Part shown: positions 1 through 64,000 of the stretch, piece by piece | Layout: each line of letters begins with the position of its first letter | Numbering within the stretch: position 1 is the stretch's first letter | From: Flavobacteriales bacterium | GTDB taxonomy: Bacteria > Bacteroidota > Bacteroidia > Flavobacteriales_E > Vicingaceae | Assembly: GCA_002401955.1 (NCBI GenBank) | Contig: NVUQ01000005.1 | Location: forward strand, 1 to 64,000 | Length of the DNA stretch: 64,000 nt | Direction of reading: 5' to 3' | Translations under genes and position numbers: made by a program | Notes under the pieces: model-generated | Seen by the model: the letters and a program-made list of their open reading frames with translations, nothing else | Databases searched by the model: none | Told to the model about the DNA's origin: nothing

Positions 1-274
1 AAAAACAAACTATCTGTAAATCAAATTTTAAGTATTACACATAACAAGTATTTTTTAGAAGCTTATAACGGGTGTTTTGATTCATAATTGGTATTATACT
101 TGAGATTAAGATGCTTAAAAATAATGTTATTGTTGTTTTCATGACTTAAAATTTAGTTTAATTAGTTTAAAATATGATGGAACAAATCTCCTAAGAAAAA
201 AGTGCTTATTTTCCACCTAAATGGCTGGTTATAAATAACTATACAATTGTATAATCCTGTAATACAATAAGTTA

Positions 275-320
275 AAATGGCTATCAAACGCAACTTAAAC
301 CAAGTACGTGATAGCCATTT
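275..320. repeat. 12-bp inverted repeat with 22-nt loop
   Basis: AAATGGCTATCA and TGATAGCCATTT form a perfect 12-bp stem around a 22-nt loop. It could be a terminator-like hairpin, a small structured RNA or a decayed transposon end. No adjacent gene explains it, and there is no long U-run on either side. Confidence 0.4.
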
Positions 321-367
321 AATCATCTTTTAAGCCCAGTCATTTAAAACTTAAAAGAATCTTTTTA

Positions 368-580
368 TTAAAAATAATACAAATACACGTTTGGAAAAGG
401 ACTTAGATCAATAACAATGGCTACTAATTTTTTATTAAAAGATAAGTTAGGGTTTTTTAAGTGAAATGTGTGAAATACTTTATCTATTATCAGTTTCATC
501 TTTTTTATTTTATTACTATTTGGTTTAATATCTCCTGAATTTATTTGAAGATGAACAGGGTGAGTGTTACTGTTTTTCAT
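368..580 (-). CDS. Doubtful small hypothetical protein (70 aa)
   Basis: An ATG-started 70-codon ORF with Lys- and Asn-rich composition and no signal peptide, membrane segment or recognised motif. About 80-90 nt upstream, reading the minus strand, there is a TACTTTCG element close to the TAnnTTTG promoter consensus of the Bacteroidota, which is the only positive sign. There is no visible ribosome binding site. It could equally be chance in an AT-rich spacer. I do not recognise a family. Confidence 0.25.
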   Translation of the reverse strand: MKNSNTHPVHLQINSGDIKPNSNKIKKMKLIIDKVFHTFHLKNPNLSFNKKLVAIVIDLSPFPNVYLYYF

Positions 581-747
581 GTTTTTTTGTTATACTTTTT
601 GTTTTATCCTTCTTGTAAGTTTTTAATACTTTTGAGAATAAAAAAATAGATGTTAATATGTTTGCGAAAGTATTTTTATTTACTTTAAAAGCATGTAATT
701 AGTGTAATACAAAATCTTACATAAATAAAAAAAGGGATTACAAAATA

Positions 748-861
748 TTACATAGAGTACATGACTCCCTGTTCTGCCAACGAGCTATAAGCTTGAGCTG
801 AATTATTTACTTGTTTGCCTAATTCAACATAAATTCGAGCATTTACTGTGTCATTTTTTTT
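748..861 (-). pseudogene. Orphan C-terminal coding remnant
   Basis: Reading the minus strand, an open frame of about 37 codons ends in TAA at 748-750 and translates as a protein-like segment (...ARIYVELGKQVNNSAQAYSSL...). It has no start codon: the frame is closed just upstream by a stop in a poly-A run. The composition looks like a real protein C-terminus rather than random AT-rich translation. I read it as the decayed 3' end of a lost gene. Family unknown. Confidence 0.35.
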
Positions 862-982
862 TTATTATATTTTATAGAGTAATTCAGTTTAGTTTTGGCA
901 AACTGAATTTGAAGAAAAAGAAAGTAATGGTATTAGAATTATCCAGTTTTTCATTTTTAACCTAGGCTTATCAACCAAATAT

Positions 983-1023
983 AACCAAAAAAGGCTATCT
1001 TTTCAGATAGCCCTTTTTTGGTT
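983..1023 (-). terminator. Rho-independent terminator after paaH
   Basis: A long stem (AACCAAAAAAGGCTATCT paired with its complement, one bulged G, TTTC loop) begins 11 bp past the paaH stop codon. The minus-strand 3' arm gives a T-run, so it should end the paaH transcript. The symmetric A and T tracts could make it bidirectional. Confidence 0.8.
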
Positions 1024-1033
1024 TCTGGTTATT

Positions 1034-2224
1034 CTAATAAAAAGTTTGATTATCTCTAACCATTCTTCTTAGCAACACACTCGGACGATATCTGTCATCA
1101 CCATATTCTGCATGTAAAAACTCTAACCTTAAGAGTACTTCTTCTAAACCAATTGCGTCAGCCCATTTTAATAGGCCTGCAGGATAATTAACACCTTTAG
1201 TCATTGCTAAATCAATATCTTCTTTAGTTGCAATGTTTAAAAATAACGCATCAGCAGCTTCATTAATTAACATAACCACTATTCTGTTTACGATTTCTTT
1301 ACCTAACTCTTCATTTTTATTTGGTTCAGGTTTTACTGCACCTTCAGAGTAATCATAATAACCCCTTCCGGTTTTTCTTCCGAACCAACCGGCTTCAGAA
1401 TGTCTTTTTTGAGTAAAAGATGGTCTGTATCTTGGGTCGCAATAAAAAGCTGCAAAAACAGTTTCTGTTACGGTATAATTGATATCATTTCCAATGTAAT
1501 CCATTAAGGTAAATGGTCCCATTCTAAACTCTCCCAATTCAGTCATTGCCCAATCGATAGTTGCAAAATCTGCAATTCCTTCCTCATAAATTTTAAGTGC
1601 CTCACCATAAAACGGACGAGCAACTCTGTTTACAATAAACCCTGGAGTATCTTTCGTTAAAACAGTTACCTTTTTCCAATCGTCAATTAATTGACGAGAA
1701 GCATTTTTTGTGTTTTCAGAAGTTTGTACTGCAGGAATAATCTCTACCAACGGCATTAACGGAGCTGGATTAAAAAAGTGAATACCTATTACTCGCTCTG
1801 ATTTTTTACAAGCTGATGCAATTGATGCAATAGACAACGAAGAAGTGTTACTTGCTAAAACACAGTCATCAGAAACAATACTTTCTAATTGAGTAAATAC
1901 TTTTTGTTTAATGTCTAAATTTTCAATAATTGCTTCAATTACAATTCCGCAATTAGCAAAATCATTGATGTTATTAGAGAATTTTATTCTTCCAATTATT
2001 GCATTAGAAGTTGCTTCATTAATTCGTTCTTTCTCAACTAGTCGAGCTAATATCTTTTTAAGACTTGCCTCAGCTTTTGATAAAGCCTCTTCGTTCAAAT
2101 CTACCAATATCACTTTATGTTCTTGCGTTGCTGCAATTTGTGCAATTCCAGCACCCATTGAACCTGCTCCTAAAACCCCTATAATATGGTTCTTAGTTAA
2201 TTGTTGTTTGTTGTTTGTACTCAC
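1034..2224 (-). CDS. paaH: 3-hydroxyacyl-CoA dehydrogenase, PaaH type
   Basis: NAD-dependent oxidation of a 3-hydroxyacyl-CoA. In phenylacetate catabolism the substrate is 3-hydroxyadipyl-CoA. The Rossmann motif GVLGAGSMGAGIAQ lies at residues 17-30, followed by the 3HCDH_N domain with the HFFNPAPLMPLVEI segment that carries the catalytic His, then a 3HCDH domain (GFIVNRVARPFYGEA, about 200-290) and a second partial C-terminal 3HCDH repeat, giving the 396-residue length usual for PaaH/3-hydroxybutyryl-CoA dehydrogenases of this phylum. The frame starts with GTG directly after the TAA of the upstream four-helix-bundle gene and no ATG is available before the Rossmann motif, so translation is probably coupled to that gene. 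The paaG neighbour supports the phenylacetate assignment; a general beta-oxidation role cannot be excluded. Confidence 0.85.
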   Translation of the reverse strand: MSTNNKQQLTKNHIIGVLGAGSMGAGIAQIAATQEHKVILVDLNEEALSKAEASLKKILARLVEKERINEATSNAIIGRIKFSNNINDFANCGIVIEAIIENLDIKQKVFTQLESIVSDDCVLASNTSSLSIASIASACKKSERVIGIHFFNPAPLMPLVEIIPAVQTSENTKNASRQLIDDWKKVTVLTKDTPGFIVNRVARPFYGEALKIYEEGIADFATIDWAMTELGEFRMGPFTLMDYIGNDINYTVTETVFAAFYCDPRYRPSFTQKRHSEAGWFGRKTGRGYYDYSEGAVKPEPNKNEELGKEIVNRIVVMLINEAADALFLNIATKEDIDLAMTKGVNYPAGLLKWADAIGLEEVLLRLEFLHAEYGDDRYRPSVLLRRMVRDNQTFY

Positions 2225-2587
2225 TTATTTCGTTTTATAATAATTAATAAATCCATTCAACAATTTCTTGCAAACAGTAATTTGGTTTAAAATATTAGTC
2301 AATTCTTCTTGTTTGATATATTCTAAATCTAATGAGATATGAATTTGAGTTTCCAACTCATATAATGATCCTCTTGAAATATAAAAGAACTGTATAGAGT
2401 CTTTTGAATGATTTCTACCACAACCTTCTGCTATATTAGATGGGACAGAAATAGCACACCTTTGCATTTGAGAAGTTAAACCATAATTTTCATTATCCGG
2501 AAATTTACGTGTTAGCCTATAAATATCTGAGACCAACGCTTTAGCATCCTTCCAAACATTTAATGATGTATAATCTTTATAATCCAT
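2225..2587 (-). CDS. Four-helix-bundle protein (S23/IVP family)
   Basis: A 120-residue all-helical protein of the family named after proteins encoded in 23S rRNA intervening sequences (TIGR02436 type). The family signature is clear: WKDAKALVSDIYRLTRKFP near the start, then the GLTSQMQRCAISVPSNIAEGCGR block and YELETQIHISLDLEYI. Members form pentameric helical bundles; their cellular role is not established. The gene abuts paaH with no spacer, and its start codon lies at the edge of a 54-bp tandem repeat that also contains copies of the start region. These genes are often found in repeat-rich or hypervariable sites, so this one may be a later insertion between paaG and paaH. Confidence 0.85.
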   Translation of the reverse strand: MDYKDYTSLNVWKDAKALVSDIYRLTRKFPDNENYGLTSQMQRCAISVPSNIAEGCGRNHSKDSIQFFYISRGSLYELETQIHISLDLEYIKQEELTNILNQITVCKKLLNGFINYYKTK

Positions 2588-2765
2588 CTAACAACAAGTA
2601 ACCATTCTATAGTAATTTATAATCCATTTAACAACTAAATTCTAACAACAAGTAACCATTCTATAGCAATTCATAATCCATCTAACAACTAAATTCTAAC
2701 AACAAGTAACCATTCTATAGCAATTCATAATCCATCTAACAACTAAATTCTAACAACAAGTAACT
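2581..2765. repeat. 54-bp tandem repeat, just over three units
   Basis: Units begin at 2588, 2642 and 2696, with a partial fourth at 2750, all with a period of exactly 54 bp; units two and three are nearly identical. On the minus strand each unit contains GTTAGATGGATTAT, which matches the start region of the four-helix-bundle gene; in the repeats this mini-frame reads M-D-Y-E-L-L-stop. The array therefore seems to have grown by slippage from the gene's own translation start. It fills the paaG to four-helix-bundle spacer. Confidence 0.95.
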
Positions 2766-2768
2766 ATG

Positions 2769-3539
2769 TTACTCCCCTTTAAATTCTGGTTTTCTTTTTT
2801 CTAAGAAAGCATTTACACCCTCTTGGTAATCATAAGTCTGTCCAGCTTCTGTTTGTATTTCATTTTCTAATGCTAATTGTTGGGTAAGTGTGTTGTTAAA
2901 AGATTCGTTTAATAATCTTTTAGTCAACCCAATACCTTTTGTTGGCATCTTTGCCAGTTTTTGAGCAATTCCTAAAGCAATTTCTTGTAATTCTTCATCC
3001 GCAACAGCTTTATAAATCATTCCCATTTGAACAGCTTCTTCAGCCATTACTTTATCGCCTAAAAACATTAAAGCAGCAGATTTTTGCATACCAATTAAAC
3101 GCGGTAAATAATACGTTCCTCCACTATCTGGTATCAACCCTATTTTACTGAATGCTTGAATAAAAGCTACTGAATTTCCTGCTATAGTAATATCACAAGC
3201 CAAAGCTAAATTAGCCCCAGCTCCAGCTGCAACCCCATTTACACCACAAATAATTGGTTTTTCAATTGTTCTTAAACGTTCAATTATTGGATTGTAATGT
3301 TCTTCAACAATTTTATCTAATTGAGTTTGCTCAGGGTCAATTGCTTCAGCTAAATCTTGTCCCGCACAAAATGCTTTTCCCGTTCCAGTGATATATATAG
3401 CTCTAACTTCTTTGTTTGATTCACACTCATCTAATCGAGCTTGTAAATCAAATGCCATTTGTCTTACAAAACTGTTGAATTTATCTGGTCGGTTTAGCGT
3501 AATAATTCCTACTCCGTTCTCTATTTTAAAATCTATCAT
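2769..3539 (-). CDS. paaG: Enoyl-CoA hydratase/isomerase, PaaG type
   Basis: A crotonase-fold enzyme of 256 residues. PaaG isomerises the 1,2-epoxyphenylacetyl-CoA to the ring-expanded oxepin-CoA in phenylacetate degradation. Visible features are the N-terminal GVGIITLNRP strand, oxyanion-hole segments (GKAFCAGQDLAE, GVAAGAGANLALACD) and the block GLIPDSGGTYYLPRLIGM, which has the Asp position of PaaG rather than the Glu pair of typical hydratases. The C-terminal helix (EGVNAFLEKRKPEFKGE) is standard. It lies between the biotin carboxylase gene and the 54-bp repeat, on the same strand as paaH. A general enoyl-CoA hydratase role is possible but the PDSGG pattern favours PaaG. Confidence 0.85.
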   Translation of the reverse strand: MIDFKIENGVGIITLNRPDKFNSFVRQMAFDLQARLDECESNKEVRAIYITGTGKAFCAGQDLAEAIDPEQTQLDKIVEEHYNPIIERLRTIEKPIICGVNGVAAGAGANLALACDITIAGNSVAFIQAFSKIGLIPDSGGTYYLPRLIGMQKSAALMFLGDKVMAEEAVQMGMIYKAVADEELQEIALGIAQKLAKMPTKGIGLTKRLLNESFNNTLTQQLALENEIQTEAGQTYDYQEGVNAFLEKRKPEFKGE

Positions 3540-3556
3540 TTTAGTGTGTGGTTTTT

Positions 3557-3613
3557 AGTGTATGGTTTATGGGATAAGTTTTTTAAAACACTAAACACCA
3601 TAAACTAAACACT
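3557..3613. repeat. Inverted repeat between accC and paaG
   Basis: AGTGTATGGTTTATGG and CCATAAACTAAACACT form an imperfect stem around about 25 nt. The spacer is composed of TTTAGTG/CACTAAA words like those in the heptamer array at 44.9 kb. It has no T-run after the stem, so it is more likely a repeat-derived spacer or mRNA processing hairpin than a strong terminator. Confidence 0.5.
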
Positions 3614-3616
3614 ATT

Positions 3617-5095
3617 TTACATTCTATTAATTTTCCATTTAGAAATGGTTTTTTCTGGTTCCGCAACAACTTTATTCGCTGCACCTTCTTCATATAGTCT
3701 TGCGGAAAAAAGAGCTGCAATCTTCTCTCCTTTAAGGTCAGAATTTTGTAATTTTTCAGGGCTAAAGTGATCTTTAACAAAATGCGTATCAAAATTTCCA
3801 CTAACAAAAGCTTCATGTTGTATTGTAAACTTACAGAACGAAAGCGTTGTTTCTAGTCCACTAATCTGATAATCATCAATTGCTCTAATCATTCTTTCTC
3901 TTGCCTCTTCTCTATCTTTTCCATGAGTAATTAATTTAGAAATCATCGGATCATAATAAATTGGAATATCCATTCCTTCCTCAAATCCATCATCAACTCT
4001 TATTCCCATTCCCTCTGGTCTAACATAAGTATTTAACCTACCAATATCTGGCAAGAAATTATTCATGGGATCTTCAGCATAAACCCTAACCTCAAATGAA
4101 TGCCCGTTAATTTGAACATCATCTTGAGTGAAACTTAATTTTTCTCCTCTAGCAATATTAATTTGCTCTTTTACCAAATCAATTCCAGTAATCATTTCTG
4201 TAACTGGGTGTTCAACTTGTAAACGAGTGTTCATCTCTAAGAAATAAAAATCTTTATTATTTTCTAATAAAAATTCTACTGTTCCAGCTCCAACATAATC
4301 ACAAGAACGTGCAACATCAACAGCACATTTCCCCATTGCTTCTCTTAGTTCTGGAGTTAAAACTGCCGAAGGAGCTTCTTCAATTACTTTTTGATGTCTC
4401 CTTTGAATAGAACATTCGCGCTCAAATAAATAAACAATATTTCCGTGAGTATCTGCAATTATTTGTATTTCAATATGTCGAGGAGAGCCTACATATTTTT
4501 CAATAAAAACAGCTCCATTTCCAAAAGAAGAAACAGCTTCGCTTACCGCTCTATCCATTTGCTCTTCAAACTCATCCGCATTTTCTACCACACGCATTCC
4601 TTTACCACCACCACCTGCAGCAGCTTTAATTAAAATTGGAAACCCAATACCTTTAGCAATTTCTTTAGCTGCGGCAATATCTTTTATGGCTTCATCTGTT
4701 CCAGGAACCATAGGGATATTGTAACTCTTTACGGTGTCCTTAGCTTTTAACTTATCTCCCATCAGCTCCATTGCTTCTGGCGATGGACCAATAAAAGTAA
4801 TTCCAGCTTGAGTAATTTTTCTTGTAGCATCTGCATTTTCAGATAAAAACCCATATCCTGGATGTAATCCATCTACATTTAAATCTTTACAAATTTGAAT
4901 AATTTTATCTACTTGTAAATAAGATTCACTTGATGGGGGTGGTCCAACACAAATAGCTTCATCAGCATATTTTACAAATGGTGCATTTCTATCTGCTTCA
5001 GAAAAAATTGCAACCGTTTTTACTCCCATTTCTCTTGCTGTACGCATAATACGCAAAGCAATTTCTCCTCTATTGGCAATAAGTATTTTATCCAT
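3617..5095 (-). CDS. accC: Biotin carboxylase subunit of an acyl-CoA carboxylase
   Basis: ATP-dependent carboxylation of biotin for acetyl-CoA or propionyl-CoA carboxylase. Domains in order: N-terminal carbamoyl-phosphate-synthase-like domain (KILIANRGEIALRIMRT), ATP-grasp domain with the glycine-rich loop AAAGGGGKGMRVV and the ECSIQRRHQKVIEEAP, EMNTRLQVEHPVTE motifs, then the biotin carboxylase C domain (GHSFEVRVYAEDP). At 492 residues it is a stand-alone subunit with a tail of about 45 residues and no biotinyl domain. No carboxyltransferase gene is adjacent. The neighbouring paa genes make an acyl-CoA (propionyl- or acetyl-CoA) carboxylase plausible; the exact substrate cannot be told from sequence. 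Confidence 0.85.
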   Translation of the reverse strand: MDKILIANRGEIALRIMRTAREMGVKTVAIFSEADRNAPFVKYADEAICVGPPPSSESYLQVDKIIQICKDLNVDGLHPGYGFLSENADATRKITQAGITFIGPSPEAMELMGDKLKAKDTVKSYNIPMVPGTDEAIKDIAAAKEIAKGIGFPILIKAAAGGGGKGMRVVENADEFEEQMDRAVSEAVSSFGNGAVFIEKYVGSPRHIEIQIIADTHGNIVYLFERECSIQRRHQKVIEEAPSAVLTPELREAMGKCAVDVARSCDYVGAGTVEFLLENNKDFYFLEMNTRLQVEHPVTEMITGIDLVKEQINIARGEKLSFTQDDVQINGHSFEVRVYAEDPMNNFLPDIGRLNTYVRPEGMGIRVDDGFEEGMDIPIYYDPMISKLITHGKDREEARERMIRAIDDYQISGLETTLSFCKFTIQHEAFVSGNFDTHFVKDHFSPEKLQNSDLKGEKIAALFSARLYEEGAANKVVAEPEKTISKWKINRM

Positions 5096-5211
5096 AAAAA
5101 ATCTAATATAAATTGAAGGTTTAAAAGTAATAAATGTGTTTTGATTATTCGGTTTGGTTTCTGATAATTACGTGTTTGAAAAAAATGAGAGAGAAATGAC
5201 GAATTTTTGTC

Positions 5212-5219
5212 TACTTTTG
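5212..5219 (+). promoter_or_regulatory. -7 promoter element TACTTTTG
   Basis: A perfect match to TAnnTTTG, ending 7 bp before the ATG of the BatA-like gene. No convincing -33 TTG is seen at the expected distance. If used, the transcript would be nearly leaderless. Confidence 0.45.
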
Positions 5220-5226
5220 GGCTTTA

Positions 5227-7254
5227 ATGAAGTTTGCTTATCCAGAGTTCCTCTACGCATTATTCGCAATAGCGATTCCAATCATAATTCACTTATTTAA
5301 TTTTAGGAAGTTTAAGAAGATTTATTTTTCTAATGTTGAGTTTTTAAAGGAGGTTCAGCAAGAAACTCAAGCAAAATCAAAACTAAAACACCTGTTAATT
5401 TTATTGAGTAGAATTTTAGCTATTGCATTTTTAGTGTTTGCTTTTGCTCAGCCTTTTGTTCCTTCATCAAAAAATGATGCTGCTAACCAAAATAATGTTG
5501 TTGGGATTTATATTGATAATTCTTTTAGTATGGAAAGTACTGGAGAGAATGGTTCTTTATTAAATGAGGCTAAAATTAAAGCTATAGAACTTGTTAAATC
5601 TTACCGAGCTACCGATAAATTTATTTTAACAACCAATAATTTTAGCATTGGAGATCAACGATTACTAAGTAATGAAGAGGCTATAGATAGGATAGAAGAA
5701 GTTGTTATTTCATCTAACAGTCGAAATATTTCTACTATTTACTCTAGAAATAGAGATGCGATAAATTCTTCTGACATTAATAACAAATCATTTTATCTGT
5801 TATCAGATTTCCAAAAATCTACTGCTGATTTTTTATCAATTAAAGCAGATACCCTTATTAACAGCTTCATTATCCCAATAAAAGCAACTGAAATAAGTAA
5901 TTTGTATATTGATAGTTGTTGGTTTAATTCTCCAACTCATTTGCTCCATCAAAATGAAACACTAAACATTAGAATAAAAAATAACTCTAAAAATGACCTT
6001 GAAAACATTCCGGTAAAGCTTTACATTAATAACCAAAATATTGTTCCTGCAAGTTTTTCTGTAAAGGCAAATAATGAAACAATTATCACATTAAACTACC
6101 GAAACAAAACAAATGGTATTCAACAAGGAAGGGTTGAATTACGAGACAGTCCAATAATAACGGATGATATTTTCTACTTTTCTTACAGTATTTCTGATAA
6201 TATTAACATTCTTGGAATAGGAAACAACGAAGATGAGACTTCATTAAGTTCTATTTACGCTACTGATAGTGTATTTAATTATTCAAATTATAATGTAACT
6301 CAATTGGATTACTCATTAATCAAAAAAAGCAACTTAGTGGTTATTTATAATTTAGAAAAAGTTAATTCTGGTTTATCTAATGCTTTAAAAGGTTTTGTGG
6401 ATAATGGGGGAAGTCTTGTAGTTTTTCCATCTAATAAGATTGATTTTGATAGCTATAGAGAGTTTTTAAGCTTATTAAATGTTAATTACTATACAACATT
6501 AGATACGTTAAAAAATAAAGTGAGAGACATTAATTTAAAACATCCAGTGTTTAGTAATGTGTTTGATGGAAAACCAAAAGGCAACCTTAATTTACCAATT
6601 GTTTCTGCTCATTATTTAATTTCGAAAAATACTACAGCCTTTAAAAACACGATTTTAGCATTAAAAGATGCCAGCCCATTTTTAACTGAATATAAAGTAG
6701 AAAAAGGGAGTGTTTACCTCAGTACCGTAAGTTTAGATAATGAAAGTAGCAACTTTACCAATCACGCATTATTTGTTCCTACGTTGTACAATATTGCTTT
6801 GCTTAGTCAAAAAAACTATCCTTTATTTCATATAATCGGTAATAACTCTACTGTTAATGTAAGCAGAGGCGAAAAAGAAAATGTTTATCACATTAAAAAT
6901 AAAAGCCTAGATATTATTCCGAGAGTGAGGAATGCAAACAATAGCACTACAGTGTTTGTTGATACAGGAGTTGAAAAGGCAGATAATTATGTTTTAGACA
7001 ATAATCAAACTAAAATAGGATTGGCATACAATTACAATCGTTCTGAATCAGAATTGAGTTACATCTCTTCTGTAGAAATGGATGAAATTATTAAATCGAG
7101 TAACATTAATGCTCAATATATTGATTTAACAAACGGAACCATTCAATCTGCTTTGAGTGATTTAAACATTGGAAAAAAATATTGGAAATATTGTATTATT
7201 TTAGCTTTGCTTTTTTTGGCAGTTGAAATAGTTTTAATAAAAATCTTCAAATGA
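5227..7254 (+). CDS. BatA-like membrane protein with VWA-like domain
   Basis: A 675-residue inner-membrane protein. The start YPEFLYALFAIAIPIIIHLFNFRKFKKIYFSNVEFL is the conserved aerotolerance-regulator (BatA) N-terminal domain, with transmembrane segments at about 8-25 and 56-78. The following region contains YIDNSFSMES, a DxSxS metal-ion-dependent adhesion motif of a von Willebrand A domain. A long periplasmic part follows and a last transmembrane helix (KYCIILALLFLAVEIVLIKIFK) ends the protein. The family is common in the Bacteroidota but its role is poorly known. The stop codon overlaps the ATG of the dihydroorotase-like gene by four bases (ATGA), so the two are co-translated. Confidence 0.8.
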   Translation: MKFAYPEFLYALFAIAIPIIIHLFNFRKFKKIYFSNVEFLKEVQQETQAKSKLKHLLILLSRILAIAFLVFAFAQPFVPSSKNDAANQNNVVGIYIDNSFSMESTGENGSLLNEAKIKAIELVKSYRATDKFILTTNNFSIGDQRLLSNEEAIDRIEEVVISSNSRNISTIYSRNRDAINSSDINNKSFYLLSDFQKSTADFLSIKADTLINSFIIPIKATEISNLYIDSCWFNSPTHLLHQNETLNIRIKNNSKNDLENIPVKLYINNQNIVPASFSVKANNETIITLNYRNKTNGIQQGRVELRDSPIITDDIFYFSYSISDNINILGIGNNEDETSLSSIYATDSVFNYSNYNVTQLDYSLIKKSNLVVIYNLEKVNSGLSNALKGFVDNGGSLVVFPSNKIDFDSYREFLSLLNVNYYTTLDTLKNKVRDINLKHPVFSNVFDGKPKGNLNLPIVSAHYLISKNTTAFKNTILALKDASPFLTEYKVEKGSVYLSTVSLDNESSNFTNHALFVPTLYNIALLSQKNYPLFHIIGNNSTVNVSRGEKENVYHIKNKSLDIIPRVRNANNSTTVFVDTGVEKADNYVLDNNQTKIGLAYNYNRSESELSYISSVEMDEIIKSSNINAQYIDLTNGTIQSALSDLNIGKKYWKYCIILALLFLAVEIVLIKIFK

Positions 7255-8537
7255 ACGCTTTAATTAAATCTGCAAAAATAATTGACAGCAACTCTAAGTT
7301 TAACGGGAAAACTGTTGACATTCTTATCGAAAAAGGTATTATTTCTAAGATTGGATCGAACCTAAAAAACCTAAACAACATCAAAGAAATCAGTTTTAAT
7401 GATTTAAACGTTTCTGCTGGTTGGTTTGATATGCGAACAAATTTTTGTGACCCAGGACATGAATACAAAGAAGATTTGAATTCAGGGTTAAAAGCTGCTG
7501 CAAAAGGAGGGTTTACAGGGGTAATGGTAATGCCAGATAGCAACCCTTCAACAAGTACAAAAGGAGGTATAGAATACCTGATTAACAAAACCAAAGGGAA
7601 TATTGTTGATGCTTTACCTGCGGGGAGTTTGTCGCACAATTGTGAAGGAAAAGAAATAGCAGAAATGTACGACATGCATACTGCAGGAGCAATAGCTTTT
7701 ACAGATAACAAAAAAAGTGTTTCTAAATCGAGTTTACTAAATCGAGCACTGCTTTATAGCCAATCGTTTAGCGGATTAATTATAAACTTCCCTAATGATA
7801 AAGAGCTAAGCAATAGTGGGCAAATAAATGAAGGGGTTGTTAGTACTGAATTGGGTTTAAAAGGTATTCCTGCACTTGCCGAAGAGCTAATGGTTTCTAG
7901 AGATATATTTTTAGCAGAATATTGCAACTCAAAAATTCACTTGTCAAATATCACTACAAGAAAATCGGTTCAACTGATTAAGGAAGCTAAGAAAAAAGGA
8001 TTAAATATTACTGCAGATGTCAATTCATACCATTTATTACTAGATGAGACTGAATTATTGCACTTCGATAATCATTACAAAGTAAATCCTCCACTTAGAA
8101 CTAAAGAGGATATTAAAGCACTAATTACAGGATTAAAAGATGGAACAATAGATGTGATCTGTTCTGATCACACCCCAGAGGATATAGAGAACAAACAATG
8201 TGAGTTTGATCATGCTGCTTTTGGAATGATTAACCTTCAAACTTCTTTTTCGGTTGCAAATACAGCTATCAATGGAAAACTAGATTTAACTGAAGCCATC
8301 TCAAAAATAACAAGTTCTCCCAGAAAGATATTAGGTTTAGAAAATGTAGGAATTAAGGAAGGGGAAAAAGCCAACTTAACGCTTTTTAGTCCAACCGAAA
8401 AGTGGAGTTTACAAAAAGAAGACATTGTTTCTAAATCTAAAAACACACCTCTTATTGGAAGAGAGTTAACAGGTAAAGTTTATGGTGTGGTGAATAATAA
8501 CTTGATAAACCTTGAGAACGAAATAATAGAGAAATAA
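7251..8537 (+). CDS. Dihydroorotase homologue, probably non-catalytic
   Basis: An amidohydrolase-fold protein of 428 residues, of the dihydroorotase 'multifunctional complex' type. The order of blocks matches PyrC: GWFDMRTNFCDPG, GGFTGVMVMPDSNP, IHLSNIT, a substrate region and ICSDHTPE. However the N-terminal metal motif HxH (normally DxHxHxR) is replaced by MRTN, and the third conserved His region reads ADVNSYHLLL. The SDHTPE aspartate is kept. Loss of the HxH pair suggests an inactive, PyrX-like partner, which in other bacteria stabilises aspartate transcarbamoylase. Another active PyrC would be needed elsewhere in the genome. Overlaps the BatA-like gene by four bases and ends in a strong terminator. 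Confidence 0.8.
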   Translation: MNALIKSAKIIDSNSKFNGKTVDILIEKGIISKIGSNLKNLNNIKEISFNDLNVSAGWFDMRTNFCDPGHEYKEDLNSGLKAAAKGGFTGVMVMPDSNPSTSTKGGIEYLINKTKGNIVDALPAGSLSHNCEGKEIAEMYDMHTAGAIAFTDNKKSVSKSSLLNRALLYSQSFSGLIINFPNDKELSNSGQINEGVVSTELGLKGIPALAEELMVSRDIFLAEYCNSKIHLSNITTRKSVQLIKEAKKKGLNITADVNSYHLLLDETELLHFDNHYKVNPPLRTKEDIKALITGLKDGTIDVICSDHTPEDIENKQCEFDHAAFGMINLQTSFSVANTAINGKLDLTEAISKITSSPRKILGLENVGIKEGEKANLTLFSPTEKWSLQKEDIVSKSKNTPLIGRELTGKVYGVVNNNLINLENEIIEK

Positions 8538-8566
8538 AAAGGTTTAAGTATAACTTAAACCTTTTT
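8536..8566 (+). terminator. Rho-independent terminator
   Basis: A perfect stem AAAAAGGTTTAAGT / ACTTAAACCTTTTT with a 3-nt loop, overlapping the end of the dihydroorotase-like stop codon. The symmetric A and T tracts also suit the convergent lipoprotein gene on the other strand. Confidence 0.9.
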
Positions 8567-8582
8567 ATTGTTTTTTCATAAC

Positions 8583-8849
8583 TTATGATTCTGTTAACGT
8601 ACAAGTCTTCACATCTGATGTAGAGTTACCCCCAAAGCTAGTGGAGTTACTATATTCATTGCCACTACACAATTCTTCTGCATCTTCTTCCTTTTGATCT
8701 GTGTATGTATAACTTGAAGATTCAGTATTAAAAACTGAACCATCTATAGAGTAAACAGCGTCACACGCACACATGTAATCACTTTTTTTACTACATGATG
8801 TAATCACTATTATACCACCAAAAACAATCATTAACATTAATTTTCTCAT
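8583..8849 (-). CDS. Small predicted lipoprotein
   Basis: About 88 residues starting at MRKLMLMIVFGGIIVITSCSKK; the longer frame in the ORF track adds 17 residues that would bury the signal peptide, so the internal ATG at 8849 is chosen. The lipobox ITSC places the mature N-terminus at a lipidated Cys, in the periplasm or at the outer membrane. Three further Cys residues (YMCACD, EELCSG) and one near the end could form disulfides. The rest is Ser/Thr-rich with no known domain. Convergent with the dihydroorotase-like gene and sharing its terminator. Function unknown. Confidence 0.7.
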   Translation of the reverse strand: MRKLMLMIVFGGIIVITSCSKKSDYMCACDAVYSIDGSVFNTESSSYTYTDQKEEDAEELCSGNEYSNSTSFGGNSTSDVKTCTLTES

Positions 8850-9032
8850 AATTATATTTATTTTTAAATTGAAAAACAAATATATATATAAATGTAACAT
8901 ATTAAAACTTTATTTTTTTCAAAATAAAATGTAGAAAAAAGCAATACTGATTATGTTTTCTTGTCTCTTTAATAAGGGGTGATAATCCACTCGATAACAG
9001 TTGAATTTTATGATATGATTCTTAATAATCAT

Positions 9033-10355
9033 TCAATCTCCTCTTTTACGAAAGATTTTTTTACGCTTTTTTTTATGTGCCATAAACTCATACGGTCGAA
9101 TTATGGCTCGTATTCCTTTTTCGGAAGTAAAATAACCCCTTATCCAATTATAAGTTGCTATCATTTTATTTCGATATCCTACCAATGATTTAAGGTGCAC
9201 AAACATCCAGATTATCCAAGCAATAAAACCGCTTAACCGCACTTTGCCGACTTCAACCACAGCTTTATCTTTACCAATAGTTGCCATTGCTCCTTTATCA
9301 TTATAAACAAAAGGAGTTAATTCTTTTTGTTTAGTTATTGCTGCAATATTTTTCGCTAACAATTCACCCTGTTGCATTGCTGCAGGTGCGACCATTGGGT
9401 GGCCTCTCGGAAAATCTTCGGATATCATACAGGCAATATCTCCAATTGCAAAAATATCTTCATATCCTTTAATTCTATTAAATTCATCCACCAAAATTCT
9501 ATTTGATTTATCAATGACTTCAGAATTAAGACCGTTAACAGGATTTCCTTGAACTCCAGCTGTCCACATTAAGGTGCGAGCAATAATATCTTTTGCTGTA
9601 TTTACCTGAACATAATCCCCTTGTATATCTAGTACCCTTGTGTTTAGAACAACGGTTACACCTAAATCTTCCAAATATTTTTTAGCTTTCGCTGAAGATT
9701 TATCAGAAAGCATTGGCAACACTCTGTCTCTAGAATGAACCAAATAAATGTTCATACTATTGATGTCCAATTCAGGAAAATCTTTGGGAAGAACAAATTT
9801 CTTCAATTCACCTAAAGCTCCTGCTAGCTCAACACCTGTTGGACCACCACCGGCAACAACGTAATTTAAGTAACCCTGTAATTTTCTCTTATTATTTAAT
9901 GAAACTGCCTTTTCAAAATTCTGAAGAATGAGGTATTTTAAATCTAAGGCTTCTGTAATGCTTTTCATCGGCATTGCGCTTACACTTAATCCTTCGTTAT
10001 TAAAGTAGTTAGTAGTAGCACCTGTTGCAACTACCAAATAATCGTATTCAATAATACGCCTACCCGATTTAATAAATTTCTCATCGGTATTAATTGCTTC
10101 AACTTCACTTTGTCTAAAGAAAAAATTCTTTTGCTTATTAAATATACCTCTAATAGGATAAACAATAGAATCTGCTTCTAATGCAGCTGTAGCAACTTGA
10201 TATAATAAAGGTTGAAAGCAATGAAAATTATTTTTATCTACTAAGACCACTTGTACATCTTCTTTGGCTAACTTTTTGGCAATTTCAATTCCTGCAAATC
10301 CACCACCAATAATAACAATGCGAATTTTATCCGTTTTTGGAAGGTCAATTTTCAT
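9033..10355 (-). CDS. ndh: Type II NADH dehydrogenase
   Basis: A membrane-associated FAD enzyme that passes electrons from NADH to quinone without pumping protons. The 440-residue protein has an FAD-binding GGGFAGIEIAKKL motif near residue 17, the YLVVATGATTNYF segment, a second dinucleotide fold VVAGGGPTGVELAGAL (about 165-180) for NADH and the IFAIGDIACM motif. The C-terminus has a hydrophobic or amphipathic stretch (LSGFIAWIIWMFVHLKSL) and a very basic tail, as in membrane-anchored NDH-2 enzymes. It is a single gene with its own spacer on each side; the upstream spacer contains a dispersed palindromic repeat. Confidence 0.9.
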   Translation of the reverse strand: MKIDLPKTDKIRIVIIGGGFAGIEIAKKLAKEDVQVVLVDKNNFHCFQPLLYQVATAALEADSIVYPIRGIFNKQKNFFFRQSEVEAINTDEKFIKSGRRIIEYDYLVVATGATTNYFNNEGLSVSAMPMKSITEALDLKYLILQNFEKAVSLNNKRKLQGYLNYVVAGGGPTGVELAGALGELKKFVLPKDFPELDINSMNIYLVHSRDRVLPMLSDKSSAKAKKYLEDLGVTVVLNTRVLDIQGDYVQVNTAKDIIARTLMWTAGVQGNPVNGLNSEVIDKSNRILVDEFNRIKGYEDIFAIGDIACMISEDFPRGHPMVAPAAMQQGELLAKNIAAITKQKELTPFVYNDKGAMATIGKDKAVVEVGKVRLSGFIAWIIWMFVHLKSLVGYRNKMIATYNWIRGYFTSEKGIRAIIRPYEFMAHKKKRKKIFRKRGD

Positions 10356-10422
10356 TTATTTATACTTTAGGATTATGCTTTCTTTTACGCTTTTGAGAAT
10401 AGAAAAGTTATCGCTAAGATTT

Positions 10423-10506
10423 GAGAATAAGCTTTTGTTGTTCTCGATATACCGAAATAAATTCGGTACAGGCTATTTCGATGAAAAATAGAAACACTTG
10501 AACTCA
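10423..10506. repeat. Dispersed palindromic repeat, degenerate copy
   Basis: Shares GAGAATAAGCTTTTGTTGTT with the copy at 17192-17289, contains a nested stem ACCGAAATAAATTCGGT and ends in CTTGAACTCAC, a decayed form of the CTCGAACTGAC end seen in the other copies. Lies between ndh and the lipase gene. Confidence 0.7.
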
Positions 10507-10538
10507 CAAAATTTAGAAAAATCAAGAAATTCGTTTAT

Positions 10539-11744
10539 TTACAAATTCTCTGGAAGGTGTTTTAATTCAAGATTATCATAATCTTTCGGATAGTATTTTT
10601 TTAGAAAAGCAGTGTAATAATTATAGGTTTTGTGTTGAAATAAAGTAGGGGCATTTTTGTAAACAGTTTCATCTTCAAACACACCATTTTCATTCATTTT
10701 ATGATAGGTAACCAGTGAATCATTTTTTAATATTTCTGAATCTTTAAGAATTTTTGGGTAATCAAATTCGGGCAACTCAATTCTGTTTTCCATTACTACA
10801 TAATTAACGTCAGTAATATATTCTGGCATAGTTATATTTCCTGTTTTTTTTGTGATTTGCTTTAATGCCGATTCCGAAGTATATTTCATGACACTAGTGA
10901 AACTCCCGCCAAAAATTTTCCCTAATGTTCCCATTGCTGCATCTTTAGCTGTAAATGACTTATCTAAAAATAACCTAGAAAGACTTTCTGATGTGGTCAT
11001 TTTTTTATGCTCGCTTGATGATAAAGGCATTTTAGGAATAAAGTCTTTTACATTAATTATACTATAATTGGTTCCTTTTTTTAAGCTATTAGTGTAAGAA
11101 GTTACAAACTCATTATTACCAACTTTTGGGTGGGCAAAAGCATAGGTTTTAAATGTGTTTTTTTCTGAGATTACATCTTTGGGTAAATTTTCTAGGTAAG
11201 CTCTTAACAAAATTGCTAATGCTCCTCCTTGGCTGTGCCCAGTTATAGTAATATCATAAATCCCATCATAATTTAAACTTTTAATATTATTGATAACATC
11301 AGGTGCTAAAAATGCTATTCCTAGAGCATAACCTGCATGGACGCCAGCATTTTTATCGTCAGAAAATTCATAGAAAAAGGTCTCGTCTTCTAATTTTATT
11401 TTACCTTTTGCAGGAATCATTGAAGAATAAATATTCTCCATCCAACTAATTTTTTTTGTGGTTGATCCTCTAAGATTAATTACAGCTTTTGTGGTAGTTT
11501 GATAAATTTGGTATTTATTATCCATACCAAAAATACCTGAGGTAAATCTTTTTTTATACCCTTCTGGTATAATATTTTTATCTGATTTGTATAACTCTAA
11601 AAAAGTAAAGCTGTTAATTATTGCAGCCATATTTTTTGCCTCATTTGTATTTTCTTGAGAATAAAACTGGCCATAACCACTTAAACAAAAAAATGCTAAA
11701 AAAACGAAGATGATATTTTCTTTTGATTTATACATCAGATACAT
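10539..11744 (-). CDS. Secreted lipase, class 3 family
   Basis: An alpha/beta-hydrolase of the fungal-type lipase (Lipase_3) family. The nucleophile elbow is ITGHSQGGALAILL, with the Ser near residue 168. The following HPKVGNNEFVTSYTN segment and the DFIPKMP segment, which holds the likely catalytic Asp, fit the family order. An N-terminal signal peptide (IIFVFLAFFCLSGYGQ) indicates export; no T9SS domain or lipobox is present, so a periplasmic or outer-membrane location is likely. The start could be the first Met or the Met four codons later; the second gives a more usual signal peptide. 401 residues. Substrate not predictable. Confidence 0.75.
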   Translation of the reverse strand: MYLMYKSKENIIFVFLAFFCLSGYGQFYSQENTNEAKNMAAIINSFTFLELYKSDKNIIPEGYKKRFTSGIFGMDNKYQIYQTTTKAVINLRGSTTKKISWMENIYSSMIPAKGKIKLEDETFFYEFSDDKNAGVHAGYALGIAFLAPDVINNIKSLNYDGIYDITITGHSQGGALAILLRAYLENLPKDVISEKNTFKTYAFAHPKVGNNEFVTSYTNSLKKGTNYSIINVKDFIPKMPLSSSEHKKMTTSESLSRLFLDKSFTAKDAAMGTLGKIFGGSFTSVMKYTSESALKQITKKTGNITMPEYITDVNYVVMENRIELPEFDYPKILKDSEILKNDSLVTYHKMNENGVFEDETVYKNAPTLFQHKTYNYYTAFLKKYYPKDYDNLELKHLPENL

Positions 11745-11787
11745 TATAAACCAAAATTAAGCCAAAATAGTATTGATTGAAGAATAT

Positions 11788-12468
11788 TTACCCACCATAA
11801 GAAGAAAGAGTCATGGTAACATCATAGCCTAACCATGGTGTAGATGGTAATGTGTTAGATCTATACAGATTCATACTTCTTTTGTAAACCATGCCAATTC
11901 CTCTAGCATATTTTTCCTCATACAACCAAGGGTTAATTAATATTTCAGGACTTTCATCCTGTAAAACAGTTAAAACACTACCTAATGCATTGCCACCAAT
12001 TGTTTCTGTCTGATCTATTGATGTGTATTCATATTCTATTTCAGCATCATTATTCATAGCATTTCCATTCCAAGTTTTATTCAATTTTACAGGAAATATT
12101 AATTTAACCAACTTAATGTTTTCTTCCGTTTTTTGAAAATTGGTAGCAGTAATTTTACTGTTCCAAACATCTATTAAATTCCAACCTAATGTATCATGAT
12201 CTTTACGGTAACGTATAATTTTAAATGCTTCCTCTCCTTCTAAATCTGTAAATTTAGAATCTACGACTTCTTTTATTTGATAGGTTGCAGTATCAACTGT
12301 TTCTGTAAAATCATCATAGGTAAGAGAATCTACATCGTAAATAACGTATTTACCAACTTCTAATCCTGCATAATCATAAGCAATTTCAGGAACTATAACT
12401 ACCTCTTTTTTAGAACAAGAGAAAATAATAACAGTAAGTATTAATATGAGGGAAAATGATTTTCTCAT
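11788..12468 (-). CDS. Predicted lipoprotein
   Basis: 226 residues beginning MRKSFSLILILTVIIFSCSKKE, a clear lipoprotein signal with the modified Cys at about residue 18. The mature part is acidic and beta-rich with no motif I recognise; repeated patterns such as GKYVIYDVDSLTYDD and EAFKIIRYRKD resemble Bacteroidota outer-surface beta-sandwich lipoproteins. Lies 27 bp downstream of mnmA on the same strand, so it may be co-transcribed with it. Function unknown. Confidence 0.7.
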   Translation of the reverse strand: MRKSFSLILILTVIIFSCSKKEVVIVPEIAYDYAGLEVGKYVIYDVDSLTYDDFTETVDTATYQIKEVVDSKFTDLEGEEAFKIIRYRKDHDTLGWNLIDVWNSKITATNFQKTEENIKLVKLIFPVKLNKTWNGNAMNNDAEIEYEYTSIDQTETIGGNALGSVLTVLQDESPEILINPWLYEEKYARGIGMVYKRSMNLYRSNTLPSTPWLGYDVTMTLSSYGG

Positions 12469-12495
12469 TGGTTAAAATTACAGAAAATAGAATAA

Positions 12496-13593
12496 TTAGT
12501 CTTCCTTATCAATAAAGCCACCACCGATAAGGTCATTTCCTTCATAAAAAACAGCAGATTGACCAGGAGCAACACCTTGAACATCTTCAAAAAACTCTAT
12601 TTTAATTCTACCATCTTTAGTAGTAGAAATAGAACTATTTGCACCTCTATCTTTGTAGCGAATTTTACTTAAGGCTTCCATTTCGTTTTTTAAGTCTTTG
12701 TATTTAATGAAATTAGGGTTTCGAACAAACACCGTTTTTTTATTTAAATCTTCTTTGGTACCTAGGACTACTGTATTTGATTCTGGGTTTATTTTAATTA
12801 CATAACGCGGATCACCAAAAGCAACTTCTAACCCTCTTCTTTGTCCAATCGTATAAAAAGGATATCCTTGATGTTTACCAATTACATTGCCATCCATATT
12901 CAAAAAGTCTCCACCGTTAACCTTTTCTTCTAAACCTTCTACTCTACGTTTTAAAAAACCTCTGTAATCATTATCAGGAACAAAACAAATTTCAAAGCTT
13001 TCTCCTTTTTTAGAAAGTTCTTCATAACCTCTATCGAGTGCCATTTTTCGAATTTCAGGTTTAGAGAACCCACCTAAAGGAAACATTGTCCGTGCTAAAC
13101 TTTCTTGGCTTAATCCCCAGAGAACATAAGACTGGTCTTTGTTTTCGTCCAATCCTTTTGAAATGATATGTCGTCCATTTTCTTGTCGTACTTGGGCATA
13201 ATGACCTGTTGCAATAAATTCGCAACCTAATTGGTCAGCTCTTCTTAATAAAGCATCCCATTTAATATGAGTATTACACAATACGCAAGGGTTTGGTGTT
13301 CTTCCTGCTAAATATTCATCAACAAAATTATCGATAATTGCATCACCAAATTCTTCTCTAATATCTAAGATAATGTGATGAAATCCCATTTCTACAGCCA
13401 ATTGTCTAGCATCATTAATATCATCTAAACTACAACAGCCAGTCGTTTTTCGACTTCCACCAGATGAAGCATAATCCCAAGTCTTCATAGTTAAACCAAT
13501 AACCTCATAGCCTTCATCATGTAACAACATTGCTGCTACTGAACTATCTATCCCACCACTCATGGCTACTAATACTTTGCCTTTTTTACTCAT
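12496..13593 (-). CDS. mnmA: tRNA-specific 2-thiouridylase MnmA
   Basis: Thiolates U34 in the anticodon of tRNAs for Lys, Glu and Gln, using ATP and a persulfide sulfur carrier. The PP-loop AMSGGIDSSVAA is at residues 9-20. The catalytic cysteine pair appears as NPCVLCN (about 101-107) and a later Cys in FEICFVPD near residue 200. The FLKRRV, GQRRGL and GVAPGQSAVFYE blocks complete the family pattern. At 365 residues it is full length. An insert with GCCSLDDINDA near residue 52 is typical of the Bacteroidota form. A MORN-like gene lies 6 bp upstream, so the pair is an operon. Confidence 0.95.
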   Translation of the reverse strand: MSKKGKVLVAMSGGIDSSVAAMLLHDEGYEVIGLTMKTWDYASSGGSRKTTGCCSLDDINDARQLAVEMGFHHIILDIREEFGDAIIDNFVDEYLAGRTPNPCVLCNTHIKWDALLRRADQLGCEFIATGHYAQVRQENGRHIISKGLDENKDQSYVLWGLSQESLARTMFPLGGFSKPEIRKMALDRGYEELSKKGESFEICFVPDNDYRGFLKRRVEGLEEKVNGGDFLNMDGNVIGKHQGYPFYTIGQRRGLEVAFGDPRYVIKINPESNTVVLGTKEDLNKKTVFVRNPNFIKYKDLKNEMEALSKIRYKDRGANSSISTTKDGRIKIEFFEDVQGVAPGQSAVFYEGNDLIGGGFIDKED

Positions 13594-13599
13594 AATCTT

Positions 13600-14361
13600 T
13601 TATTGTCGAGGCATTCCATTTTCATCCAATTCCAAAAAATCTTCATTTATAGGTTTATCTGTTTCAGGGTCTATATACTTATCAGCCTCATTTTCATAGA
13701 CTTTCCTTCCATTTTTAAACTCTTCCTTTTTTTTAATGGTAGTACCATCCTCTTCAAAATGTATCCAAATTCCATTTCTTAATCCATGGTAATAATAACC
13801 CGAAACTGATCGTTTTCCAACAGAATTATAATAAACAGCATTTCCTTCTAACCCTCCTTTGTCATAAGTTGCTGCCATTTTTTTCTTGCCGTTTTGCCAA
13901 TATTTATTCCAAATACCCTGTTCAAAATCGTTTACATATTCTATTTCTTCAGCAATCTGCCCATCAGTATAATAGATATACCAAATCTTATCTTTTACCC
14001 CTTTGGTATAATATTCAGTCGCTTTTTTATACCCATTTTCATCATAATAAGTCCAAGTACTGTCTTTTTTTTGATTGATGTATTTTCCCGCAGCTTTTGG
14101 TTCTCCAGTTTTATAATACATTATGGAATAACTTTGATTACCAACGTGAGTCATTTTTGCCTGTATTTTACCAGTATCATAATAATACTTAAACTCACCG
14201 ATAGGTTTATCATTTTTAAACGATCCAACCTTGTGCAGCATACCATTTTTATGATATTTTTTCCATTCGCCTTGCTTGCCTTTCCCATCTGTTCTGTTTC
14301 CTTCTTGCGAAAAAACAAACAGGCTAAACATCATAAATATTATTACTACCGTATTTCTCAT
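13600..14361 (-). CDS. Secreted MORN-repeat protein (YwqK-like)
   Basis: A 253-residue exported protein with signal peptide MRNTVVIIFMMFSLFVFSQEG. The mature part is a row of about eight MORN-variant repeats of the pattern (G)xWxxYxxNGxxxxxxxYxxGxxxG, for example GEWKKYHKNGMLHKVGSFKNDKPIG and GIWNKYWQNGKKKMAATYDKGGLEG. The repeats form a long beta-sheet ribbon. Related proteins are annotated as YwqK-family antitoxins, but nothing around it suggests a toxin pair. It lies 6 bp upstream of mnmA and is probably co-transcribed. Role unknown, likely periplasmic or surface-attached. Confidence 0.75.
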   Translation of the reverse strand: MRNTVVIIFMMFSLFVFSQEGNRTDGKGKQGEWKKYHKNGMLHKVGSFKNDKPIGEFKYYYDTGKIQAKMTHVGNQSYSIMYYKTGEPKAAGKYINQKKDSTWTYYDENGYKKATEYYTKGVKDKIWYIYYTDGQIAEEIEYVNDFEQGIWNKYWQNGKKKMAATYDKGGLEGNAVYYNSVGKRSVSGYYYHGLRNGIWIHFEEDGTTIKKKEEFKNGRKVYENEADKYIDPETDKPINEDFLELDENGMPRQ

Positions 14362-14592
14362 ATCAATTACAAAATTACTGATTTAGTGCTCGCTACGAAC
14401 AATTATTATACCTTTAATATTTACTAAACGACATAATCTAGGATTCTATTGTCATATAATATTAAAAACAACTAATCGTCTGATTTTTAATGCTCAACGA
14501 TAATTGGATAATTCAGGTCTAAATTAATTGCAAATCCCAATTTATTTAGTTTCTTTTGTGAGCCTTAATAAAAAATAGATAAAACACTACCT

Positions 14593-16644
14593 ATGAAATT
14601 TACAAAATATTTAATGTTAACAGCTGCTGCAAGTACTTTTTTGTATTCTTGTGGAGGTGATGCAACATCTCAAGAAGCAACTACAGAAGAAGTTGTTGTT
14701 GAAGAAACTGATTCAAATTTTGTTTGGAAAACAGAACAATTTGCTGATTTACAAATTAATAGATACAAAATTAATGGTTGGGATAAATTAAGCTTAAATC
14801 AAAAGAAATTAGCTTATTATTTAACTCAATCAGGGTTAGCTGGTAGAGATATGATTTGGGATCAGAACTATCGTCACAACTTAAAAATAAAAAGAGCATT
14901 AGAAAATATTGTAACCAATTATACTGGTGATAAAGAAGTTGGTGATTGGAAAAAATTTATGAATTACACTAAGAGAGTATGGTTTGCTAATGGAATTCAC
15001 CATCATTATTCTAATGATAAGTTTACTCCTGAATTCTCTAAAGAATATTTTACCACTTTATTGGCTGATACTAAAACCGAATTAGCTGAAAATGTTGTTG
15101 AAGTAATTTTTAACCCAGAAATTGATAATAAAAAAGTAAGCTTAGATCCTGAAAAGGATTTATTATTAGCTTCGGCAGTTAACTTATATGGTGAAAATGT
15201 TACCGAAAAAGAAGCTTCTGATTTTTATGCATCAAGAGTAGACAAAAATGATGAAACACCTATTTGGCATGGTTTAAATTCTAAATTAGTTAAAGGAGAA
15301 AACGGATTAGAAGAAAGAGTTTATAAATCTGGTGGAATGTACGGAGAAGCAATTGATGAAATTATTGGTTGGTTAGAAAAAGCTGTTACCGTTGCAGAAA
15401 ATGAAGCTCAAGGAAATGCTTTAAAACTATTAATTGAATATTACAAAACTGGTGACTTGAACACTTGGGATAAGTACAATGTTGCTTGGTGCGAAGCTAC
15501 CGATGGTGATATCGATTACATCAATTCTTTTATTGAAGTATATAATGATCCATTAGGTTATAAAGGTTCATATGAGAGTATCGTTGAAATTAATGATTTT
15601 GAAGCTTCAGCAAGAATGGCTATAGTTGCCGAAAATGCACAATGGTTTGAAGATAATTCAACAATATTAGATGAACATAAAAAGAAAGAAGTAGTTGGTG
15701 TAACATACAAAGTTGTAGAAGTTGCAGGAGAATCTGGAGATGCTTCTCCATCTTCTTCAATAGGAGTAAACCTACCAAACTCTCCTTGGATTAGAAAAGC
15801 ACACGGTTCTAAATCTGTGAGTTTAGGAAGCATTATTCATGCTTATAGTAAAGCTGGAGGACATGGTATGTTAGAGGAATTTTGCTATACTAAAAAAGAA
15901 ATGGAGATGGAAATAGAGCATGGTGGAGTTGGTGATAAAATGCATACTGCTTTGCATGAAGTTATCGGTCATGCATCTGGGCAAATTAACCCTGGTGTTG
16001 GAACTCCTAAAGAGACTTTAAAAAGTTATGCTTCGGCATTAGAAGAAGCTAGAGCAGATTTAGTTGGTCTTTATTATTTAATGGATCCTAAATTAGTTGA
16101 GATGGGATTAATCTCTTCGTTAGATGTTGGTAAAACAGCTTATGATGGTTACATCAGAAATGGTTTAATGGTTCAATTAAGAAGATTACAGCCAGGTGCT
16201 GATATTGAAGAAGCTCATATGCGAAACAGACAGGTAGTTGCAGCTTGGGCAATGGAAAGAGGTGCTGGAGATAATGTAATTGAGAAAATTGTAAAAGATG
16301 AAAAAACTTATTTTGTAGTAAACGATTACGACAAATTAAGAACCATTTTTGGAGAGTTATTAATGATTATCCAAAAAATAACATCTGAAGGTGATTACCA
16401 AGCTGGTAAAGATTTAATACAAAACTATGGAGTTAAGGTTGATCAAGCTATTCATACCGAAGTTTTGGCTAGATCAAAAAAACTTAACATAGCAGCATAT
16501 GGCGGGTTTATTAACCCTAAGTTAGTTCCTGTAACTAACGAAGCTGGAGAAATTACTGACATTAAAGTAACTTACCCAGATGATTTTACAGAGCAAATGT
16601 TAGAGTATGCTAAGAACTATTCTTTCTTGCCTAGCGAAAACTAA
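14593..16644 (+). CDS. Dipeptidyl-peptidase III-like metallopeptidase (M49) lipoprotein
   Basis: A 683-residue zinc peptidase expected to cleave dipeptides from the N-terminus of short peptides. The M49 signature HEVIGH lies near residue 454 (HTALHEVIGHASGQ), with the third zinc ligand in LEEARADLVGLYY near 484; this pattern matches the bacterial DPP III group. Start MKFTKYLMLTAAASTFLYSCGG gives a lipoprotein signal with lipidated Cys at residue 20, so it is anchored to a membrane. An acidic linker (EEVVVEETDS) follows. It is a single-gene unit with a long upstream spacer (14362-14592, promoter not resolved) and a hairpin plus terminator downstream. Confidence 0.9.
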   Translation: MKFTKYLMLTAAASTFLYSCGGDATSQEATTEEVVVEETDSNFVWKTEQFADLQINRYKINGWDKLSLNQKKLAYYLTQSGLAGRDMIWDQNYRHNLKIKRALENIVTNYTGDKEVGDWKKFMNYTKRVWFANGIHHHYSNDKFTPEFSKEYFTTLLADTKTELAENVVEVIFNPEIDNKKVSLDPEKDLLLASAVNLYGENVTEKEASDFYASRVDKNDETPIWHGLNSKLVKGENGLEERVYKSGGMYGEAIDEIIGWLEKAVTVAENEAQGNALKLLIEYYKTGDLNTWDKYNVAWCEATDGDIDYINSFIEVYNDPLGYKGSYESIVEINDFEASARMAIVAENAQWFEDNSTILDEHKKKEVVGVTYKVVEVAGESGDASPSSSIGVNLPNSPWIRKAHGSKSVSLGSIIHAYSKAGGHGMLEEFCYTKKEMEMEIEHGGVGDKMHTALHEVIGHASGQINPGVGTPKETLKSYASALEEARADLVGLYYLMDPKLVEMGLISSLDVGKTAYDGYIRNGLMVQLRRLQPGADIEEAHMRNRQVVAAWAMERGAGDNVIEKIVKDEKTYFVVNDYDKLRTIFGELLMIIQKITSEGDYQAGKDLIQNYGVKVDQAIHTEVLARSKKLNIAAYGGFINPKLVPVTNEAGEITDIKVTYPDDFTEQMLEYAKNYSFLPSEN

Positions 16645-16651
16645 GAAAAAA

Positions 16652-16710
16652 AATCATTGTCAATTCGAGTGTCCCGAATTTATTCGGGATGTATCGAGAA
16701 TCAATGATTT
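16652..16710 (+). repeat. Hairpin repeat of the TTCGAGTG family
   Basis: Nested inverted repeat: AATCATTG ... CAATGATT on the outside, then AATTCGAG, then TCCCGAAT/ATTCGGGA at the tip. The inner part matches the copy at 17192-17289. It starts 8 bp after the M49 peptidase stop and probably acts as the 3' end of that mRNA. Confidence 0.7.
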
Positions 16711-16729
16711 ATGAATAACGATAAACAAG

Positions 16730-16758
16730 GCCATCCTGAAAGGGATGGCTTTTTTTTT
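16730..16758 (+). terminator. Rho-independent terminator
   Basis: Stem GCCATCC / GGATGGC with a 6-nt loop, then nine T. The second hairpin after the M49 peptidase gene and the clearer terminator of the two. Confidence 0.85.
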
Positions 16759-16834
16759 GACCGATTAATCGCAAAACCTAATCGTTTATTAAAGATGTAC
16801 TTTTTTAATTTTAAAAATCACAACTATCTTTTAG

Positions 16835-17094
16835 TACAACATCAGAAAACAAAAATTAAACAATCTTAACACTCATCCCAACCCAACAACTGCTTCTATT
16901 AACATTGATTTAGGAGAAGCCTTAAACAATGTAAGCTTCACTTTAACAAACAACTTAGGACAATTAATTTTAACTAAACATTTTGCTTCTACCAATTTTA
17001 TTAGCTTGGATATTGATGCTCCAAAAGGCATTTACTTTTTACAACTCCAAACAGAAAATGGGGAGTGATCACTAAAAAGATTGTGAAGGAGTAG
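16835..17094 (+). pseudogene. T9SS sorting-domain fragment with frameshift
   Basis: An open frame without a start codon reads as a type A T9SS C-terminal domain: HPNPTTASINIDLGEALNN, TNNLGQLILTKHF, DIDAPKGIYFLQLQTENGE, then a stop. One base shift at the GGGG run at about 17061 restores the expected ending VITKKIVKE and a TAG at 17092-17094. So the fragment is the 3' end of a secreted-protein gene that lost its upstream part and then gained a frameshift. No upstream domain remains before 16835. It is flanked on both sides by copies of the same dispersed repeat, which may have driven the deletion. Confidence 0.85.
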
Positions 17095-17191
17095 TTTCTA
17101 AATATTAATGTAAAGTATATAAAAAGCCACTGGTCAGTTGACTGGTCAGGGTAAACTAAAACATCAAATTGATCGAATAAAGAGAAAAAGC

Positions 17192-17289
17192 TGTCAATTC
17201 GAGTGTCCCGAATAAATTCGGGATGTATCGAGAATAAGCTTTTGTTGTTCTCTATACTTTTCGTGAAAAACGAAAAACTCGAACTGACA
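17192..17289. repeat. Dispersed palindromic repeat, long copy
   Basis: Runs from TGTCAATTCGAGTG to ACTCGAACTGACA, near-complementary ends, with inner stems CCCGAATAAATTCGGG and TTTTCGTGAAAAACGAAAA. Shares long words with copies at 10423, 16652 and 57669. No coding frame. This REP-like family is seen in spacers only. Confidence 0.85.
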
Positions 17290-17306
17290 TTTTTGAATAA
17301 CGATAT

Positions 17307-17337
17307 AAAAAGCCACCAGTTAACTGGTGGGTTTTTT
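17307..17337. terminator. Bidirectional terminator
   Basis: AAAAAGCCACCAGTT / AACTGGTGGGTTTTTT forms a strong stem 22 bp beyond the stop codon of the PNGase F-like gene. A degraded relative (GCCACTGGTCAGTTGACTGG) occurs at 17126-17148 after the pseudogene. Confidence 0.85.
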
Positions 17338-17358
17338 ATGTGAACAATTTACTTTACT

Positions 17359-20300
17359 TTAGTTTTTAACAATACGTTTTACAGTATAAGAATCGTTAGA
17401 GAATACTCTTACAAAATAAATGCCGTTTGGTTGATCGCTTAAATCGAAACTTGTTTTTACTAATCCCTTTATTGATGTTGCAGATTCGCTATATAAAACT
17501 TCTCCTACCACATTATAAATACCAACATTAACAGTTTCATTATCAAACCCTGTAATGCTTAAATTAAATACATCATTACTAGGGTTAGGATAAACTTCTA
17601 TCTCTTGGTATTTATCATAAGTTTTAGCACCTACCGTTTGATCAATCTCAAAATAATATTTAATAAAACTCCCAAATTTTGCATTAAAAGTATGGATAAA
17701 AGGTGTTGCTGGTGGTATCCATTGAAATCTCAATGTTCCACCTCCATCACTATTTGCAAAGAAACTCATTCCATCGTCATCAGAATCTAAAAAGTCTAAT
17801 ACGTAACATCCGCTAGGTAAGTCAATAGTGTCGTTGTATGTTGTGTTTGAAGCCATAGTACCTCGAGAAAGAACAACATTCCCTTGATCATCCTTAATGG
17901 TGTAAGAGTTTTCATGACCTGCAGAATTAGTTTGGGTCTTAATTAAAAATTTACCTGTATAAATATCAGGTCTTTCAAAAGTAGAAGATGCATTGTTGTT
18001 ATCAGGGTTTCCATCAGTGCTGCCATTAGGAGCACTAACGTTAACTTCAAAAATATTTGATGCCGATCCTGAAGCCCAAAAAGCTTGGCTAGAAATAGGT
18101 AAAGTAACTTCTTCTTTTTCCATAAAGCCTAAACTACCACTCCAGTTATAAGTATCGCTTGAACCTCCAAGAACATTGTAAGTAATAGTTAAAGAGGTTA
18201 AAGTAGTTGTTCCTGTATTTTGAATAACGATTTTTGGATCTGCACAAATAGGATTTACTTTACTATGAAACTCCCAATCATTAGGAGAAATAATTTCATC
18301 AACTCTTGCATCAAGATTAAAATTATTAGCTCCATAAGTAACTAGTTGAACACTGGTTCTGTAATTTCCTTCCATACCACCTGCAGTTGTTTCCATTCCA
18401 TAGTTTAAAGAGAATGTTGTTCCAGGAGTAACATAAGGAGTAAGCTCATGATTATAAGTGTCAGTAAAAGTTCCAGGGCACCAACCAGCTCTATCATAAA
18501 TCCATGTGCCACCTTGAGCGATAACTGGATTTTCAGCACAATCAGATTTCCAATTATTCCATTGAAAACGCATTGTTCCGTCTACATCTAAATGGTGTAA
18601 TTTAGGACAGAATTCAGCACAGTTTTGGAATCCGCCAAACCAGTGACCACTTGTTCTAGTTTTCACTCTAAAAGAAGAAGCTGATGGGTCTAAATCAATA
18701 TTTACAGCTGGCATAGAAACATCATTAGCAATGTTTGAGTGTTGGTAATCTCCTAGCCAAATTTGCTCCATCTTAATAACATCTCTTGGTGGAGTACCTT
18801 TAATCATTACAAATTTCACATCAATTAACTCTTGTTGATTTCCTGCTGATATTTCAATTGTATCATGTAATAATCGCTGGTAATCTGTTACATCATAAAC
18901 CCATCTAAACCCATCATTACCTAAGCTTAATCCTATCCCATACGGGGTTACATAATTTTGTATTTGGAAAGTAGTGGCATTATAGTTATTAAAAAACTGG
19001 TTAGTGTAATTGATAAAAGTAGCGTTTGTTGTGTCTCCATATTGGTTGTAAGTATAAACCCAACCAGATTCCCAACCGTAAGTTGTATCTATTGGTGTTA
19101 ATGTTATTCCAGAAACATTAATGTCTATACTCGTAGCATATTGGATAATACTTACTTGAGAATTCATTACAGAATCTAATGTTGATACTGAATCAATATG
19201 TGAAGTATAAACACCTTGTGTAAATATTATGTTTGGCCTTTCATTTGTTGCTAATAGGTTTCTGTTTAATTCTTTACCTTTTAAATATTTCCAAGTAGGT
19301 AGTCCTATAAGTGACCCTGTATGCCCATTGCCCGTAGCGTCTGCTGCAGATGTACCTGTCATATCATCAAACTTGTAATAAGCTTGTAAGTTTGCGTAAA
19401 AAGGATGTGAAGGGTCAATGTCTTTATTCATCCAGTTTTGGATGGTTGTTTGATCTAGCTCTTTATTCCAAATTTCAAAATTATTGATAGACCCATCATA
19501 TTTACCATACTTTCCAGCTCCAGCTTGACCGGCAATTTTAAAATCACTAATACCAGCCATTGTTCTTGTTTTACCTGTTCCACTGTTAAATAATGTTCCA
19601 TTCAGGTAAACTTTCATATCACCTGTGGTGCTGTTTTTTGTAAACACCCAATGATTCCATTGCCCAGCAAAATCATTAAAATTAGCTAGTTGATCAATTC
19701 TGTCATAACTGTTTGAACCTGAATTTCCGGCATCCCAATATACTCTACTATTGCTCCATGGTAAATGCCCATTAACTACTCGGTTTCCATTAGCATCTCT
19801 TCCTTCAAAAATATAACTGTTTTGAGGTTGCTTAAGAGGGTCTCCATACTGCCAAAATGAGATTGATATTTCATTACTAATATTAGCGAATGCATTTGCT
19901 GGAACACTAACATAATCACCGTATTCAAACTTTAAATAACCATCATCTTGCGTAGAATGTACTCCCATATTTGTGGCGGTAATGTCACCATTTAGAGTAG
20001 TTCCGGTTCCTACTGTTGGGTTACTAAAATTAAATTCTATTACAATATTTGAAATTCCATCCCAGTTAAAAGGAGTAGTTAGATTTATAGAATCTAATCC
20101 AGTAGTAGGAAAAGAAGTATTCATATTATACACTTCCGTTAACCCTGTTTTTTCGTAAGAAGATTCACTTAATGTAGATAACGCTGAGTGTTTCATGCTA
20201 ACAGATAGGTAGTTTAAATTGCTACCTAAAGCAGTAATATCTAATTTTAATTTATCAATATTTCCAGAAGATAAACTTGCTCCAGTTAACTCTGTTGCTG

Positions 20301-20775
20301 TCCATAAATATTGAGCTTTATTACTTGCCTTAGAAGCATCAAATGTATGTGTTACAGGTGTTGTTCCAGACCCAACAGTATAATCTGCTTCAGAAGTAAC
20401 ATTGTCATAGACTATAAAATATTGTTCTTGTTCATAATAAGTGTATGTAGGATTAGTAATATAGTTAATTGTATCAGGATAAGTTCCGTTTATTAAGTAT
20501 CGCGAAGCGCCAACATTATTATGCTGATAAAGATTAGTATAGGTGGTATAATCCCATTCACCACAGGCATAACCATCTTGAGTAGTTTGAGGATCACATT
20601 TTAGGGTGTAATACATTAATACTTTTTGATAGCTTGTATCTGGAGGAAAAACATACCAACCTTTACGCTTAGTAATGTCATTAAAATCTAATGTTTGTAC
20701 AATAGTTGTGTCTTGTGCAATTACAGTATTGATTGTTAAAATCAATACTATTGTATTTAAAAGTAGTTTTTTCAT
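17359..20775 (-). CDS. T9SS-exported PNGase F-related protein with LamG insert
   Basis: A 1138-residue secreted protein. After a signal peptide (MKKLLLNTIVLILTINTVIAQ), an N-terminal beta domain has the YACGEWDYTTYTNLYQ block. A concanavalin/LamG domain spans about 282-490 (SISFWQYGD, WNHWVFTKNS, KIAGQAGAG, YYKFDD). The following part has the TSGHWFGGFQNCAEFC segment near 708 and QGGTWIYDRAGWCPG, patterns I associate with the peptide-N-glycosidase F fold of this phylum. A late Gly/Asp-rich domain and a type A T9SS sorting domain (EVYPNPSNDVFNLSI ... GIYFVRVFSNDSYTVKRIVKN) complete it. It may bind or cleave glycoprotein N-glycans outside the cell; activity cannot be judged because the catalytic residues were not aligned. 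Confidence 0.75.
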   Translation of the reverse strand: MKKLLLNTIVLILTINTVIAQDTTIVQTLDFNDITKRKGWYVFPPDTSYQKVLMYYTLKCDPQTTQDGYACGEWDYTTYTNLYQHNNVGASRYLINGTYPDTINYITNPTYTYYEQEQYFIVYDNVTSEADYTVGSGTTPVTHTFDASKASNKAQYLWTATELTGASLSSGNIDKLKLDITALGSNLNYLSVSMKHSALSTLSESSYEKTGLTEVYNMNTSFPTTGLDSINLTTPFNWDGISNIVIEFNFSNPTVGTGTTLNGDITATNMGVHSTQDDGYLKFEYGDYVSVPANAFANISNEISISFWQYGDPLKQPQNSYIFEGRDANGNRVVNGHLPWSNSRVYWDAGNSGSNSYDRIDQLANFNDFAGQWNHWVFTKNSTTGDMKVYLNGTLFNSGTGKTRTMAGISDFKIAGQAGAGKYGKYDGSINNFEIWNKELDQTTIQNWMNKDIDPSHPFYANLQAYYKFDDMTGTSAADATGNGHTGSLIGLPTWKYLKGKELNRNLLATNERPNIIFTQGVYTSHIDSVSTLDSVMNSQVSIIQYATSIDINVSGITLTPIDTTYGWESGWVYTYNQYGDTTNATFINYTNQFFNNYNATTFQIQNYVTPYGIGLSLGNDGFRWVYDVTDYQRLLHDTIEISAGNQQELIDVKFVMIKGTPPRDVIKMEQIWLGDYQHSNIANDVSMPAVNIDLDPSASSFRVKTRTSGHWFGGFQNCAEFCPKLHHLDVDGTMRFQWNNWKSDCAENPVIAQGGTWIYDRAGWCPGTFTDTYNHELTPYVTPGTTFSLNYGMETTAGGMEGNYRTSVQLVTYGANNFNLDARVDEIISPNDWEFHSKVNPICADPKIVIQNTGTTTLTSLTITYNVLGGSSDTYNWSGSLGFMEKEEVTLPISSQAFWASGSASNIFEVNVSAPNGSTDGNPDNNNASSTFERPDIYTGKFLIKTQTNSAGHENSYTIKDDQGNVVLSRGTMASNTTYNDTIDLPSGCYVLDFLDSDDDGMSFFANSDGGGTLRFQWIPPATPFIHTFNAKFGSFIKYYFEIDQTVGAKTYDKYQEIEVYPNPSNDVFNLSITGFDNETVNVGIYNVVGEVLYSESATSIKGLVKTSFDLSDQPNGIYFVRVFSNDSYTVKRIVKN

Positions 20776-20784
20776 CTAGTTAGT

Positions 20785-20814
20785 TTTGAAGGAGGACAAA
20801 TATAATTAATTTTG
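20785..20814 (+). promoter_or_regulatory. Bacteroidota-type promoter for paaI
   Basis: TTTG (20785-20788), 18 bp, then TAATTTTG (20807-20814), a full match to the -33/-7 consensus TTTG / TAnnTTTG. Transcription would start near 20820, about 15 nt before the ATG. Confidence 0.7.
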
Positions 20815-20835
20815 GACTATATATAATTTATATAA

Positions 20836-21255
20836 ATGAGTTCAAAACAACTAGCAAATAAAATAGTAAATCAAATGTTTGAAAGTGATGCTTTCAGCAA
20901 GTGGTTGGGTATTGAAATTATTGAGGTAGGAGAGGGTTTTTGTGAGTTGAAAATGACTGTTAGAGAAGAAATGACTAATGGTTTTAAGATTGCTCACGGA
21001 GGAATAACATATAGTTTGGCAGATAGTGCTTTAGCATTTGCATCGAACTCTCATGGTAGAAAAAGTGTTTCAGTAGAAACATCAATTTCTCATACTAAAC
21101 AATGTTTTGTTGGAGATGTGATTACGGCAAAAGCAAAAGAAAAGTCAATTTCAAATAAAATTGCGGTTTATGAAACCGCAATTACCAATCAAAAAGACGA
21201 AACTGTAGCCTTATTTAAAGGCACAGTTTATCGTACAAGTAAAGATTGGTTTTAA
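20836..21255 (+). CDS. paaI: PaaI-type hotdog thioesterase
   Basis: A 139-residue single hotdog-fold thioesterase. PaaI hydrolyses (hydroxy)phenylacetyl-CoA and related intermediates and acts as a rescue enzyme of the phenylacetate pathway, freeing trapped CoA. The family pattern is clear: DAFSKWLGIEIIEVGEGFCELKM, then the active-site HGGITYSLADSALAFASNS, then SISHTKQCFVGDVITAKAKE. A well-placed promoter precedes it and it seems monocistronic. The stop overlaps the end of the convergent gene by a few bases. Other hotdog thioesterases share the fold, but the SLADSALAFASNS segment is PaaI-like and three other paa genes are in the window. Confidence 0.85.
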   Translation: MSSKQLANKIVNQMFESDAFSKWLGIEIIEVGEGFCELKMTVREEMTNGFKIAHGGITYSLADSALAFASNSHGRKSVSVETSISHTKQCFVGDVITAKAKEKSISNKIAVYETAITNQKDETVALFKGTVYRTSKDWF

Positions 21256-21686
21256 TATTGAAGAGCATTTTCTAATTTCATTAATCGGTAGTGTTTTTTT
21301 ATTTTTTTTGTTAAATGTTTGCTCATTTTTTCTCCATTAGTATATTTTTTCAAAGTTTTTTCTAGTCTTTTTTTACTGTATTTAACACGTATATAACATC
21401 CATGAATAGCTACAGGGCTATAAATAGCTGTAAGAGGAATTCCTATAGGAGGAACAATTAATGCAATAGCGCCTGTAATAGGAAGAAATGATAATTCTGC
21501 AGCCCCTTGTTCATTTCGTTTATTTAAAAATAAATCAATAATAACGGCACTAGTATCATCTATAGCATATTTATCCATAAAATCCATATAATTATATTGA
21601 GATATTTTTGATGGATAAATTTTAGGCTTATTTGCATAAATAGTTAAGGAACAAAATATGACAGTAAAAGTGAATATTGTTTTCAT
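21252..21686 (-). CDS. Exported hypothetical protein
   Basis: 144 residues with signal peptide MKTIFTFTVIFCSLTIYANKP. A hydrophobic stretch FLPITGAIALIVPPIGIPLTAIYSPVAI (about 75-102) could be a membrane hairpin. The C-terminus is very basic (KRLEKTLKKYTNGEKMSKHLTKKIKKHYR). No family recognised. Its 3' end overlaps paaI tail to tail, and no terminator separates the two. Downstream of the start lies a 371-bp spacer shared with paaJ. Confidence 0.6.
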   Translation of the reverse strand: MKTIFTFTVIFCSLTIYANKPKIYPSKISQYNYMDFMDKYAIDDTSAVIIDLFLNKRNEQGAAELSFLPITGAIALIVPPIGIPLTAIYSPVAIHGCYIRVKYSKKRLEKTLKKYTNGEKMSKHLTKKIKKHYRLMKLENALQY

Positions 21687-22057
21687 AATTTAAAGATTTT
21701 AGTTGTTTATTAATTTAATAAAGTTTAATATTTATTAACAAAGATATTGGCTTATTAAAGGGTTGACAAGAGTGTTAACCCTCAAATATTATTGGGGGTG
21801 AAATGTAAATTTAAATAAGTAGTTAACCTTAACTGAAGTAGGTTAGATGTTGCTTTTGTTTTTATCTTATACTGAATTGTAACCAAAATGCCCGATAATT
21901 TTGTTATACTCATTATCAGGCTTAGATTATCCATCGGTATTATTCTAAATATAATGATTTACAAACTTAGGTTGGTATTATTAAAGATGATATTCTATAA
22001 TAAGAGTCAGTTCAATTTTATTACTTTTACTTATAATAAAATCTAAAAAAAGAATAG
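21687..22057. other. Spacer upstream of paaJ
   Basis: 371 bp of AT-rich sequence between divergent genes. A TACTTTTA element at 22020-22027, one base off TAnnTTTG, may be the -7 box of the paaJ-spoT operon. Palindromic or repeat structure of note was not seen. Confidence 0.4.
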
Positions 22058-23266
22058 ATGAAAGAAGCATATATTATAGATGCAATTAGAACACCAATAG
22101 GAAATTTTGGAGGAACATTATCTGCTGTAAGAACAGATGATTTGGGAGCAATTCCTATTAGAGAATTGTTAAAAAGAAATCCTAGCGTTATTCAAGAAGA
22201 GATTGAAGATGTGTTGTTTGGTTGTGCTAATCAGGCGGGTGAAGATAATAGGAATGTTGCACGCATGAGTGGTTTGTTGGCTGGTTTGCCTTGGCAAGTT
22301 GGAGGAGAAACTATTAATAGATTATGTTCTTCGGGTATGGCTTCCGCAATAAATGCTTCAAGAGCAATTAAATTAGGGGATGGAGATGTTTATGTTACTG
22401 GTGGGGTAGAAAATATGTCGAGAGGGCCCTATGTAGTTTCTAAATCTGCAAGAGCATTCGGAACAGATTCTAAAATGTACGATTCTAGTTTTGGGTGGCG
22501 TTTTATCAATCCTAAAATGCATGATTTGTATGGAACTGATGGAATGGGTGTAACTGCTGAGAATTTAGTTGCTCAATATGGAATAAGTAGAGAAGATCAA
22601 GATCAATTTGCCTATTGGAGTCAGATGAAAGCAACTGAAGCCCAAAATAATGGTAGGTTAGCGGAAGAGATTGTAGCAGTTCATATTCCTCAACGTAAAA
22701 AAGATGATTTGATTTTTGATAAAGATGAGTTTATCAAACCAAATAGTTCTTTAGAAGTTTTAGGGAAATTAAGAGCAGCTTTTAAGAAAGAGGGTGGTAG
22801 TGTAACAGCAGGAAATGCTTCAGGATTAAATGATGGAGCTGCTGCAATGTTAATTGCTTCAGAAGAAGGAGCAAATAAATATAATTTAAAACCAATTGCA
22901 AGAATAGTATCTAGTGCTGTTGCTGGTGTTGAACCTCGTATTATGGGAATAGGACCGGTTTACGCTTCAGAAAAAGCATTAAAAAGAGCTGGATTAACTC
23001 TAGATGATATGGATGTGATTGAGTTAAATGAAGCCTTTGCTGCTCAGGCTTTAGCTTGTACCCGTAAAATGGGATTGGCTGATAATGATCCTAGAATTAA
23101 CCCAAATGGTGGAGCAATTGCAATTGGGCATCCATTAGGAGTTACGGGTTCTAGAATTTTGCAAACAGCAGCAATTGAACTTCAAAAAACCAATAAAAAA
23201 TACGCATTAGTAACGATGTGTATTGGGGTTGGACAAGGTTATGCAACAATTATTGAAAGAGTTTAG
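22058..23266 (+). CDS. paaJ: 3-oxoadipyl-CoA/acetyl-CoA thiolase, PaaJ/PcaF type
   Basis: A 402-residue thiolase that splits 3-oxoadipyl-CoA into succinyl-CoA and acetyl-CoA, the last step of phenylacetate and beta-ketoadipate degradation. The nucleophilic Cys is in [11 protein letters not shown] near residue 90; the His and second Cys lie in [19 protein letters not shown] and TMCIGVGQG. The [24 protein letters not shown] segment is typical of the PcaF/PaaJ branch rather than of acetoacetyl-CoA thiolases. It is the first gene of a compact unit with the DUF1801-like gene and spoT. Confidence 0.88.
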
Positions 23267-23269
23267 TAA

Positions 23270-23860
23270 GTGAATAAAAATCCTAAAATAGACGATTACA
23301 TTGCAAATTCAGCTGAATTTGCTCAGCCTATTTTGATTAAATTGAGAGATTTAGTTCATCAGGCTCATCCAGCTATTGAGGAAACTATAAAATGGGGGAT
23401 GCCCAACTTTGGATACAAAGGAATGCTCTTTAATATGGCATCCTTTAAAGCGCATTGCAGTTTTGGGTTCTGGAAAGAAAAATTAATTGATGGACTTGTA
23501 GATAATAACATGGGGATGGGAAGTTTCGGGAAGATTAAATCGCTAAACGATCTACCTTCTGATGATTTCATTTTGATGTTTATGAAAGAAGCGGTTGATT
23601 TAAATGAAAGAGGTGTTAAGTTGCCAAAATCTACAAAAGAGAAAAAGGAATTGATAATTCCCAAATATTTTACAGAAGCATTGAGCGGAAATCCTAAAGC
23701 AGAAGAAGTGTTTAATGGTTTTTCATACTCGCATAAAAAAGAATATTTAGAGTGGATTACCGAAGCAAAAAGAGAAGCTACTCGAGAAAAAAGAATTAAT
23801 CAGATGTTGGATTGGCTGACTGAAGGGAAGCGTAAAAATTGGAAATACGAAAATTGTTAG
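23270..23860 (+). CDS. DUF1801/YdeI-like protein
   Basis: 196 residues from a GTG start 3 bp after the paaJ stop; no ATG exists near the frame start. The N-terminal half (KLRDLVHQAHPAIEETIKWGMPNFGYKGMLFNMASFKAHCSFGFWK) is the DUF1801/YdhG-type fold. The C-terminal half (YFTEALSGNPKAEEVFNGFSYSHKKEYLEWITEAKREATREKRINQMLDWL) is the bacteriocin-protection YdeI/OmpD-associated domain. Function is unproven; a related Salmonella protein protects against a colicin-like peptide, but this cannot be assumed here. One base separates it from spoT. Confidence 0.8.
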   Translation: MNKNPKIDDYIANSAEFAQPILIKLRDLVHQAHPAIEETIKWGMPNFGYKGMLFNMASFKAHCSFGFWKEKLIDGLVDNNMGMGSFGKIKSLNDLPSDDFILMFMKEAVDLNERGVKLPKSTKEKKELIIPKYFTEALSGNPKAEEVFNGFSYSHKKEYLEWITEAKREATREKRINQMLDWLTEGKRKNWKYENC

Positions 23861-23861
23861 C

Positions 23862-26069
23862 ATGTCAGAAATAGATTTCGAAGAAGAAAAAAAAGAAGTT
23901 TTAAAAGCTTATACAGCCATGTTAAGGGCTGCCAAGCATGCTAAAAAAGATGCTGTTACAAAAAAACGTATTCGAAAAGCATTTGATGTAGCATTGGAAG
24001 CTCATAAAACTGATAGAAGAAAATCAGGTGAGCCATACATTTTTCATCCAATTGCAGTAGCACGAATTTGTGCTGAAGAAATCGGTTTAGGAGCTACCTC
24101 AATTATTTGTGCTTTATTGCATGATACAGTTGAAGATACAGAAATTACCATAGAAGATATTGCCCGTGATTTTGGGAATAAAGAAGCATTAATTATTGAC
24201 GGATTAACCAAAATTTCTGGAGTTGTAGACAATAACGTGTCACTGCAAGCAGAAAATTTTAAGAAGATACTGTTAACCTTATCGGAAGATGTTCGTGTAA
24301 TCTTAATTAAAATTGCTGACCGATTGCATAATATGCGAACCATTGGTTCTATGCGAAGAGATAAGCAACTAAAGATTGCATCAGAAACACTGTTTCTTTA
24401 TGCTCCTTTAGCACACAGATTAGGCTTACATTCTATTAAATCTGAATTAGAAGATTTATCACTAAAATGCCAAGAACCAGATGGGTTTGCGGAGATAAAA
24501 AGTAAACTGACCAAAACTCAAGAAGTAAGAACAAGGTTTATTCGTAAATTTTCATCACCCATAAAACAGGTGTTGGAAGAAAAAGGCCTCAAATTTGAAA
24601 TAAAAGGCAGGCCAAAATCTATCCATTCTATATGGAATAAAATGTCGAGTAAGAATGTTTCTTTTGAAGAAGTATATGATTTGTTTGCCATTAGAATCAT
24701 CATTGATTCAAATGAAGAGAGCCTTGAAAAATCGGATTGTTGGCAAGTATATTCTGTTGTTACAGATTTTTACCAACCCAATATTGAGCGTTTAAGAGAT
24801 TGGATTTCTGCTCCCAAAGCAAATGGGTACGAATCGTTACACACAACTGTTATGAGTCCCACAGGTAAGTGGGTTGAGGTTCAGATTAGAACTCGAAGAA
24901 TGGATGATATTGCTGAAAAAGGTTTTGCAGCTCATTGGAAATATAAAGAAGGAGGCTCTGAAAGTCAGTTTGATATATGGATTAGTCAGGTTAGAGAATT
25001 AATTGAAAGTACAGATAATAATGCCTTAGAATTATTGGATGACTTTAAACTGAATTTATTTACAGATGAGATTTATGTTTTTACACCTAATGGTGATATG
25101 AAAAGTTTGCCAGCTGGAGCTACAACATTGGATTTTGCATTTTCTGTTCATACTCAGGTTGGGACAAACTGCTTGGGGGCTAAAGTAAATAATAAGTTGG
25201 TTCCACTAAGCCATCAATTAAAGAGTGGAGATCAAGTTGAAATTTTGACTTCTAAAAACCAAAAACCAAAAGAAGATTGGTTGAGTTTTGTGCAGACTCA
25301 TAAAGCAAAATCGAACATAAAATCTGCCTTAAAAGACGAAAAAAGAAAAGTTGCCCAAAAAGGTAAATCCATTTTAGAAAAGGAATTAAAAAGAATAAAA
25401 ATATCGCACGAAAATGTGAATCTACAGGAGCTTCAAACCTATTATAAAGTTCCTTCAGAATTAGAACTGTTTTATCAAATTTCTCTTGATAAAATAGACC
25501 TGTCAAAATTAAAAGAATTTGAAGTAAGAAAGGGGGTTTTAAAACCAAAAAGAACAATCCAGAAAAGAGTTCAACGTTATTTTGGGCAAAGAAAGACAGT
25601 CACTTCAAAGCCTAAAAAACCAATTTTAGTAATTGGTGATAATATGGAAAAGTTAGATTACACACTAGCAAATTGTTGTAATCCAATACCTGGAGATGAA
25701 GTATATGGCTTTATAACCGTTACAGAAGGAATTAAAATTCATAAAACGAGCTGTCCAAATACTGTTCAGTTAATGTCTAAATATGCTTATCGAATTATTA
25801 AATCTAGTTGGATAGAAGAGCAAGAGGTGGCATTTTTAACAGGATTAAAAATTATTGGAATTGATGACATGGGTATTGTAAATAATATTACTCAAATTAT
25901 TTCTAATGAATTAAATGTAAACATGCGCTCGTTGAGTTTCGATAGTAATGATGGTGTTTTTGAAGGGCGGGTTATGGTAATGGTTCAAGACACTTCTCAT
26001 CTTACCAATTTGATTAAAAAATTAAATAAAGTTAAAGGAGTAAGAAAGATAGAACGAGTAGATAGTTAG
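23862..26069 (+). CDS. spoT: Bifunctional (p)ppGpp synthetase/hydrolase
   Basis: A RelA/SpoT homologue of 735 residues controlling the stringent response. The HD hydrolase domain is intact (EPYIFHPIAVARICAE, ALLHDTVEDT near residues 80-92, KIADRLHNMRT). The synthetase domain has the GRPKSIHSIWNKM, YDLFAIRII and NGYESLHTTV motifs, so both activities are expected. A TGS domain (VFTPNGDMKSLPAGATTLDFAFSVHT, about 405-430), a helical and conserved-Cys region (CCNPIPGDEVYGF) and a C-terminal ACT domain follow. Tight linkage to paaJ and the YdeI-like gene implies one transcript. A pyrimidine-rich repeat starts shortly after its stop codon. Confidence 0.95.
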   Translation: MSEIDFEEEKKEVLKAYTAMLRAAKHAKKDAVTKKRIRKAFDVALEAHKTDRRKSGEPYIFHPIAVARICAEEIGLGATSIICALLHDTVEDTEITIEDIARDFGNKEALIIDGLTKISGVVDNNVSLQAENFKKILLTLSEDVRVILIKIADRLHNMRTIGSMRRDKQLKIASETLFLYAPLAHRLGLHSIKSELEDLSLKCQEPDGFAEIKSKLTKTQEVRTRFIRKFSSPIKQVLEEKGLKFEIKGRPKSIHSIWNKMSSKNVSFEEVYDLFAIRIIIDSNEESLEKSDCWQVYSVVTDFYQPNIERLRDWISAPKANGYESLHTTVMSPTGKWVEVQIRTRRMDDIAEKGFAAHWKYKEGGSESQFDIWISQVRELIESTDNNALELLDDFKLNLFTDEIYVFTPNGDMKSLPAGATTLDFAFSVHTQVGTNCLGAKVNNKLVPLSHQLKSGDQVEILTSKNQKPKEDWLSFVQTHKAKSNIKSALKDEKRKVAQKGKSILEKELKRIKISHENVNLQELQTYYKVPSELELFYQISLDKIDLSKLKEFEVRKGVLKPKRTIQKRVQRYFGQRKTVTSKPKKPILVIGDNMEKLDYTLANCCNPIPGDEVYGFITVTEGIKIHKTSCPNTVQLMSKYAYRIIKSSWIEEQEVAFLTGLKIIGIDDMGIVNNITQIISNELNVNMRSLSFDSNDGVFEGRVMVMVQDTSHLTNLIKKLNKVKGVRKIERVDS

Positions 26070-26409
26070 TTATAAGATTAAAATTATACGTTTTGTATGA
26101 GGTCACTTCATAACTTCCTGTCTCTTTACTCCTGTTTCCTGTCTCCTTACTCCTGTTTTCCTTACTCCTGTTTCTTGTCTCTTTACTCCTGTTTCTTGTC
26201 TCCTGTTTCCTGTCTCTTTACTCCTGTTTCTTGTCTCTTTACTCTTTACTCCTGTTTCCTGTCTCTTTACTCCTGTTTCTTGTCTCCTATCTCCTGTTTC
26301 CTTACTTCATAACCTCTCACTTTTTAACTCTCAAATTACTTTTCAACAAAGCATTAACATTTGCTTCACGCTTCTTTTAAATTTTTAATTTTACTTTTTA
26401 ACAACCCTA
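26070..26409. repeat. Pyrimidine-rich degenerate tandem repeat (core 26114-26306)
   Basis: A tract built from the words CTCTTTACTCCTGTTTC, TTGTCTC and CCTGTCTC in varying order over about 190 bp, strongly strand-biased (almost no A or G on the plus strand). The ORF track translates it as SLYSCFLSPYSCF, which is a by-product of the repeat. The remaining spacer before fur holds no other structure that I see. Confidence 0.9.
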
Positions 26410-26859
26410 ATGAGCAGAGGAGAAGAACTTCAAGAAAAGGTAAAGAATATTTTTACCACTTATTTAGAAGAAAACGGGCACCGTAAAACTCCTGAACGAT
26501 ACGCTATACTTCAAGAAATTTACTCTAATGATGAACATTTTTTTGTAGAAGAATTATATATTTCTATGAAAAATAAAAAATACAGAGTGAGTAGAGCTAC
26601 ATTGTATAATACGATAGATTTGTTAATTGCTGCTAAGTTGGTAAGAAAACATCAGTTTGGTAATAGCATGGCTCAATTTGAACGTTCTTATGGTTCAAAA
26701 CAGCATGATCATATCATTTTGAGTAATGGTGAAGTGATAGAGTTTTGTGACCCAAGAATTCAAAACATTAAATCTACATTAGAAGAGATGTTTGACGTGA
26801 ATATTTTACATCATTCACTAAATTTTTATGCAGTTAAAAACGAAACTAAACAACCATGA
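26410..26859 (+). CDS. fur: Fur-family transcriptional regulator
   Basis: 149 residues with the Fur winged-helix domain ([49 protein letters not shown]) and dimerisation domain ([24 protein letters not shown]). The HDH pattern and the Glu/Cys of IEFCD are metal ligands of the family. The structural CxxC zinc pairs of E. coli Fur are not present, as in many Bacteroidota Fur proteins. Metal specificity (iron, zinc or peroxide) cannot be fixed from sequence. The stop overlaps the start of the STAS gene (ATGA). Confidence 0.85.
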
Positions 26860-27200
26860 GTTTTTCCTTTGAAATAAAAACAGACAATCAAATTATTTAT
26901 ATTTCTTTAAAAGGAAATTTAATGAGTAAACAACAAGTACAAACGATGTTGTATGAGATTGATCATTTTTTTAACGAAGGGGTTAAAAAAATAATTATTG
27001 ATTTATCTGATATTGAGTATATGAACAGTAGTGGTTTAAGTATTTTGATAAATATTTTTACACAAGCAAGAAATAAAGGTGGTGAGGTAATTATTACCAA
27101 TATTCCAGAAAAAATAAATCAATTACTTATAATAACTAAATTAAATAGCATTTTTAACATTGAAGAAACTGTTGAAGAGGCGAAAAAAATATTGATATAA
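26856..27200 (+). CDS. STAS-domain anti-sigma factor antagonist
   Basis: A 114-residue single STAS domain. The phosphorylation-site region [24 protein letters not shown] contains the Ser-Ser-Gly of SpoIIAA/RsbV-type antagonists, which release an anti-sigma factor when unphosphorylated. No kinase or sigma factor is adjacent. Translationally coupled to fur by a 4-base overlap and 6 bp upstream of purA, so it belongs to a fur-STAS-purA unit. Confidence 0.85.
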
Positions 27201-27206
27201 AAAGAA

Positions 27207-28490
27207 ATGGAAAAAGTAGATGTATTATTAGGTCTTCAATGGGGAGACGAAGGTAAAGGTAAAATTGTTGATGTTGTTACTCCAAAGTATGATATTATTG
27301 CAAGGTTTCAGGGAGGTCCAAACGCTGGGCACACATTAATTTTTGATGATAAAAAATATGTTTTACATACCATTCCTTCTGGTATTTTTAGAGATGAAAC
27401 AATTAATGTTATTGGTAATGGAGTTGTAATTGATCCAATTATTATTAAAGATGAAATTGATAAATTAGAAGCAATAGGAATTGATGTAGCATCAAAGTTA
27501 TTGATTTCTAAAAAAGCTCACCTAATTGTTCCAACACACAAAATATTAGATAAATATTCTGAAGAGCAAAAAGGAAAAAACAAAATTGGCTCTACGTTAA
27601 AAGGAATTGGTCCAACTTATATGGACAAAACTGGTAGAAACGGTTTAAGAATGGGAGATTCTTTAACTGCTAATTTCAGAGAAAAATACGATGCTTTACA
27701 AGAAAAACATAAAACAATTTTAGGAGACTATGATTGTGCTGAATTGTTAACTGAACTAGAAGTTAAATGGTTTGAAGCAATGGAGTTTATGTCGAAATTC
27801 ACGTTAATTGACAGTGAGCATTATATCAATAATGCTATGGCAAATGGACAAACAGTTCTTGCTGAAGGTGCTCAAGGAACAATGTTGGATGTTGATTTTG
27901 GAACTTATCCATTTGTAACATCATCAAATACAGTTACTGCAGGAACTTGTACTGGTTTAGGTGTTGCACCAAACAGAATAGGAGAGGTTATCGGTATTTT
28001 TAAAGCTTATTGTACAAGAGTTGGGTCAGGTCCATTTCCATCAGAATTAGATAATGAAGTAGGAGAGAATATCAGAAAATTAGGATTTGAATATGGCGCT
28101 ACAACAGGTAGAGATAGAAGGTGTGGTTGGATTGATTTGCCAGCATTAAAATATGCCATTATGATTAATGGAGCAACCCAATTATCAATGATGAAAGCTG
28201 ATGTTTTAGATACTTTTGATACCATTGAAGTTTGTACACATTATGATATTGATGGGGAGATGTATGATTACTTTCCGTATGATATCAATTCTTTAAACAT
28301 TAAACCTGTTTATAAACAAATTAAAGGGTGGAATACTGATTTAACTGGTTTAACGAATATGGATGATGCTCCAAAAGAATTTATGGATTACATAGAATAC
28401 TTAGAACAAGAATTAAACGTTCCTATTACAATTGTTTCTGTTGGGCCAGACAGAAAACAAACTTTAATGAGAGAAAAAGTAATGGCGTAA
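27207..28490 (+). CDS. purA: Adenylosuccinate synthetase
   Basis: Converts IMP and aspartate to adenylosuccinate with GTP, the first committed step of AMP synthesis. The 427-residue protein has the catalytic P-loop QWGDEGKGKIVD at residues 9-20, GGPNAGHT near 38-45, the switch and IMP-binding segments (GSTLKGIGPTYMDKTGRNG, EGAQGTMLDVDFGTYPFVTSSN) and the C-terminal VSVGPDRKQT block. Full length and cytoplasmic. Part of the fur-STAS-purA unit. Confidence 0.95.
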   Translation: MEKVDVLLGLQWGDEGKGKIVDVVTPKYDIIARFQGGPNAGHTLIFDDKKYVLHTIPSGIFRDETINVIGNGVVIDPIIIKDEIDKLEAIGIDVASKLLISKKAHLIVPTHKILDKYSEEQKGKNKIGSTLKGIGPTYMDKTGRNGLRMGDSLTANFREKYDALQEKHKTILGDYDCAELLTELEVKWFEAMEFMSKFTLIDSEHYINNAMANGQTVLAEGAQGTMLDVDFGTYPFVTSSNTVTAGTCTGLGVAPNRIGEVIGIFKAYCTRVGSGPFPSELDNEVGENIRKLGFEYGATTGRDRRCGWIDLPALKYAIMINGATQLSMMKADVLDTFDTIEVCTHYDIDGEMYDYFPYDINSLNIKPVYKQIKGWNTDLTGLTNMDDAPKEFMDYIEYLEQELNVPITIVSVGPDRKQTLMREKVMA

Positions 28491-28503
28491 ACTAAGTTTA
28501 AAG

Positions 28504-30159
28504 TTGAAAAGTTATAAAGTTATAAAGTTAAAATCCTCCCTTAAGGGAGGATTTTTGGGTTCTTCCCAAAGAGGGGCTAAGAAATTCTTGTTTCTTGTTT
28601 CTTGCTTCTTATTTCTCTTTTCGGGAGAATCTATTGCTCAATCTCATATCAAAACAGAGAAGGGGAATAAGATTGAAATACTTAATGCTAATACTGGATT
28701 TTTTGAAGAGATAAATGGTGTGAAAATAAACCGTTTAATTGGTGATGTTCAGTTAAAACATGATGATGTATTAATGTTTTGTGATAGTGCATATATATAT
28801 AAAGGGACTAATACAATGGACGCCTATAGTAACGTTAAAATTACTCAAGGAGATTCATTACAAATGTTTGGTGATTCTTTAAAATACAATGGAAATACTA
28901 AGCTAGCTATTCTTAGAGGTGATATCCGTTTAATTAATAATGATGTAACACTCACCACTAACTTTTTAGATTACAACAGAACTACCAACATTGCTTACTA
29001 TTATAATGGAGGAACGATGGTAAATCAGAAAGAAAACAATACACTAACAAGTAAACAAGGTTATTATCATTCTGTAACTGAATCATTCTATTTTAAAGAA
29101 GATGTTGTTCTAATTAATCCAGAATATAAAATAGAAGCAGATACCTTAAATTACCAATCATCCTCTGAAATAGTTAATTTTTTAGGGCCAACAACAATTA
29201 CCAGTGATGATAATTTTATTTATACCGAAGATGGATGGTACAATACGGTAACTGATAAATCAAAATTCTATAAAAATGCCTATTTGTTTTCTGAAGATAA
29301 ATTAATAGAAGGAGATACCCTGTATTATGATCGAAATAAAGGATATGGAGAAATTATTTGTAATGCAGTTATTACAGATACCGTAGAAAATTTGATTTTA
29401 CAAGGAGATGTAGCTCACTTGTTTGAATTAAAAGACAGTGTGATGCTCACTCAAGAAGCATTAATGATGCAAATAACAGATGATGATACTTTATACATGC
29501 ATGCCGATACCTTTATTGTTTCTACACAATTTGTGGTGTATGATTCATTAATAAATGAAACAGATAGTGCTAAAATAAAAGGAGATACAGTAAGAACAAT
29601 GTTTGCTTATAACCATGCTAAATTTTATAAAAGCGACATGCAAGGTAAAGCAGATTCTATTGTTTATGAATTTTCTGATTCTACCATTAGCTTCTATCAT
29701 GATCCAATTATATGGTCAAAAGAAAATCAAATTACAGGAACATTTATCTATCTATTAATGTCTAATAATAAGGTGGATAGGATGTTTGTTAATGAAAATG
29801 CATTTATTATTTCTAAAGCAGATTCCTTACGAGATAATTACAATCAGATTAAAGGAGATAGTTTGGTAGCTTATTTTCATGAGCAAGAAATTCATAAAAT
29901 TGTAGTGACAGATAATTCTGAAACCATTTATTATGCCATAGATGATGATGGAAAATACATTGGCGTAAACAAAATGAAAGGGGAAGACATGCTTATCTTT
30001 TTAAAAGATAATGAAATTAACACCATTACTTTTATTAAAGACCCTGAAGGAACCATGTATCCGCTTAAAGATGTTTCACCTAAAGATGTAATTCTAAAAG
30101 GGTTTAGTTGGCGAATACTAGAACGACCAAACGATATGTTTGATATTTTTATTCAATAA
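28504..30159 (+). CDS. OstA/LptA-like outer-membrane biogenesis protein
   Basis: 551 residues rich in the short beta repeats of the OstA/LptA fold (for example DVLMFCDSAYIYKGTNTMDAYSNVKITQGDSLQMFGDSLKYNG). This family bridges periplasm and outer membrane for LPS transport; the Bacteroidota form is often next to purA-type housekeeping genes. The signal peptide is FLFLVSCFLFLFSGESIAQ. The start is a problem: no ATG precedes it. The track uses a TTG at 28504, which puts a perfect 26-bp palindrome inside the N-terminus; in-frame TTG codons further on, close to the signal peptide, are more plausible. The 5' end appears rearranged by repeat insertion. Ends at a strong hairpin shared with the convergent PKD gene. 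Confidence 0.75.
   Translation: MKSYKVIKLKSSLKGGFLGSSQRGAKKFLFLVSCFLFLFSGESIAQSHIKTEKGNKIEILNANTGFFEEINGVKINRLIGDVQLKHDDVLMFCDSAYIYKGTNTMDAYSNVKITQGDSLQMFGDSLKYNGNTKLAILRGDIRLINNDVTLTTNFLDYNRTTNIAYYYNGGTMVNQKENNTLTSKQGYYHSVTESFYFKEDVVLINPEYKIEADTLNYQSSSEIVNFLGPTTITSDDNFIYTEDGWYNTVTDKSKFYKNAYLFSEDKLIEGDTLYYDRNKGYGEIICNAVITDTVENLILQGDVAHLFELKDSVMLTQEALMMQITDDDTLYMHADTFIVSTQFVVYDSLINETDSAKIKGDTVRTMFAYNHAKFYKSDMQGKADSIVYEFSDSTISFYHDPIIWSKENQITGTFIYLLMSNNKVDRMFVNENAFIISKADSLRDNYNQIKGDSLVAYFHEQEIHKIVVTDNSETIYYAIDDDGKYIGVNKMKGEDMLIFLKDNEINTITFIKDPEGTMYPLKDVSPKDVILKGFSWRILERPNDMFDIFIQ
28530..28555. repeat. Perfect 26-bp palindrome
   Basis: AAAATCCTCCCTT directly followed by its reverse complement AAGGGAGGATTTT, then TTGGG. 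It can fold as a loop-less stem and may end purA transcripts. It lies inside the annotated N-terminus of the OstA-like frame. Related CCCTCC.../...GGAGGG palindromes occur at 46463-46478. Confidence 0.85.
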
Positions 30160-30190
30160 AAAAGCCGATGCTAAATAGCATCGGCTTCTG
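30156..30190. terminator. Bidirectional terminator
   Basis: Stem AAGCCGATGCT / AGCATCGGCTT with 4-nt loop and flanking A and T runs, between the convergent OstA-like and PKD genes. The stem sequence is the same as the terminator at 35316-35350. Confidence 0.9.
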
Positions 30191-30207
30191 TATAAAATTC
30201 ATATAGT

Positions 30208-31884
30208 TTATTCCTTAATAAATTTCTTGGTAATAACTCTATCGTTAGATTTTATTTGCAAGAAATAAATGCCTTTAGATAAATCACTAACATTAATTAG
30301 ATTACTATTATTGGTAATGGTTTTTATTGTTTTTCCAGTAATGTTGATAATACTAATCTCATCAATATTTAATTGACTACTAATAATTGTTAGTTGGTTT
30401 GATGATGGGTTTGGATAAAGACTAATATTAGAAGATGTTGTTACCTCATTATCAATTGAAGTAGCTAAGTTTGGATCTATGATGTTAATTTCAAATCCAG
30501 ACTGTTTAAATACTGTTCCTCCTGAACTTATTGAATCACAAAACGTATCTATACATCCGTTTCCATTATCTACAGTTAAACAAAGGTTAAATGGTCCTGC
30601 AGTTGTGTAAGTATAACTTGGAAATGCCTGGTTTGAGGTATTGCCATCATCAAAATCCCATAAATAAGTTAAATTACTACCTGTAGCACTATTTACAACG
30701 ATAACACCATTAAAGGAAGAGTCTGTATACATGGTAAACCCTGCATTGCAGGCTAACGGACTTGTGACTCCTGTGATATTAATTGTTGACACAGCATAGT
30801 CCATACTGCAAGTTGCTCCAGCTAAAGCAGATGAATCAGCGATAGCTAATACTACTGCATAGAATCCATTGGTACTAAATGTATGATTTGGATTAGAGAT
30901 TGGAGATAAACCACCGTCACCAAAACTCCAATGAGATAGAGTATAGCTGCCTGTTGATGTATTTGTAAAAGAATAGTTAGCATTTCCATTATCAACATGA
31001 GTGAAACTTGCGTTATTGTTACTGCTAGTACACGCTAAGCTTTGATATTGAACATCCCTTCTAGTTTCCCCAATTTTAACTCCATTTCTAAACTCTTCTA
31101 CTCGTACTGCAAATACAAAATTTCCGATTAAGTTCGGAGAAGCGCTTATTAACCCTGTGTTTTGATCAATCGACATGGCAGAAGCTCCTCCAACAATATT
31201 TCCTAAACTGTATCCGGCCGCCCAGTTAACATCATTGTAGGGGAAAATAGGAGCAGAATTCATCGCAGAAGCATTTAGAGGGGTTACTAAGGAGTAAACC
31301 AAAGAATCACCGTCTACATCGTTTACATTAAATTGAAAATATTTAGACGTGTTAACACATAAGTAAGCATCTAAAGGCAGAGAGCCCATATCTGGACTAG
31401 AGTTATTTATGGTTGAGGGGGATCCTGGGTCAGGGATTTCACAGTAGAAAGTCATTCCAGTAGAACTCGGGTTAGCTAGGTTGATAATGCTACTATTTCT
31501 ACAGCATGCATTGTACTCAATAAAATATCCATTGGAATTATCTGGAATAGTTACGTTTTGAGTAAATATACCTAAATCTACACATAGTCCAGCGGGAGAC
31601 CAACAGGCATCACCAAATGATAAAGGAGGGGTTATTGTAGGGTTAAGTATGGTCCAGTTTTGAACTGTAGTGTAGGTAAGACCATCGTGTAAATTGACAA
31701 GGATAGATGTTGGCATAGGTAATGATGTTGGTTGGCACGAGCGATATAATCTTACTTGAACTTGAAAATCATTTTGAGTTGGGCCAATCCATTTTACTGA
31801 AATGTCTCCACCAATAATATGTGTGGCGTTAGTATCTGGAGTTAGTAAAAAAAGAGGTATTAAAAGCAGTAATATTTTTTTCAT
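30208..31884 (-). CDS. PKD-domain protein with T9SS sorting signal
   Basis: 558 residues. Signal peptide MKKILLLLIPLFLLTPDTNA, then the HIIGGDISVKWIG block typical of large Bacteroidota surface proteins. An N-terminal beta region with paired cysteines (AYCNACCRNS-type segment EYNACCRNSS) is followed by two PKD-like domains (HWSFGDGGLSPISNPNHTF near 325 and YLWDFDDGNTSNQAFPSYTY near 410) and a type A T9SS domain ending KSNDRVITKKFIKE. Expected on the cell surface as an adhesin or matrix protein. It is a single gene between two strong hairpins or spacers. It does not share the LytTR-type upstream region of the array at 35-41 kb. Confidence 0.85.
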   Translation of the reverse strand: MKKILLLLIPLFLLTPDTNATHIIGGDISVKWIGPTQNDFQVQVRLYRSCQPTSLPMPTSILVNLHDGLTYTTVQNWTILNPTITPPLSFGDACWSPAGLCVDLGIFTQNVTIPDNSNGYFIEYNACCRNSSIINLANPSSTGMTFYCEIPDPGSPSTINNSSPDMGSLPLDAYLCVNTSKYFQFNVNDVDGDSLVYSLVTPLNASAMNSAPIFPYNDVNWAAGYSLGNIVGGASAMSIDQNTGLISASPNLIGNFVFAVRVEEFRNGVKIGETRRDVQYQSLACTSSNNNASFTHVDNGNANYSFTNTSTGSYTLSHWSFGDGGLSPISNPNHTFSTNGFYAVVLAIADSSALAGATCSMDYAVSTINITGVTSPLACNAGFTMYTDSSFNGVIVVNSATGSNLTYLWDFDDGNTSNQAFPSYTYTTAGPFNLCLTVDNGNGCIDTFCDSISSGGTVFKQSGFEINIIDPNLATSIDNEVTTSSNISLYPNPSSNQLTIISSQLNIDEISIINITGKTIKTITNNSNLINVSDLSKGIYFLQIKSNDRVITKKFIKE

Positions 31885-31962
31885 AATAGTTGAATAAGTA
31901 GGTTTCTAACCAGTAAATGTAATTAAAATTATTCTAGATGATAGAATTACATTTATTTTCAA

Positions 31963-34900
31963 ATGTTCAACAAAATATTGAGCTTATATTTTTGTAATAT
32001 TGATACCAAAATAAATTACTTGAAAGTAAATAAATTTATATACCTGATTTCGTCTATTTTAATGTTGATCTTTTACTCATGTTCAACAAAAGAAGAGAAT
32101 ACAAAAGCGAATAGTGAAAATGGACCGTTATTCAGTTTGTTATCACCTAAAAAAACCAATGTTACATTTTCTAATAATCTAACTGAAGATAACATTAACA
32201 ATAGTTTTAAGTACGAGTATTTTTACAATGGTGGAGGAGTTTCTTTAGGAGATATCAATAACGATGGATTAACGGATATCTATTTTACAGGTAATATGGT
32301 TTCAGATAAATTGTACCTGAACAAAGGAAACCTAGAGTTCGAAGATATTACAAGCACAGCCATTAAAACGGGTACAGAAGGTTGGCATTCTGGAACTACA
32401 ATGGCAGATGTTAATGGAGATGGGTTTTTAGATATTTATGTGTGTAGAGCAGGTTACTTAGGTGGGAATGAGTTAAAATCGAACTTGTTGTACATTAATA
32501 ATGGTGATTTAACTTTTACTGAAAAAGCACAAGAATATGGTTTGGCTGACACTTTATTGTCAACTCAAGCTTCTTTCTTTGATTATGATTTGGATGGGGA
32601 TTTAGATATGTATCTCTTAAATTTTCCAGATAAATTATTCAATATGCCCCTTAAAGAATATTATCAATTATTTAAAGAAGGCAAAAATCAATCGGATCAT
32701 TTTTATAGAAATGATAATGGAAAATTTACTGATATATCCTATCAAGCAAGGATAAGTAATCATGCTTTTGGTTTAGGAGTTAGTGTAGGCGATTTAAATG
32801 ATGATGGTTATCCAGATGTATATGTTTCTAACGATTATGAAGTTAGAGACTATATGTTTATGAATAATGGTAAGATATTTAATGAAGAATTACAACACCG
32901 AACAAAACACATTTCAAATTTTGGTATGGGTACCGATATTGCTGATTTTAATAATGATGGCGATATGGATATTATCGAAATGGATATGGCTTACCCATCA
33001 CATATTCGCTCTAAAAGAAATATGGCAAGTATGTCTTCAGAAAAATTTTGGAAAACAGTTCAGAATGGCAACTATTTTCAATACATGGTAAATACCTTAC
33101 AAATGAATAATGGTAATGGCACTTTTAGCGAAGTTGGACAACTTGCAGGAATAGCTAAAACTGATTGGAGTTGGGGAGTGTTATTTTCTGATTTTGATAA
33201 TGATGGTTTAAAAGACATTGTTATTACCAACGGATACAAAAGAGATTTAATGGATCGTGATTTCCAAACAGCATTCAAAAATAAAAGAGAAGAAAAGAAA
33301 AAAATGAATGTTTCTGAAGTCTTAAACCTTGCCCCTGTTACCAAGGTGAGTAATTATGTATTTAAAAATAAAGGCGATTTAGTTTTTGATAACCATACCG
33401 AAAAATGGGGCTTTGATAAAAAAGTAAATTCAAATGGAGTTGCTTATGCTGATTTGGATAACGATGGAGACATGGATATTGTAATAAATAATTTAGACGA
33501 GGTTGCTTTTATTTATGAGAATCAAACCAATCGAAAACAAAATTATTTAGCTATTCAGTTACAAGGAAATAGACAGAATAAATTTGCTATTGGAACAAAA
33601 GTTACGTTGCATACAGCCGAAGGAAAACAAGTTCAAGAGTTATTTTTAACAAGAGGCTTTCAATCATCTGTGGGTACTAAATTGAATTTTGGACTAGGAA
33701 ATAACAAACAAATAGATAAAGTTGAGGTTAGATGGCCCGATAGAAAAACAACAATAATTGAGCATGTTTCAGTTAACCAATTATTAAAAATCGATTATAC
33801 TAAATCAGAGTTCACTAATCCTATAACAGAACAGAAATCTCCTTTATTTTGGGCAATTGAAAACCCAATAGATTCTGGATTTAGACACCTAGAAAATCGA
33901 TTTAATGATTTTGATAGAGAGATTTTATTGCCTCATATATTATCACGACAAGGACCATGTATGGCTGTTGCAGATGTAAATAATGATGGCTTAGAAGATA
34001 TTTATATCGGTGGAGCTAAAGAATCAAACGGAAGCTTGTATATACAATTGTCTAATGGAAAATTTTCTTTAACTAATAAAACAGTTTTTGCTAAAGATAA
34101 GCTGAGTGAAGATTTGGGAGCGCTATTTTTTGATGCTGATGCTGATGGAGATATGGATTTATATGTTGCCAGTGGTGGAAATGATTATAGTGAACGCCAT
34201 AAATATTTTCAAGATAGGTTATACATTAATAACGGTAAAGGAGATTTTAAAAAATCAATAGGAGCACTTCCTAAGATGATTACTAGTACTAAAATTGTTA
34301 AAACTGCTGATTTTGATGGGGATGGAGATTTGGATCTTTTTGTTGGAGGTAGATTAGTTGCGGGTAAATACCCTACTGCTCCAAGAAGTTATTTGTTAGA
34401 AAATAACAACGGAAAATTTAAAGATGTAACAGAAAAATATTCTCGAGATTTATTGAAATTAGGAATGGTAACTGGAGCTGAATTTAATGATGTAAATGGT
34501 GATGGAAAAATTGATTTAACGATAGTAGGAGAGTGGATGGGATTCACAACGTTCTTAAATAAAGGAAAAAGTTTTGAGAAACAAGAAGTAAAACAAGAAA
34601 CAGAAGGATTGTGGTTTAGTTTGTTAGCTACCGATATTGATAAAGATGGAGATATGGATTTTATTGCAGGAAATTTAGGTGCTAATTCTAAATTTAAAGC
34701 TTCAAACGAAAAACCTTTTAATGTTTATGGAAATGATTTTGATAGTAATGGATCTTTTGACATTGTTTTAAGCGCTTATGAAGGTGAAACTAATTATCCA
34801 GTAAGAGGAAGAGAATGTACCTCGCAACAAATGCCTTTTATTACAGAAAAATGCCCAACCTATAAAGAATTTGCTGAAGCTGATATGAATGATCTTTATG

Positions 34901-35313
34901 GCAAAAACCTTGATGATGCATTACATTTAACAGCTCGTAATTTGTATTCGAGTATTTTTATTAATGATGGTAAAGGAAAATTTGAAATGAAACATTTGCC
35001 TAATTCAGCTCAAATTTCACCAATATTAGATATGATAATTGAGGATGTTAATAATGATGGAAATTTAGATGTAATAGCGGTAGGAAACATGTATGGAGCA
35101 GAAGTAGAAACTGTGCGATATGATGCTGGAAGAGGTATTTGTTTACTAGGAAATGGTAAGGGTGATTTTACTGCACTTTCTCCAAATAAAGCTGGTTTTA
35201 TGGCTTGGGACAATGCAAAAGCCCTCAAAAAAATAAAAGTAGGAAACAAATATGTTTACTTGATTGGAATTAATAACCGTAAACTAAAAGCTTTTATCAG
35301 ATCAAATAAATAA
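31963..35313 (+). CDS. FG-GAP / ASPIC-UnbV lipoprotein (CRTAC1-like)
   Basis: A 1116-residue beta-propeller protein. Many calcium-binding FG-GAP repeats (GDINNDGLTDIYFTGN, ADVNGDGFLDIYV, ADFDGDGDLDLFVGG) occupy both halves, with an ASPIC/UnbV domain in between at about 530-605 (NYLAIQLQGNRQNKFAIGTKVTLHTAEGK ... VEVRWPDRKTT). The N-terminus has a lipobox (LIFYSCSTKE). The ATG at 31963 gives a 40-residue signal; an in-frame TTG at 32020 gives a more usual 20-residue signal. Such proteins are abundant in marine Bacteroidota, often with carbohydrate uptake, but no SusCD pair is present here. Function unknown; surface-exposed lipoprotein likely. Confidence 0.8.
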   Translation: MFNKILSLYFCNIDTKINYLKVNKFIYLISSILMLIFYSCSTKEENTKANSENGPLFSLLSPKKTNVTFSNNLTEDNINNSFKYEYFYNGGGVSLGDINNDGLTDIYFTGNMVSDKLYLNKGNLEFEDITSTAIKTGTEGWHSGTTMADVNGDGFLDIYVCRAGYLGGNELKSNLLYINNGDLTFTEKAQEYGLADTLLSTQASFFDYDLDGDLDMYLLNFPDKLFNMPLKEYYQLFKEGKNQSDHFYRNDNGKFTDISYQARISNHAFGLGVSVGDLNDDGYPDVYVSNDYEVRDYMFMNNGKIFNEELQHRTKHISNFGMGTDIADFNNDGDMDIIEMDMAYPSHIRSKRNMASMSSEKFWKTVQNGNYFQYMVNTLQMNNGNGTFSEVGQLAGIAKTDWSWGVLFSDFDNDGLKDIVITNGYKRDLMDRDFQTAFKNKREEKKKMNVSEVLNLAPVTKVSNYVFKNKGDLVFDNHTEKWGFDKKVNSNGVAYADLDNDGDMDIVINNLDEVAFIYENQTNRKQNYLAIQLQGNRQNKFAIGTKVTLHTAEGKQVQELFLTRGFQSSVGTKLNFGLGNNKQIDKVEVRWPDRKTTIIEHVSVNQLLKIDYTKSEFTNPITEQKSPLFWAIENPIDSGFRHLENRFNDFDREILLPHILSRQGPCMAVADVNNDGLEDIYIGGAKESNGSLYIQLSNGKFSLTNKTVFAKDKLSEDLGALFFDADADGDMDLYVASGGNDYSERHKYFQDRLYINNGKGDFKKSIGALPKMITSTKIVKTADFDGDGDLDLFVGGRLVAGKYPTAPRSYLLENNNGKFKDVTEKYSRDLLKLGMVTGAEFNDVNGDGKIDLTIVGEWMGFTTFLNKGKSFEKQEVKQETEGLWFSLLATDIDKDGDMDFIAGNLGANSKFKASNEKPFNVYGNDFDSNGSFDIVLSAYEGETNYPVRGRECTSQQMPFITEKCPTYKEFAEADMNDLYGKNLDDALHLTARNLYSSIFINDGKGKFEMKHLPNSAQISPILDMIIEDVNNDGNLDVIAVGNMYGAEVETVRYDAGRGICLLGNGKGDFTALSPNKAGFMAWDNAKALKKIKVGNKYVYLIGINNRKLKAFIRSNK

Positions 35314-35315
35314 TT

Positions 35316-35350
35316 ATAAAAGCCGATGCTAAAATAGCATCGGCTTTTAT
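35316..35350. terminator. Bidirectional terminator
   Basis: Perfect 15-bp stem ATAAAAGCCGATGCT / AGCATCGGCTTTTAT with a 5-nt loop between convergent genes. Same core stem as the hairpin at 30162-30187. Confidence 0.92.
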
Positions 35351-35366
35351 AAAAAATAAATTTAGT

Positions 35367-37052
35367 TTACTCCTTAATAAATTTGCTATTGCTAATACCT
35401 TTTTCAGTTTGTATTTGTAAAAAGTATATTCCTTGTGTAAAATTTGATACATCAATAGTGTTGTTTGTTGGGATTACTGTTTTTAAAATTTTACCAGTGA
35501 TATCTAAAATTGAAATACTTTTAATTTGCTCAGATGTATTTAGTGTTAACTGAGAACTTACTGGGTTAGGGTAAATAGCTATTTTATTGTTTCCTATATA
35601 ATTGTTAATACTTACACTCTGGTTAGAAATTGTTATTGTAATACTGCCTGTAATTCCAGAGGCATCATTTGCTGTTGCAGTAACTGTTACAGTTCCGTTA
35701 GTTAAAGCAGATAGTAAACCACTTGTATTTATTGTAGCAGAACCTGTTCCGTTAGCTACACTCCAAGTATATGTTGTATCTGTTGCATTAGCTGGTAATA
35801 CAACTGCTTCCATTTGTAATGTACCACTATTTGTAGTAATTGTAGATGAACCACTTTGTCCTTGTACTGTTATTGAACCTATTAAGCTAATAGTATTGTT
35901 CCTGTAAGCAAAAGAAACTGCTCCGTTATTATTTCCAGTAATTAATAAATCATTGTCGTTATCGCCATCTATATCTGCAAATGCTACAGAACCAATATAG
36001 CCTCCAATAAACGGAGTTCCTGAAAGCTCTGTAAAAATACCGCTTCCATCATTTGTATAAAGTTTGGCTACATTTAGAGAAGAATTATTTATTCCTGCAA
36101 TTAATACATCTTGATCATTATCGTTATCTACATCTGCAAAGCTTATTTCACCATTTTCAACACCATCAAAAGTTGTTCCTGTAATCTCTGTAAAACTACC
36201 ACTTCCATTATTTGAATAAAGTTTCGCAATTCTTAGGTTTAAACTATTCTCACCCGTAATTAATACGTCTTGATCGTTGTCACCATCTATATCCGAAAAA
36301 GCAACAGAACCTTGATAAACTCCATCAAGAGTTGTTCCAAAAATCTGAGAAAAAGAACCGCTACCATTGTTTGAATAAAGTTTTGATATTTCTTGATTAG
36401 TACTATTTTGACCAGTAATTAGTAAGTCTTGGTCATTGTCTCCATCTATATCTGCAAACGCTACAGAACCACCAAAAACACCTTCAAATGGAGTACCTGT
36501 AGCCTCTGTAAAAGTACCACTTCCATCATTTGTATAAAGCTTGGCAACTTTTGTAGATGAGTTATTCCTTCCTGTAATTAATACATCTTGGTCATTATCA
36601 CCATCTACATCTGCAAAGGCTATAGAACCAGTATTAACTCCATCAAATGGAGTTCCTATAACCTCAGTAAAAATGCCACTACCATCATTTGTATAAAGTT
36701 TGGCTATTGATTGAAAAGAACTATTCCAACCTGTAATTAATACATCCTGGTCGTTATCGCCATCTATATCTGCAAAAGCGATGGAACTTTTAAATACTCC
36801 AACAAAAGTTGTGCCTAAAACTTCTGAAAAAGAACCTGTACCATCATTTGTGTAAAGTTTACTTAGTTTTTGGTTAGAAGCACTGTTTCCTGTAATTAAC
36901 ACATCTTGGTCGTTATCGCCATCTATATCTGCAAAAGCGATGGAGCTGCTATATACTGCAACAAAATCACTTGGGGTAATTTGAGACCATTGTGCCTTAG
37001 CCCCAAAGCCAAATGCTGTAATTGTGATAATACTTAGTAAGATTCTTTTCAT
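35367..37052 (-). CDS. FG-GAP repeat T9SS surface protein
   Basis: 561 residues. Signal peptide MKRILLSIITITAFGFGAKAQ, nearly identical at the DNA level to that of the next gene. Seven tandem repeats of about 51 residues follow (FADIDGDNDQDVLITG ... KLYTNDGSGSFTE ... GTPFDGV), each with a DIDGDNDQD calcium-loop motif; they should form a beta-propeller. A bacterial Ig-like (BIG2) domain lies at about 395-470 (YTWSVANGTGSATINTSGLLSALTNGTVTVTATA), then a T9SS domain ending KGISNSKFIKE. The first gene, in map order, of a three-member array; preceded by LytTR-type site A. Likely a surface adhesin. Confidence 0.85.
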   Translation of the reverse strand: MKRILLSIITITAFGFGAKAQWSQITPSDFVAVYSSSIAFADIDGDNDQDVLITGNSASNQKLSKLYTNDGTGSFSEVLGTTFVGVFKSSIAFADIDGDNDQDVLITGWNSSFQSIAKLYTNDGSGIFTEVIGTPFDGVNTGSIAFADVDGDNDQDVLITGRNNSSTKVAKLYTNDGSGTFTEATGTPFEGVFGGSVAFADIDGDNDQDLLITGQNSTNQEISKLYSNNGSGSFSQIFGTTLDGVYQGSVAFSDIDGDNDQDVLITGENSLNLRIAKLYSNNGSGSFTEITGTTFDGVENGEISFADVDNDNDQDVLIAGINNSSLNVAKLYTNDGSGIFTELSGTPFIGGYIGSVAFADIDGDNDNDLLITGNNNGAVSFAYRNNTISLIGSITVQGQSGSSTITTNSGTLQMEAVVLPANATDTTYTWSVANGTGSATINTSGLLSALTNGTVTVTATANDASGITGSITITISNQSVSINNYIGNNKIAIYPNPVSSQLTLNTSEQIKSISILDITGKILKTVIPTNNTIDVSNFTQGIYFLQIQTEKGISNSKFIKE

Positions 37053-37080
37053 AGTATTTTGCTTTAAATGAATAATAATT

Positions 37081-37150
37081 TAAAACTACCCACTACTTTA
37101 AGTTTTTACCGAAATAACTTTACGGGGAGCAATTTGAGTTTACGAACGGT
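37081..37150 (-). promoter_or_regulatory. LytTR-type operator A and promoter
   Basis: Reading the minus strand, ACCGTTCGTAAA starts at 37150 and a second half-site GCTCCCCGTAAA starts exactly 20 bp on. After the 35-bp operator come 27 bp, then TAGTTTTA at 37088-37081 (TAnnTTTG-like). The first half-site fits the published LytTR consensus [TA][AC][CA]GTTN[AG][TG] at all nine positions. Controls the FG-GAP T9SS gene. Confidence 0.75.
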
Positions 37151-37230
37151 AAATTTGTACTGTTTAAATCTAAATATTGCAACTTTAATTAGCCTATATT
37201 TGGTGGTACAAATGATATCTTTATTCAATA

Positions 37231-37264
37231 AAAAAGCCGAGCTCCATTTACTGAAGCCAGGCCA
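37231..37264 (-). terminator. Cassette A hairpin
   Basis: Imperfect GCC...GGC stem (GGAGCTCGGC arm followed by TTTTTT on the minus strand) that should end the transcript of the leucine-rich-repeat gene. It is the weakest of the three cassette hairpins because of two mismatches. Confidence 0.6.
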
Positions 37265-37275
37265 TTCTTAAAAAA

Positions 37276-37496
37276 AACTAACTCTACTTAGTCTTTTATA
37301 AAACGACTGTGGGTTAACCCGTTATCAGTTTTTATTTCTAAAATGTATAATCCTTTAATTAAGTGAGCTACATTAATAGTCGTATTAGTTAATCTCTTAG
37401 TTTCAACTATTTTTCCTGTAACATCAATAATTTTAATCGTTTCTATATTTTCTTCTGTATCTATTGTGATTTGATAAGATGTTGGGTTTGGGTAAA
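37276..37496 (-). repeat. C-terminal-domain duplication, copy 1
   Basis: 221 bp covering the 3' flank AACTAACTCTACTTA and the T9SS-domain coding sequence. Copy 2 is 38821-39041; I find a single difference (T/C, in the AAGTGAGCnACATT segment). Such identity next to unrelated upstream domains implies recent duplication or gene conversion. Confidence 0.95.
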
Positions 37497-38595
37497 TGCT
37501 TATGTTTTGAGTTGCTATTTCATTAATACTTGTTGCACAATTGGTGCTAAAACTTGCTCCAGCATCAATATTTGTCCAATTCGTTGTACTGTATGAAGCG
37601 TCATCTACATTGATGCAGGTTAGGCTAGGATTATTCGTTGCCTTAAAATTATTACTTATATAGTTAGTGTTATTACCATTTGCTACATCCAATATAACTA
37701 GCTGATTGTCATGACAAAGCAATTCTGTCATCATAGCATTCAGTGTTAAGTCTAGAGTTGTTATCGTGTTTCCATTACAGTATAGAGAGGATAAGTTTGT
37801 ATTAAGGGAAACGTCAACAGCGGATAATTGATTATCAGCACATAATATTGCCGTCAAACCTGGATTCGACACGGTGCTTATGGTTGACAACTGGTTCTGA
37901 CCACAAGATAAATATATTAAATCTACATTCGATGTAATATCCAAAGAGGAGATGCTATTATCTTCACAACCTAACTTTGTCAAAATGGTATTATTTGAAA
38001 CTGACAAGCTTGATAATAAATTGTTTCCGCAATACAATATATCTAATACTGTATTAGATAATAAACCTATCGTTGAGACTTGATTGTTTCTAAAATCTAA
38101 TTCATCTAGCACATTGTTTGAAGTTACATTAAGACTGGTTAAAAGGTTGTCTGAACAAACTAATTTGGTCAATAAAGTATTTGTTGAAATATCCAAATTC
38201 GTTAATTGATTCCCCCAACATAATAATTGAGTGAGCGCGGTATTGGTTGACACGTTTAAACTCGTTAATTGGTTTGATTGACACGCTAACACTACCAATG
38301 CTGTATTTGAGCTAACATCTAGATTAGTTAGAGAGTTCCCACTACAATAAAAACTGAGTACTGATGTGAAAGCTTCTAATCCCGTAAAATCAGTAATGGA
38401 TAAATTAGGACACCAAATACCCCCTGTAAAAGAAGTTGCTTCAATTACTTGTATTTCTGAATCACCACTAGTATTAATGGCTGCATTCCCAACCAAATAG
38501 GCTTTAAAGTTAGCATCTGGTATGTTTACGTTTTGTGCCTTAGCCCCAAAGTCAAATGCTGTAATTGTGATAATACTTAGTAAGATTCTTTTCAT
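37288..38595 (-). CDS. Leucine-rich-repeat T9SS surface protein
   Basis: 435 residues. Signal peptide MKRILLSIITITAFDFGAKAQ, then about a dozen repeats of 21 residues with the pattern LxCxxNQLTSLNVSTNTALTxL (for example LVCSDNLLTSLNVTSNNVLDEL), a bacterial leucine-rich-repeat fold with a Cys or Asn ladder. A type A T9SS domain (SIYPNPTSYQITIDTEENIETIKI ... TDNGLTHSRFIKD) ends it. Its last 221 bp, counting a short 3' flank, differ from those of the LamG gene by one base, and its 5' end matches the FG-GAP gene. So the gene is a mosaic with a unique middle. Preceded by LytTR-type site B. Confidence 0.85.
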   Translation of the reverse strand: MKRILLSIITITAFDFGAKAQNVNIPDANFKAYLVGNAAINTSGDSEIQVIEATSFTGGIWCPNLSITDFTGLEAFTSVLSFYCSGNSLTNLDVSSNTALVVLACQSNQLTSLNVSTNTALTQLLCWGNQLTNLDISTNTLLTKLVCSDNLLTSLNVTSNNVLDELDFRNNQVSTIGLLSNTVLDILYCGNNLLSSLSVSNNTILTKLGCEDNSISSLDITSNVDLIYLSCGQNQLSTISTVSNPGLTAILCADNQLSAVDVSLNTNLSSLYCNGNTITTLDLTLNAMMTELLCHDNQLVILDVANGNNTNYISNNFKATNNPSLTCINVDDASYSTTNWTNIDAGASFSTNCATSINEIATQNISIYPNPTSYQITIDTEENIETIKIIDVTGKIVETKRLTNTTINVAHLIKGLYILEIKTDNGLTHSRFIKD

Positions 38596-38623
38596 AGTAT
38601 TTTGCTTTAAATGAATAATAACT

Positions 38624-38693
38624 TAAAATTAGCGACAACCTGAATGGTTTACCGAAATAACTTTACGGGGAGCAATTTGAGTTTATGAACGGT
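38624..38693 (-). promoter_or_regulatory. LytTR-type operator B and promoter
   Basis: ACCGTTCATAAA at 38693, GCTCCCCGTAAA 20 bp on, 27 bp, then TAATTTTA at 38631-38624. The sequence between operator and -7 element differs from copy A yet has the same length. Controls the leucine-rich-repeat gene. Confidence 0.75.
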
Positions 38694-38772
38694 AAATTTG
38701 TACTGTTTAAATCTAAATATTGTAACTTTAATTATCCGATATTTGGTGGCACAAATGATATCTTTATTCAAT

Positions 38773-38808
38773 AAAAAAGCCGAACTCCATTTACTGAAGC
38801 TCGGCCTT
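38773..38808 (-). terminator. Cassette B hairpin
   Basis: GGCCGAGCTTCAG / TGGAGTTCGGCTTTTTT on the minus strand, a stem with two G-U type pairs and a T-run, after the LamG gene. Confidence 0.75.
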
Positions 38809-38820
38809 TATATGAAAAAC

Positions 38821-39041
38821 AACTAACTCTACTTAGTCTTTTATAAAACGACTGTGGGTTAACCCGTTATCAGTTTTTATTTCTAAAATGTATAATCCTT
38901 TAATTAAGTGAGCCACATTAATAGTCGTATTAGTTAATCTCTTAGTTTCAACTATTTTTCCTGTAACATCAATAATTTTAATCGTTTCTATATTTTCTTC
39001 TGTATCTATTGTGATTTGATAAGATGTTGGGTTTGGGTAAA
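38821..39041 (-). repeat. C-terminal-domain duplication, copy 2
   Basis: Partner of 37276-37496, same length and one base different. The 15-bp 3' flank AACTAACTCTACTTA also occurs at 41028-41042, next to cassette C, where the neighbouring gene is no longer a T9SS gene. Confidence 0.95.
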
Positions 39042-40803
39042 CAGAAAAGCTAGTTGCAGCCGTTTGTTCATTTATTCCTGTTGATGTTACCGTAACTGTA
39101 GCTGTTTGGGTCATTTGAATGCTCCAAGAAGGACCTCCAGTACTACGACAAGGAATTGCTGCTGAGCTAACTACTTTCCAGTCTGTTGCAGGATCCATGT
39201 TCGTAAGTGTAGCATCATTGTTACCAAGCTCATCAGTTGCAGTTAAGCCACTTGTATTATTAAATTTATAAAAAGCTTCTAAACCACTTTCAGTACCTGT
39301 TAAACAACTGTACATATTAGCATTAATTTCGGAAGAAGTTCTTGCAGTACTCCAAATTCTATAATCATCTAACTGACCTTTAAAATATTTAGGTCCCCAG
39401 CTTGGTGTAAACGCATTACTTTTAATATATCCTATGTTAATTTCAGCACTTGTTGACATTAAAGGTGCAGCATTAGATTGGCTACCTTGAGAAACACCAT
39501 CATAAAATACTTTTATAGTAGAACCATCAAACACTACAGCCAAATGGTACCAAACGTTGTTAGGTGGGTCAGGAAATGATGCACCTTGAACTGCCCCTCC
39601 ATTACCTCTATTATGCACAACAACCATATCATTTGTTCCTTTTTGCACATATACTTCAATATCACTTCCTACAGCATCTCCAGCAAAAAATATAGGGTAA
39701 TATGCAGCATTTCCTGGTAGTGGAGATTTTACCCAAGCTTCTAAACTATAAGAATTGTTGTATTGAAAATTTGTAGGAATAGTAGTAGATAAATAATCAT
39801 TAGAGCCATCAAAATCTAACCCATTACCAATACCTGTTCCACCCGGAATGGCAGCAGACTCAACGATAATCCAGTCTGTTGCAGGATCCATGTTGGTGAG
39901 AGTAGCATCGTTAGATCCTACTTCATCAGTTGCAGTTGAACCAGTCGCATCATTAAATGTATAAAAAGTTTCTAATCCAGTTTCAGAACCAGTTAAAGAA
40001 TTATGCATGTTAGCATTAATTTCTGATGATGTTCTTGCTGTACTCCATATTCTATAATCGTCTAATTTTCCTGTAAAAGCTGCAGGGTTCCCTCCTCCAG
40101 CACTCCAAGGACTACTAAAAATATCTCCAATCGTAATGCTAGCTCCACTCGTTTGAAGAGGTGTAACATTAGATTGGATACCTTGAGAAACACCATCGTA
40201 AAATGCCTCTATGGTAGAACCATTAAAAACTACAGCTAAATGATACCAAACGTTGTTAGGTGGATCAGGAAATGTTGCACCTTGAAGTGTCCCTCCATTA
40301 CCTCTATTATGAGCAACAACTAAGTCGTTAGTATTTTTTTGCACATAAATCTCAATATCATCGGCTACCGCTGTTCCAACAAAAAATATAGGGGAGTGAC
40401 CTGTATTTCCTGGGAGTGGTGATTTTACCCAAGCTTCAATAGTATATGAAGTGTTGTATGGGAAGTTTGTTGGTAAAGAAGCTGTAAGGTAATCATTACT
40501 TCCATCAAATTCTAAACCAACACTGTTAGTACTTTCGGTGTAAATATTAAATGTTTCTGTGGCTGTTAATATTCCTGTGTTAAACGATATATCGTTGCCA
40601 TTACCAGGAATTGGTCCAGCTATTACTGTATTACTACTGTTTCTTAAAGAGTAATTTACTCCTTGCTGAGAACCAGTTGTAGAAATTGTACTGCTTTGTG
40701 ATGCTGTTATTGAAGCAGGTGTTGCAGTTACAGCTACATCTGTAATTTGAGCATTTATATTAAATGCTGAAATAATTAACATACTTAGTAAAATTTTTTT
40801 CAT
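38833..40803 (-). CDS. Two-LamG-domain T9SS surface protein
   Basis: 656 residues. Signal peptide MKKILLSMLIISAFNINAQ. Two concanavalin/LamG domains at about 95-310 and 330-550 are internal duplicates (GLEFDGSNDYLTASLPTNFPYN / GLDFDGSNDYLSTTIPTNFQYN; GSTIEAFYDGVSQG / GSTIKVFYDGVSQG; DDYRIWSTARTSSEINANM in both). LamG domains usually bind sugars or proteins. The T9SS domain is identical at the protein level to that of the leucine-rich-repeat protein. Preceded by LytTR-type site C. Likely a surface binding protein in the same regulon. Confidence 0.87.
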   Translation of the reverse strand: MKKILLSMLIISAFNINAQITDVAVTATPASITASQSSTISTTGSQQGVNYSLRNSSNTVIAGPIPGNGNDISFNTGILTATETFNIYTESTNSVGLEFDGSNDYLTASLPTNFPYNTSYTIEAWVKSPLPGNTGHSPIFFVGTAVADDIEIYVQKNTNDLVVAHNRGNGGTLQGATFPDPPNNVWYHLAVVFNGSTIEAFYDGVSQGIQSNVTPLQTSGASITIGDIFSSPWSAGGGNPAAFTGKLDDYRIWSTARTSSEINANMHNSLTGSETGLETFYTFNDATGSTATDEVGSNDATLTNMDPATDWIIVESAAIPGGTGIGNGLDFDGSNDYLSTTIPTNFQYNNSYSLEAWVKSPLPGNAAYYPIFFAGDAVGSDIEVYVQKGTNDMVVVHNRGNGGAVQGASFPDPPNNVWYHLAVVFDGSTIKVFYDGVSQGSQSNAAPLMSTSAEINIGYIKSNAFTPSWGPKYFKGQLDDYRIWSTARTSSEINANMYSCLTGTESGLEAFYKFNNTSGLTATDELGNNDATLTNMDPATDWKVVSSAAIPCRSTGGPSWSIQMTQTATVTVTSTGINEQTAATSFSVYPNPTSYQITIDTEENIETIKIIDVTGKIVETKRLTNTTINVAHLIKGLYILEIKTDNGLTHSRFIKD

Positions 40804-40830
40804 GTTTTTAGTTTTAAATGAATAATAATT

Positions 40831-40900
40831 TAAAACTACCTACTACTTTAAGTTTTTATCGAAATAACTTTACGGGGAGCAATTTGAGTTTACGAACGGT
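40831..40900 (-). promoter_or_regulatory. LytTR-type operator C and promoter
   Basis: ACCGTTCGTAAA at 40900, GCTCCCCGTAAA 20 bp on, 27 bp, then TAGTTTTA at 40838-40831. Controls the LamG gene. Confidence 0.75.
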
Positions 40901-40980
40901 AAATTTGTACTGTTTAAATCTAAATATTGTAACTTTAATTAGCCGATATTTGGTGGCACAAATGATATCTTTATTCAATA

Positions 40981-41016
40981 AAAAAGCCGAACTCCATTTA
41001 CTGAAGCCCGGCCTTT
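40981..41016 (-). terminator. Cassette C hairpin
   Basis: GGCCGGGCTTCAG / TGGAGTTCGGCTTTTT on the minus strand, after the 449-residue protein gene. Confidence 0.7.
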
Positions 41017-41059
41017 CTTTGAAAAAAAACTAACTCTACTTAATAATTTGAATTAAATT

Positions 41060-42409
41060 TTATTTGGCATGTTCACATTTTAATTTAAACGGTGCTCCTA
41101 AAATTCCATCAAAATAAACTGTTAAATATTTACTACCATCATATTCTTGTGCAAAAACTGCATCATGATAGCTACAAAGTCCATCAGGTCTAGTCATTAC
41201 AATAACTCCTTTAATTGCTCTTGCTGTTTGAATACCACTAACTTTATGTCTTCTAATTCCCCAATCAGCACCAGAAAAATATACTCTTGTAAGTGTTTCT
41301 TTCCAGCTGTATTTTGCTGCAAAACCCTTAGCAGCTGTTAATGCTTGAGCTTCTAATTTAGCATCTACTAAACCTCTTTTTGGAAGTCTTCTGTTGGCGA
41401 TGTTTTTACTTTCTTTATCAGCTCTTCGCTTATCTTCAGCCGTTTTAATCTTTTTAGTCCAGGCAGCAACTTTGGAGTCTATTTCTTTTTGCTCACTTTC
41501 ACTGTTCAATAAACCTCTTACCACTTGTTTGTCCATAGCATACAGGTTGTATTGATCGTATTTTCCCCAAAGCTGTGTTCCTAACGCACCACTTTTGTAT
41601 CGTGTCCAAATTAATACCCCAGGTTTATCAACATAAATATATCTGTGTAAATTAAGACTAGCATCGGTATAAACATCTACTCCAGCAATTTTACTAAATT
41701 CAGGCATGTGAATAAAAGTAGTTGTTCCTCCTGCCTTTCTTAAAATTTTCTTTTCAGCTCCTGCTTCAAACGTTATTTCAATTTCACCGTAAGCTTTCCC
41801 TGAAAATTTAACAGGAGTTGCAGCAGAATAAGTTCCATTACCTCCTTTAGATGGCCCTGATGATGAAGGTGCTAAAATCTTATTAGATAAATCAATGGCA
41901 TAAGCTTCTGCTTTTGCTTTAGTCATCGATTTTGCTTTCGATGCATCTGAGCTATAAAAGTTACTAAATGCAAACTTACCAAACGGTGCTTTACCTAATT
42001 GTTTGTCAGGCATTACCGAAACCCAGCTGTTTTCATCATATTCAATTACATAAATACCTGCTGTAGTAAAATATATTTTTTTACTTAACATTTTACTCGG
42101 CTCATCTTGATAAGTGTAGGGTGCTCCATTAATGGCGATAATCTTTTTGCCATTAAGTTCTCCTTCTTCCGCCTGCACTTTAGTTTTTCCTCTTTCAGCT
42201 TCCATTAAATAAAGGGTTGTACCTCCTTTAGTAGTAGAGCCTGTTGTTGTACTTGTTTTAGCAGGAGTACTAGTTTTAGCAGGAGTACTTGATTTAGCTT
42301 TAGCAGCAGCAGCTTTAGCCTTTAGTTTGTCCTTGAAAGATTGAGCGTAACAATCATTTACTGTTAGTGATGTTGTTGCAATCAATGTTGCAATAATTAG
42401 ATTTTTCAT
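41060..42409 (-). CDS. Secreted protein of unknown family
   Basis: 449 residues with signal peptide MKNLIIATLIATTSLTVNDCYAQ. A low-complexity linker rich in Lys, Ala, Ser and Thr (AAAAKAKSSTPAKTSTPAKTSTTTGS) follows, then a beta-rich globular part (TTLYLMEAERGKTKVQAEEGELNGKKIIAING...) and a Lys-rich helical stretch near 315-340. The end contains YHDAVFAQEYDG and two late Cys residues (LCSYHD, LKCEHAK). No T9SS domain and no family I recognise. It has its own LytTR-type operator with the same geometry as the T9SS genes, with a perfect -7 element, so it is a member of the regulon. It may occupy the place of a lost T9SS gene. Confidence 0.7.
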   Translation of the reverse strand: MKNLIIATLIATTSLTVNDCYAQSFKDKLKAKAAAAKAKSSTPAKTSTPAKTSTTTGSTTKGGTTLYLMEAERGKTKVQAEEGELNGKKIIAINGAPYTYQDEPSKMLSKKIYFTTAGIYVIEYDENSWVSVMPDKQLGKAPFGKFAFSNFYSSDASKAKSMTKAKAEAYAIDLSNKILAPSSSGPSKGGNGTYSAATPVKFSGKAYGEIEITFEAGAEKKILRKAGGTTTFIHMPEFSKIAGVDVYTDASLNLHRYIYVDKPGVLIWTRYKSGALGTQLWGKYDQYNLYAMDKQVVRGLLNSESEQKEIDSKVAAWTKKIKTAEDKRRADKESKNIANRRLPKRGLVDAKLEAQALTAAKGFAAKYSWKETLTRVYFSGADWGIRRHKVSGIQTARAIKGVIVMTRPDGLCSYHDAVFAQEYDGSKYLTVYFDGILGAPFKLKCEHAK

Positions 42410-42786
42410 ATGTTTTTTTTTAAGTTATTGTATAAAATTAAATTTAATAAAAAGCCAATTTACATTGTTGCAAACCAGATTTTTAACGAACTAAAAATAC
42501 TAAAATATTTTTTTCATAGTTTTTGGTTTAAACTTAGACATGTACAAAACTATGTTTGATCTAGGTATAAACACCTTAAAACTTTACGAACAGCCATTTT
42601 ACTTTAGGAACGGACAGTTTTGTGTTTTTTAGAATGGGTTTTACCATATCAATGGTGGGAAATGTTCGTTTAATTTGTTTTTATCTTCTTTGAATGGGGT
42701 TTTTATTGATCAACAGACTCTTTAATAGTGGAGGTAATAATGTAGTGTCTATATTTATCAATATTAAATGTTCTTTTGATAATACC
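42410..42786. other. Spacer holding operator D
   Basis: 377 bp between the unknown secreted protein and the TPR kinase. It contains operator D and its promoter, implying a leader of about 130 nt before the ATG at 42409. The part between 42615 and 42786 has no recognisable structure; no terminator for the kinase was found. Confidence 0.5.
42545..42614 (-). promoter_or_regulatory. LytTR-type operator D and promoter
   Basis: TCCGTTCCTAAA at 42614 and GCTGTTCGTAAA exactly 20 bp on, 27 bp, then TAGTTTTG at 42552-42545, a full TAnnTTTG match. Unlike A-C this copy is not part of the duplicated cassette: the flanking sequence is unrelated, so the shared motif and spacing were kept or arose independently. 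Confidence 0.8.
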
Positions 42787-44661
42787 TTAAGCTTCTTTAA
42801 ACTTCATTTTAAACATAGTGCCAGGTTCTTTTAATCTTTCCATTGTTCCATTTAACTGTTCTGTAAAAATTTCAATTAACTCCTGTCCTAAAGAATGTAA
42901 ATTGTTTTCCTCATTTTTTGACATACCAATACCGTTATCGCCAATAATCATCTCAAATTCTCTTTTCCCCATCTCTTTTAATTCAAGAACAACTGTTCCT
43001 GTGTTTTGTTCATTAAAAGCATATTTAAAAGAGTTGGTCATTATTTCATTAATAATCAATCCAAGAGGAACAATAGTTTCAGATTTAAATTTTACGTTTG
43101 GAATGCTCAGTTTTAAATCGATGTTATTCTGAAGTTTATGAGATGCTGCAATTTTTTTAACCAATAGATTGAGATAATCACTAATATCTATCTTAATAAA
43201 ATCTTTAGACTGATACATGCTTTCATGTATACTCGCCATTGTAAGTATGCGGTTTTGACATTCTTCAAACATCGATACAATTTTGGTATCATCTATCTTG
43301 TTCGATTGAAGCCTTAAAAGACTTCTAATAATTTGCATGTTATTTTTTACACGATGGTGAATTTCTTGCATCATATTTTCACGCATTTCTTTCTCTTTCT
43401 GTATGATACTTTTTTGTTTAGTAACTACTCGATATCGATAAAAAATAAAACCTATTGATATCACTAATAGACTAATTCCTAAACAAAGAAGAAGTAGTAA
43501 TGATTTACCGTTAGAAATTTTTAAGTTCTTAGCCTCAAGTTGAGCTTTGGAAACAGCTTCACTATGGGCAAGTATTATACTATCTTCAATAACTCTATTG
43601 TCATATTTATATTGATATTCTTGCTTAATTATGTCCTCTTTGCTTTGCTGATTTTTAATACTGTCAGACATTAGCCTATTTAACTGTATCATTTTTAAAG
43701 CGTTTTTATAATCACCTTTTTTAGAATATGCTAAGTATAAACTTTTAGAAGAAGATTCTATTTGTTTTACAAAACCAGATAACTGGGCTATTTCTAAAGC
43801 TATTTTGGCATGTTTTATTGCTTTTTGCTTGTTGTCAAGAGCTAAGTAAACACTACTAATTGCAATTTCAGTACTAGAGATACCCTCTTTGTCGTTAATT
43901 TTCTCAAAGATGATTAAACTTTCATGATGTAATGTTAGTGCTTTTTTGAATTGCCCTTCTTTCTTATAAACTTTACCTAGTTTGTTCGTAGCACTTGCAA
44001 ATCCAAGTCTGTTTCGATTATTATATGTTCCATCTGTATTTTTTATCGTTTTATACAATTCGATGGATTTCTCTAAAAATATTTTAGCAGAATCTAATAT
44101 TCCTTCACTAAAATAAATGTCTCCTATATTGTCGAGGGTAATAGCTAATCCTCTCTTATTATTACTGGCTTTTTTTATAACTAGACTTTTACTATAATAC
44201 TCAATAGCTTTTTCTAAATCTCCTTGTTCCTTATGTATCATTCCTAAATTGTTTAACACAGAGGAGATGCCAGGTTTATATCCTTTTTCTCCTTTGTTAT
44301 CTATAGAATTTTCATAAAGTGATAATGCAAGTAAATAATATTTTGTAGCTTTTTTGTAATCTCCTCTTAAATAGAAAGATGCACCCTGTGTTGTTCTTGC
44401 ACTTGCCATATTTCTTTTAAGCCCTTTTGATTTGGCGTAGTTATAATATTTTTCTGCATAATAAAATGCACTATCCGGATTTGAAAACAGGTAAACATCC
44501 CAAGCTAATTTATCCAATGCAATCATTCGATTTGCATCTAGTTCAGATCCATCTTTCCAAATAGCATATAAACTATCACGTTTTTTATCGGTTTCATTAG
44601 GCCTGTCCTGTGAAATGGAGAGGATAGGAATTAACAACAATAAGAAAAAAAAACACTTCAT
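42787..44661 (-). CDS. TPR sensor histidine kinase (HisKA_2 type)
   Basis: 624 residues. Signal peptide MKCFFFLLLLIPILSIS, then about seven tetratricopeptide repeats in the periplasm (residues 60-340; SVLNNLGMIHKEQGDLEKAIEYYSKSL is typical), a transmembrane helix at about 385-407 and a cytoplasmic kinase. The phospho-acceptor motif EIHHRVKNNMQIIRSLLRLQS is of the HisKA_2/HWE-like class, and the ATPase domain has NEIMTNSFKYAF and GDNGIGM. No response regulator is adjacent; the only regulator in the window is the LytTR protein at 56.5 kb, which normally pairs with LytS-type kinases. It sits between the regulon genes and the lanthipeptide transporter genes. Confidence 0.85.
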   Translation of the reverse strand: MKCFFFLLLLIPILSISQDRPNETDKKRDSLYAIWKDGSELDANRMIALDKLAWDVYLFSNPDSAFYYAEKYYNYAKSKGLKRNMASARTTQGASFYLRGDYKKATKYYLLALSLYENSIDNKGEKGYKPGISSVLNNLGMIHKEQGDLEKAIEYYSKSLVIKKASNNKRGLAITLDNIGDIYFSEGILDSAKIFLEKSIELYKTIKNTDGTYNNRNRLGFASATNKLGKVYKKEGQFKKALTLHHESLIIFEKINDKEGISSTEIAISSVYLALDNKQKAIKHAKIALEIAQLSGFVKQIESSSKSLYLAYSKKGDYKNALKMIQLNRLMSDSIKNQQSKEDIIKQEYQYKYDNRVIEDSIILAHSEAVSKAQLEAKNLKISNGKSLLLLLCLGISLLVISIGFIFYRYRVVTKQKSIIQKEKEMRENMMQEIHHRVKNNMQIIRSLLRLQSNKIDDTKIVSMFEECQNRILTMASIHESMYQSKDFIKIDISDYLNLLVKKIAASHKLQNNIDLKLSIPNVKFKSETIVPLGLIINEIMTNSFKYAFNEQNTGTVVLELKEMGKREFEMIIGDNGIGMSKNEENNLHSLGQELIEIFTEQLNGTMERLKEPGTMFKMKFKEA

Positions 44662-44879
44662 AGCATAGGGAGTTTTACCATATATTTTATACGAAAATTT
44701 TGCTAAAAAGATTGGTAATATAAAATTATAACTGCTATTAGCAATGGAAAATCATCTAAAAAGCGAAGTAAAATTATTTCTTGAATGGAGAATGAAGAAT
44801 GAAGAATGAAGAATGGAGAATTAAGAATTATGAGTTAAGATTGGAGAATAGAGAAGGGAAAATAATTATTTTTACCTAA
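44662..44879. repeat. Purine-rich GAATGGAGAATGAAG tract (core 44782-44860)
   Basis: A run of degenerate words GAATGGAGAATGAAGAATGAAG... over about 80 bp in the spacer after the kinase start. The strand bias is opposite to the pyrimidine tract at 26.1 kb. No gene or promoter was resolved in this part of the spacer. Confidence 0.8.
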
Positions 44880-45005
44880 CCACTAACCACTAACCACTAA
44901 CCACTAACCACTAACCACTAACCACTAACCACTAACCACTAACCACTAACCACTAACCACTAACCACTAACCACTAAACACTAAACACTAAACACTAAAC
45001 ACTAA
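44880..45005. repeat. Heptamer array: 14 x CCACTAA plus 4 x ACACTAA
   Basis: An uninterrupted 126-bp array with a period of exactly 7 bp, changing from CCACTAA to ACACTAA after unit 14. It lies 33 bp past the HlyD stop codon. A short 2-copy repeat TCCAATCTCAAAT follows at 45010-45036. The period is out of phase with 3, so any translation would shift frame in each unit. Confidence 0.97.
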
Positions 45006-45038
45006 CTAATCTCCAATCTCAAATATCCAATCTCAAAT

Positions 45039-46319
45039 CTACTTATCCAATACTTGTCTAAATTTGTTAAAGATCCTTTCTAATAATCTTAAATCTTCGG
45101 TAATAATTTCGGCAGTTCCTGCCATATCTGGTTTGTAACTTAGTGTTTTATTGTAAGTGCTGGTTAAACCATCAGAGAGTTTTACCTGAACAAAATAACC
45201 CTCTTTTCCAGATATTTGAGAGATACTAACGATTGTTCCTGTTAACTGCCCGTATTCCTGATAGGGATAGTTATCTAACTTCATTTTTACTTCTTGACCA
45301 ACTGTAATTTTACCATAACCTTGAGGTGCTATTTTAACGTTTCCAATATAAGCCTGATTACTTGGAACAACAGCAAATAAGGGTTCTTGATCAGAAATGT
45401 ATTGATTGGTTGTAATGGCTTTTAAATACGAAATCTTCCCCTTAAATGGAGCAGTTATCGTAAAGTTTTGTTGCCAGCTTTGAGTATAACTTTTTAAGGA
45501 ATTACGAGCAGATTTAATGTTGTTTTTTAACCCTCTGATTTTATCATCATGGCTTTTGTTTAATTCATTTTGCTGTTTTAAATAGTTGGCTACAGTAATT
45601 TTATGTTGTACGTAAGTTTTTTGACTGTTTAATAGTTGTTCCTTTTTTCTAAAGTATTCACTTTGGTTATTAAAAAATTCATTTTTAGAGATTACCTTTT
45701 TATAATACAAGGAACTATCTGCATTAAATTTCTGGTCAGCGTTTTGTATTTCTTGTCTTAACAAATTTAATTGTGACTTAGTAATCTTAGCTAATCTATC
45801 GTTGTAATTAATTTGTAGGGCAATGTTTTTTAAGCTGTTCTTGTAAAAGTTATCAGTAGTAATTTCGTGGTATTCTTTTAAGTTATTGTGTAAGCTGTTA
45901 AATGTTGTTTGAGCTTCACCTAATATTCCTATTTTTTCTAATAAGGGTAATATTGTTGCAGTATTATCAAACGTAAAATTGTTTATCAACGTATTTAGGC
46001 TATCAATGGTTTCTTTATTAGTAGGATTGGTTATTACAGCAATGGTTTGCCCTTTTTTTACGGTTGTATTGTCTTTATGATAAAGTTCTTGTATATAACC
46101 AGTAGTTTTACTAATGAGTTTAGCAGGAGGTTGTTCTGTAGTAAGCGTTACTTGTCCGGGTATAATATCAGGGTATTTTATAAACCAAGATATAAATACG
46201 AGCATTACAATTATTCCAAAAATTAAGGAAATACCCCAACGTATCATCCAATTAGGTACGTGAGATAAAATCTCTTGAACTTCATCACTACGAATTTCTA
46301 TTTCTTTATTCTCTGGCAT
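45039..46319 (-). CDS. HlyD-family membrane fusion protein of the lanthipeptide exporter
   Basis: 426 residues. A cytoplasmic N-terminus (about 27 residues), one transmembrane helix (MIRWGISLIFGIIVMLVFISWFI), then a lipoyl half (LISKTTGYIQELYHKDNTTVKKGQTIAVI), a long coiled-coil hairpin (about 90-285) and the second half of the lipoyl/beta-barrel region (TAPFKGKISYLKAI, AGTAEIITEDLRLLERI). It should link the C39 ABC transporter in the inner membrane to an outer-membrane channel so that the matured peptide leaves the cell. The gene follows the transporter gene after a 183-bp spacer with hairpins. No TolC-like gene is in the window. Confidence 0.85.
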   Translation of the reverse strand: MPENKEIEIRSDEVQEILSHVPNWMIRWGISLIFGIIVMLVFISWFIKYPDIIPGQVTLTTEQPPAKLISKTTGYIQELYHKDNTTVKKGQTIAVITNPTNKETIDSLNTLINNFTFDNTATILPLLEKIGILGEAQTTFNSLHNNLKEYHEITTDNFYKNSLKNIALQINYNDRLAKITKSQLNLLRQEIQNADQKFNADSSLYYKKVISKNEFFNNQSEYFRKKEQLLNSQKTYVQHKITVANYLKQQNELNKSHDDKIRGLKNNIKSARNSLKSYTQSWQQNFTITAPFKGKISYLKAITTNQYISDQEPLFAVVPSNQAYIGNVKIAPQGYGKITVGQEVKMKLDNYPYQEYGQLTGTIVSISQISGKEGYFVQVKLSDGLTSTYNKTLSYKPDMAGTAEIITEDLRLLERIFNKFRQVLDK

Positions 46320-46502
46320 TTTTTTCTTTTTATTTCTCTCCCTTTGAGGGGAGAAAAATTTTGTCCAATATCTTTGATTTGGCTACAAAATTAGTGGGGT
46401 GTTATTCATTCAAAAAAACACCTCCTTAGAATTTCTAAGCAACAAAGTTGCAAAGAACTTCTAGCCCTCCTCAAGGAGGGAATTTTCACATCAAGGAATC
46501 AA
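46320..46502. other. Hairpin-rich spacer in the lanthipeptide operon
   Basis: 183 bp between the exporter and HlyD genes with three inverted repeats: TCTCCCTTTGAGGGGAGA (46337-46354), GCAACAAAGTTGC (46439-46451) and CCCTCCTCAAGGAGGG (46463-46478). None has a clear T-run on the minus strand, so read-through is expected, possibly with mRNA processing. Resembles the palindrome at 28530-28555. Confidence 0.65.
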
Positions 46503-48689
46503 TTACAACTCCAACTGGTTTTTTACTAAATTATAATAGTTCCCTTTTAAAGCTGTTAACTCCTCATGTGTTCCTCTTTCTATAATTTTTCCTTTATCCA
46601 ACACCACTATTTGATCAGCGTTTTTAACAGTGCTTAATCGATGAGCAATAACAATAGCAGTTCTTTCTTTAAAAAACTCGTTTAAGTTCTCCATAATTAT
46701 TTTCTCATTGTTGGCATCCAACGAACTTGTTGCTTCATCAAAGAAAATGAATTGTGGGTTTTTATAGACTGCTCGAGCGATGAATAAACGTTGTTTTTGT
46801 CCGCCACTCATACCAACCCCTTCCATACCTATTTTGGTATTATAGCCTAGTGGTAAGCCATCAATGTATTCTTTAATGTTCGCTATCTCAACAGCTTTTT
46901 TTAATCGTTCTTTATCTATGCTATCTTGTCCAATGGCAATGTTATTAGCAATGGTGTCGTTAAAAATATAACCATCTTGCATTACAACACCACTGTGGTT
47001 TCTCCATGCTTGGTGCGATATATTATTTAAATGATGTTGTGCTATAGTAATTTCACCTTGGTTGGGTTCATAAAATTTCAATAAGATTTTCATTAGGGTA
47101 GTTTTGCCACTTCCGCTGGCTCCAACAATTGCAGTTATTTTATTGGCAGGAATAGTTAAATCAAGTCCTTTTATTACTTCTTCGGGGCTTCCTGTGTACC
47201 TAAAGTGAATGTTTTTTAATGTAAAATCATCATTAACAGGAACATCATGTATACGCTGTTCTTCAGCATTTTCCTCATCATCTTTGTTATGAATTTCTGA
47301 TAAACGTTCTAGCGCTATTTTTGCATCTTGGGCCGAATGGATAAATCCAATTAATTGTTGAATAGGACTATTAAGTTGACCAATAATATAAGAAATAGAC
47401 AACATCATCCCCAAGGTAAGTTGACCCTCAATAACCAACTTAGCTGAAAAAATTGTAATTAAAATATTTTTAAGTTCATTAATAAAGTTGGATCCTAAAC
47501 TTTGTGTTTGTTCCAATCTTAAACTTTTTATTTCAATTTTAAATAAACGAGCCTGAACATACTCCCAGCTCCATCTTTTTTGTCTTTCTGCATTGTAAAG
47601 CTTTATTTCTTGCATGCCGTTAATGAGCTCCATCACCTTGCTTTGTTCACCACTCATTTGGGTAAATCGTTTGTAATCTAGGTCTTTTCGCTTTTTTAAG
47701 AAAAGCATTACCCAAACAAAATAGAATACACTTCCTATTAAAAATATAGTGAATATTTGCATGCTGTACCAGGCCAATACACCACCAAATATCACTAAAT
47801 TAAACATCGAAAATAACACATTTAACGATGTGCTAGTAAGTAGGTTCTCAATACGTTGGTGGTCACTTATCCGCTGCATAATGTCACCAGTCATCTTGCT
47901 ATCAAAAAATGCAATGGGCAAATTCATTAATTTAATAAAGAAATCCGAAACCAATGAAATGTTAATTCTTGTGCTTAAATGGAGTAATATCCAACTTCTA
48001 AGTAATTCTATACTTGTTCTACCTATAAATAAAAACAGTTGTGCGGCTAAAATGAGATAAATAAAACTAATGTCTTGGTTTTGTATCCCAACATCAACCA
48101 CACTTTGGGTTAAAAACGGGAATATTAGTTGTAATAAACTTCCTGCCAATAAGCCTATAATTAATTGTACTAAGAATTTTTTATATCGAAACAGGTATTG
48201 AAATAAAAAAGAAAAACCTTGTTGGGTTTCATTATTATCGTCTTCTTCAGATTGATTAAGTCTAGGTGTAGGTTCTACAAATAGTGCAATACCTTCTTCA
48301 GTATTTTCGCTAGCATTATTTCCTATCCAACTTTTAATAAAATCTTGACTATCATACTCTAACAATCCATGAGCTGGATCAGCTACAAAAACCTTCTCTT
48401 TTTTTATTTTATAAACAACTACAAAATGTTCTTGATTCCAATGAACAATACAGGGTAGGGGAGCTTCATTATTTAGTTTGTTAAAGTTAACCTTAACTCC
48501 TAAGGTCCGAAATCCAATTTTCTCAGCCGAATCAGCAATATTTTTTAAGCTACTTCCTTCTCTTGTTGTTTCTGATAGTTTACGAAGTTTAGATAAGGAT
48601 ATACTCCTACCATAGAACTTAGCCAACATACGTAAACATGTTGGCCCACAGTCCATTTTATCTGGTTGATTATAAAAAGGGAATGACAC
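46503..48689 (-). CDS. C39 peptidase-containing ABC transporter
   Basis: 728 residues: a peptidase and exporter in one chain that cuts leader peptides after Gly-Gly and exports the core. Domain order: C39 peptidase (1-140) with catalytic Cys14 in KMDCGPTCLRM, His in EHFVVVYKI and Asp in VADPAHG; membrane domain (about 165-450, six helices); nucleotide-binding domain with Walker A GASGSGKTT (about 524), signature SGGQKQR (about 624), Walker B FIFFDEATSS and the H-loop AIVIAHRLST. The start is GTG, sharing the G of the LanB stop TAG, so translation is coupled. The GG leader in the precursor gene fits this peptidase. Confidence 0.95.
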   Translation of the reverse strand: MSFPFYNQPDKMDCGPTCLRMLAKFYGRSISLSKLRKLSETTREGSSLKNIADSAEKIGFRTLGVKVNFNKLNNEAPLPCIVHWNQEHFVVVYKIKKEKVFVADPAHGLLEYDSQDFIKSWIGNNASENTEEGIALFVEPTPRLNQSEEDDNNETQQGFSFLFQYLFRYKKFLVQLIIGLLAGSLLQLIFPFLTQSVVDVGIQNQDISFIYLILAAQLFLFIGRTSIELLRSWILLHLSTRINISLVSDFFIKLMNLPIAFFDSKMTGDIMQRISDHQRIENLLTSTSLNVLFSMFNLVIFGGVLAWYSMQIFTIFLIGSVFYFVWVMLFLKKRKDLDYKRFTQMSGEQSKVMELINGMQEIKLYNAERQKRWSWEYVQARLFKIEIKSLRLEQTQSLGSNFINELKNILITIFSAKLVIEGQLTLGMMLSISYIIGQLNSPIQQLIGFIHSAQDAKIALERLSEIHNKDDEENAEEQRIHDVPVNDDFTLKNIHFRYTGSPEEVIKGLDLTIPANKITAIVGASGSGKTTLMKILLKFYEPNQGEITIAQHHLNNISHQAWRNHSGVVMQDGYIFNDTIANNIAIGQDSIDKERLKKAVEIANIKEYIDGLPLGYNTKIGMEGVGMSGGQKQRLFIARAVYKNPQFIFFDEATSSLDANNEKIIMENLNEFFKERTAIVIAHRLSTVKNADQIVVLDKGKIIERGTHEELTALKGNYYNLVKNQLEL

Positions 48690-51600
48690 TAGACTACTAA
48701 TTCTTTTTGAAGTTGTTTTTGTTTAGCTAGTTCAGATCGATAGGTACGCCACATAAAATCATAAATGACCATTTCATGTACTCTTTGTTTATTTTTAAAT
48801 ATTCGATTTAAAAGCATATGAATATAACTTGATAATAAATTATTAAGAGAAAGATCTAATTTGTTTTCTTTATGGATTTTTAATATTTCTTTATTAAATG
48901 GAGCACTTTGCCTTGACTTATTCTCTAGCAGTACAAATAAGGGGGCTAACTGCTTATTAACATTCTGTCTATTATTGAATAGTTCAGCAATATCTTTTCT
49001 ATGTATTCTAAATTTTTTATCTAATTGCATTTTTAATCGCTTATTCATATTAAACTCTGTAGCAAACCCATCTTTTAGTGATTCGAGTAGGTTCCTTTTT
49101 TTCTCAAAATTAAAATTAAAGTCCGTAAGCAATGTATCGATAGCTTTAATCGCAAATTTCCATCTTATTTCTTCTCCTTCATCACCTTCTAACATATCAA
49201 TCATGTTAACTATGCAATTACTCTCAATATGAAATAAACTTTCACTTATAACCATCGTTCTTTTGCCATATCTTCCAATTTCTCGTTGATAGGTATCCGT
49301 TTGAATTTTCCAAATTAATCTGTTTTGTTGATATTCCTTAATTGAATTATGAAATAAAGAAAGAACCTTTCCAACATGGTTAATATCCCTAAAATGAAAA
49401 CGAACCCTTAGGTGAATTTCTGGATCTGCATAACGGATAAAAAACCAAGAGTCAATTAATCCTTCATTAATTAATTGTTGAGATAGTGGTTTAATTACTT
49501 CTGTTAGTATTTTATCTCCAATTTTCACACCACAATACAACTTATAATAAAGCCACTCAGACCCTAAAGAAAATTCTCGTTGAAGATTAATTTGATTTTC
49601 AATTACCTTAGACTCTGCATTTACACGGTTAAGTGTTGGTTCTGAAAAATCAGCATTCTCTTTTTGGGTAGTCTTTTGTAAAATACTTATAAATTCATTG
49701 GTATACATGTTCCCATTTTGATCTTTAGTGGTTGAATTTTTCTTATCAAATAAAAACTCTTTTAAAATTATTTTTTGTCGTTTTCTGATAATAGAGATGA
49801 ACATTTCTCTACTAAGTTTGTTTTGAAAGTCAATTACTAATTTATTATCACCATCTGCTAATAATACTATCTCTGGTAGTTTCCATTTTTCTCTCCAAGT
49901 AGAAATATTTTGATCCAGTTGATTATCTTTTTTTAATAGGATTTCAAAATCATTTTTGATAAGTTGCCAAGTTGCAGGAGAAATGATAACATTTTCTACT
50001 TCAACTCTTGGTAAGAAGTCAAATTCGTTACTTAAATCCCCCCAACTAAAGTATAGTCCTTCTCTAAGATTCTGACCTTGTAGATCACATAAGAAATGAT
50101 AAACAGGAAGTGCCTTGAATGAGTAATTGTGAGCATTACCTAGACGAGGAATAATTTCTTTGTTCAATCTTTTAGAACGTAGTATAACTCTGTTATTTTT
50201 TATAGAAATAAATAAGTCATTCACCCTAATCTGTTGTTCTTTTGATAGAGTCGAATTAGATAGGTAGGGAATTTCATAATTTCTAAATGTAGGCCGCATT
50301 AAAACATTCCCTGTTCTACTTTCTGGAAGGTGAGCTATTTCAGCAAATATCACATGGGGATTGTTCTCTTGTTCAGTATTAGCAATTTCTCTTACTAATT
50401 GTTCAATTTCTTTGTTGTTAGAAGCAAAACGACCTAACAAATAGGTAGCGCTTGTTCCTCCAATGCTCTCAATACTAAAAAGGTCACTTCCCTCTCGTTT
50501 TCCTAAATAGTTATACATTATCGAAAAACTTTCAGGCAAATCATCCCAGTTTGATTTAAAATCTTTTAGATCATCTATTTTAAGATTTATTACTTGTTCT
50601 TCGTTATCTTTTGATTTAAGTAATTGTTGAAAAAGAAATGATTGTACTCCGTTCCAAGATATTTTTAACTCTGAGTTTTGTTCATTTGGTAAGGTTAAAT
50701 TATTTATCAGAGGGTTAACATCAACAGTATGATTATTATTATGACCATAACCTAATCCAGATTCACTATCTAAAGCTTCTAATAAAGGTATTTCTTTATC
50801 TTCAAAATGACTATAAAATTTATCTCGAAAATTCTTAAGATTTGTTTCTTTTGGCTTTGATGTTAATTGATTTAAAACTTCAATTGCCTTTTTTAAGCCA
50901 TTATTTAAATTTTCAAGATGTGAATCATTATTCCGTATAGGTTTCTTATGATTTGTTTCTAAGTAAAGATCTGTTTGAAAAAGTTTGCCTAATTCAAAAG
51001 GAATGTTTAAAAGATTTAAATTTTCAGATAATTTTTCATAAACAGAAATAGAGTTCCCTATTTTTTTGTCTATTTGAATTAATTCTTTTTGAGTTACTTG
51101 TAAGAGTTTAATTATTTCAGAAAGTTCTTGAATCTCCTCTTTTTGCTGAATATTTATTAATACTCTTAAAATTTGATTGAGTAACTCCTCACCAATTACT
51201 GCTGGCTCTAATTCACTTACTAAAAGTTGAGCTTCCACAACTTGATTTACAAATTCCAATGCATTTTCTATATTAATATCTTCTTGTACTATAGATTGTG
51301 CTAACTCTTCTATTGAAGCTCCTTTTTTTGATTTATTTAAAATTTCATTTAAATAAAAAGAACTATCTACGGAGCTAATTTGGTTAGTTCTAGATTTGTT
51401 TTTATAAAAATATTCTATATATCTAATTTTATCTTGTAACTTATAAATACTTGTATTTGGATAAAATTTAAGATGTTTTTTTATAAAAGGTAATTTGGTT
51501 AATTCTTGAGCTAAAGCACAACTAAAGTTCATATCTAACCGAGTACTTCGTTCTTTTTTTGAATTTATAATAATATCGTGACGTCCTGTATCAGTAGTTC

Positions 51601-51877
51601 CACAGGCAGCAAACAATCCAAATGGGGTACAACGGTTATGCATTCGGAGTGCATATTTTAACAAAGAATTTATTAACCTTTTTTCATCTACTTTATCAGT
51701 TATTTCTCCTTTTTGCCATTTAATAAATTCATTCAATAAATTAGGTGATGAAAGAAATAAGGCCTCTTGTATATCCTTTTTTAAATATAATTCGATTAAC
51801 TCTTTCCTATTAAAACTAGTCTTTATTGGTTTACTAGGAGTTCTCAAAATGGATTTTGGGTGATAAGAGTATTTCAT
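48689..51877 (-). CDS. Lanthipeptide dehydratase LanB, full length
   Basis: 1062 residues. LanB uses glutamyl-tRNA to glutamylate Ser and Thr of the precursor and then eliminates glutamate to give dehydroalanine or dehydrobutyrine. The N-terminal domain has the lantibiotic-dehydratase pattern (RTPSKPI, MHNRCTPFGLFAACG, RLDMNFSCALA near 115) and the later VLMRPTFRNYEIPYL segment. The C-terminal elimination domain (about 765-1045; GSEWLYYKLYCGVKIGDKILTEVIKPL, SWFFIRYADPEIHLRVRFHF) is fused in the same chain, unlike split LanB systems. Gene order precursor-LanC-LanB-exporter and coupling to the exporter place it in the operon. Active-site residues were not aligned one by one. Confidence 0.93.
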   Translation of the reverse strand: MKYSYHPKSILRTPSKPIKTSFNRKELIELYLKKDIQEALFLSSPNLLNEFIKWQKGEITDKVDEKRLINSLLKYALRMHNRCTPFGLFAACGTTDTGRHDIIINSKKERSTRLDMNFSCALAQELTKLPFIKKHLKFYPNTSIYKLQDKIRYIEYFYKNKSRTNQISSVDSSFYLNEILNKSKKGASIEELAQSIVQEDINIENALEFVNQVVEAQLLVSELEPAVIGEELLNQILRVLINIQQKEEIQELSEIIKLLQVTQKELIQIDKKIGNSISVYEKLSENLNLLNIPFELGKLFQTDLYLETNHKKPIRNNDSHLENLNNGLKKAIEVLNQLTSKPKETNLKNFRDKFYSHFEDKEIPLLEALDSESGLGYGHNNNHTVDVNPLINNLTLPNEQNSELKISWNGVQSFLFQQLLKSKDNEEQVINLKIDDLKDFKSNWDDLPESFSIMYNYLGKREGSDLFSIESIGGTSATYLLGRFASNNKEIEQLVREIANTEQENNPHVIFAEIAHLPESRTGNVLMRPTFRNYEIPYLSNSTLSKEQQIRVNDLFISIKNNRVILRSKRLNKEIIPRLGNAHNYSFKALPVYHFLCDLQGQNLREGLYFSWGDLSNEFDFLPRVEVENVIISPATWQLIKNDFEILLKKDNQLDQNISTWREKWKLPEIVLLADGDNKLVIDFQNKLSREMFISIIRKRQKIILKEFLFDKKNSTTKDQNGNMYTNEFISILQKTTQKENADFSEPTLNRVNAESKVIENQINLQREFSLGSEWLYYKLYCGVKIGDKILTEVIKPLSQQLINEGLIDSWFFIRYADPEIHLRVRFHFRDINHVGKVLSLFHNSIKEYQQNRLIWKIQTDTYQREIGRYGKRTMVISESLFHIESNCIVNMIDMLEGDEGEEIRWKFAIKAIDTLLTDFNFNFEKKRNLLESLKDGFATEFNMNKRLKMQLDKKFRIHRKDIAELFNNRQNVNKQLAPLFVLLENKSRQSAPFNKEILKIHKENKLDLSLNNLLSSYIHMLLNRIFKNKQRVHEMVIYDFMWRTYRSELAKQKQLQKELVV

Positions 51878-51929
51878 TTATTCAGTAATTTAAATTGTTT
51901 TGTATTAGAAAAATAACTTGATACTATTA

Positions 51930-53120
51930 TCAATATAACAAGATTGATTTTTCCCAATCAGATATTTCATAATTAATAGCAGAAATCAAAGCCAATCCTA
52001 TACCTTCTACCCCAGTAAGAATTCCTATTTCTTCTTCGTATTTATTTTTAGTAACACAATTTTTGAATTGTATTTTTGAATTTAAAATCTTATTACTTTC
52101 ATTGTACCAGTAATGAACAGCATCTTTAATTTCATTTGATTTCCAATAACAATTAAACCATTTGTTAAAAACATGAGCGATACCTAGTGTGCCATGACAT
52201 ATAATGGCTGAATTAATATCGTGATTATCGATTAGTTTAAATTTGGAAATTTTAGTTGCAATACTAAATGCACGCATGTTAATTTCTTTATCATTTAGAA
52301 CTTTAGAAGAATATGCCAAAGCACTTACGATACCCAATTCCCCATGACACCATCTTAGGGGACTAAAGTTCGTTTCAGATTTACTTATAGAGTCAGGAAT
52401 CCTGTTGTTATTTTCATAATATAAAATTTGAGAACATATATTTTTTGCAATGGGTTTAAAGTAATCCGGGGATATATTTAATTCAATTAACCTACTTATA
52501 AACATTAATATTGAGGATAAACCATGTGATATGCTTAAATCTATTTCATTTTCATTAGATGTTTTTTTTTTCCACCTATAAAATGATTCATTTTTTTTGG
52601 ATACTTCTATTAGTTTAAGTCCTATAGTATTTAATTTATCATCAACTTCATTCGTAGATTGAGCTCTATTAAGAAAGTAATTCGCACAACCTAGGGCGCC
52701 ATAAAAAAAATCGTAATTATTATTATCTAGATAATTTATATTTAATTTAAAAATATGTTGATCCAACCCATTAAAAGTTTCCTGTAAATTAACAGCTAAA
52801 ACCTCCGATTGAGATAAACTAGAAATTCCATAACCAAAGTTTACTAAGCCAAAAAGATTGTTTAAAGGAATGTTATTATTCTCTATATATTCAAATGCTT
52901 CTGTTACGTAATCATTGATTATTAAATTATTTTTCTCTTTATCTTCAGGGTAAAGCCTAGATAAGGAACTTAAATATAATGCTTTAGACAGAGCTCCATT
53001 AAAAATAGAAAGTTTATCTTCACTCCTACTGGTTGAAATTTTTTTGGAAATTTTTTTTAAACAAATCTCAAAATCTTTTTTATAACACATATCCAATATA
53101 CTAATGAAAAGGCCTAACAT
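51930..53120 (-). CDS. Lanthionine synthetase C-like cyclase (LanC)
   Basis: 386-396 residues. LanC is a zinc enzyme that adds Cys thiols of the precursor to dehydrated residues, forming lanthionine rings. The family motifs are present in order: SISHGLSSI (about 193), RWCHGELGIVSAL (Cys about 260) and IICHGTLGIAH (Cys-His about 308), giving the Cys, Cys, His zinc site about 50 residues apart as in NisC. The start in the ORF track lies inside a terminator-like hairpin; the Met at 53090 (MCYKKDFEI) is preferred. It is 52 bp upstream of lanB. Identity as LanC is secure from motifs and context; catalytic competence is inferred. Confidence 0.93.
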   Translation of the reverse strand: MLGLFISILDMCYKKDFEICLKKISKKISTSRSEDKLSIFNGALSKALYLSSLSRLYPEDKEKNNLIINDYVTEAFEYIENNNIPLNNLFGLVNFGYGISSLSQSEVLAVNLQETFNGLDQHIFKLNINYLDNNNYDFFYGALGCANYFLNRAQSTNEVDDKLNTIGLKLIEVSKKNESFYRWKKKTSNENEIDLSISHGLSSILMFISRLIELNISPDYFKPIAKNICSQILYYENNNRIPDSISKSETNFSPLRWCHGELGIVSALAYSSKVLNDKEINMRAFSIATKISKFKLIDNHDINSAIICHGTLGIAHVFNKWFNCYWKSNEIKDAVHYWYNESNKILNSKIQFKNCVTKNKYEEEIGILTGVEGIGLALISAINYEISDWEKSILLY

Positions 53121-53136
53121 TTATATTAGGCCTTTT
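53107..53136 (-). terminator. Hairpin between precursor and lanC (attenuator candidate)
   Basis: 11-bp stem AAAAGGCCTAA / TTAGGCCTTTT with an 8-nt loop, starting 14 bp after the precursor stop codon on the minus strand and ending in a short T tract. Because lanC, lanB and the exporter lie downstream without another obvious promoter, partial termination here would give many precursor transcripts and fewer enzyme transcripts. Confidence 0.8.
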
Positions 53137-53150
53137 TTGAATCTAACTAT

Positions 53151-53369
53151 CTATTTAGGTTGTGGCTGACACCCTGTACCTGGATGATTCAGAGGATTAT
53201 CTATTGAATACTGACAAGTTTGACCATTATTATCCGCATTTGTATCAGGATCATATCTGTGGTTAGACCACTTTAGTTTTAGTCCTGTTTTCCCAATCCC
53301 TCCATGAATATGATTCATATCATTAGAAGATAATGTTGCAATTGTTTGCTTATTTAATTTTAATTTCAT
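53151..53369 (-). CDS. Lanthipeptide precursor with double-Gly leader
   Basis: 72 residues. The leader MKLKLNKQTIATLSSNDMNHIHGG matches the Bacteroidota 'natural product precursor, GG' type (LKLNKxTIAxL...GG). Cleavage after Gly24 gives a 48-residue core containing Thr28, Ser35, Thr43, Thr51, Ser55 and Thr65 as dehydration candidates and Cys52 and Cys67 as ring donors, so at most two thioether rings. The core is hydrophilic and rich in Asn, Asp, Pro and Gln (DPDTNADNNGQTCQYS, NPLNHPGTGCQPQPK), not membrane-active in appearance. It heads the minus-strand operon and is preceded by operator E. The core sequence is not one I recognise. Confidence 0.9.
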   Translation of the reverse strand: MKLKLNKQTIATLSSNDMNHIHGGIGKTGLKLKWSNHRYDPDTNADNNGQTCQYSIDNPLNHPGTGCQPQPK

Positions 53370-53520
53370 ATTTCAATAATTTAAAGTCTACTTTAATATT
53401 TAACCTTTAAACTATATGTAGACTAAATACAGTTGTCAAGGTTGCATGAAATTATCAGTCTGCAAACAGATTCTTCATGACTTTAATAAAACGGTATTAC
53501 AGTACCATTTTAATATGGCA
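53370..53520 (-). promoter_or_regulatory. Structured leader of the precursor gene; alternative promoter
   Basis: If transcription starts downstream of operator E, the leader is about 145 nt. It holds an inverted repeat GGTACTGTAATACC (53493-53506), a TAGTCTAC / GTAGACT pair around 27 nt close to the start codon (53385-53424), and an extra ACCGTT half-site at 53490-53495. A TTGACA-17 bp-TATAGT pair (53439-53411) resembles a general sigma-70 promoter, but this consensus is unusual for the phylum. Which of the two is used cannot be told here. Confidence 0.45.
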
Positions 53521-53590
53521 CCAATTTATGTTCATACTGCTTAATATGTGTGATAAAATTTTTTAACGGTATAAAGAGTTTTTTAACGGT
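53521..53590 (-). promoter_or_regulatory. LytTR-type operator E and promoter of the lanthipeptide operon
   Basis: ACCGTTAAAAAA at 53590 and the same 12-mer exactly 20 bp on (53570); after the 35-bp operator come 27 bp and TAAATTGG at 53528-53521, one base off TAnnTTTG. Spacing and orientation equal those of sites A-D when read toward the precursor gene. On the other strand the operator ends 23-26 bp before a TATTTTCG element (53616-53623) ahead of the sensor kinase gene, so it may also autoregulate the two-component system. Confidence 0.75.
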
Positions 53591-53631
53591 AAATAATGAA
53601 CTGAAATCAAATTAGTATTTTCGTCAAAATT

Positions 53632-56535
53632 TTGATTTTTAAATTTTACCATATCATTTGCTTTTTCATATTAATTAATTGCTCAATTAAGGGGCAATTA
53701 TATGAAAATAATAAAATAAACTATGGTACAGATGATGGCTTGCCTAGCTCAGAATGTTATGAAATAATACAAGATAGCAAAGGTTATATTTGGTTTGGTA
53801 CAGATAGAGGTGTTGTAAAATACAACGGATATGAGTTTAAAGTGTTTACAACCCAGGATGGCTTAAACAACAATGTAGTGTTTCATATTGCAGAAGGTGC
53901 TGACGGTAAAATATGGTTTTATGATAAAACGCATCAATTAAGTTATATGCATAATGATAGTATTTACCCTTATAAATACAATCATTTGCTTAAAGAACAC
54001 ATCAATGAAATATCTAGAACATTTGGGATAACTATAGCTGATAATAATACCATTTACTTTAGTTTCTCTAGTGCGAAGAATGAAAATATAAAAGGGATTA
54101 CAGATGAGGGGATTGTATTGTATAATCCAAGATCAAGTAATTTTTTGTTTAATCAGGTAAACAAAAAAGTAACAATTAATTATAATGCATATAATTTTAA
54201 ATATGTTGACCACTCTAAAAATCTTGTACAATACAGTGTTTGTTATAAAAACGAAAAAAATGAGTTAACAAATTCTATTACTCATAATCCTAATAATACG
54301 TTTATATCAGTTTTAAGAGCTACTACAGATCTTAAGTCTTTGTGGTTTAGTCATCATAATAAACTCTTTGAGTTGGATGAAAATGGAAATATAAATGAAT
54401 TGTATTCATTTAATGAGGGGATTATAGAGCTTGAAATTGATAAACATGGAAACCTTTATATTGGCTTATTGTATAGTGGATTATGGGTTTTTCCGAATGC
54501 AAATACTAAAAATAAATATAAGTTAATTGATAATTGTTCCGTTTCTGGATTTGTAAGAGATAAAAATGGAGGAATATGGATAAGTACTTTAGAAAAAGGG
54601 GTCTTTTATTACCCATCAAATTCATTTTCTAACTACACCCCTTCAAAGGGTAAGAAAATTGATGGTATTGGAGGGGCTGATAATAATATTGTTTATAGTA
54701 CAGAGAAAGGAGAACTGGTTAATCTTACAACGAATAAGCCACTGAAATTAGAAAAAAATAGATCAAAACCTATAAGGAATATTATTACATTAAATAAAGA
54801 GAGTTTTATTGTAACAGCAGATAGAGCCTTGAGTTATTTCTATTTCGATATTAATAAAAAACCAATTTTATTACCAACATCATGCAATGACTGGTTGAAG
54901 GTAAAGAATAACTTATATGGTGTTAATGATGGGAATATATATCAAGCTTTTAAAAACGATTATCAATCAAATCTTTTATTTAGAGGAGACATTAAGTTTA
55001 ATTGCTTGGAAAGTAATTTTGATAATTCTAATATATTACTAGGTTCAAACAAAGGGATTTATCAATATGCTAATGATACTTTATTTAGATGGAAAAAGGA
55101 TGAACCCTTGTATGAGACAAGAGTTTCGGACATGGCATTGTTTAAGAACAATATTCTTTTTTCTGCTACAAGAGGAAATGGGTTGATAGTCCATGTAAAA
55201 GACAGTACACCCTACATTATATCTGATAAACAAGGGCTAATTAGTAATGAATTAGATAATATATACATAAATGGCAATCATGTTTATGTCTTATCAAAAG
55301 AAGGCATGAGTTTATTAAGTTACGATGGAGAAAAGTTTAAGATTACCAATTATACAAACAATAACGGTCTTTTAAGTAATGAGGTAAATGGTGTTTTTGA
55401 ACATGATGATATGGTTTGGGTAGCGACAAATAAAGGAATTACAAGGTTTAATTTATTACAACAAAAAAGTAACATATTTAACTCTCCGGTTTATTTAACA
55501 TCATTTAAAGTATTAGATCAAATTATTGATAATAAACAACAGATCACTTTGGCACATCAAGAAAATGAGATTGAATTTTCTTATGAAGCTATTTCTTTTG
55601 CAAGTAAAGGGAAAATTAATTACAAGTATCAAATGGAAGGGATGGATAATGATTGGGTGTTTACACAATCAAGAAGATTAAGATATCCTCGCTTACCCTC
55701 TGGAGATTTTGAGTTTAACATTTCATATCAACATCCAGATAAAACTTGGTCAGAACCAATAACATTGTTTAAAATAACGAAAAACAAACCAGTGTGGGAG
55801 AAATTATGGTTTTATATATTAATTATAATTGCTTTTGTGGGAATTGTTTTGTTGGTAGTTCAACGATATATTAAAAAAATTAAAAAAGAGGATGAAATAA
55901 GACAAAGAATAACTGATCTTGAAAGACGAGCGCTACAAGCTCAAATGAATCCGCATTTTATTTTTAATTCGTTAACATCAATACAAAGTTTAATTGCACA
56001 ACACAATAATGAAAAAGCTGAATTATTTTTAGTAAGATTTTCTCGATTGGTAAGAACAGCACTAAATCAATCTTCAACTTCTTATGTTGTTTTGGCAGAA
56101 GAGTTAGAATTGATAAATAATTACATTGAGATAGAGGCTTTAAGATTCTCTAATGCATTTGATTGGTTTATTAAGATAGAAGGTGATATAGAAGTTGAAG
56201 GGATAAAAATACCACCAATGGTTATACAGCCTTTTATAGAAAATGCCATTGAACATGGTTTACTTCCTTTAGATAAAAAAGGATTAATAAATATAAGTTT
56301 AAAAAGAATTGATGATTCCATGCTACAATGGAGTATAGATGATAATGGAGTAGGAAGAAAAGTGGCGGGAACTAAACACAAGAAAAAAGGTAGAGAATCA
56401 AAAGGAATAAAATTAGTTAAAGACCGTTTATTTATTCTTAATAAAAAATCAACTGTTAAATTTGAAGATTTAATAGATGGTGAACAATCAAAAGGAACAA
56501 AGGTAATTTTAACTATACCTTATCAAAATGGATAA
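53632..56535 (+). CDS. Propeller-domain LytS-type sensor histidine kinase
   Basis: 967 residues. A signal sequence (FKFYHIICFFILINCSIKGQ) is followed by a periplasmic two-component-regulator beta-propeller (YGTDDGLPSSECYEIIQDSKGYIWFGTDRGVVKYNG near 28-65 and further blades to about 620), a Y_Y_Y domain (about 650-715), a transmembrane helix (LWFYILIIIAFVGIVLLVVQ, about 724-743) and a LytS/YpdA-like kinase: QAQMNPHFIFNSLTSIQSL with the phospho-acceptor His near 780, then ENAIEHGL and DNGVGR ATP-binding motifs. The start is a TTG that begins 8 bases after the TATTTTCG element (8 bp between them), so the mRNA may be nearly leaderless. It is divergent from the lanthipeptide operon and 3 bp upstream of its regulator gene. 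Confidence 0.88.
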   Translation: MIFKFYHIICFFILINCSIKGQLYENNKINYGTDDGLPSSECYEIIQDSKGYIWFGTDRGVVKYNGYEFKVFTTQDGLNNNVVFHIAEGADGKIWFYDKTHQLSYMHNDSIYPYKYNHLLKEHINEISRTFGITIADNNTIYFSFSSAKNENIKGITDEGIVLYNPRSSNFLFNQVNKKVTINYNAYNFKYVDHSKNLVQYSVCYKNEKNELTNSITHNPNNTFISVLRATTDLKSLWFSHHNKLFELDENGNINELYSFNEGIIELEIDKHGNLYIGLLYSGLWVFPNANTKNKYKLIDNCSVSGFVRDKNGGIWISTLEKGVFYYPSNSFSNYTPSKGKKIDGIGGADNNIVYSTEKGELVNLTTNKPLKLEKNRSKPIRNIITLNKESFIVTADRALSYFYFDINKKPILLPTSCNDWLKVKNNLYGVNDGNIYQAFKNDYQSNLLFRGDIKFNCLESNFDNSNILLGSNKGIYQYANDTLFRWKKDEPLYETRVSDMALFKNNILFSATRGNGLIVHVKDSTPYIISDKQGLISNELDNIYINGNHVYVLSKEGMSLLSYDGEKFKITNYTNNNGLLSNEVNGVFEHDDMVWVATNKGITRFNLLQQKSNIFNSPVYLTSFKVLDQIIDNKQQITLAHQENEIEFSYEAISFASKGKINYKYQMEGMDNDWVFTQSRRLRYPRLPSGDFEFNISYQHPDKTWSEPITLFKITKNKPVWEKLWFYILIIIAFVGIVLLVVQRYIKKIKKEDEIRQRITDLERRALQAQMNPHFIFNSLTSIQSLIAQHNNEKAELFLVRFSRLVRTALNQSSTSYVVLAEELELINNYIEIEALRFSNAFDWFIKIEGDIEVEGIKIPPMVIQPFIENAIEHGLLPLDKKGLINISLKRIDDSMLQWSIDDNGVGRKVAGTKHKKKGRESKGIKLVKDRLFILNKKSTVKFEDLIDGEQSKGTKVILTIPYQNG

Positions 56536-56538
56536 TTT

Positions 56539-57294
56539 ATGAAAGTTGTAATTATTGATGATGAAGAAAATTGTAGGATACTTCTTGCACATAAAATTAA
56601 TAAATATTGCAAAGAAGCAACGATTGTAGGTGAAGCTTCTAGTGTGAAAACAGGTGTTAATTTAATTAATGAAAAAAAACCTGATCTAATTTTTTTAGAC
56701 ATCCAAATGAATGATGGTACTGGTTTTGATTTGTTAAATAAAATAAAAGAAATAAAATTTAAAATAATTTTTACAACTGCATTTGATCAATATGCGATTA
56801 AAGCATTTAAATATTCAGCCATTCATTATTTATTGAAACCTCTAGATTACATTGAATTGATAGATGCGTTTAATCGGGCAACAAAAGAAGTAAATTATCA
56901 GGAACAAACAAAGGGGTTTTTAAATTCGTATCAAAATGGAAATTTTGATACAATTTGTATAAGAACAGAAGATAACCTTTATAAGTTGCTCTTATCAGAA
57001 ATTGAATTAATAGAAGCAGAAGGAAGTTATTGTATTTTTAATTTAGAGGATAAAAAAAAGATAGTGATTTCTAAATCATTAAAAGAATATGAACAAATAT
57101 TGCCTCATGAAAATTTTGTAAGAGTACATAGATCATACTTAATTAATTTTAATTTTATTAAAGAATTTGACTACAAAAATTCCGATATAAAGTTGAAATC
57201 AGGAAAAAGGGTACCTGTTTCTAGAAGAAAGAAAAACAACTTTTTAAAAATGGCTTTAGATACAAATCATATAGAGCTAAAAAAGAAAAATTAA
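56539..57294 (+). CDS. LytTR-family response regulator
   Basis: 251 residues. The receiver domain has VVIIDDEENC, the phosphorylation site LIFLDIQMNDGTGFDLL (Asp near 54), FTTAFDQYAIKAF and the YLLKPLD lysine. The C-terminal LytTR DNA-binding domain spans about 140-245 (LSEIELIEAEGSYCIFNLEDKKKIVISKSLKEYEQILPHENFVRVHRSYLINFNFI). LytTR proteins bind pairs of 9-bp direct repeats about two helical turns apart, which is the pattern of sites A-E. Co-transcribed with the propeller kinase. It is the natural candidate to bind all five sites; no other LytTR gene is in the window. Confidence 0.92.
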   Translation: MKVVIIDDEENCRILLAHKINKYCKEATIVGEASSVKTGVNLINEKKPDLIFLDIQMNDGTGFDLLNKIKEIKFKIIFTTAFDQYAIKAFKYSAIHYLLKPLDYIELIDAFNRATKEVNYQEQTKGFLNSYQNGNFDTICIRTEDNLYKLLLSEIELIEAEGSYCIFNLEDKKKIVISKSLKEYEQILPHENFVRVHRSYLINFNFIKEFDYKNSDIKLKSGKRVPVSRRKKNNFLKMALDTNHIELKKKN

Positions 57295-57300
57295 GGAGAA

Positions 57301-57645
57301 CTATTTATCTCCACCAGTTTTCTTTTTACCAGGCTTAACACCTAGTTTTTTCTTCTTAACAAATTTAGCGTTCTTCTTAGCCATAATAGCTTTCTTTTTG
57401 TCTAATTCTTTTTGAGCTTTTCTAGCACCTTTTTTAGGGTTTTTAAAGTGTTTATTTTGTTTTTGGTATTCTTTTGCGATTTGAATACTTGGTGCTGTTT
57501 TATTATTTAGACCTGTATTGTATACACCTTTTTTATTTTTGTGCGACCTACCACTAAACATAGTGTTTTGATCTAACTTACTTTTGCAAGATCCTAATAG
57601 CATTAAAATAAGAATAACTCCTATAAGTTTTGTGATTATGTTCAT
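57301..57645 (-). CDS. Small basic lipoprotein
   Basis: 114 residues. Lipoprotein signal MNIITKLIGVILILMLLGSCKS with lipidated Cys at about 20. The mature part is extremely Lys-rich (QKELDKKKAIMAKKNAKFVKKKKLGVKPGKKKTGGDK), which would let it bind polyanions such as nucleic acid, LPS or peptidoglycan. No domain recognised. Its stop is 6 bp from the stop of the LytTR gene, tail to tail, with no terminator visible. The upstream spacer holds a dispersed palindromic repeat. Confidence 0.65.
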   Translation of the reverse strand: MNIITKLIGVILILMLLGSCKSKLDQNTMFSGRSHKNKKGVYNTGLNNKTAPSIQIAKEYQKQNKHFKNPKKGARKAQKELDKKKAIMAKKNAKFVKKKKLGVKPGKKKTGGDK

Positions 57646-57668
57646 ACCTTTTTCTTTTTTATAAAAGT

Positions 57669-57780
57669 GTCAGTTCGAGTGAAATTCTCTAAGAATTTAG
57701 TATCGAGAACAAACTTTTAAACTAGTTGGTTCTCGATATTATTTTTCTTCGTTACACTTCTAAAAATCACTCGAACTGAC
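57669..57780. repeat. Dispersed palindromic repeat with perfect 13-bp ends
   Basis: Begins GTCAGTTCGAGTG and ends CACTCGAACTGAC, a perfect 13-bp inverted pair; an inner pair TATCGAGAAC / GTTCTCGATA lies at 57701-57737. This is the best-preserved copy of the family seen at 10423, 16652 and 17192. It has no ORF. Confidence 0.9.
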
Positions 57781-57802
57781 AATGATTTTTAGAAGGAACT
57801 CA

Positions 57803-58456
57803 TTATTTTGTATTATACTCCTCTAATAACGCATAAATATCGCTAATTAGTCTGTCAACGTCTTTTTTTGATGTTCCATCATAAAAACCTCTTAGTCTTT
57901 TTTCTTTATCCACCAGCACAAAATTTTCGGTATGAACAAAGTCATTAACACCACCATCACCTTCGGTTATCGCTGCAAAATAGGTCTTACGTGCTAAATT
58001 ATAAATCTGTTTTTTATTACCAGTTACAAAATTCCATTTATCCGCAGAAACACCCAAGTCTGTTGCGTATTTATTTAACACAGGAACAGAGTCGGCCTCA
58101 GGCATAACAGTGTGTGATAAAAAAGAAATAGCTGGATTTTCAGTAAACTCATCATAAACACGATGCATTTGTTTGGTCATTTTAGGGCAAATAGTAGGGC
58201 AGGTTACAAAAAAGAAATCGGTAACGTAAATTTTATCTTCATAATTATTTTCGGTTACTTCTTTACCATTTTGGTTTGTTAAGTTAAAAGAACCAACCCT
58301 ATGAAATTTATCAACGTTTCTAATTGATTCATCCACCAATTCAGGATTAAGGTCTGCCGGATTAAAAACCTTTAAAACCTTAGGCTCATCTATCATAAAA
58401 TAAGCAATAGTAATTCCTACTATTGTTATTAAAACTGCGGGTAAAAATCGTTTCAT
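57803..58456 (-). CDS. SCO1/SenC-family copper chaperone-like protein
   Basis: 217 residues with an N-terminal membrane anchor (FLPAVLITIVGITIAYFMI) and a thioredoxin-fold domain facing the periplasm. The copper-binding CxxxC is in FFVTCPTICPKM and the third ligand His in FVHTENFVLVDKEKRLRGFYDG; all are kept. Sco proteins load the CuA site of cytochrome c oxidase or act as thiol reductants. The gene is 1 bp downstream of the TlpA-like gene on the same strand and both belong to redox maturation in the periplasm. Confidence 0.9.
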   Translation of the reverse strand: MKRFLPAVLITIVGITIAYFMIDEPKVLKVFNPADLNPELVDESIRNVDKFHRVGSFNLTNQNGKEVTENNYEDKIYVTDFFFVTCPTICPKMTKQMHRVYDEFTENPAISFLSHTVMPEADSVPVLNKYATDLGVSADKWNFVTGNKKQIYNLARKTYFAAITEGDGGVNDFVHTENFVLVDKEKRLRGFYDGTSKKDVDRLISDIYALLEEYNTK

Positions 58457-58457
58457 G

Positions 58458-59930
58458 TTACTTTATCTTTCTAGCTTCTTCCCTACCTATAACTGTCTTT
58501 AAAAGAGCAGCATCTAATTTTTTAGCAATAATAGTTTTCGATTTATCCAACAAATAAAGCTGAGGAGTAGTATAAACATCATAAGTGATGTTGTAGTTTA
58601 AACTTTTTAAATCAGTAAGCCCTTTAATAATATAATCAGTCGCTTTTTGTTGATCTTCATACACTTCTTGTGGAACAGCAACATTAATAAAATCTAAGTT
58701 GTAGTCTGTAATAAATTTTTTCCATTGGGCATTATGATGTGAACTTACTGAATACACTTTAATATCTATTGTACTTTTAACAGAATCGATGTAATGAGCT
58801 AGTTTCGGAAGTTCTTTCTTACAATGTCCGCAATCGGGATCCCAAAAAATAAGTACAGTATATTCCGACTGAACATCTCTATACATATTTATCCAATTGT
58901 TACCACTAGTATCTAATAAACTTAAATTAATAGCTGGTTTACCAATAATAAGCGGAGCTATTTTTCTTGCCCTGTCTTGTACTTTTTCTATTTGTGCAGA
59001 ATCTGCCCAATAAGCTAAATCATGAGTGTAATAATTTAAACCAATGTGAGAAAATATCCCATCCATTCCCATTATTTTCGATTTTTCATAATAACTTAAT
59101 AAGTGATGAACTGTATATTTAAAAATGTCTTTATTGGCCTTAGATTTTCCTATAATAATATCAACCTCTTTAATAATTGAATCTGGCATTGGATACACAA
59201 TTTTTTGAAAATACTTCTCTAACTTATTGTGGTAAAGAGGGGTGTAGTTAATTCTTGCATCAGAAAAATCTACATCATCCCAAAAATGAGTTTTAACATA
59301 TTGGTATTTTAATAATCTTTTTAAAGAGTCGCTTTTAATATCATTGTATTCAGGAGCTTGGGGCTCTTTCATTGTTTTAAATATTTTAGAAACAAATAAA
59401 TTTGGATATTCTTTTATAATATTTAATCGATACTCAATTATATCATCACCAATTTGAATAAGTTGCTCATTAATTTTTGTTTTCTCTTTATCAGATGTTT
59501 TTTCTGCCATAAGTTTCTCTCTTAGTGGTTGAGAAGCTTTTTGTTTTCCAGTAATAAATTTTAAATGTTCAAAAAACACCTCATTTTCTTTCGATTTTTT
59601 AATTTTCATGTTTTGGATGTAATCCAAAGTGTCTGTTTCTAAATCAATAAGAGATTCATCGTTAATTACAAGTTCAAACAATAACTTACCACCTGTGTAT
59701 ACACCGTAAATCCCCCCATGGTGAGGCTCATTGCCTTCAAAAATTACAACTCCAGAACTGTTAAATTGAGCTGTATCTTTATAGTACCGTTGCTGTCCGA
59801 AATAATTAATCAGGTAGCACGCAGTATCTTGCATGCCATCAATTTTTATTTTTATTTTATATCCTTTATTTTCGGAGTATCCTGCCAAAGAAATGCTTAG
59901 CATTAACAGAATAGATAAGATTTTCTTCAT
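58458..59930 (-). CDS. TlpA-like thiol-disulfide protein with DUF4369-type N-terminus
   Basis: 490 residues. Signal peptide MKKILSILLMLSISLAGYS. The N-terminal beta domain (YKIKIKIDGMQDTACYLINYFGQQRYYKDTAQFNSSGVVIFEG) is of the DUF4369 kind common in Bacteroidota thioredoxins; a helical middle part follows. The C-terminal thioredoxin domain has the active site FWDPDCGHCKKELPKL near 365 and the cis-Pro segment YDVYTTPQLYLLDKS. Expected to reduce or shuffle disulfides in the periplasm. One base separates it from the Sco gene. Confidence 0.85.
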   Translation of the reverse strand: MKKILSILLMLSISLAGYSENKGYKIKIKIDGMQDTACYLINYFGQQRYYKDTAQFNSSGVVIFEGNEPHHGGIYGVYTGGKLLFELVINDESLIDLETDTLDYIQNMKIKKSKENEVFFEHLKFITGKQKASQPLREKLMAEKTSDKEKTKINEQLIQIGDDIIEYRLNIIKEYPNLFVSKIFKTMKEPQAPEYNDIKSDSLKRLLKYQYVKTHFWDDVDFSDARINYTPLYHNKLEKYFQKIVYPMPDSIIKEVDIIIGKSKANKDIFKYTVHHLLSYYEKSKIMGMDGIFSHIGLNYYTHDLAYWADSAQIEKVQDRARKIAPLIIGKPAINLSLLDTSGNNWINMYRDVQSEYTVLIFWDPDCGHCKKELPKLAHYIDSVKSTIDIKVYSVSSHHNAQWKKFITDYNLDFINVAVPQEVYEDQQKATDYIIKGLTDLKSLNYNITYDVYTTPQLYLLDKSKTIIAKKLDAALLKTVIGREEARKIK

Positions 59931-60005
59931 AATTTTGAATTAATAAATAGATTTCAAATTTACCATTTAAAAACAAAGACTAAACCATTTTAACATTCTT
60001 TTAAC

Positions 60006-60803
60006 TTGCCTAAAATCCTTATCTATATTGTAATAATTATTCCAGCCATTTTAATTGGCTTGTGTATTGCTGTATATATATTTCAAGAACGATTAATATT
60101 TCATCCAGATATATTTTCGCATAAATATAAATACACTTTTAATATTCCTTTTAAGGAACGGAATTTTAAAACCGAAGATGGTAATACCCTTAATGCACTT
60201 TATTTTAAAGTAGAGAATGCTAAAGGTGTTGTTTATTATCATCATGGCAATGCAGGATCGCTTGCCTCTTGGGGAGAACGAGCAATAGATTTTACCAGTA
60301 AAGGATATGATGTTTTGATGTATGATTATAGAAGCTATGGTAAAAGCACAGGTAAAATAAAAAATGAAAAAATGCTTTTTGCCGATGCTTTATTAATTTA
60401 TAAAGAATTGCTTTATGATTATAAAGAACGAGATATTGTGGTTTATGGAACATCTTTAGGAACGGGAATAGCATCTTATATTGCTTATAACAATAATCCT
60501 AGAAATTTGCTTTTAGAAACACCATATTATAATTTCTATGATGTAGCTAAATTCCATTATCCTTATTTACCAAACTCCATTTTGTTGCAATATCAGTTTA
60601 AAACAGATAAGTATTTACCTCACATTAAAGGGAAAGTTTATTTGTTTCATGGCACAGAAGATGAAACAGTTCCCTATAATTCTAGCGAACGTTTAGCAAA
60701 GTTATCTGATAACATCACCCTATTTACAATTAAAGATGGTTCGCACAATAACCTCAATACATTTGAGGATTACCATAAGCGCTTAGGAGAGGTGTTAGAG
60801 TGA
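60006..60803 (+). CDS. Membrane-anchored alpha/beta hydrolase
   Basis: 265 residues from a TTG start (no ATG in the first part of the frame). An N-terminal transmembrane helix (ILIYIVIIIPAILIGLCIAVYIF) anchors an alpha/beta-hydrolase domain of the ABHD13/Bem46 type: FKTEDGNTLNALYF, YHHGNAGSLASW, the nucleophile elbow VYGTSLGTGIA, FHGTEDETVPY with the acid Asp and KDGSHNNLN with the catalytic His. Substrate unknown; serine hydrolase or peptidase activity is plausible. A monocistronic gene convergent with the acyltransferase gene. Confidence 0.8.
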   Translation: MPKILIYIVIIIPAILIGLCIAVYIFQERLIFHPDIFSHKYKYTFNIPFKERNFKTEDGNTLNALYFKVENAKGVVYYHHGNAGSLASWGERAIDFTSKGYDVLMYDYRSYGKSTGKIKNEKMLFADALLIYKELLYDYKERDIVVYGTSLGTGIASYIAYNNNPRNLLLETPYYNFYDVAKFHYPYLPNSILLQYQFKTDKYLPHIKGKVYLFHGTEDETVPYNSSERLAKLSDNITLFTIKDGSHNNLNTFEDYHKRLGEVLE

Positions 60804-60838
60804 ATTTAATTAGAATTTTTTATCAGAAAGTCTAGTAG

Positions 60839-61714
60839 CTAATTAGGTCTCTTGTGTTTCCATCTTTTGTGCGACCATAACCAAATTTCAGGTTGTTGGA
60901 TAATATCTTGCTCTAATCGTTTAGTGTGCATTTCAGAAATTTCGCCTTTTTGCGTTGCTGCTGGGTTTTCGCAGAGTAAGTCTGTAGTCATTTCATAATA
61001 ACCACGTTTTACACGATTTACACTTACATAAATAACAGGGTAGTTTAGTTTAGTAGCAATAATTTCTGTTCCTAAAAAGATAGGAGTATCTTGTTTTAAA
61101 AAGGTTGTCCAATAAGCACTTTCAGGAGAAGGTGTTTGGTCAGCAATAAAAGCAGTAGCACTTAGTTCATCATCGTTTCTTAATCTTAACATGGTTTTAA
61201 AAGTTGCTGCCATGGGCATAATTTCAGTACCAAAACGAATCCTTTTTTTATTGATTAAACGGTTAAAATAAGGATTTTCTAAAGGCTTGTAAATAACGTG
61301 CAAGCGATAATTGGTGTTGTAAGCCATTTCGGCAGCAGCCAATTCGTAATTTCCAAAATGGCCCATTACAAAAATTACTTTCCGTTTCTCTTTATTAAAT
61401 TTATCTAAAAGACTAGTATCAGTAAAATGGCATCTTTTTATCATAGCATTTTTACTGATGGTAATTGACTTAATCATTTCAACTACCCAGTCGCAAAAAA
61501 AAGAATAAAATTCTTTACAAATTTTGTTAATCTCTTGATCTGATTTATCTGGAAAAGAATTCTTTAAATTTTGGAGTACCACTTTTTTACGGTAACCCAG
61601 AACACGGTAAATAATAATATACATAAAATCGGAAACCCTATAAAGCAACCAAAATGGCAAAATAGAAACCAAATATATAAAGGGAAGAGATATGTAATAA
61701 ACAATCGCTTGCAT
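60839..61714 (-). CDS. LpxL/HtrB-family lipid A acyltransferase
   Basis: 291 residues. Membrane-bound enzyme adding a secondary acyl chain to lipid A or a related lipid. An N-terminal hydrophobic region (IVYYISLPFIYLVSILPFWLLYRVSDFMYIIIYRVLGYRKKVV) is followed by the catalytic HxxxxE motif in VMGHFGNYELAAAEMA, the YKPLENPYFNRLINKKRIRFG block and the ADQTPSPESAYWTTFLKQDTPIFLG segment, all typical of LpxL-type proteins. It ends EIWLWSHKRWKHKRPN as usual for the family. Confidence 0.87.
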   Translation of the reverse strand: MQAIVYYISLPFIYLVSILPFWLLYRVSDFMYIIIYRVLGYRKKVVLQNLKNSFPDKSDQEINKICKEFYSFFCDWVVEMIKSITISKNAMIKRCHFTDTSLLDKFNKEKRKVIFVMGHFGNYELAAAEMAYNTNYRLHVIYKPLENPYFNRLINKKRIRFGTEIMPMAATFKTMLRLRNDDELSATAFIADQTPSPESAYWTTFLKQDTPIFLGTEIIATKLNYPVIYVSVNRVKRGYYEMTTDLLCENPAATQKGEISEMHTKRLEQDIIQQPEIWLWSHKRWKHKRPN

Positions 61715-61844
61715 TGTAGCAAAACTAACTAAAAAAACAGTGAATTGTATCGCCCTTTTTAATACTGTTTACAAGGGAATTGAGTTTTGGCATATCATTT
61801 GAAAGAGTGAAGATATGTTTAACCAAAAAATAGGAGGAATAGTT

Positions 61845-62678
61845 ATGAAAAATTTAATTGTAGTATTTGTTTTATCACTTTGTAGTAATGTGTTATTAGC
61901 TCACGGATTTTATGGAAGCAGTTATAACTCAGATTTAAACATTAAGATGTGGGATAACTCTAGTTTTATTATTACGATAGATAATGGTCATCCACGAAAA
62001 ACTAGAAATTTTAATTTGAAAAATATTGAGCCTGGTAATCATTTTGTGAAAATTGTAAAAAAGAAAAGAAATCATCATTATGGACATGGACACCCAAATC
62101 ACAATGGAGGAGGGTTTGTAGAAACAATTTTTAAAGGTAATATTAAGGTGCCAGCAAAAAGAAATGTATTTGTAAAAATTAAAGGAAAGAATCGCTTGAG
62201 TTTTAAATTCTTTAAAAAGAATCACAATCATCATGGTAATGGACACGGGCATAATAATCACCATAATAATAGTCATGGTAGTCATTATGGGTCTTTAAAC
62301 CATTATGATGATTGGAATTACGGTTGCGAGCCAATAAACAATCATGCAAGCCACAATAATCATAATGAGCATCATTATGGACCAATGAGTATGAGCGGTA
62401 ATAGTTTTAATGAATTGGTGAGATTGATGAATAAAGAACATTTTGACGATGATAGATTAGAGATAGCAAGACAAGCAATATCATCAAATAATATGGATGC
62501 AAAACAAGTTGCAAGAGTGTTAGAGCAGTTTACATTTGATAGTTCTAAACTTGAATTTGCAAAGATTGCCTACCGTAACACTATAGATAAAGAAAATTAT
62601 TTTGTTGTGAATAGTAAGTTCACGTTTTCAAGTAGCGTTTCAGATTTGAATAATTTTATAAGGCATACAAATGCATAA
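61845..62678 (+). CDS. His-rich exported DUF4476 protein
   Basis: 277 residues from ATG 61845, chosen because AGGAGG lies 7 bp upstream, a rare strong ribosome binding site here, and because the signal peptide MKNLIVVFVLSLCSNVLLAHG then starts properly; the track's frame adds 10 residues. A beta domain comes first (SSFIITIDNGHPRKTRNFNLKNIEPGNHFVKIV). The middle is very His/Asn/Gly-rich (NHNHHGNGHGHNNHHNNSHGSHYG), suggesting metal binding. The C-terminal DUF4476 domain (FNELVRLMNKEHFDDDRLEIARQAISSNNMDAKQVARVLEQFTFDSSKLEFAK) is a family of unknown role. Periplasmic or outer-membrane location expected. Confidence 0.8.
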   Translation: MKNLIVVFVLSLCSNVLLAHGFYGSSYNSDLNIKMWDNSSFIITIDNGHPRKTRNFNLKNIEPGNHFVKIVKKKRNHHYGHGHPNHNGGGFVETIFKGNIKVPAKRNVFVKIKGKNRLSFKFFKKNHNHHGNGHGHNNHHNNSHGSHYGSLNHYDDWNYGCEPINNHASHNNHNEHHYGPMSMSGNSFNELVRLMNKEHFDDDRLEIARQAISSNNMDAKQVARVLEQFTFDSSKLEFAKIAYRNTIDKENYFVVNSKFTFSSSVSDLNNFIRHTNA

Positions 62679-62680
62679 CA

Positions 62681-62716
62681 AAAAAAACTCCCGAAATAAT
62701 TTCGGGAGTTTTTTTT
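62681..62716. terminator. Bidirectional terminator
   Basis: Perfect stem AAAAAAACTCCCGAAA / TTTCGGGAGTTTTTTT with a 3-nt loop between the convergent DUF4476 and prfC genes. Confidence 0.93.
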
Positions 62717-64000
62717 ATTCTTCAACCATTTCGGTTTTAAATTCAGAAGTAGTATGAAAAGTTATTTCAGGATAATCGTTTTCTGCACTTTGTAATAAAA
62801 ATTTTGTTTGAGCTAAAAACACATAGTTATTATCTTTATCCTTTGCAATGTTTTGTGCTTTACGCCTAACAAATTCTTCCATTTTCCCTTCGTTATCAGT
62901 TGTCATCCAGCACGCTTTGTGTAAGTTTTTAGCTTCAAAAGCAGCAGAAGCACCATATTCATGTTCTAAACGATACTGAATTACTTCAAACTGTAATTCT
63001 CCAACCGTACCTACAATTTTACGATTACCAGGTTGTTGAATAAACAATTGAGCAACCCCCTCATCGGTTAATTGCTGAATCCCTTTTTCTAATTGCTTGG
63101 TTTTCATAGGATCTCTATTCACCAATTCTTTAAATATTTCAGGAGAAAAGCTAGGTATTCCTTGAAACTCCATTTTTTCACCTTCCGTTAAAGTATCTCC
63201 AATTTTAAAGTTTCCAGTATCGTACAAACCAATTACATCACCAGGGAAAGCTTCTTCAATAACGCTTTTATCTTGAGCCATAAAGCTGGTAGGATTACTA
63301 AAACGCATTTTTTTATCGATTCTAACATGCTGATAAAACTTGTTTCTTTCAAACTTACCAGAGCAAATTCTTAAAAAAGCAATACGATCTCTATGTTTAG
63401 GGTCTAAGTTGGCATGTATTTTAAAAATAAAACCACTAAATTTAGTATCTGTAGGGTGAATAACTTTAAGATTTGTTTCCCTGCTTCTAGGAAAAGGGGC
63501 AATCTTAACGAAAGTGTCTAACAACTCTTGAACCCCAAAATTATTTAATGCACTTCCAAAAAATACAGGAGCTAATTCTCCGGCATTATAAGCTTCTACA
63601 CTAAACTTATCATAAACACCTTCAATTAACTCTACATTCTCTCTTAATTCAACTGCAGCATCACCAATTTGCTCATCAAGAATAGGGTCATTAATATCTT
63701 TAATGGAAACAATGTCACTTTCCATTTTAGTTTTGTTGCTATCAAATAAGTTTAAATGATTCTCAAACATATTGTAAACCCCTTGAAAAGTACTTCCAAT
63801 TCCAATAGGCCAACTTAGGGGTCTAACTTTAATTCCTAAGTTAGATTCTATTTCATCCAATAAATCAAAAGAATCTTGACCTTCACGGTCCATTTTATTA
63901 ATAAAAACAATAACAGGAGTCTTTCGCATTCTACATACCTCCATCAATTTTTTTGTTTGAGCCTCAACACCATTGGCACAATCAATTACCAAAATAACAC
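62715..64000 (-). CDS. prfC: Peptide chain release factor 3, partial
   Basis: A translational GTPase that recycles RF1 and RF2 from the ribosome. Only the C-terminal part (about 428 codons) is in the window; the frame stays open to base 64000, so the start and the P-loop lie outside. Visible parts are the G-domain end (VIDCANGVEAQTKKLMEVCRMRKTPVIVFINKMDREG with the NKMD motif), domain II (APVFFGSALNNFGVQELLDTFVKIAP, FIFKIHANLDPKHRDRIAFLRICSGKF) and the RF3 C-terminal domain (VAQLFIQQPGNRKIVGTVGELQFEVIQYRLEHEYG). The ORF track's first Met is internal. Confidence 0.93.
   Translation of the reverse strand, partial: VILVIDCANGVEAQTKKLMEVCRMRKTPVIVFINKMDREGQDSFDLLDEIESNLGIKVRPLSWPIGIGSTFQGVYNMFENHLNLFDSNKTKMESDIVSIKDINDPILDEQIGDAAVELRENVELIEGVYDKFSVEAYNAGELAPVFFGSALNNFGVQELLDTFVKIAPFPRSRETNLKVIHPTDTKFSGFIFKIHANLDPKHRDRIAFLRICSGKFERNKFYQHVRIDKKMRFSNPTSFMAQDKSVIEEAFPGDVIGLYDTGNFKIGDTLTEGEKMEFQGIPSFSPEIFKELVNRDPMKTKQLEKGIQQLTDEGVAQLFIQQPGNRKIVGTVGELQFEVIQYRLEHEYGASAAFEAKNLHKACWMTTDNEGKMEEFVRRKAQNIAKDKDNNYVFLAQTKFLLQSAENDYPEITFHTTSEFKTEMVEE

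Follow-up and report, generated by a model that had tools for sequence, protein, structure and literature searches.

The three genes discussed here lie within the window, by which we mean the whole 64,000-nucleotide stretch of DNA that was analysed. Its contig (C122) belongs to the draft genome of an uncultured bacterium (G000; 4.19 Mb in 150 contigs, 83% complete), which is the sole genome of its species among those compared. All three are T9SS cargo genes, co-oriented on the minus strand in the order LamG gene, LRR gene and FG-GAP gene, and each is complete, with its own upstream region and terminator. They and the anchor gene beside them, which has no match in Pfam or NCBIfam, are as follows:

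41060-42409, minus strand: anchor gene, 449 aa, the upstream neighbour of the LamG gene, without T9SS cargo identity
38833-40803, minus strand: T9SS cargo gene 1 (LamG gene), 656 aa; signal peptide, two LamG/ConA-like domains, type A sorting domain
37288-38595, minus strand: T9SS cargo gene 2 (LRR gene), 435 aa; signal peptide, leucine-rich repeats, type A sorting domain
35367-37052, minus strand: T9SS cargo gene 3 (FG-GAP gene), 561 aa; signal peptide, FG-GAP propeller repeats, Big_2, type A sorting domain

All three proteins start with MK(R/K)ILL...A-Q, which, read by eye, resembles a Sec signal peptide, and all carry a Por_Secre_tail domain whose TIGR04183 sorting-domain scores (52.4, 52.8 and 49.8 bits) pass the cut-off of 23. 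Given a Sec signal peptide and a sorting domain, the products should be exported and held on the cell surface. The preliminary description held their middles to be unrelated, and the domain matches agree (FG-GAP_3 and Big_2; LRR_4; two Laminin_G_3), with no match at E<1e-3 when the three middles were compared pairwise by blastp. In this respect the genes look like other type A cargo (TIGR04183 / PF18962), namely, a Sec signal peptide with glutamine at +1, a modular middle and a C-terminal type A sorting domain. They stand apart in that array neighbours have near-identical sorting-domain DNA and one control cassette between them, against a usual DNA identity of about 58% among the T9SS sorting domains of this genome.

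The shared pieces form one contiguous repeat of approximately 507 bp that straddles the gap between genes. In particular, it runs from the sorting-domain DNA of the upstream gene through the stop codon, a terminator hairpin, the upstream region and the start codon into the signal peptide of the downstream gene, and its copies and their parts are the following:

36990-37496, minus strand: junction repeat J1; sorting domain, terminator/promoter and signal peptide, ~507 bp
38533-39041, minus strand: junction repeat J2, the second full copy, offset 1,543-1,545 bp from J1
40740-41042, minus strand: junction J3, between the anchor and LamG genes; a terminator/promoter copy and diverged signal-peptide DNA, without sorting domain
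37053-37287, minus strand: intergenic part of J1; terminator, promoter/leader
38596-38832, minus strand: intergenic part of J2; terminator with compensated stem, and a ~25-bp diverged block near the start codon
40804-41042, minus strand: intergenic part of J3; terminator-promoter copy
36990-37052, minus strand: signal-peptide DNA of the FG-GAP gene, 62 of 63 bases the same as in the LRR gene
37288-37496, minus strand: sorting-domain DNA of the LRR gene, 208 of 209 bases the same as in the LamG gene

J1 and J2 are direct repeats with the LRR gene exactly between them, and their homology has sharp edges on both sides: it starts at the TAC codon of YPNP and stops directly after the +1 CAA codon at the predicted signal-peptidase site, where glutamine is the Bacteroidota 'Q-rule' residue (PMC10653852). 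J3 lacks a sorting domain, since the gene upstream of it is no T9SS cargo. The terminator stems of J2 and J3 are unbroken, while that of J1 is slightly damaged (z of -6.0, -6.6 and -3.1, respectively). The preliminary description was thus right about the three genes' coordinates, about a control cassette common to all three (90.6-95.2% identity), about the signal-peptide DNA of the FG-GAP and LRR genes (1 of 63 bases differs) and about the sorting-domain DNA of the LRR and LamG genes, where its single difference in 221 bases is 1 in 209 coding bases once the 12 bases past the stop are set aside. Its picture of separate fixed cassettes at the two ends stands only in part: the shared ends are real, but they belong to one contiguous repeat, the third copy of which lacks the sorting domain and carries signal-peptide DNA of only about 75% identity.

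That description had also placed an operator in the cassette, which is not established. Namely, with one mismatch allowed, the candidate ACCGTTCGTA matches only the three array copies in the window, approximately one match being expected by chance, and the copies are not independent evidence, because all three belong to one repeat. The element resembles LytTR/AlgR-type sites. Sigma-70-type promoter matches in the junction are at the level of shuffled sequence; promoters of Bacteroidota differ from that consensus. A plasmid origin of the junction was also considered and dropped, there being no match among 72,556 plasmid records.

The divergence between junction copies is strikingly uneven along their length. 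J1 and J2 differ at 1 of 209 positions in the sorting domain, 22 of 235 in the intergenic part and 1 of 63 in the signal peptide, the sorting-domain and intergenic rates being different at p=6.6e-6, and the longest exact shared runs measure 127 and 93 bp. What is more, the ranking of copy pairs reverses along the repeat: in the intergenic part J1 is closest to J3 (95.2%, as against 90.6% for J1-J2 and 91.4% for J2-J3), while in the signal-peptide DNA it matches J2 at 98.4% and J3 at 75%. A single duplication with even drift afterwards does not yield such a mosaic; repeated local copying does. As judged from these alignments, the mosaic needs recombination between junction copies, and the pattern speaks for ectopic gene conversion or recombination involving neighbours in the recent past. 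Selection on the sorting domain could also reduce its divergence, but near-zero synonymous change (the one difference between the LRR and LamG genes is GTA/GTG, synonymous) makes selection alone unlikely. Since conversion can copy only between homologous stretches, its tracts should end at domain edges, with no need for design.

How unusual is such sharing of ends? The genome contains at least 150 sorting domains, i.e. 150 T9SS genes were found, of which 147 were extracted for an all-pairs comparison. Among pairs with unrelated middles, the median identity of sorting-domain DNA is 0.617 for adjacent and 0.579 for other pairs (p=4e-6), and at least 75% identity is reached by 8 of 27 adjacent versus 6 of 10,313 other pairs, a statistic that takes in short ORFs and tandem duplicates (C134, C3 and C103). 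With these removed, about 5 of 24 adjacent pairs still reach 75% (on C122, C99, C49, C3 and C36), and the window pair, at 99.5%, is the extreme among them. The best value in the 10,313 non-adjacent pairs is 91%, and the sorting-domain identity of the LRR and LamG genes is far beyond chance. In other words, sharing of sorting domains by neighbouring T9SS genes recurs in this genome, often by ordinary tandem duplication, which accounts for other apparent cases on C99, C103 and C134. For the array in the window, whole-gene tandem duplication is ruled out, the middles being unrelated by the blastp comparison given above. The junction cassette itself has no further copy in the draft genome save a 28-bp terminator match at 30141-30168, and it is missing from 13 other genomes of the genus, in which only short fragments of sorting domain or signal peptide match. 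One genome of the same genus (G009) has adjacent genes with unrelated middles that share 83% and 75% sorting-domain identity; no sharing was seen in three such adjacent pairs of G022 (about ten long contigs) or in two of G012.

The nearest relative found (G008), whose anchor gene is 86% identical in DNA, lacks the array altogether. There, the end of the ostA-like gene (28504-30159 in the window) abuts the anchor gene directly, and what is missing is one block:

30160-41050: block absent in the nearest relative; PKD-T9SS gene, ASPIC/UnbV gene and the three-gene array

The histidine-kinase gene at 42787-44661 is likewise missing from that contig of the relative, while beyond the anchor gene, on its other flank, lie two other LamG T9SS genes, joined by a repeated sorting-domain and leader junction of their own (74% over 306 bp). 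Turnover in this neighbourhood is by gain and loss of whole genes, not by swapped middles. Across 46 genomes of the family, neither LamG-gene orthologues (E<=1e-80) nor close relatives of the FG-GAP middle turn up other than in partial form. Relatives of the LRR gene are scattered through the genus; those nearest to it in the middle, at 46-50% amino acid identity, carry sorting domains just 58% like that of the LRR gene, as seen in C36_7735 and C49_59143. As the LRR gene's neighbour matches it at 99.5%, the end of the LRR gene came from, or went to, that neighbour.

We think it probable that these genes make up a tandem array of recent origin, each T9SS type A gene being transcribed on its own and the junctions being re-copied by recombination or conversion between neighbours. 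The case is built on the architecture, the terminators, the sharp edges, the mosaic identity and the absence of the array from the nearest relative; homologous recombination would have duplicated, deleted and converted the junctions. In particular, the array may have grown by duplication or by homologous insertion at junctions, while neighbouring genes would continue to renew the junction copies by gene conversion and by unequal crossing-over of RecA type. Conversion tracts would halt where homology ends, namely, at the YPNP motif and the site of signal-peptide cleavage, and the middles would stay unrelated. The outcome would be that whole surface-protein genes are gained, lost and occasionally re-joined, with no need for dedicated switching machinery. 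Because J1 and J2 directly flank the LRR gene, a crossover between them would excise that gene cleanly (1,543-1,545 bp), and in simulated deletions at three points (sorting domain, intergenic part and signal peptide) the FG-GAP and LamG reading frames were intact and the LRR gene was gone. Loss or duplication of this 1.54-kb unit is what the model predicts.

Concerted evolution by gene conversion occurs in tandem gene families, and the array is most likely a strong example of this already known kind of process. As in such families, copies in neighbours are unexpectedly alike, in patchy tracts with sharp edges; the difference is that here the likeness is limited to ends and control regions, the middles being non-homologous. 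Bacteroidota genomes can carry more than 100 T9SS cargo genes, and how new ones get their export and expression signals is rarely visible. The array shows a likely route, in which a new middle obtains working ends from its neighbour via shared junction DNA.

Would the same features not equally suit a platform for swapping, as the preliminary description had proposed? On that reading the constant ends are homology arms, between which middles, whether incoming or paralogous, replace one another, so that the surface diversifies and export and expression are kept. Much of the underlying layout did hold up, namely, constant ends, unrelated middles, sharp edges and mosaic identity, and it would permit such an exchange; the homology edges match functional domain edges exactly on both sides, and the nearest relatives of the LRR middle bear unrelated sorting domains. 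There is even a reverse case in G009, where two genes, the first clipped by the contig start, share a 94-residue stretch of the middle at 96% identity and sorting domains only 62% alike. The sole precedent that we found in the literature on domain shuffling or gene conversion in T9SS proteins comes from P. gingivalis, whose adhesins (Kgp/RgpA/HagA) vary between strains by rearrangement of adhesin domains and allelic exchange (PMC5266723). There, too, T9SS surface proteins are diversified via recombination of homologous segments, but the exchanged variants were seen across strains and what the proteins have in common is their internal adhesin domains, while the present array is known from one genome and the shared modules are the ends. 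The exchange itself is where the proposal did not stand: we found no allele in which these ends enclose a different middle, the nearest relative shows presence or absence of whole genes, and the FG-GAP gene retains a sorting domain of its own, approximately 67% like those of the other two. Nor were the parts of a switching system found at the array. Namely, there are no inverted pairs of at least 25 bp in 33-44 kb, no recombinase was recognised by eye among the ORFs of the window or in the profile-scanned neighbours, and there are no silent, incomplete donor copies, all three genes being complete and the cassette uncopied elsewhere bar the short terminator match. We therefore regard swapping of middles as unlikely, with a small chance of being right; if true, it would be a mechanism of surface diversification in uncultured bacteria. 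A broader mix-and-match version, in which the junctions running from sorting domain through promoter to signal peptide serve as homology arms by which complete or partial modules are captured, lost and re-joined within the species, has in our estimate a slim chance.

It is improbable, too, that a single insertion explains the array, the LRR gene having arrived horizontally and one crossover at an existing junction having duplicated that junction. The 507-bp direct repeats that flank the LRR gene exactly and the scatter of its relatives across the genus are what one would expect from such an event, but it predicts even divergence, contrary to the difference between sorting domain and intergenic part, and because the intergenic part of J1 is nearer to J3 than to J2, later conversion would be required as well. 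Moreover, no donor array was found. An assembly artefact, in which a short-read metagenome assembly misplaced near-identical ends, is very unlikely: the assembly does look like a short-read MAG (150 contigs) and contains the exact runs of up to 127 and 93 bp, but each copy differs from the others at positions of its own, no reading frame is broken, ordinary reads are long enough to cover the longest exact run, and the array sits within 64 kb of contig. Finally, the notion that the intergenic cassette is a recombination site of integron attC or invertase type that moves genes is favoured by the attC-like sites that separate T9SS genes elsewhere in the genome, on other contigs, but it is largely refuted for the window and only barely credible, since neither attC family matches the contig, RYYYAAC/GTTRRRY core ends are not seen in the junction, the junction folded as single-stranded DNA is not unusual (z of -1.6), and no IntI lies above the cut-off in the genome (integrase profile TIGR02249; genome 83% complete).

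Compared with integron cassette arrays or CALIN, the window array likewise has exchangeable genes parted by repeated sequence, but its junction is without attC features and takes in coding ends. Outside the window array, the genome appears to hold attC-type integron arrays with T9SS genes, and these are a stronger lead than the array described here. On C36, where seven T9SS genes share one orientation, several have behind them a site of the form TTTGCCAACA...GTTGGCAAA, and a DNA search for this type of site yielded 31 matches, full or partial, genome-wide. A second attC-like family, approximately 230 bp long, is found on C66, C117 and others, and C66 obeys the integron rule whereby the first bases of a cassette pair with the 5' core of its own site (GTTGTAGG / CCTACAAC).

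In the draft genome to which the window belongs, attC-like ends (TTTGCCAACA...GTTGGCAAA, the core being GTTRRRY) mark sites, each about 100 bp long, that separate T9SS surface-protein genes of the same orientation on contig C36 (locus L092), and also on C4, C24, C27, C48, C62, C91, C101 and C3, with a DNA search giving 31 matches, full or partial, across this genome. Taken together, the sites and the T9SS genes resemble an integron cassette array (CALIN) with T9SS proteins among its cargo. In this draft, which is 83% complete, IntI gave no match above the cut-off.

The same genome carries another family of attC-like sites, about 230 bp long and with members 79-93% alike, on contigs C66, C117, C73, C62, C36, C3 and C4. 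In particular, its members on the first two lie as follows:

C66 (locus L104), 350-582, 2018-2249 and 2653-2752: ~230-bp attC-like family
C117, 77-294 and 765-968: ~230-bp attC-like family

In integron cassettes, the cassette start must be the reverse complement of the start of the end site. On C66, GTTGTAGG opens the cassette and CCTACAAC opens its end site, and the two are exact reverse complements, as is required of an integron cassette.

In G009, another genome of the genus, two T9SS genes at locus L225 (contig C166), the first of them cut off at the contig start, have a 94-residue middle stretch in common at 96% identity, while their sorting domains are only 62% alike. In other words, the pattern of sharing is the reverse of that in the window's array, where sorting domains are shared and middles are unrelated.

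Next to the array, the gene at window 41060-42409 (-) encodes a secreted-looking protein of 449 aa, for which Pfam and NCBIfam gave no match and which is found in 7 of the 14 genus genomes, its own included, although some of these matches are short and partial. Moreover, the window contains a lanthipeptide-type gene cluster at 45039-53369, comprising:

within 45039-53369: HlyD-like adaptor
within 45039-53369: ABC exporter with peptidase
within 45039-53369: LanB-like dehydratase (TIGR03891 domain)
within 45039-53369: LanC-like cyclase (match to the LanM C-terminal part)
53151-53369: candidate precursor, 72 aa, GG-leader

Finally, at window 53632-57294 lies the gene for a large protein of sensor type, judged by eye to combine a propeller with a histidine kinase, and after it comes a response regulator that is LytTR-like. 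This locus is a possible candidate regulator for the ACCGTTCGT motif, which is present in the repeated terminator-promoter cassettes of the array.

Follow-up and report, generated by a model that had tools for sequence, protein, structure and literature searches.

A divergent two-component pair, consisting of a sensor kinase with a periplasmic propeller and a LytTR response regulator, is a plausible controller of a class I lanthipeptide operon in this member of the Flavobacteriales. In our preferred reading, to which we assign a probability of roughly 0.58, the regulator activates the precursor gene lanA through operator E, a tandem-repeat site in the intergenic region shared by both units, with the lan operon standing in the output place that surface proteins usually occupy. 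The DNA of the window, that is, the whole stretch of 64,000 nucleotides analysed here, and of the related loci directly shows the gene set, operator E with its geometry, and the association of this site with pairs of this kind. The earlier note had proposed that the divergent pair regulates the operon, and this survives as a prediction, by way of E and its activator geometry toward lanA.

We infer binding, activation, the phosphorelay, a ligand and the cognate pairing as follows. The propeller kinase (53632-56535) would sense some periplasmic ligand and phosphorylate its partner LytTR regulator (56539-57294), which would bind the tandem half-sites of E and activate a promoter 30 bp downstream, leading into lanA-lanC-lanB-lanT-hlyD. 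LanB and LanC would then dehydrate and cyclise the precursor, to be exported by LanT and HlyD and cut after the double Gly. Related pairs in the order would use the same layout beside T9SS surface-protein genes or beside their own regulator gene, the lan operon being found here instead, and operators A-D, elsewhere in the window, would play the matching part for another pair, located on contig C8.

Results

The lanthipeptide operon

Both Pfam and NCBIfam mark lanA-C-B-T-hlyD, which runs from 53369 to 45039 on the minus strand, as a class I lanthipeptide operon, and the LanB dehydratase and LanC cyclase that define such a cluster are both present by Pfam. The first gene, lanA (53151-53369), encodes a 72-aa class I precursor that matches NCBIfam NF038153 (lant_leader_L1a) with 29.9 bits against a cut-off of 22, and thus carries a recognised leader. 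This leader, MKLKLNKQTIATLSSNDMNHIHGG, combines LxLxKx5L with a double Gly, as reported for the leaders of class I precursors in Bacteroidota (PMC7268733). The core of 48 aa holds 6 Ser/Thr and 2 Cys, and a (methyl)lanthionine product is predicted. On the same strand follow the cyclase lanC (51930-53120; LANC_like, PF05147, 5.4e-39), the dehydratase lanB with both its domains (48689-51877; PF04738, 1.4e-135, and PF14028, 1.4e-71), lanT, an ABC exporter with a C39 double-Gly peptidase (46503-48689; PF03412, PF00664, PF00005), and a HlyD-type periplasmic adaptor (45039-46319; PF13437, 2.6e-15). In its LxLxKx5L double-Gly leader, LanB, LanC and C39 exporter the operon resembles other Bacteroidota class I clusters, with LanB being full length here, whereas that of pinensin is split.

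Between lanA and lanC lies a minus-strand hairpin (53107-53136) of -16.2 kcal/mol (z -4.8), equalled in 0 of 200 shuffles, which could possibly serve as an attenuator or an RNA processing site. Since the annotated ATG of lanC sits within this hairpin, the true start of that gene may be located further downstream. No regulatory RNA families were found in the window at gathering threshold.

The kinase and its LytTR regulator

As the earlier note had it, the kinase-regulator pair is placed head to head with the precursor gene: lanA and lanC are on the minus strand, and the pair occupies 53632-57294 on the plus strand. The kinase (53632-56535) is 967 aa long with a TTG start, and matches Reg_prop, Y_Y_Y and PF06580, arranged as a signal peptide-like N-terminus, a periplasmic propeller sensor, Y_Y_Y, one membrane helix and His_kinase. 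Its AlphaFold model (pLDDT 76) matches the fold of the periplasmic domain of BT4663 (4a2m, E 4e-37), and a sequence search agrees in that the nearest solved relatives of the sensor are Bacteroides hybrid two-component (HTCS) sensors, BT4663 being the best. The structure of BT4663 is titled as a heparin/heparan sulphate sensor, though fold likeness does not pin down the ligand of the modelled kinase. The periplasmic propeller and Y_Y_Y sensor of HTCS proteins is thus present according to Pfam and the fold match, and the combination of propeller, Y_Y_Y and kinase is that of the Bacteroides systems (BT4663, BT3049, BT4673). Those systems are fused hybrids, whereas here the kinase lacks receiver and AraC domains and is accompanied by a stand-alone REC-LytTR regulator, with a lanthipeptide operon as the predicted output.

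This regulator (56539-57294, plus strand) has 251 aa and the REC and LytTR domains of LytTR two-component systems (PF00072, 6.4e-20; PF04397, 1.6e-21), including FVRVHRS, to be compared with the FhRhHRS motif (PMC4227749). LytS/LytTR systems such as E. coli YpdA/YpdB likewise pair PF06580 with REC-LytTR, and their tandem direct-repeat operators are spaced much like the one predicted here, except that a large propeller sensor here replaces the membrane sensor domain. A further likeness, in gene placement, is to NisK/NisR of nisin, where two-component genes likewise adjoin a class I lanthipeptide operon. NisR is an OmpR-type regulator, whereas the DNA-binding domain found here by Pfam is LytTR, and the sensor is a propeller.

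The genome (4.19 Mb in 150 contigs, estimated completeness 83%) yields 15 matches to PF06580 and 22 to LytTR, and several of its PF06580 proteins are propeller kinases of ~950 aa paired with LytTR regulators. A homologue of the kinase occurs in 46 of the 46 genomes of the order that were examined. In other genomes, full-length matches reach ~31-33% identity at best, and a scan of genome contigs with the kinase returned two remote relatives only. In a regulator tree, the window regulator falls outside a group with 100/100 support, hereafter clade X, its own position being poorly supported (88/85, long branches). It also differs from clade X at LytTR positions that a visual alignment places opposite the DNA contacts of AgrA.

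Operator E and the predicted lanA promoter

Operator E (53559-53589, minus strand) is a predicted LytTR tandem site toward lanA, in which two copies of CCGTTAAAAAA are separated by 9 bp, forming a perfect LytTR-type tandem repeat with a period of 20. LytTR sites consist of two direct repeats of 9-11 nt each, with 11-13 nt between them (PMC4847170). The earlier note had placed E between kinase and precursor in the orientation of A-D, and this stands, given that strand, period and the 30-bp gap to the box are alike. All of A-E have a common layout, consisting of two half-sites with period 20, then 30 bp, and then a TAnnTT[TG][AG] box, which occurs at a frequency of ~0.0065 per base in the intergenic DNA of the window. 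For E, this is the imperfect TAAATTGG (53521-53528, minus strand), a -7 box predicted to serve the lanA operon. As -7 boxes are placed at -12 to -5, with TAnnTTTG used by flavobacterial sigma-A promoters (PMC9723704), the lanA start is predicted near 53516, which would leave a 5' UTR of ~147 nt. This exceeds the median of 24 nt in F. psychrophilum (PMC9723704) and, like the imperfect box, counts against the preferred reading.

Toward the kinase, the element that the earlier note had seen some 23 bp from E does exist, as TATTTTCG (53616-53623, plus strand), 26 bp beyond the final base of the half-sites. As a -7 box for the kinase it is possible but weak, agreeing with 5 of 6 Bacteroidota consensus positions, and its start site would fall ~4 nt before the TTG start; elements of this type number 7 in the window against 3.3 expected. 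It is therefore no more than a candidate promoter element for the kinase gene. A forward operator for the kinase and regulator genes themselves was not found. In genome-wide pattern searches, which are the sole basis of our genome-wide statements on operators, the exact pattern of D and E occurred only at these two sites, and the A-D pattern gave one further match with two mismatches. E has no E-like counterpart from which the motif of the window regulator could be defined.

The same layout at other propeller-kinase/LytTR loci

In 101 loci, totalling 180.6 kb of intergenic DNA, we searched for perfect 11/11 tandem repeats at LytTR spacing (period 20-22) that are followed by a box after 28-31 bp. 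Only four sites emerged, namely E and one each in L157 (11398), L153 (4213) and L233 (5410). Each of them lies next to propeller-kinase/LytTR genes, and 8.1% of the DNA searched is flanked by such genes. By position, the probability of four out of four is 4e-5. As these search criteria were set after E had been seen, E is not independent, and the three other sites are for that reason counted separately, at 5e-4. With so few sites, each at propeller-kinase/LytTR genes, operator E is more than chance.

The operator lies ahead of a surface-protein gene that adjoins the regulator in L157 and L233, and ahead of the regulator gene in L153. Similarly, L229, L230 and L231 are ordered kinase-regulator-operator-surface gene. 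The clade-X consensus CCRTTNNTAAA, at a score of at least 21, matched 4 times across the 300 kb of the other kinase loci and nowhere in the control loci, which amount to 1.15 Mb, a result that is description more than test, the consensus having been drawn partly from the scanned loci. A scan that required GTT and 9/11 identity found little at other pairs, and sites appeared once the -7 box was added.

Operators A-D and the surface-protein genes

Operators A (37119-37149), B (38662-38692) and C (40869-40899), all on the minus strand, each precede a T9SS surface-protein gene (35367-37052, 37288-38595 and 38833-40803, respectively), with boxes at 37081-37088 (TAGTTTTA), 38624-38631 (TAATTTTA) and 40831-40838 (again TAGTTTTA). 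They are duplicated promoters and hence count as one independent case, even though B has retained the -7 box despite a diverged spacer. The T9SS genes of 35367-40803 have nearly identical upstream segments, closely similar tails and different middles, like surface-protein cassettes. Operator D (42583-42613, minus strand; box 42545-42552, TAGTTTTG) lies upstream of a gene for a protein of 449 aa (41060-42409, minus strand) with orthologues in the genomes G023 (87%), G042 (65%) and G027 (61%). At 42490-42545, after the box of D and at the start-codon spacing of A-C, we observed ATGAAAAAAATATTTTAG (MKKIF, then a stop), perhaps a remnant of a lost surface-protein gene.

Operators A-D probably answer to a different LytTR regulator, belonging to clade X, whose member in this genome is found on contig C8 (L169) and is the one closest to the regulators of G023 and G042. 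Clade-X pairs of G042, G044, G045 and others directly adjoin surface-protein genes and an operator, and that of G042 lies next to the series operator, T9SS gene, operator and homologue of 41060-42409, with a RelA-Fur-PurA-OstA neighbourhood on the surface-gene side that is common to G042 and the window. A clade-X matrix trained on 14 operators from beyond the window (28 half-sites, training scores 22.5-35.1) gives D 26.1, and D is therefore assigned as a clade-X site, to which A-C are added on the strength of their linkage and a well-matching distal half. The earlier note's claim that the same operators precede the surface-protein genes does not hold up in this form: the geometry is alike, but E scores 9.1, at background level, and lacks the T of clade X. 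Neither does its single regulator for E and the surface genes, as D by its sequence and A-D by synteny go with the contig-C8 clade. One regulon of the adjacent pair comprising A-E was accordingly dropped for A-D, with tree, synteny and matrix all against it. As A-D belong to the contig-C8 regulator by orthology and synteny, a link from the lanthipeptide to the surface genes is doubtful.

The surface module is separated from the lan operon by a (CTAACCA)n array (44876-45006). This array may be a point of recombination or rearrangement, or an assembly misjoin, which makes the physical linkage of surface genes and lan operon uncertain. On contig C8, a (TTAGTGG)n array (L169, 8080-8184) comes directly after the regulator; its unit is the (CTAACCA)n unit on the other strand, and related units are also located beside the regulator and the surface genes of G023.

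Discussion

Could the regulator of contig C8 bind E after all? The lan operon and surface proteins A-C would then be one regulon and the adjacent pair incidental, which we regard as unlikely, albeit worth serious consideration. E does have CCGTT, AAA, period 20, the gap of 30 and the box in common with A-D, which by orthology, and by the gene order around the G042 pair, are clade-X outputs. Yet it stands at background in the clade-X matrix, both of its halves carrying an A at half-site position 8, where 28 of 28 training half-sites have T; with A-C also as low as 9-10, this matrix is not decisive. Furthermore, E adjoins a different LytTR regulator, just as the other perfect operators adjoin theirs. 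Somewhat less likely still, to our judgement, is a neutral juxtaposition, in which E is either inactive or specific to the kinase-regulator genes, and lanA has a promoter of its own. A candidate for the latter is TTGACA-17-TATAGT (11/12) at 53439-53411, closer to lanA than the box of E; the position of TATTTTCG on the kinase side would suit it too, as would the lan clusters of relatives, which have no such pair nearby. However, the half-sites of E and their 30-bp spacing to the box point to lanA as those of A-D point to their genes, and the promoter scan returned 7 sigma-70-like sites where 6.9 are expected in shuffles, TAnnTTTG being what flavobacterial sigma-A promoters use (PMC9723704).

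The earlier note went further in suggesting that the exported peptide is itself the signal, a view to which the present results lend little support. Nisin-type autoinduction loops exist, and the head-to-head placement, a predicted activator site toward lanA and the lack of any recognisable immunity gene around the operon among ORFs and Pfam matches all agree with a propeller kinase whose ligand is a piece of the leader or the lanthipeptide itself after export. Nevertheless, we consider such autoinduction very improbable. Across the order, no lan genes were found beside related kinase pairs, nor was a divergent propeller-kinase/LytTR pair seen beside the other lan clusters examined, and the nearest solved relatives of the sensor are HTCS sensors. 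Adjacency to LytTR regulators argues the same way: clusters with LanC or LanT have one within 4 kb in 3 of 37 cases against 1.2 expected, which is not significant. The hydrophilic core, said to suit a signal, is indeed hydrophilic (GRAVY -1.38) but not diagnostic, since the majority of the 24 LanA cores compared have negative values, one of them lower still. That a mature lanthipeptide or cleaved leader would bind the HTCS-like propeller and induce its own operon through E strikes us as, if anything, a shade more far-fetched; if true, the peptide loop would amount to peptide signalling by way of a sensor of the glycan type.

If activation of lanA by the adjacent regulator is right, it would offer a testable path by which a lanthipeptide operon of the Bacteroidota is controlled, and a family usually located beside T9SS surface-protein genes would have been put to use for a secreted, modified peptide. 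Moreover, the layout of two half-sites, ~30 bp and a -7 box would predict targets for the expanded propeller-kinase/LytTR families. In a limited literature search, we found no title or abstract that links LytTR regulators to Bacteroidota lanthipeptides or to T9SS surface genes.

Among LanB loci at large, a LytTR regulator is present within 4 kb in 16 of 57 others (2.1 expected), counts that include several loci per genus and are thus not independent, so that P-values calculated from them come out too small, and 13 of these 16 are without LanC and LanT. A LytTR pair as a general partner of LanB clusters was rejected, as it fails for those with LanC or LanT. Considered separately, LanB-like genes without LanC or LanT nearby have a LytTR regulator within 4 kb in 13 of 20 cases, where 0.9 are expected (L131, L134, L137, L138, L139, L140, L110, L128, L108 and others), and their partner is mostly a short LytS-type kinase of ~360-420 aa.
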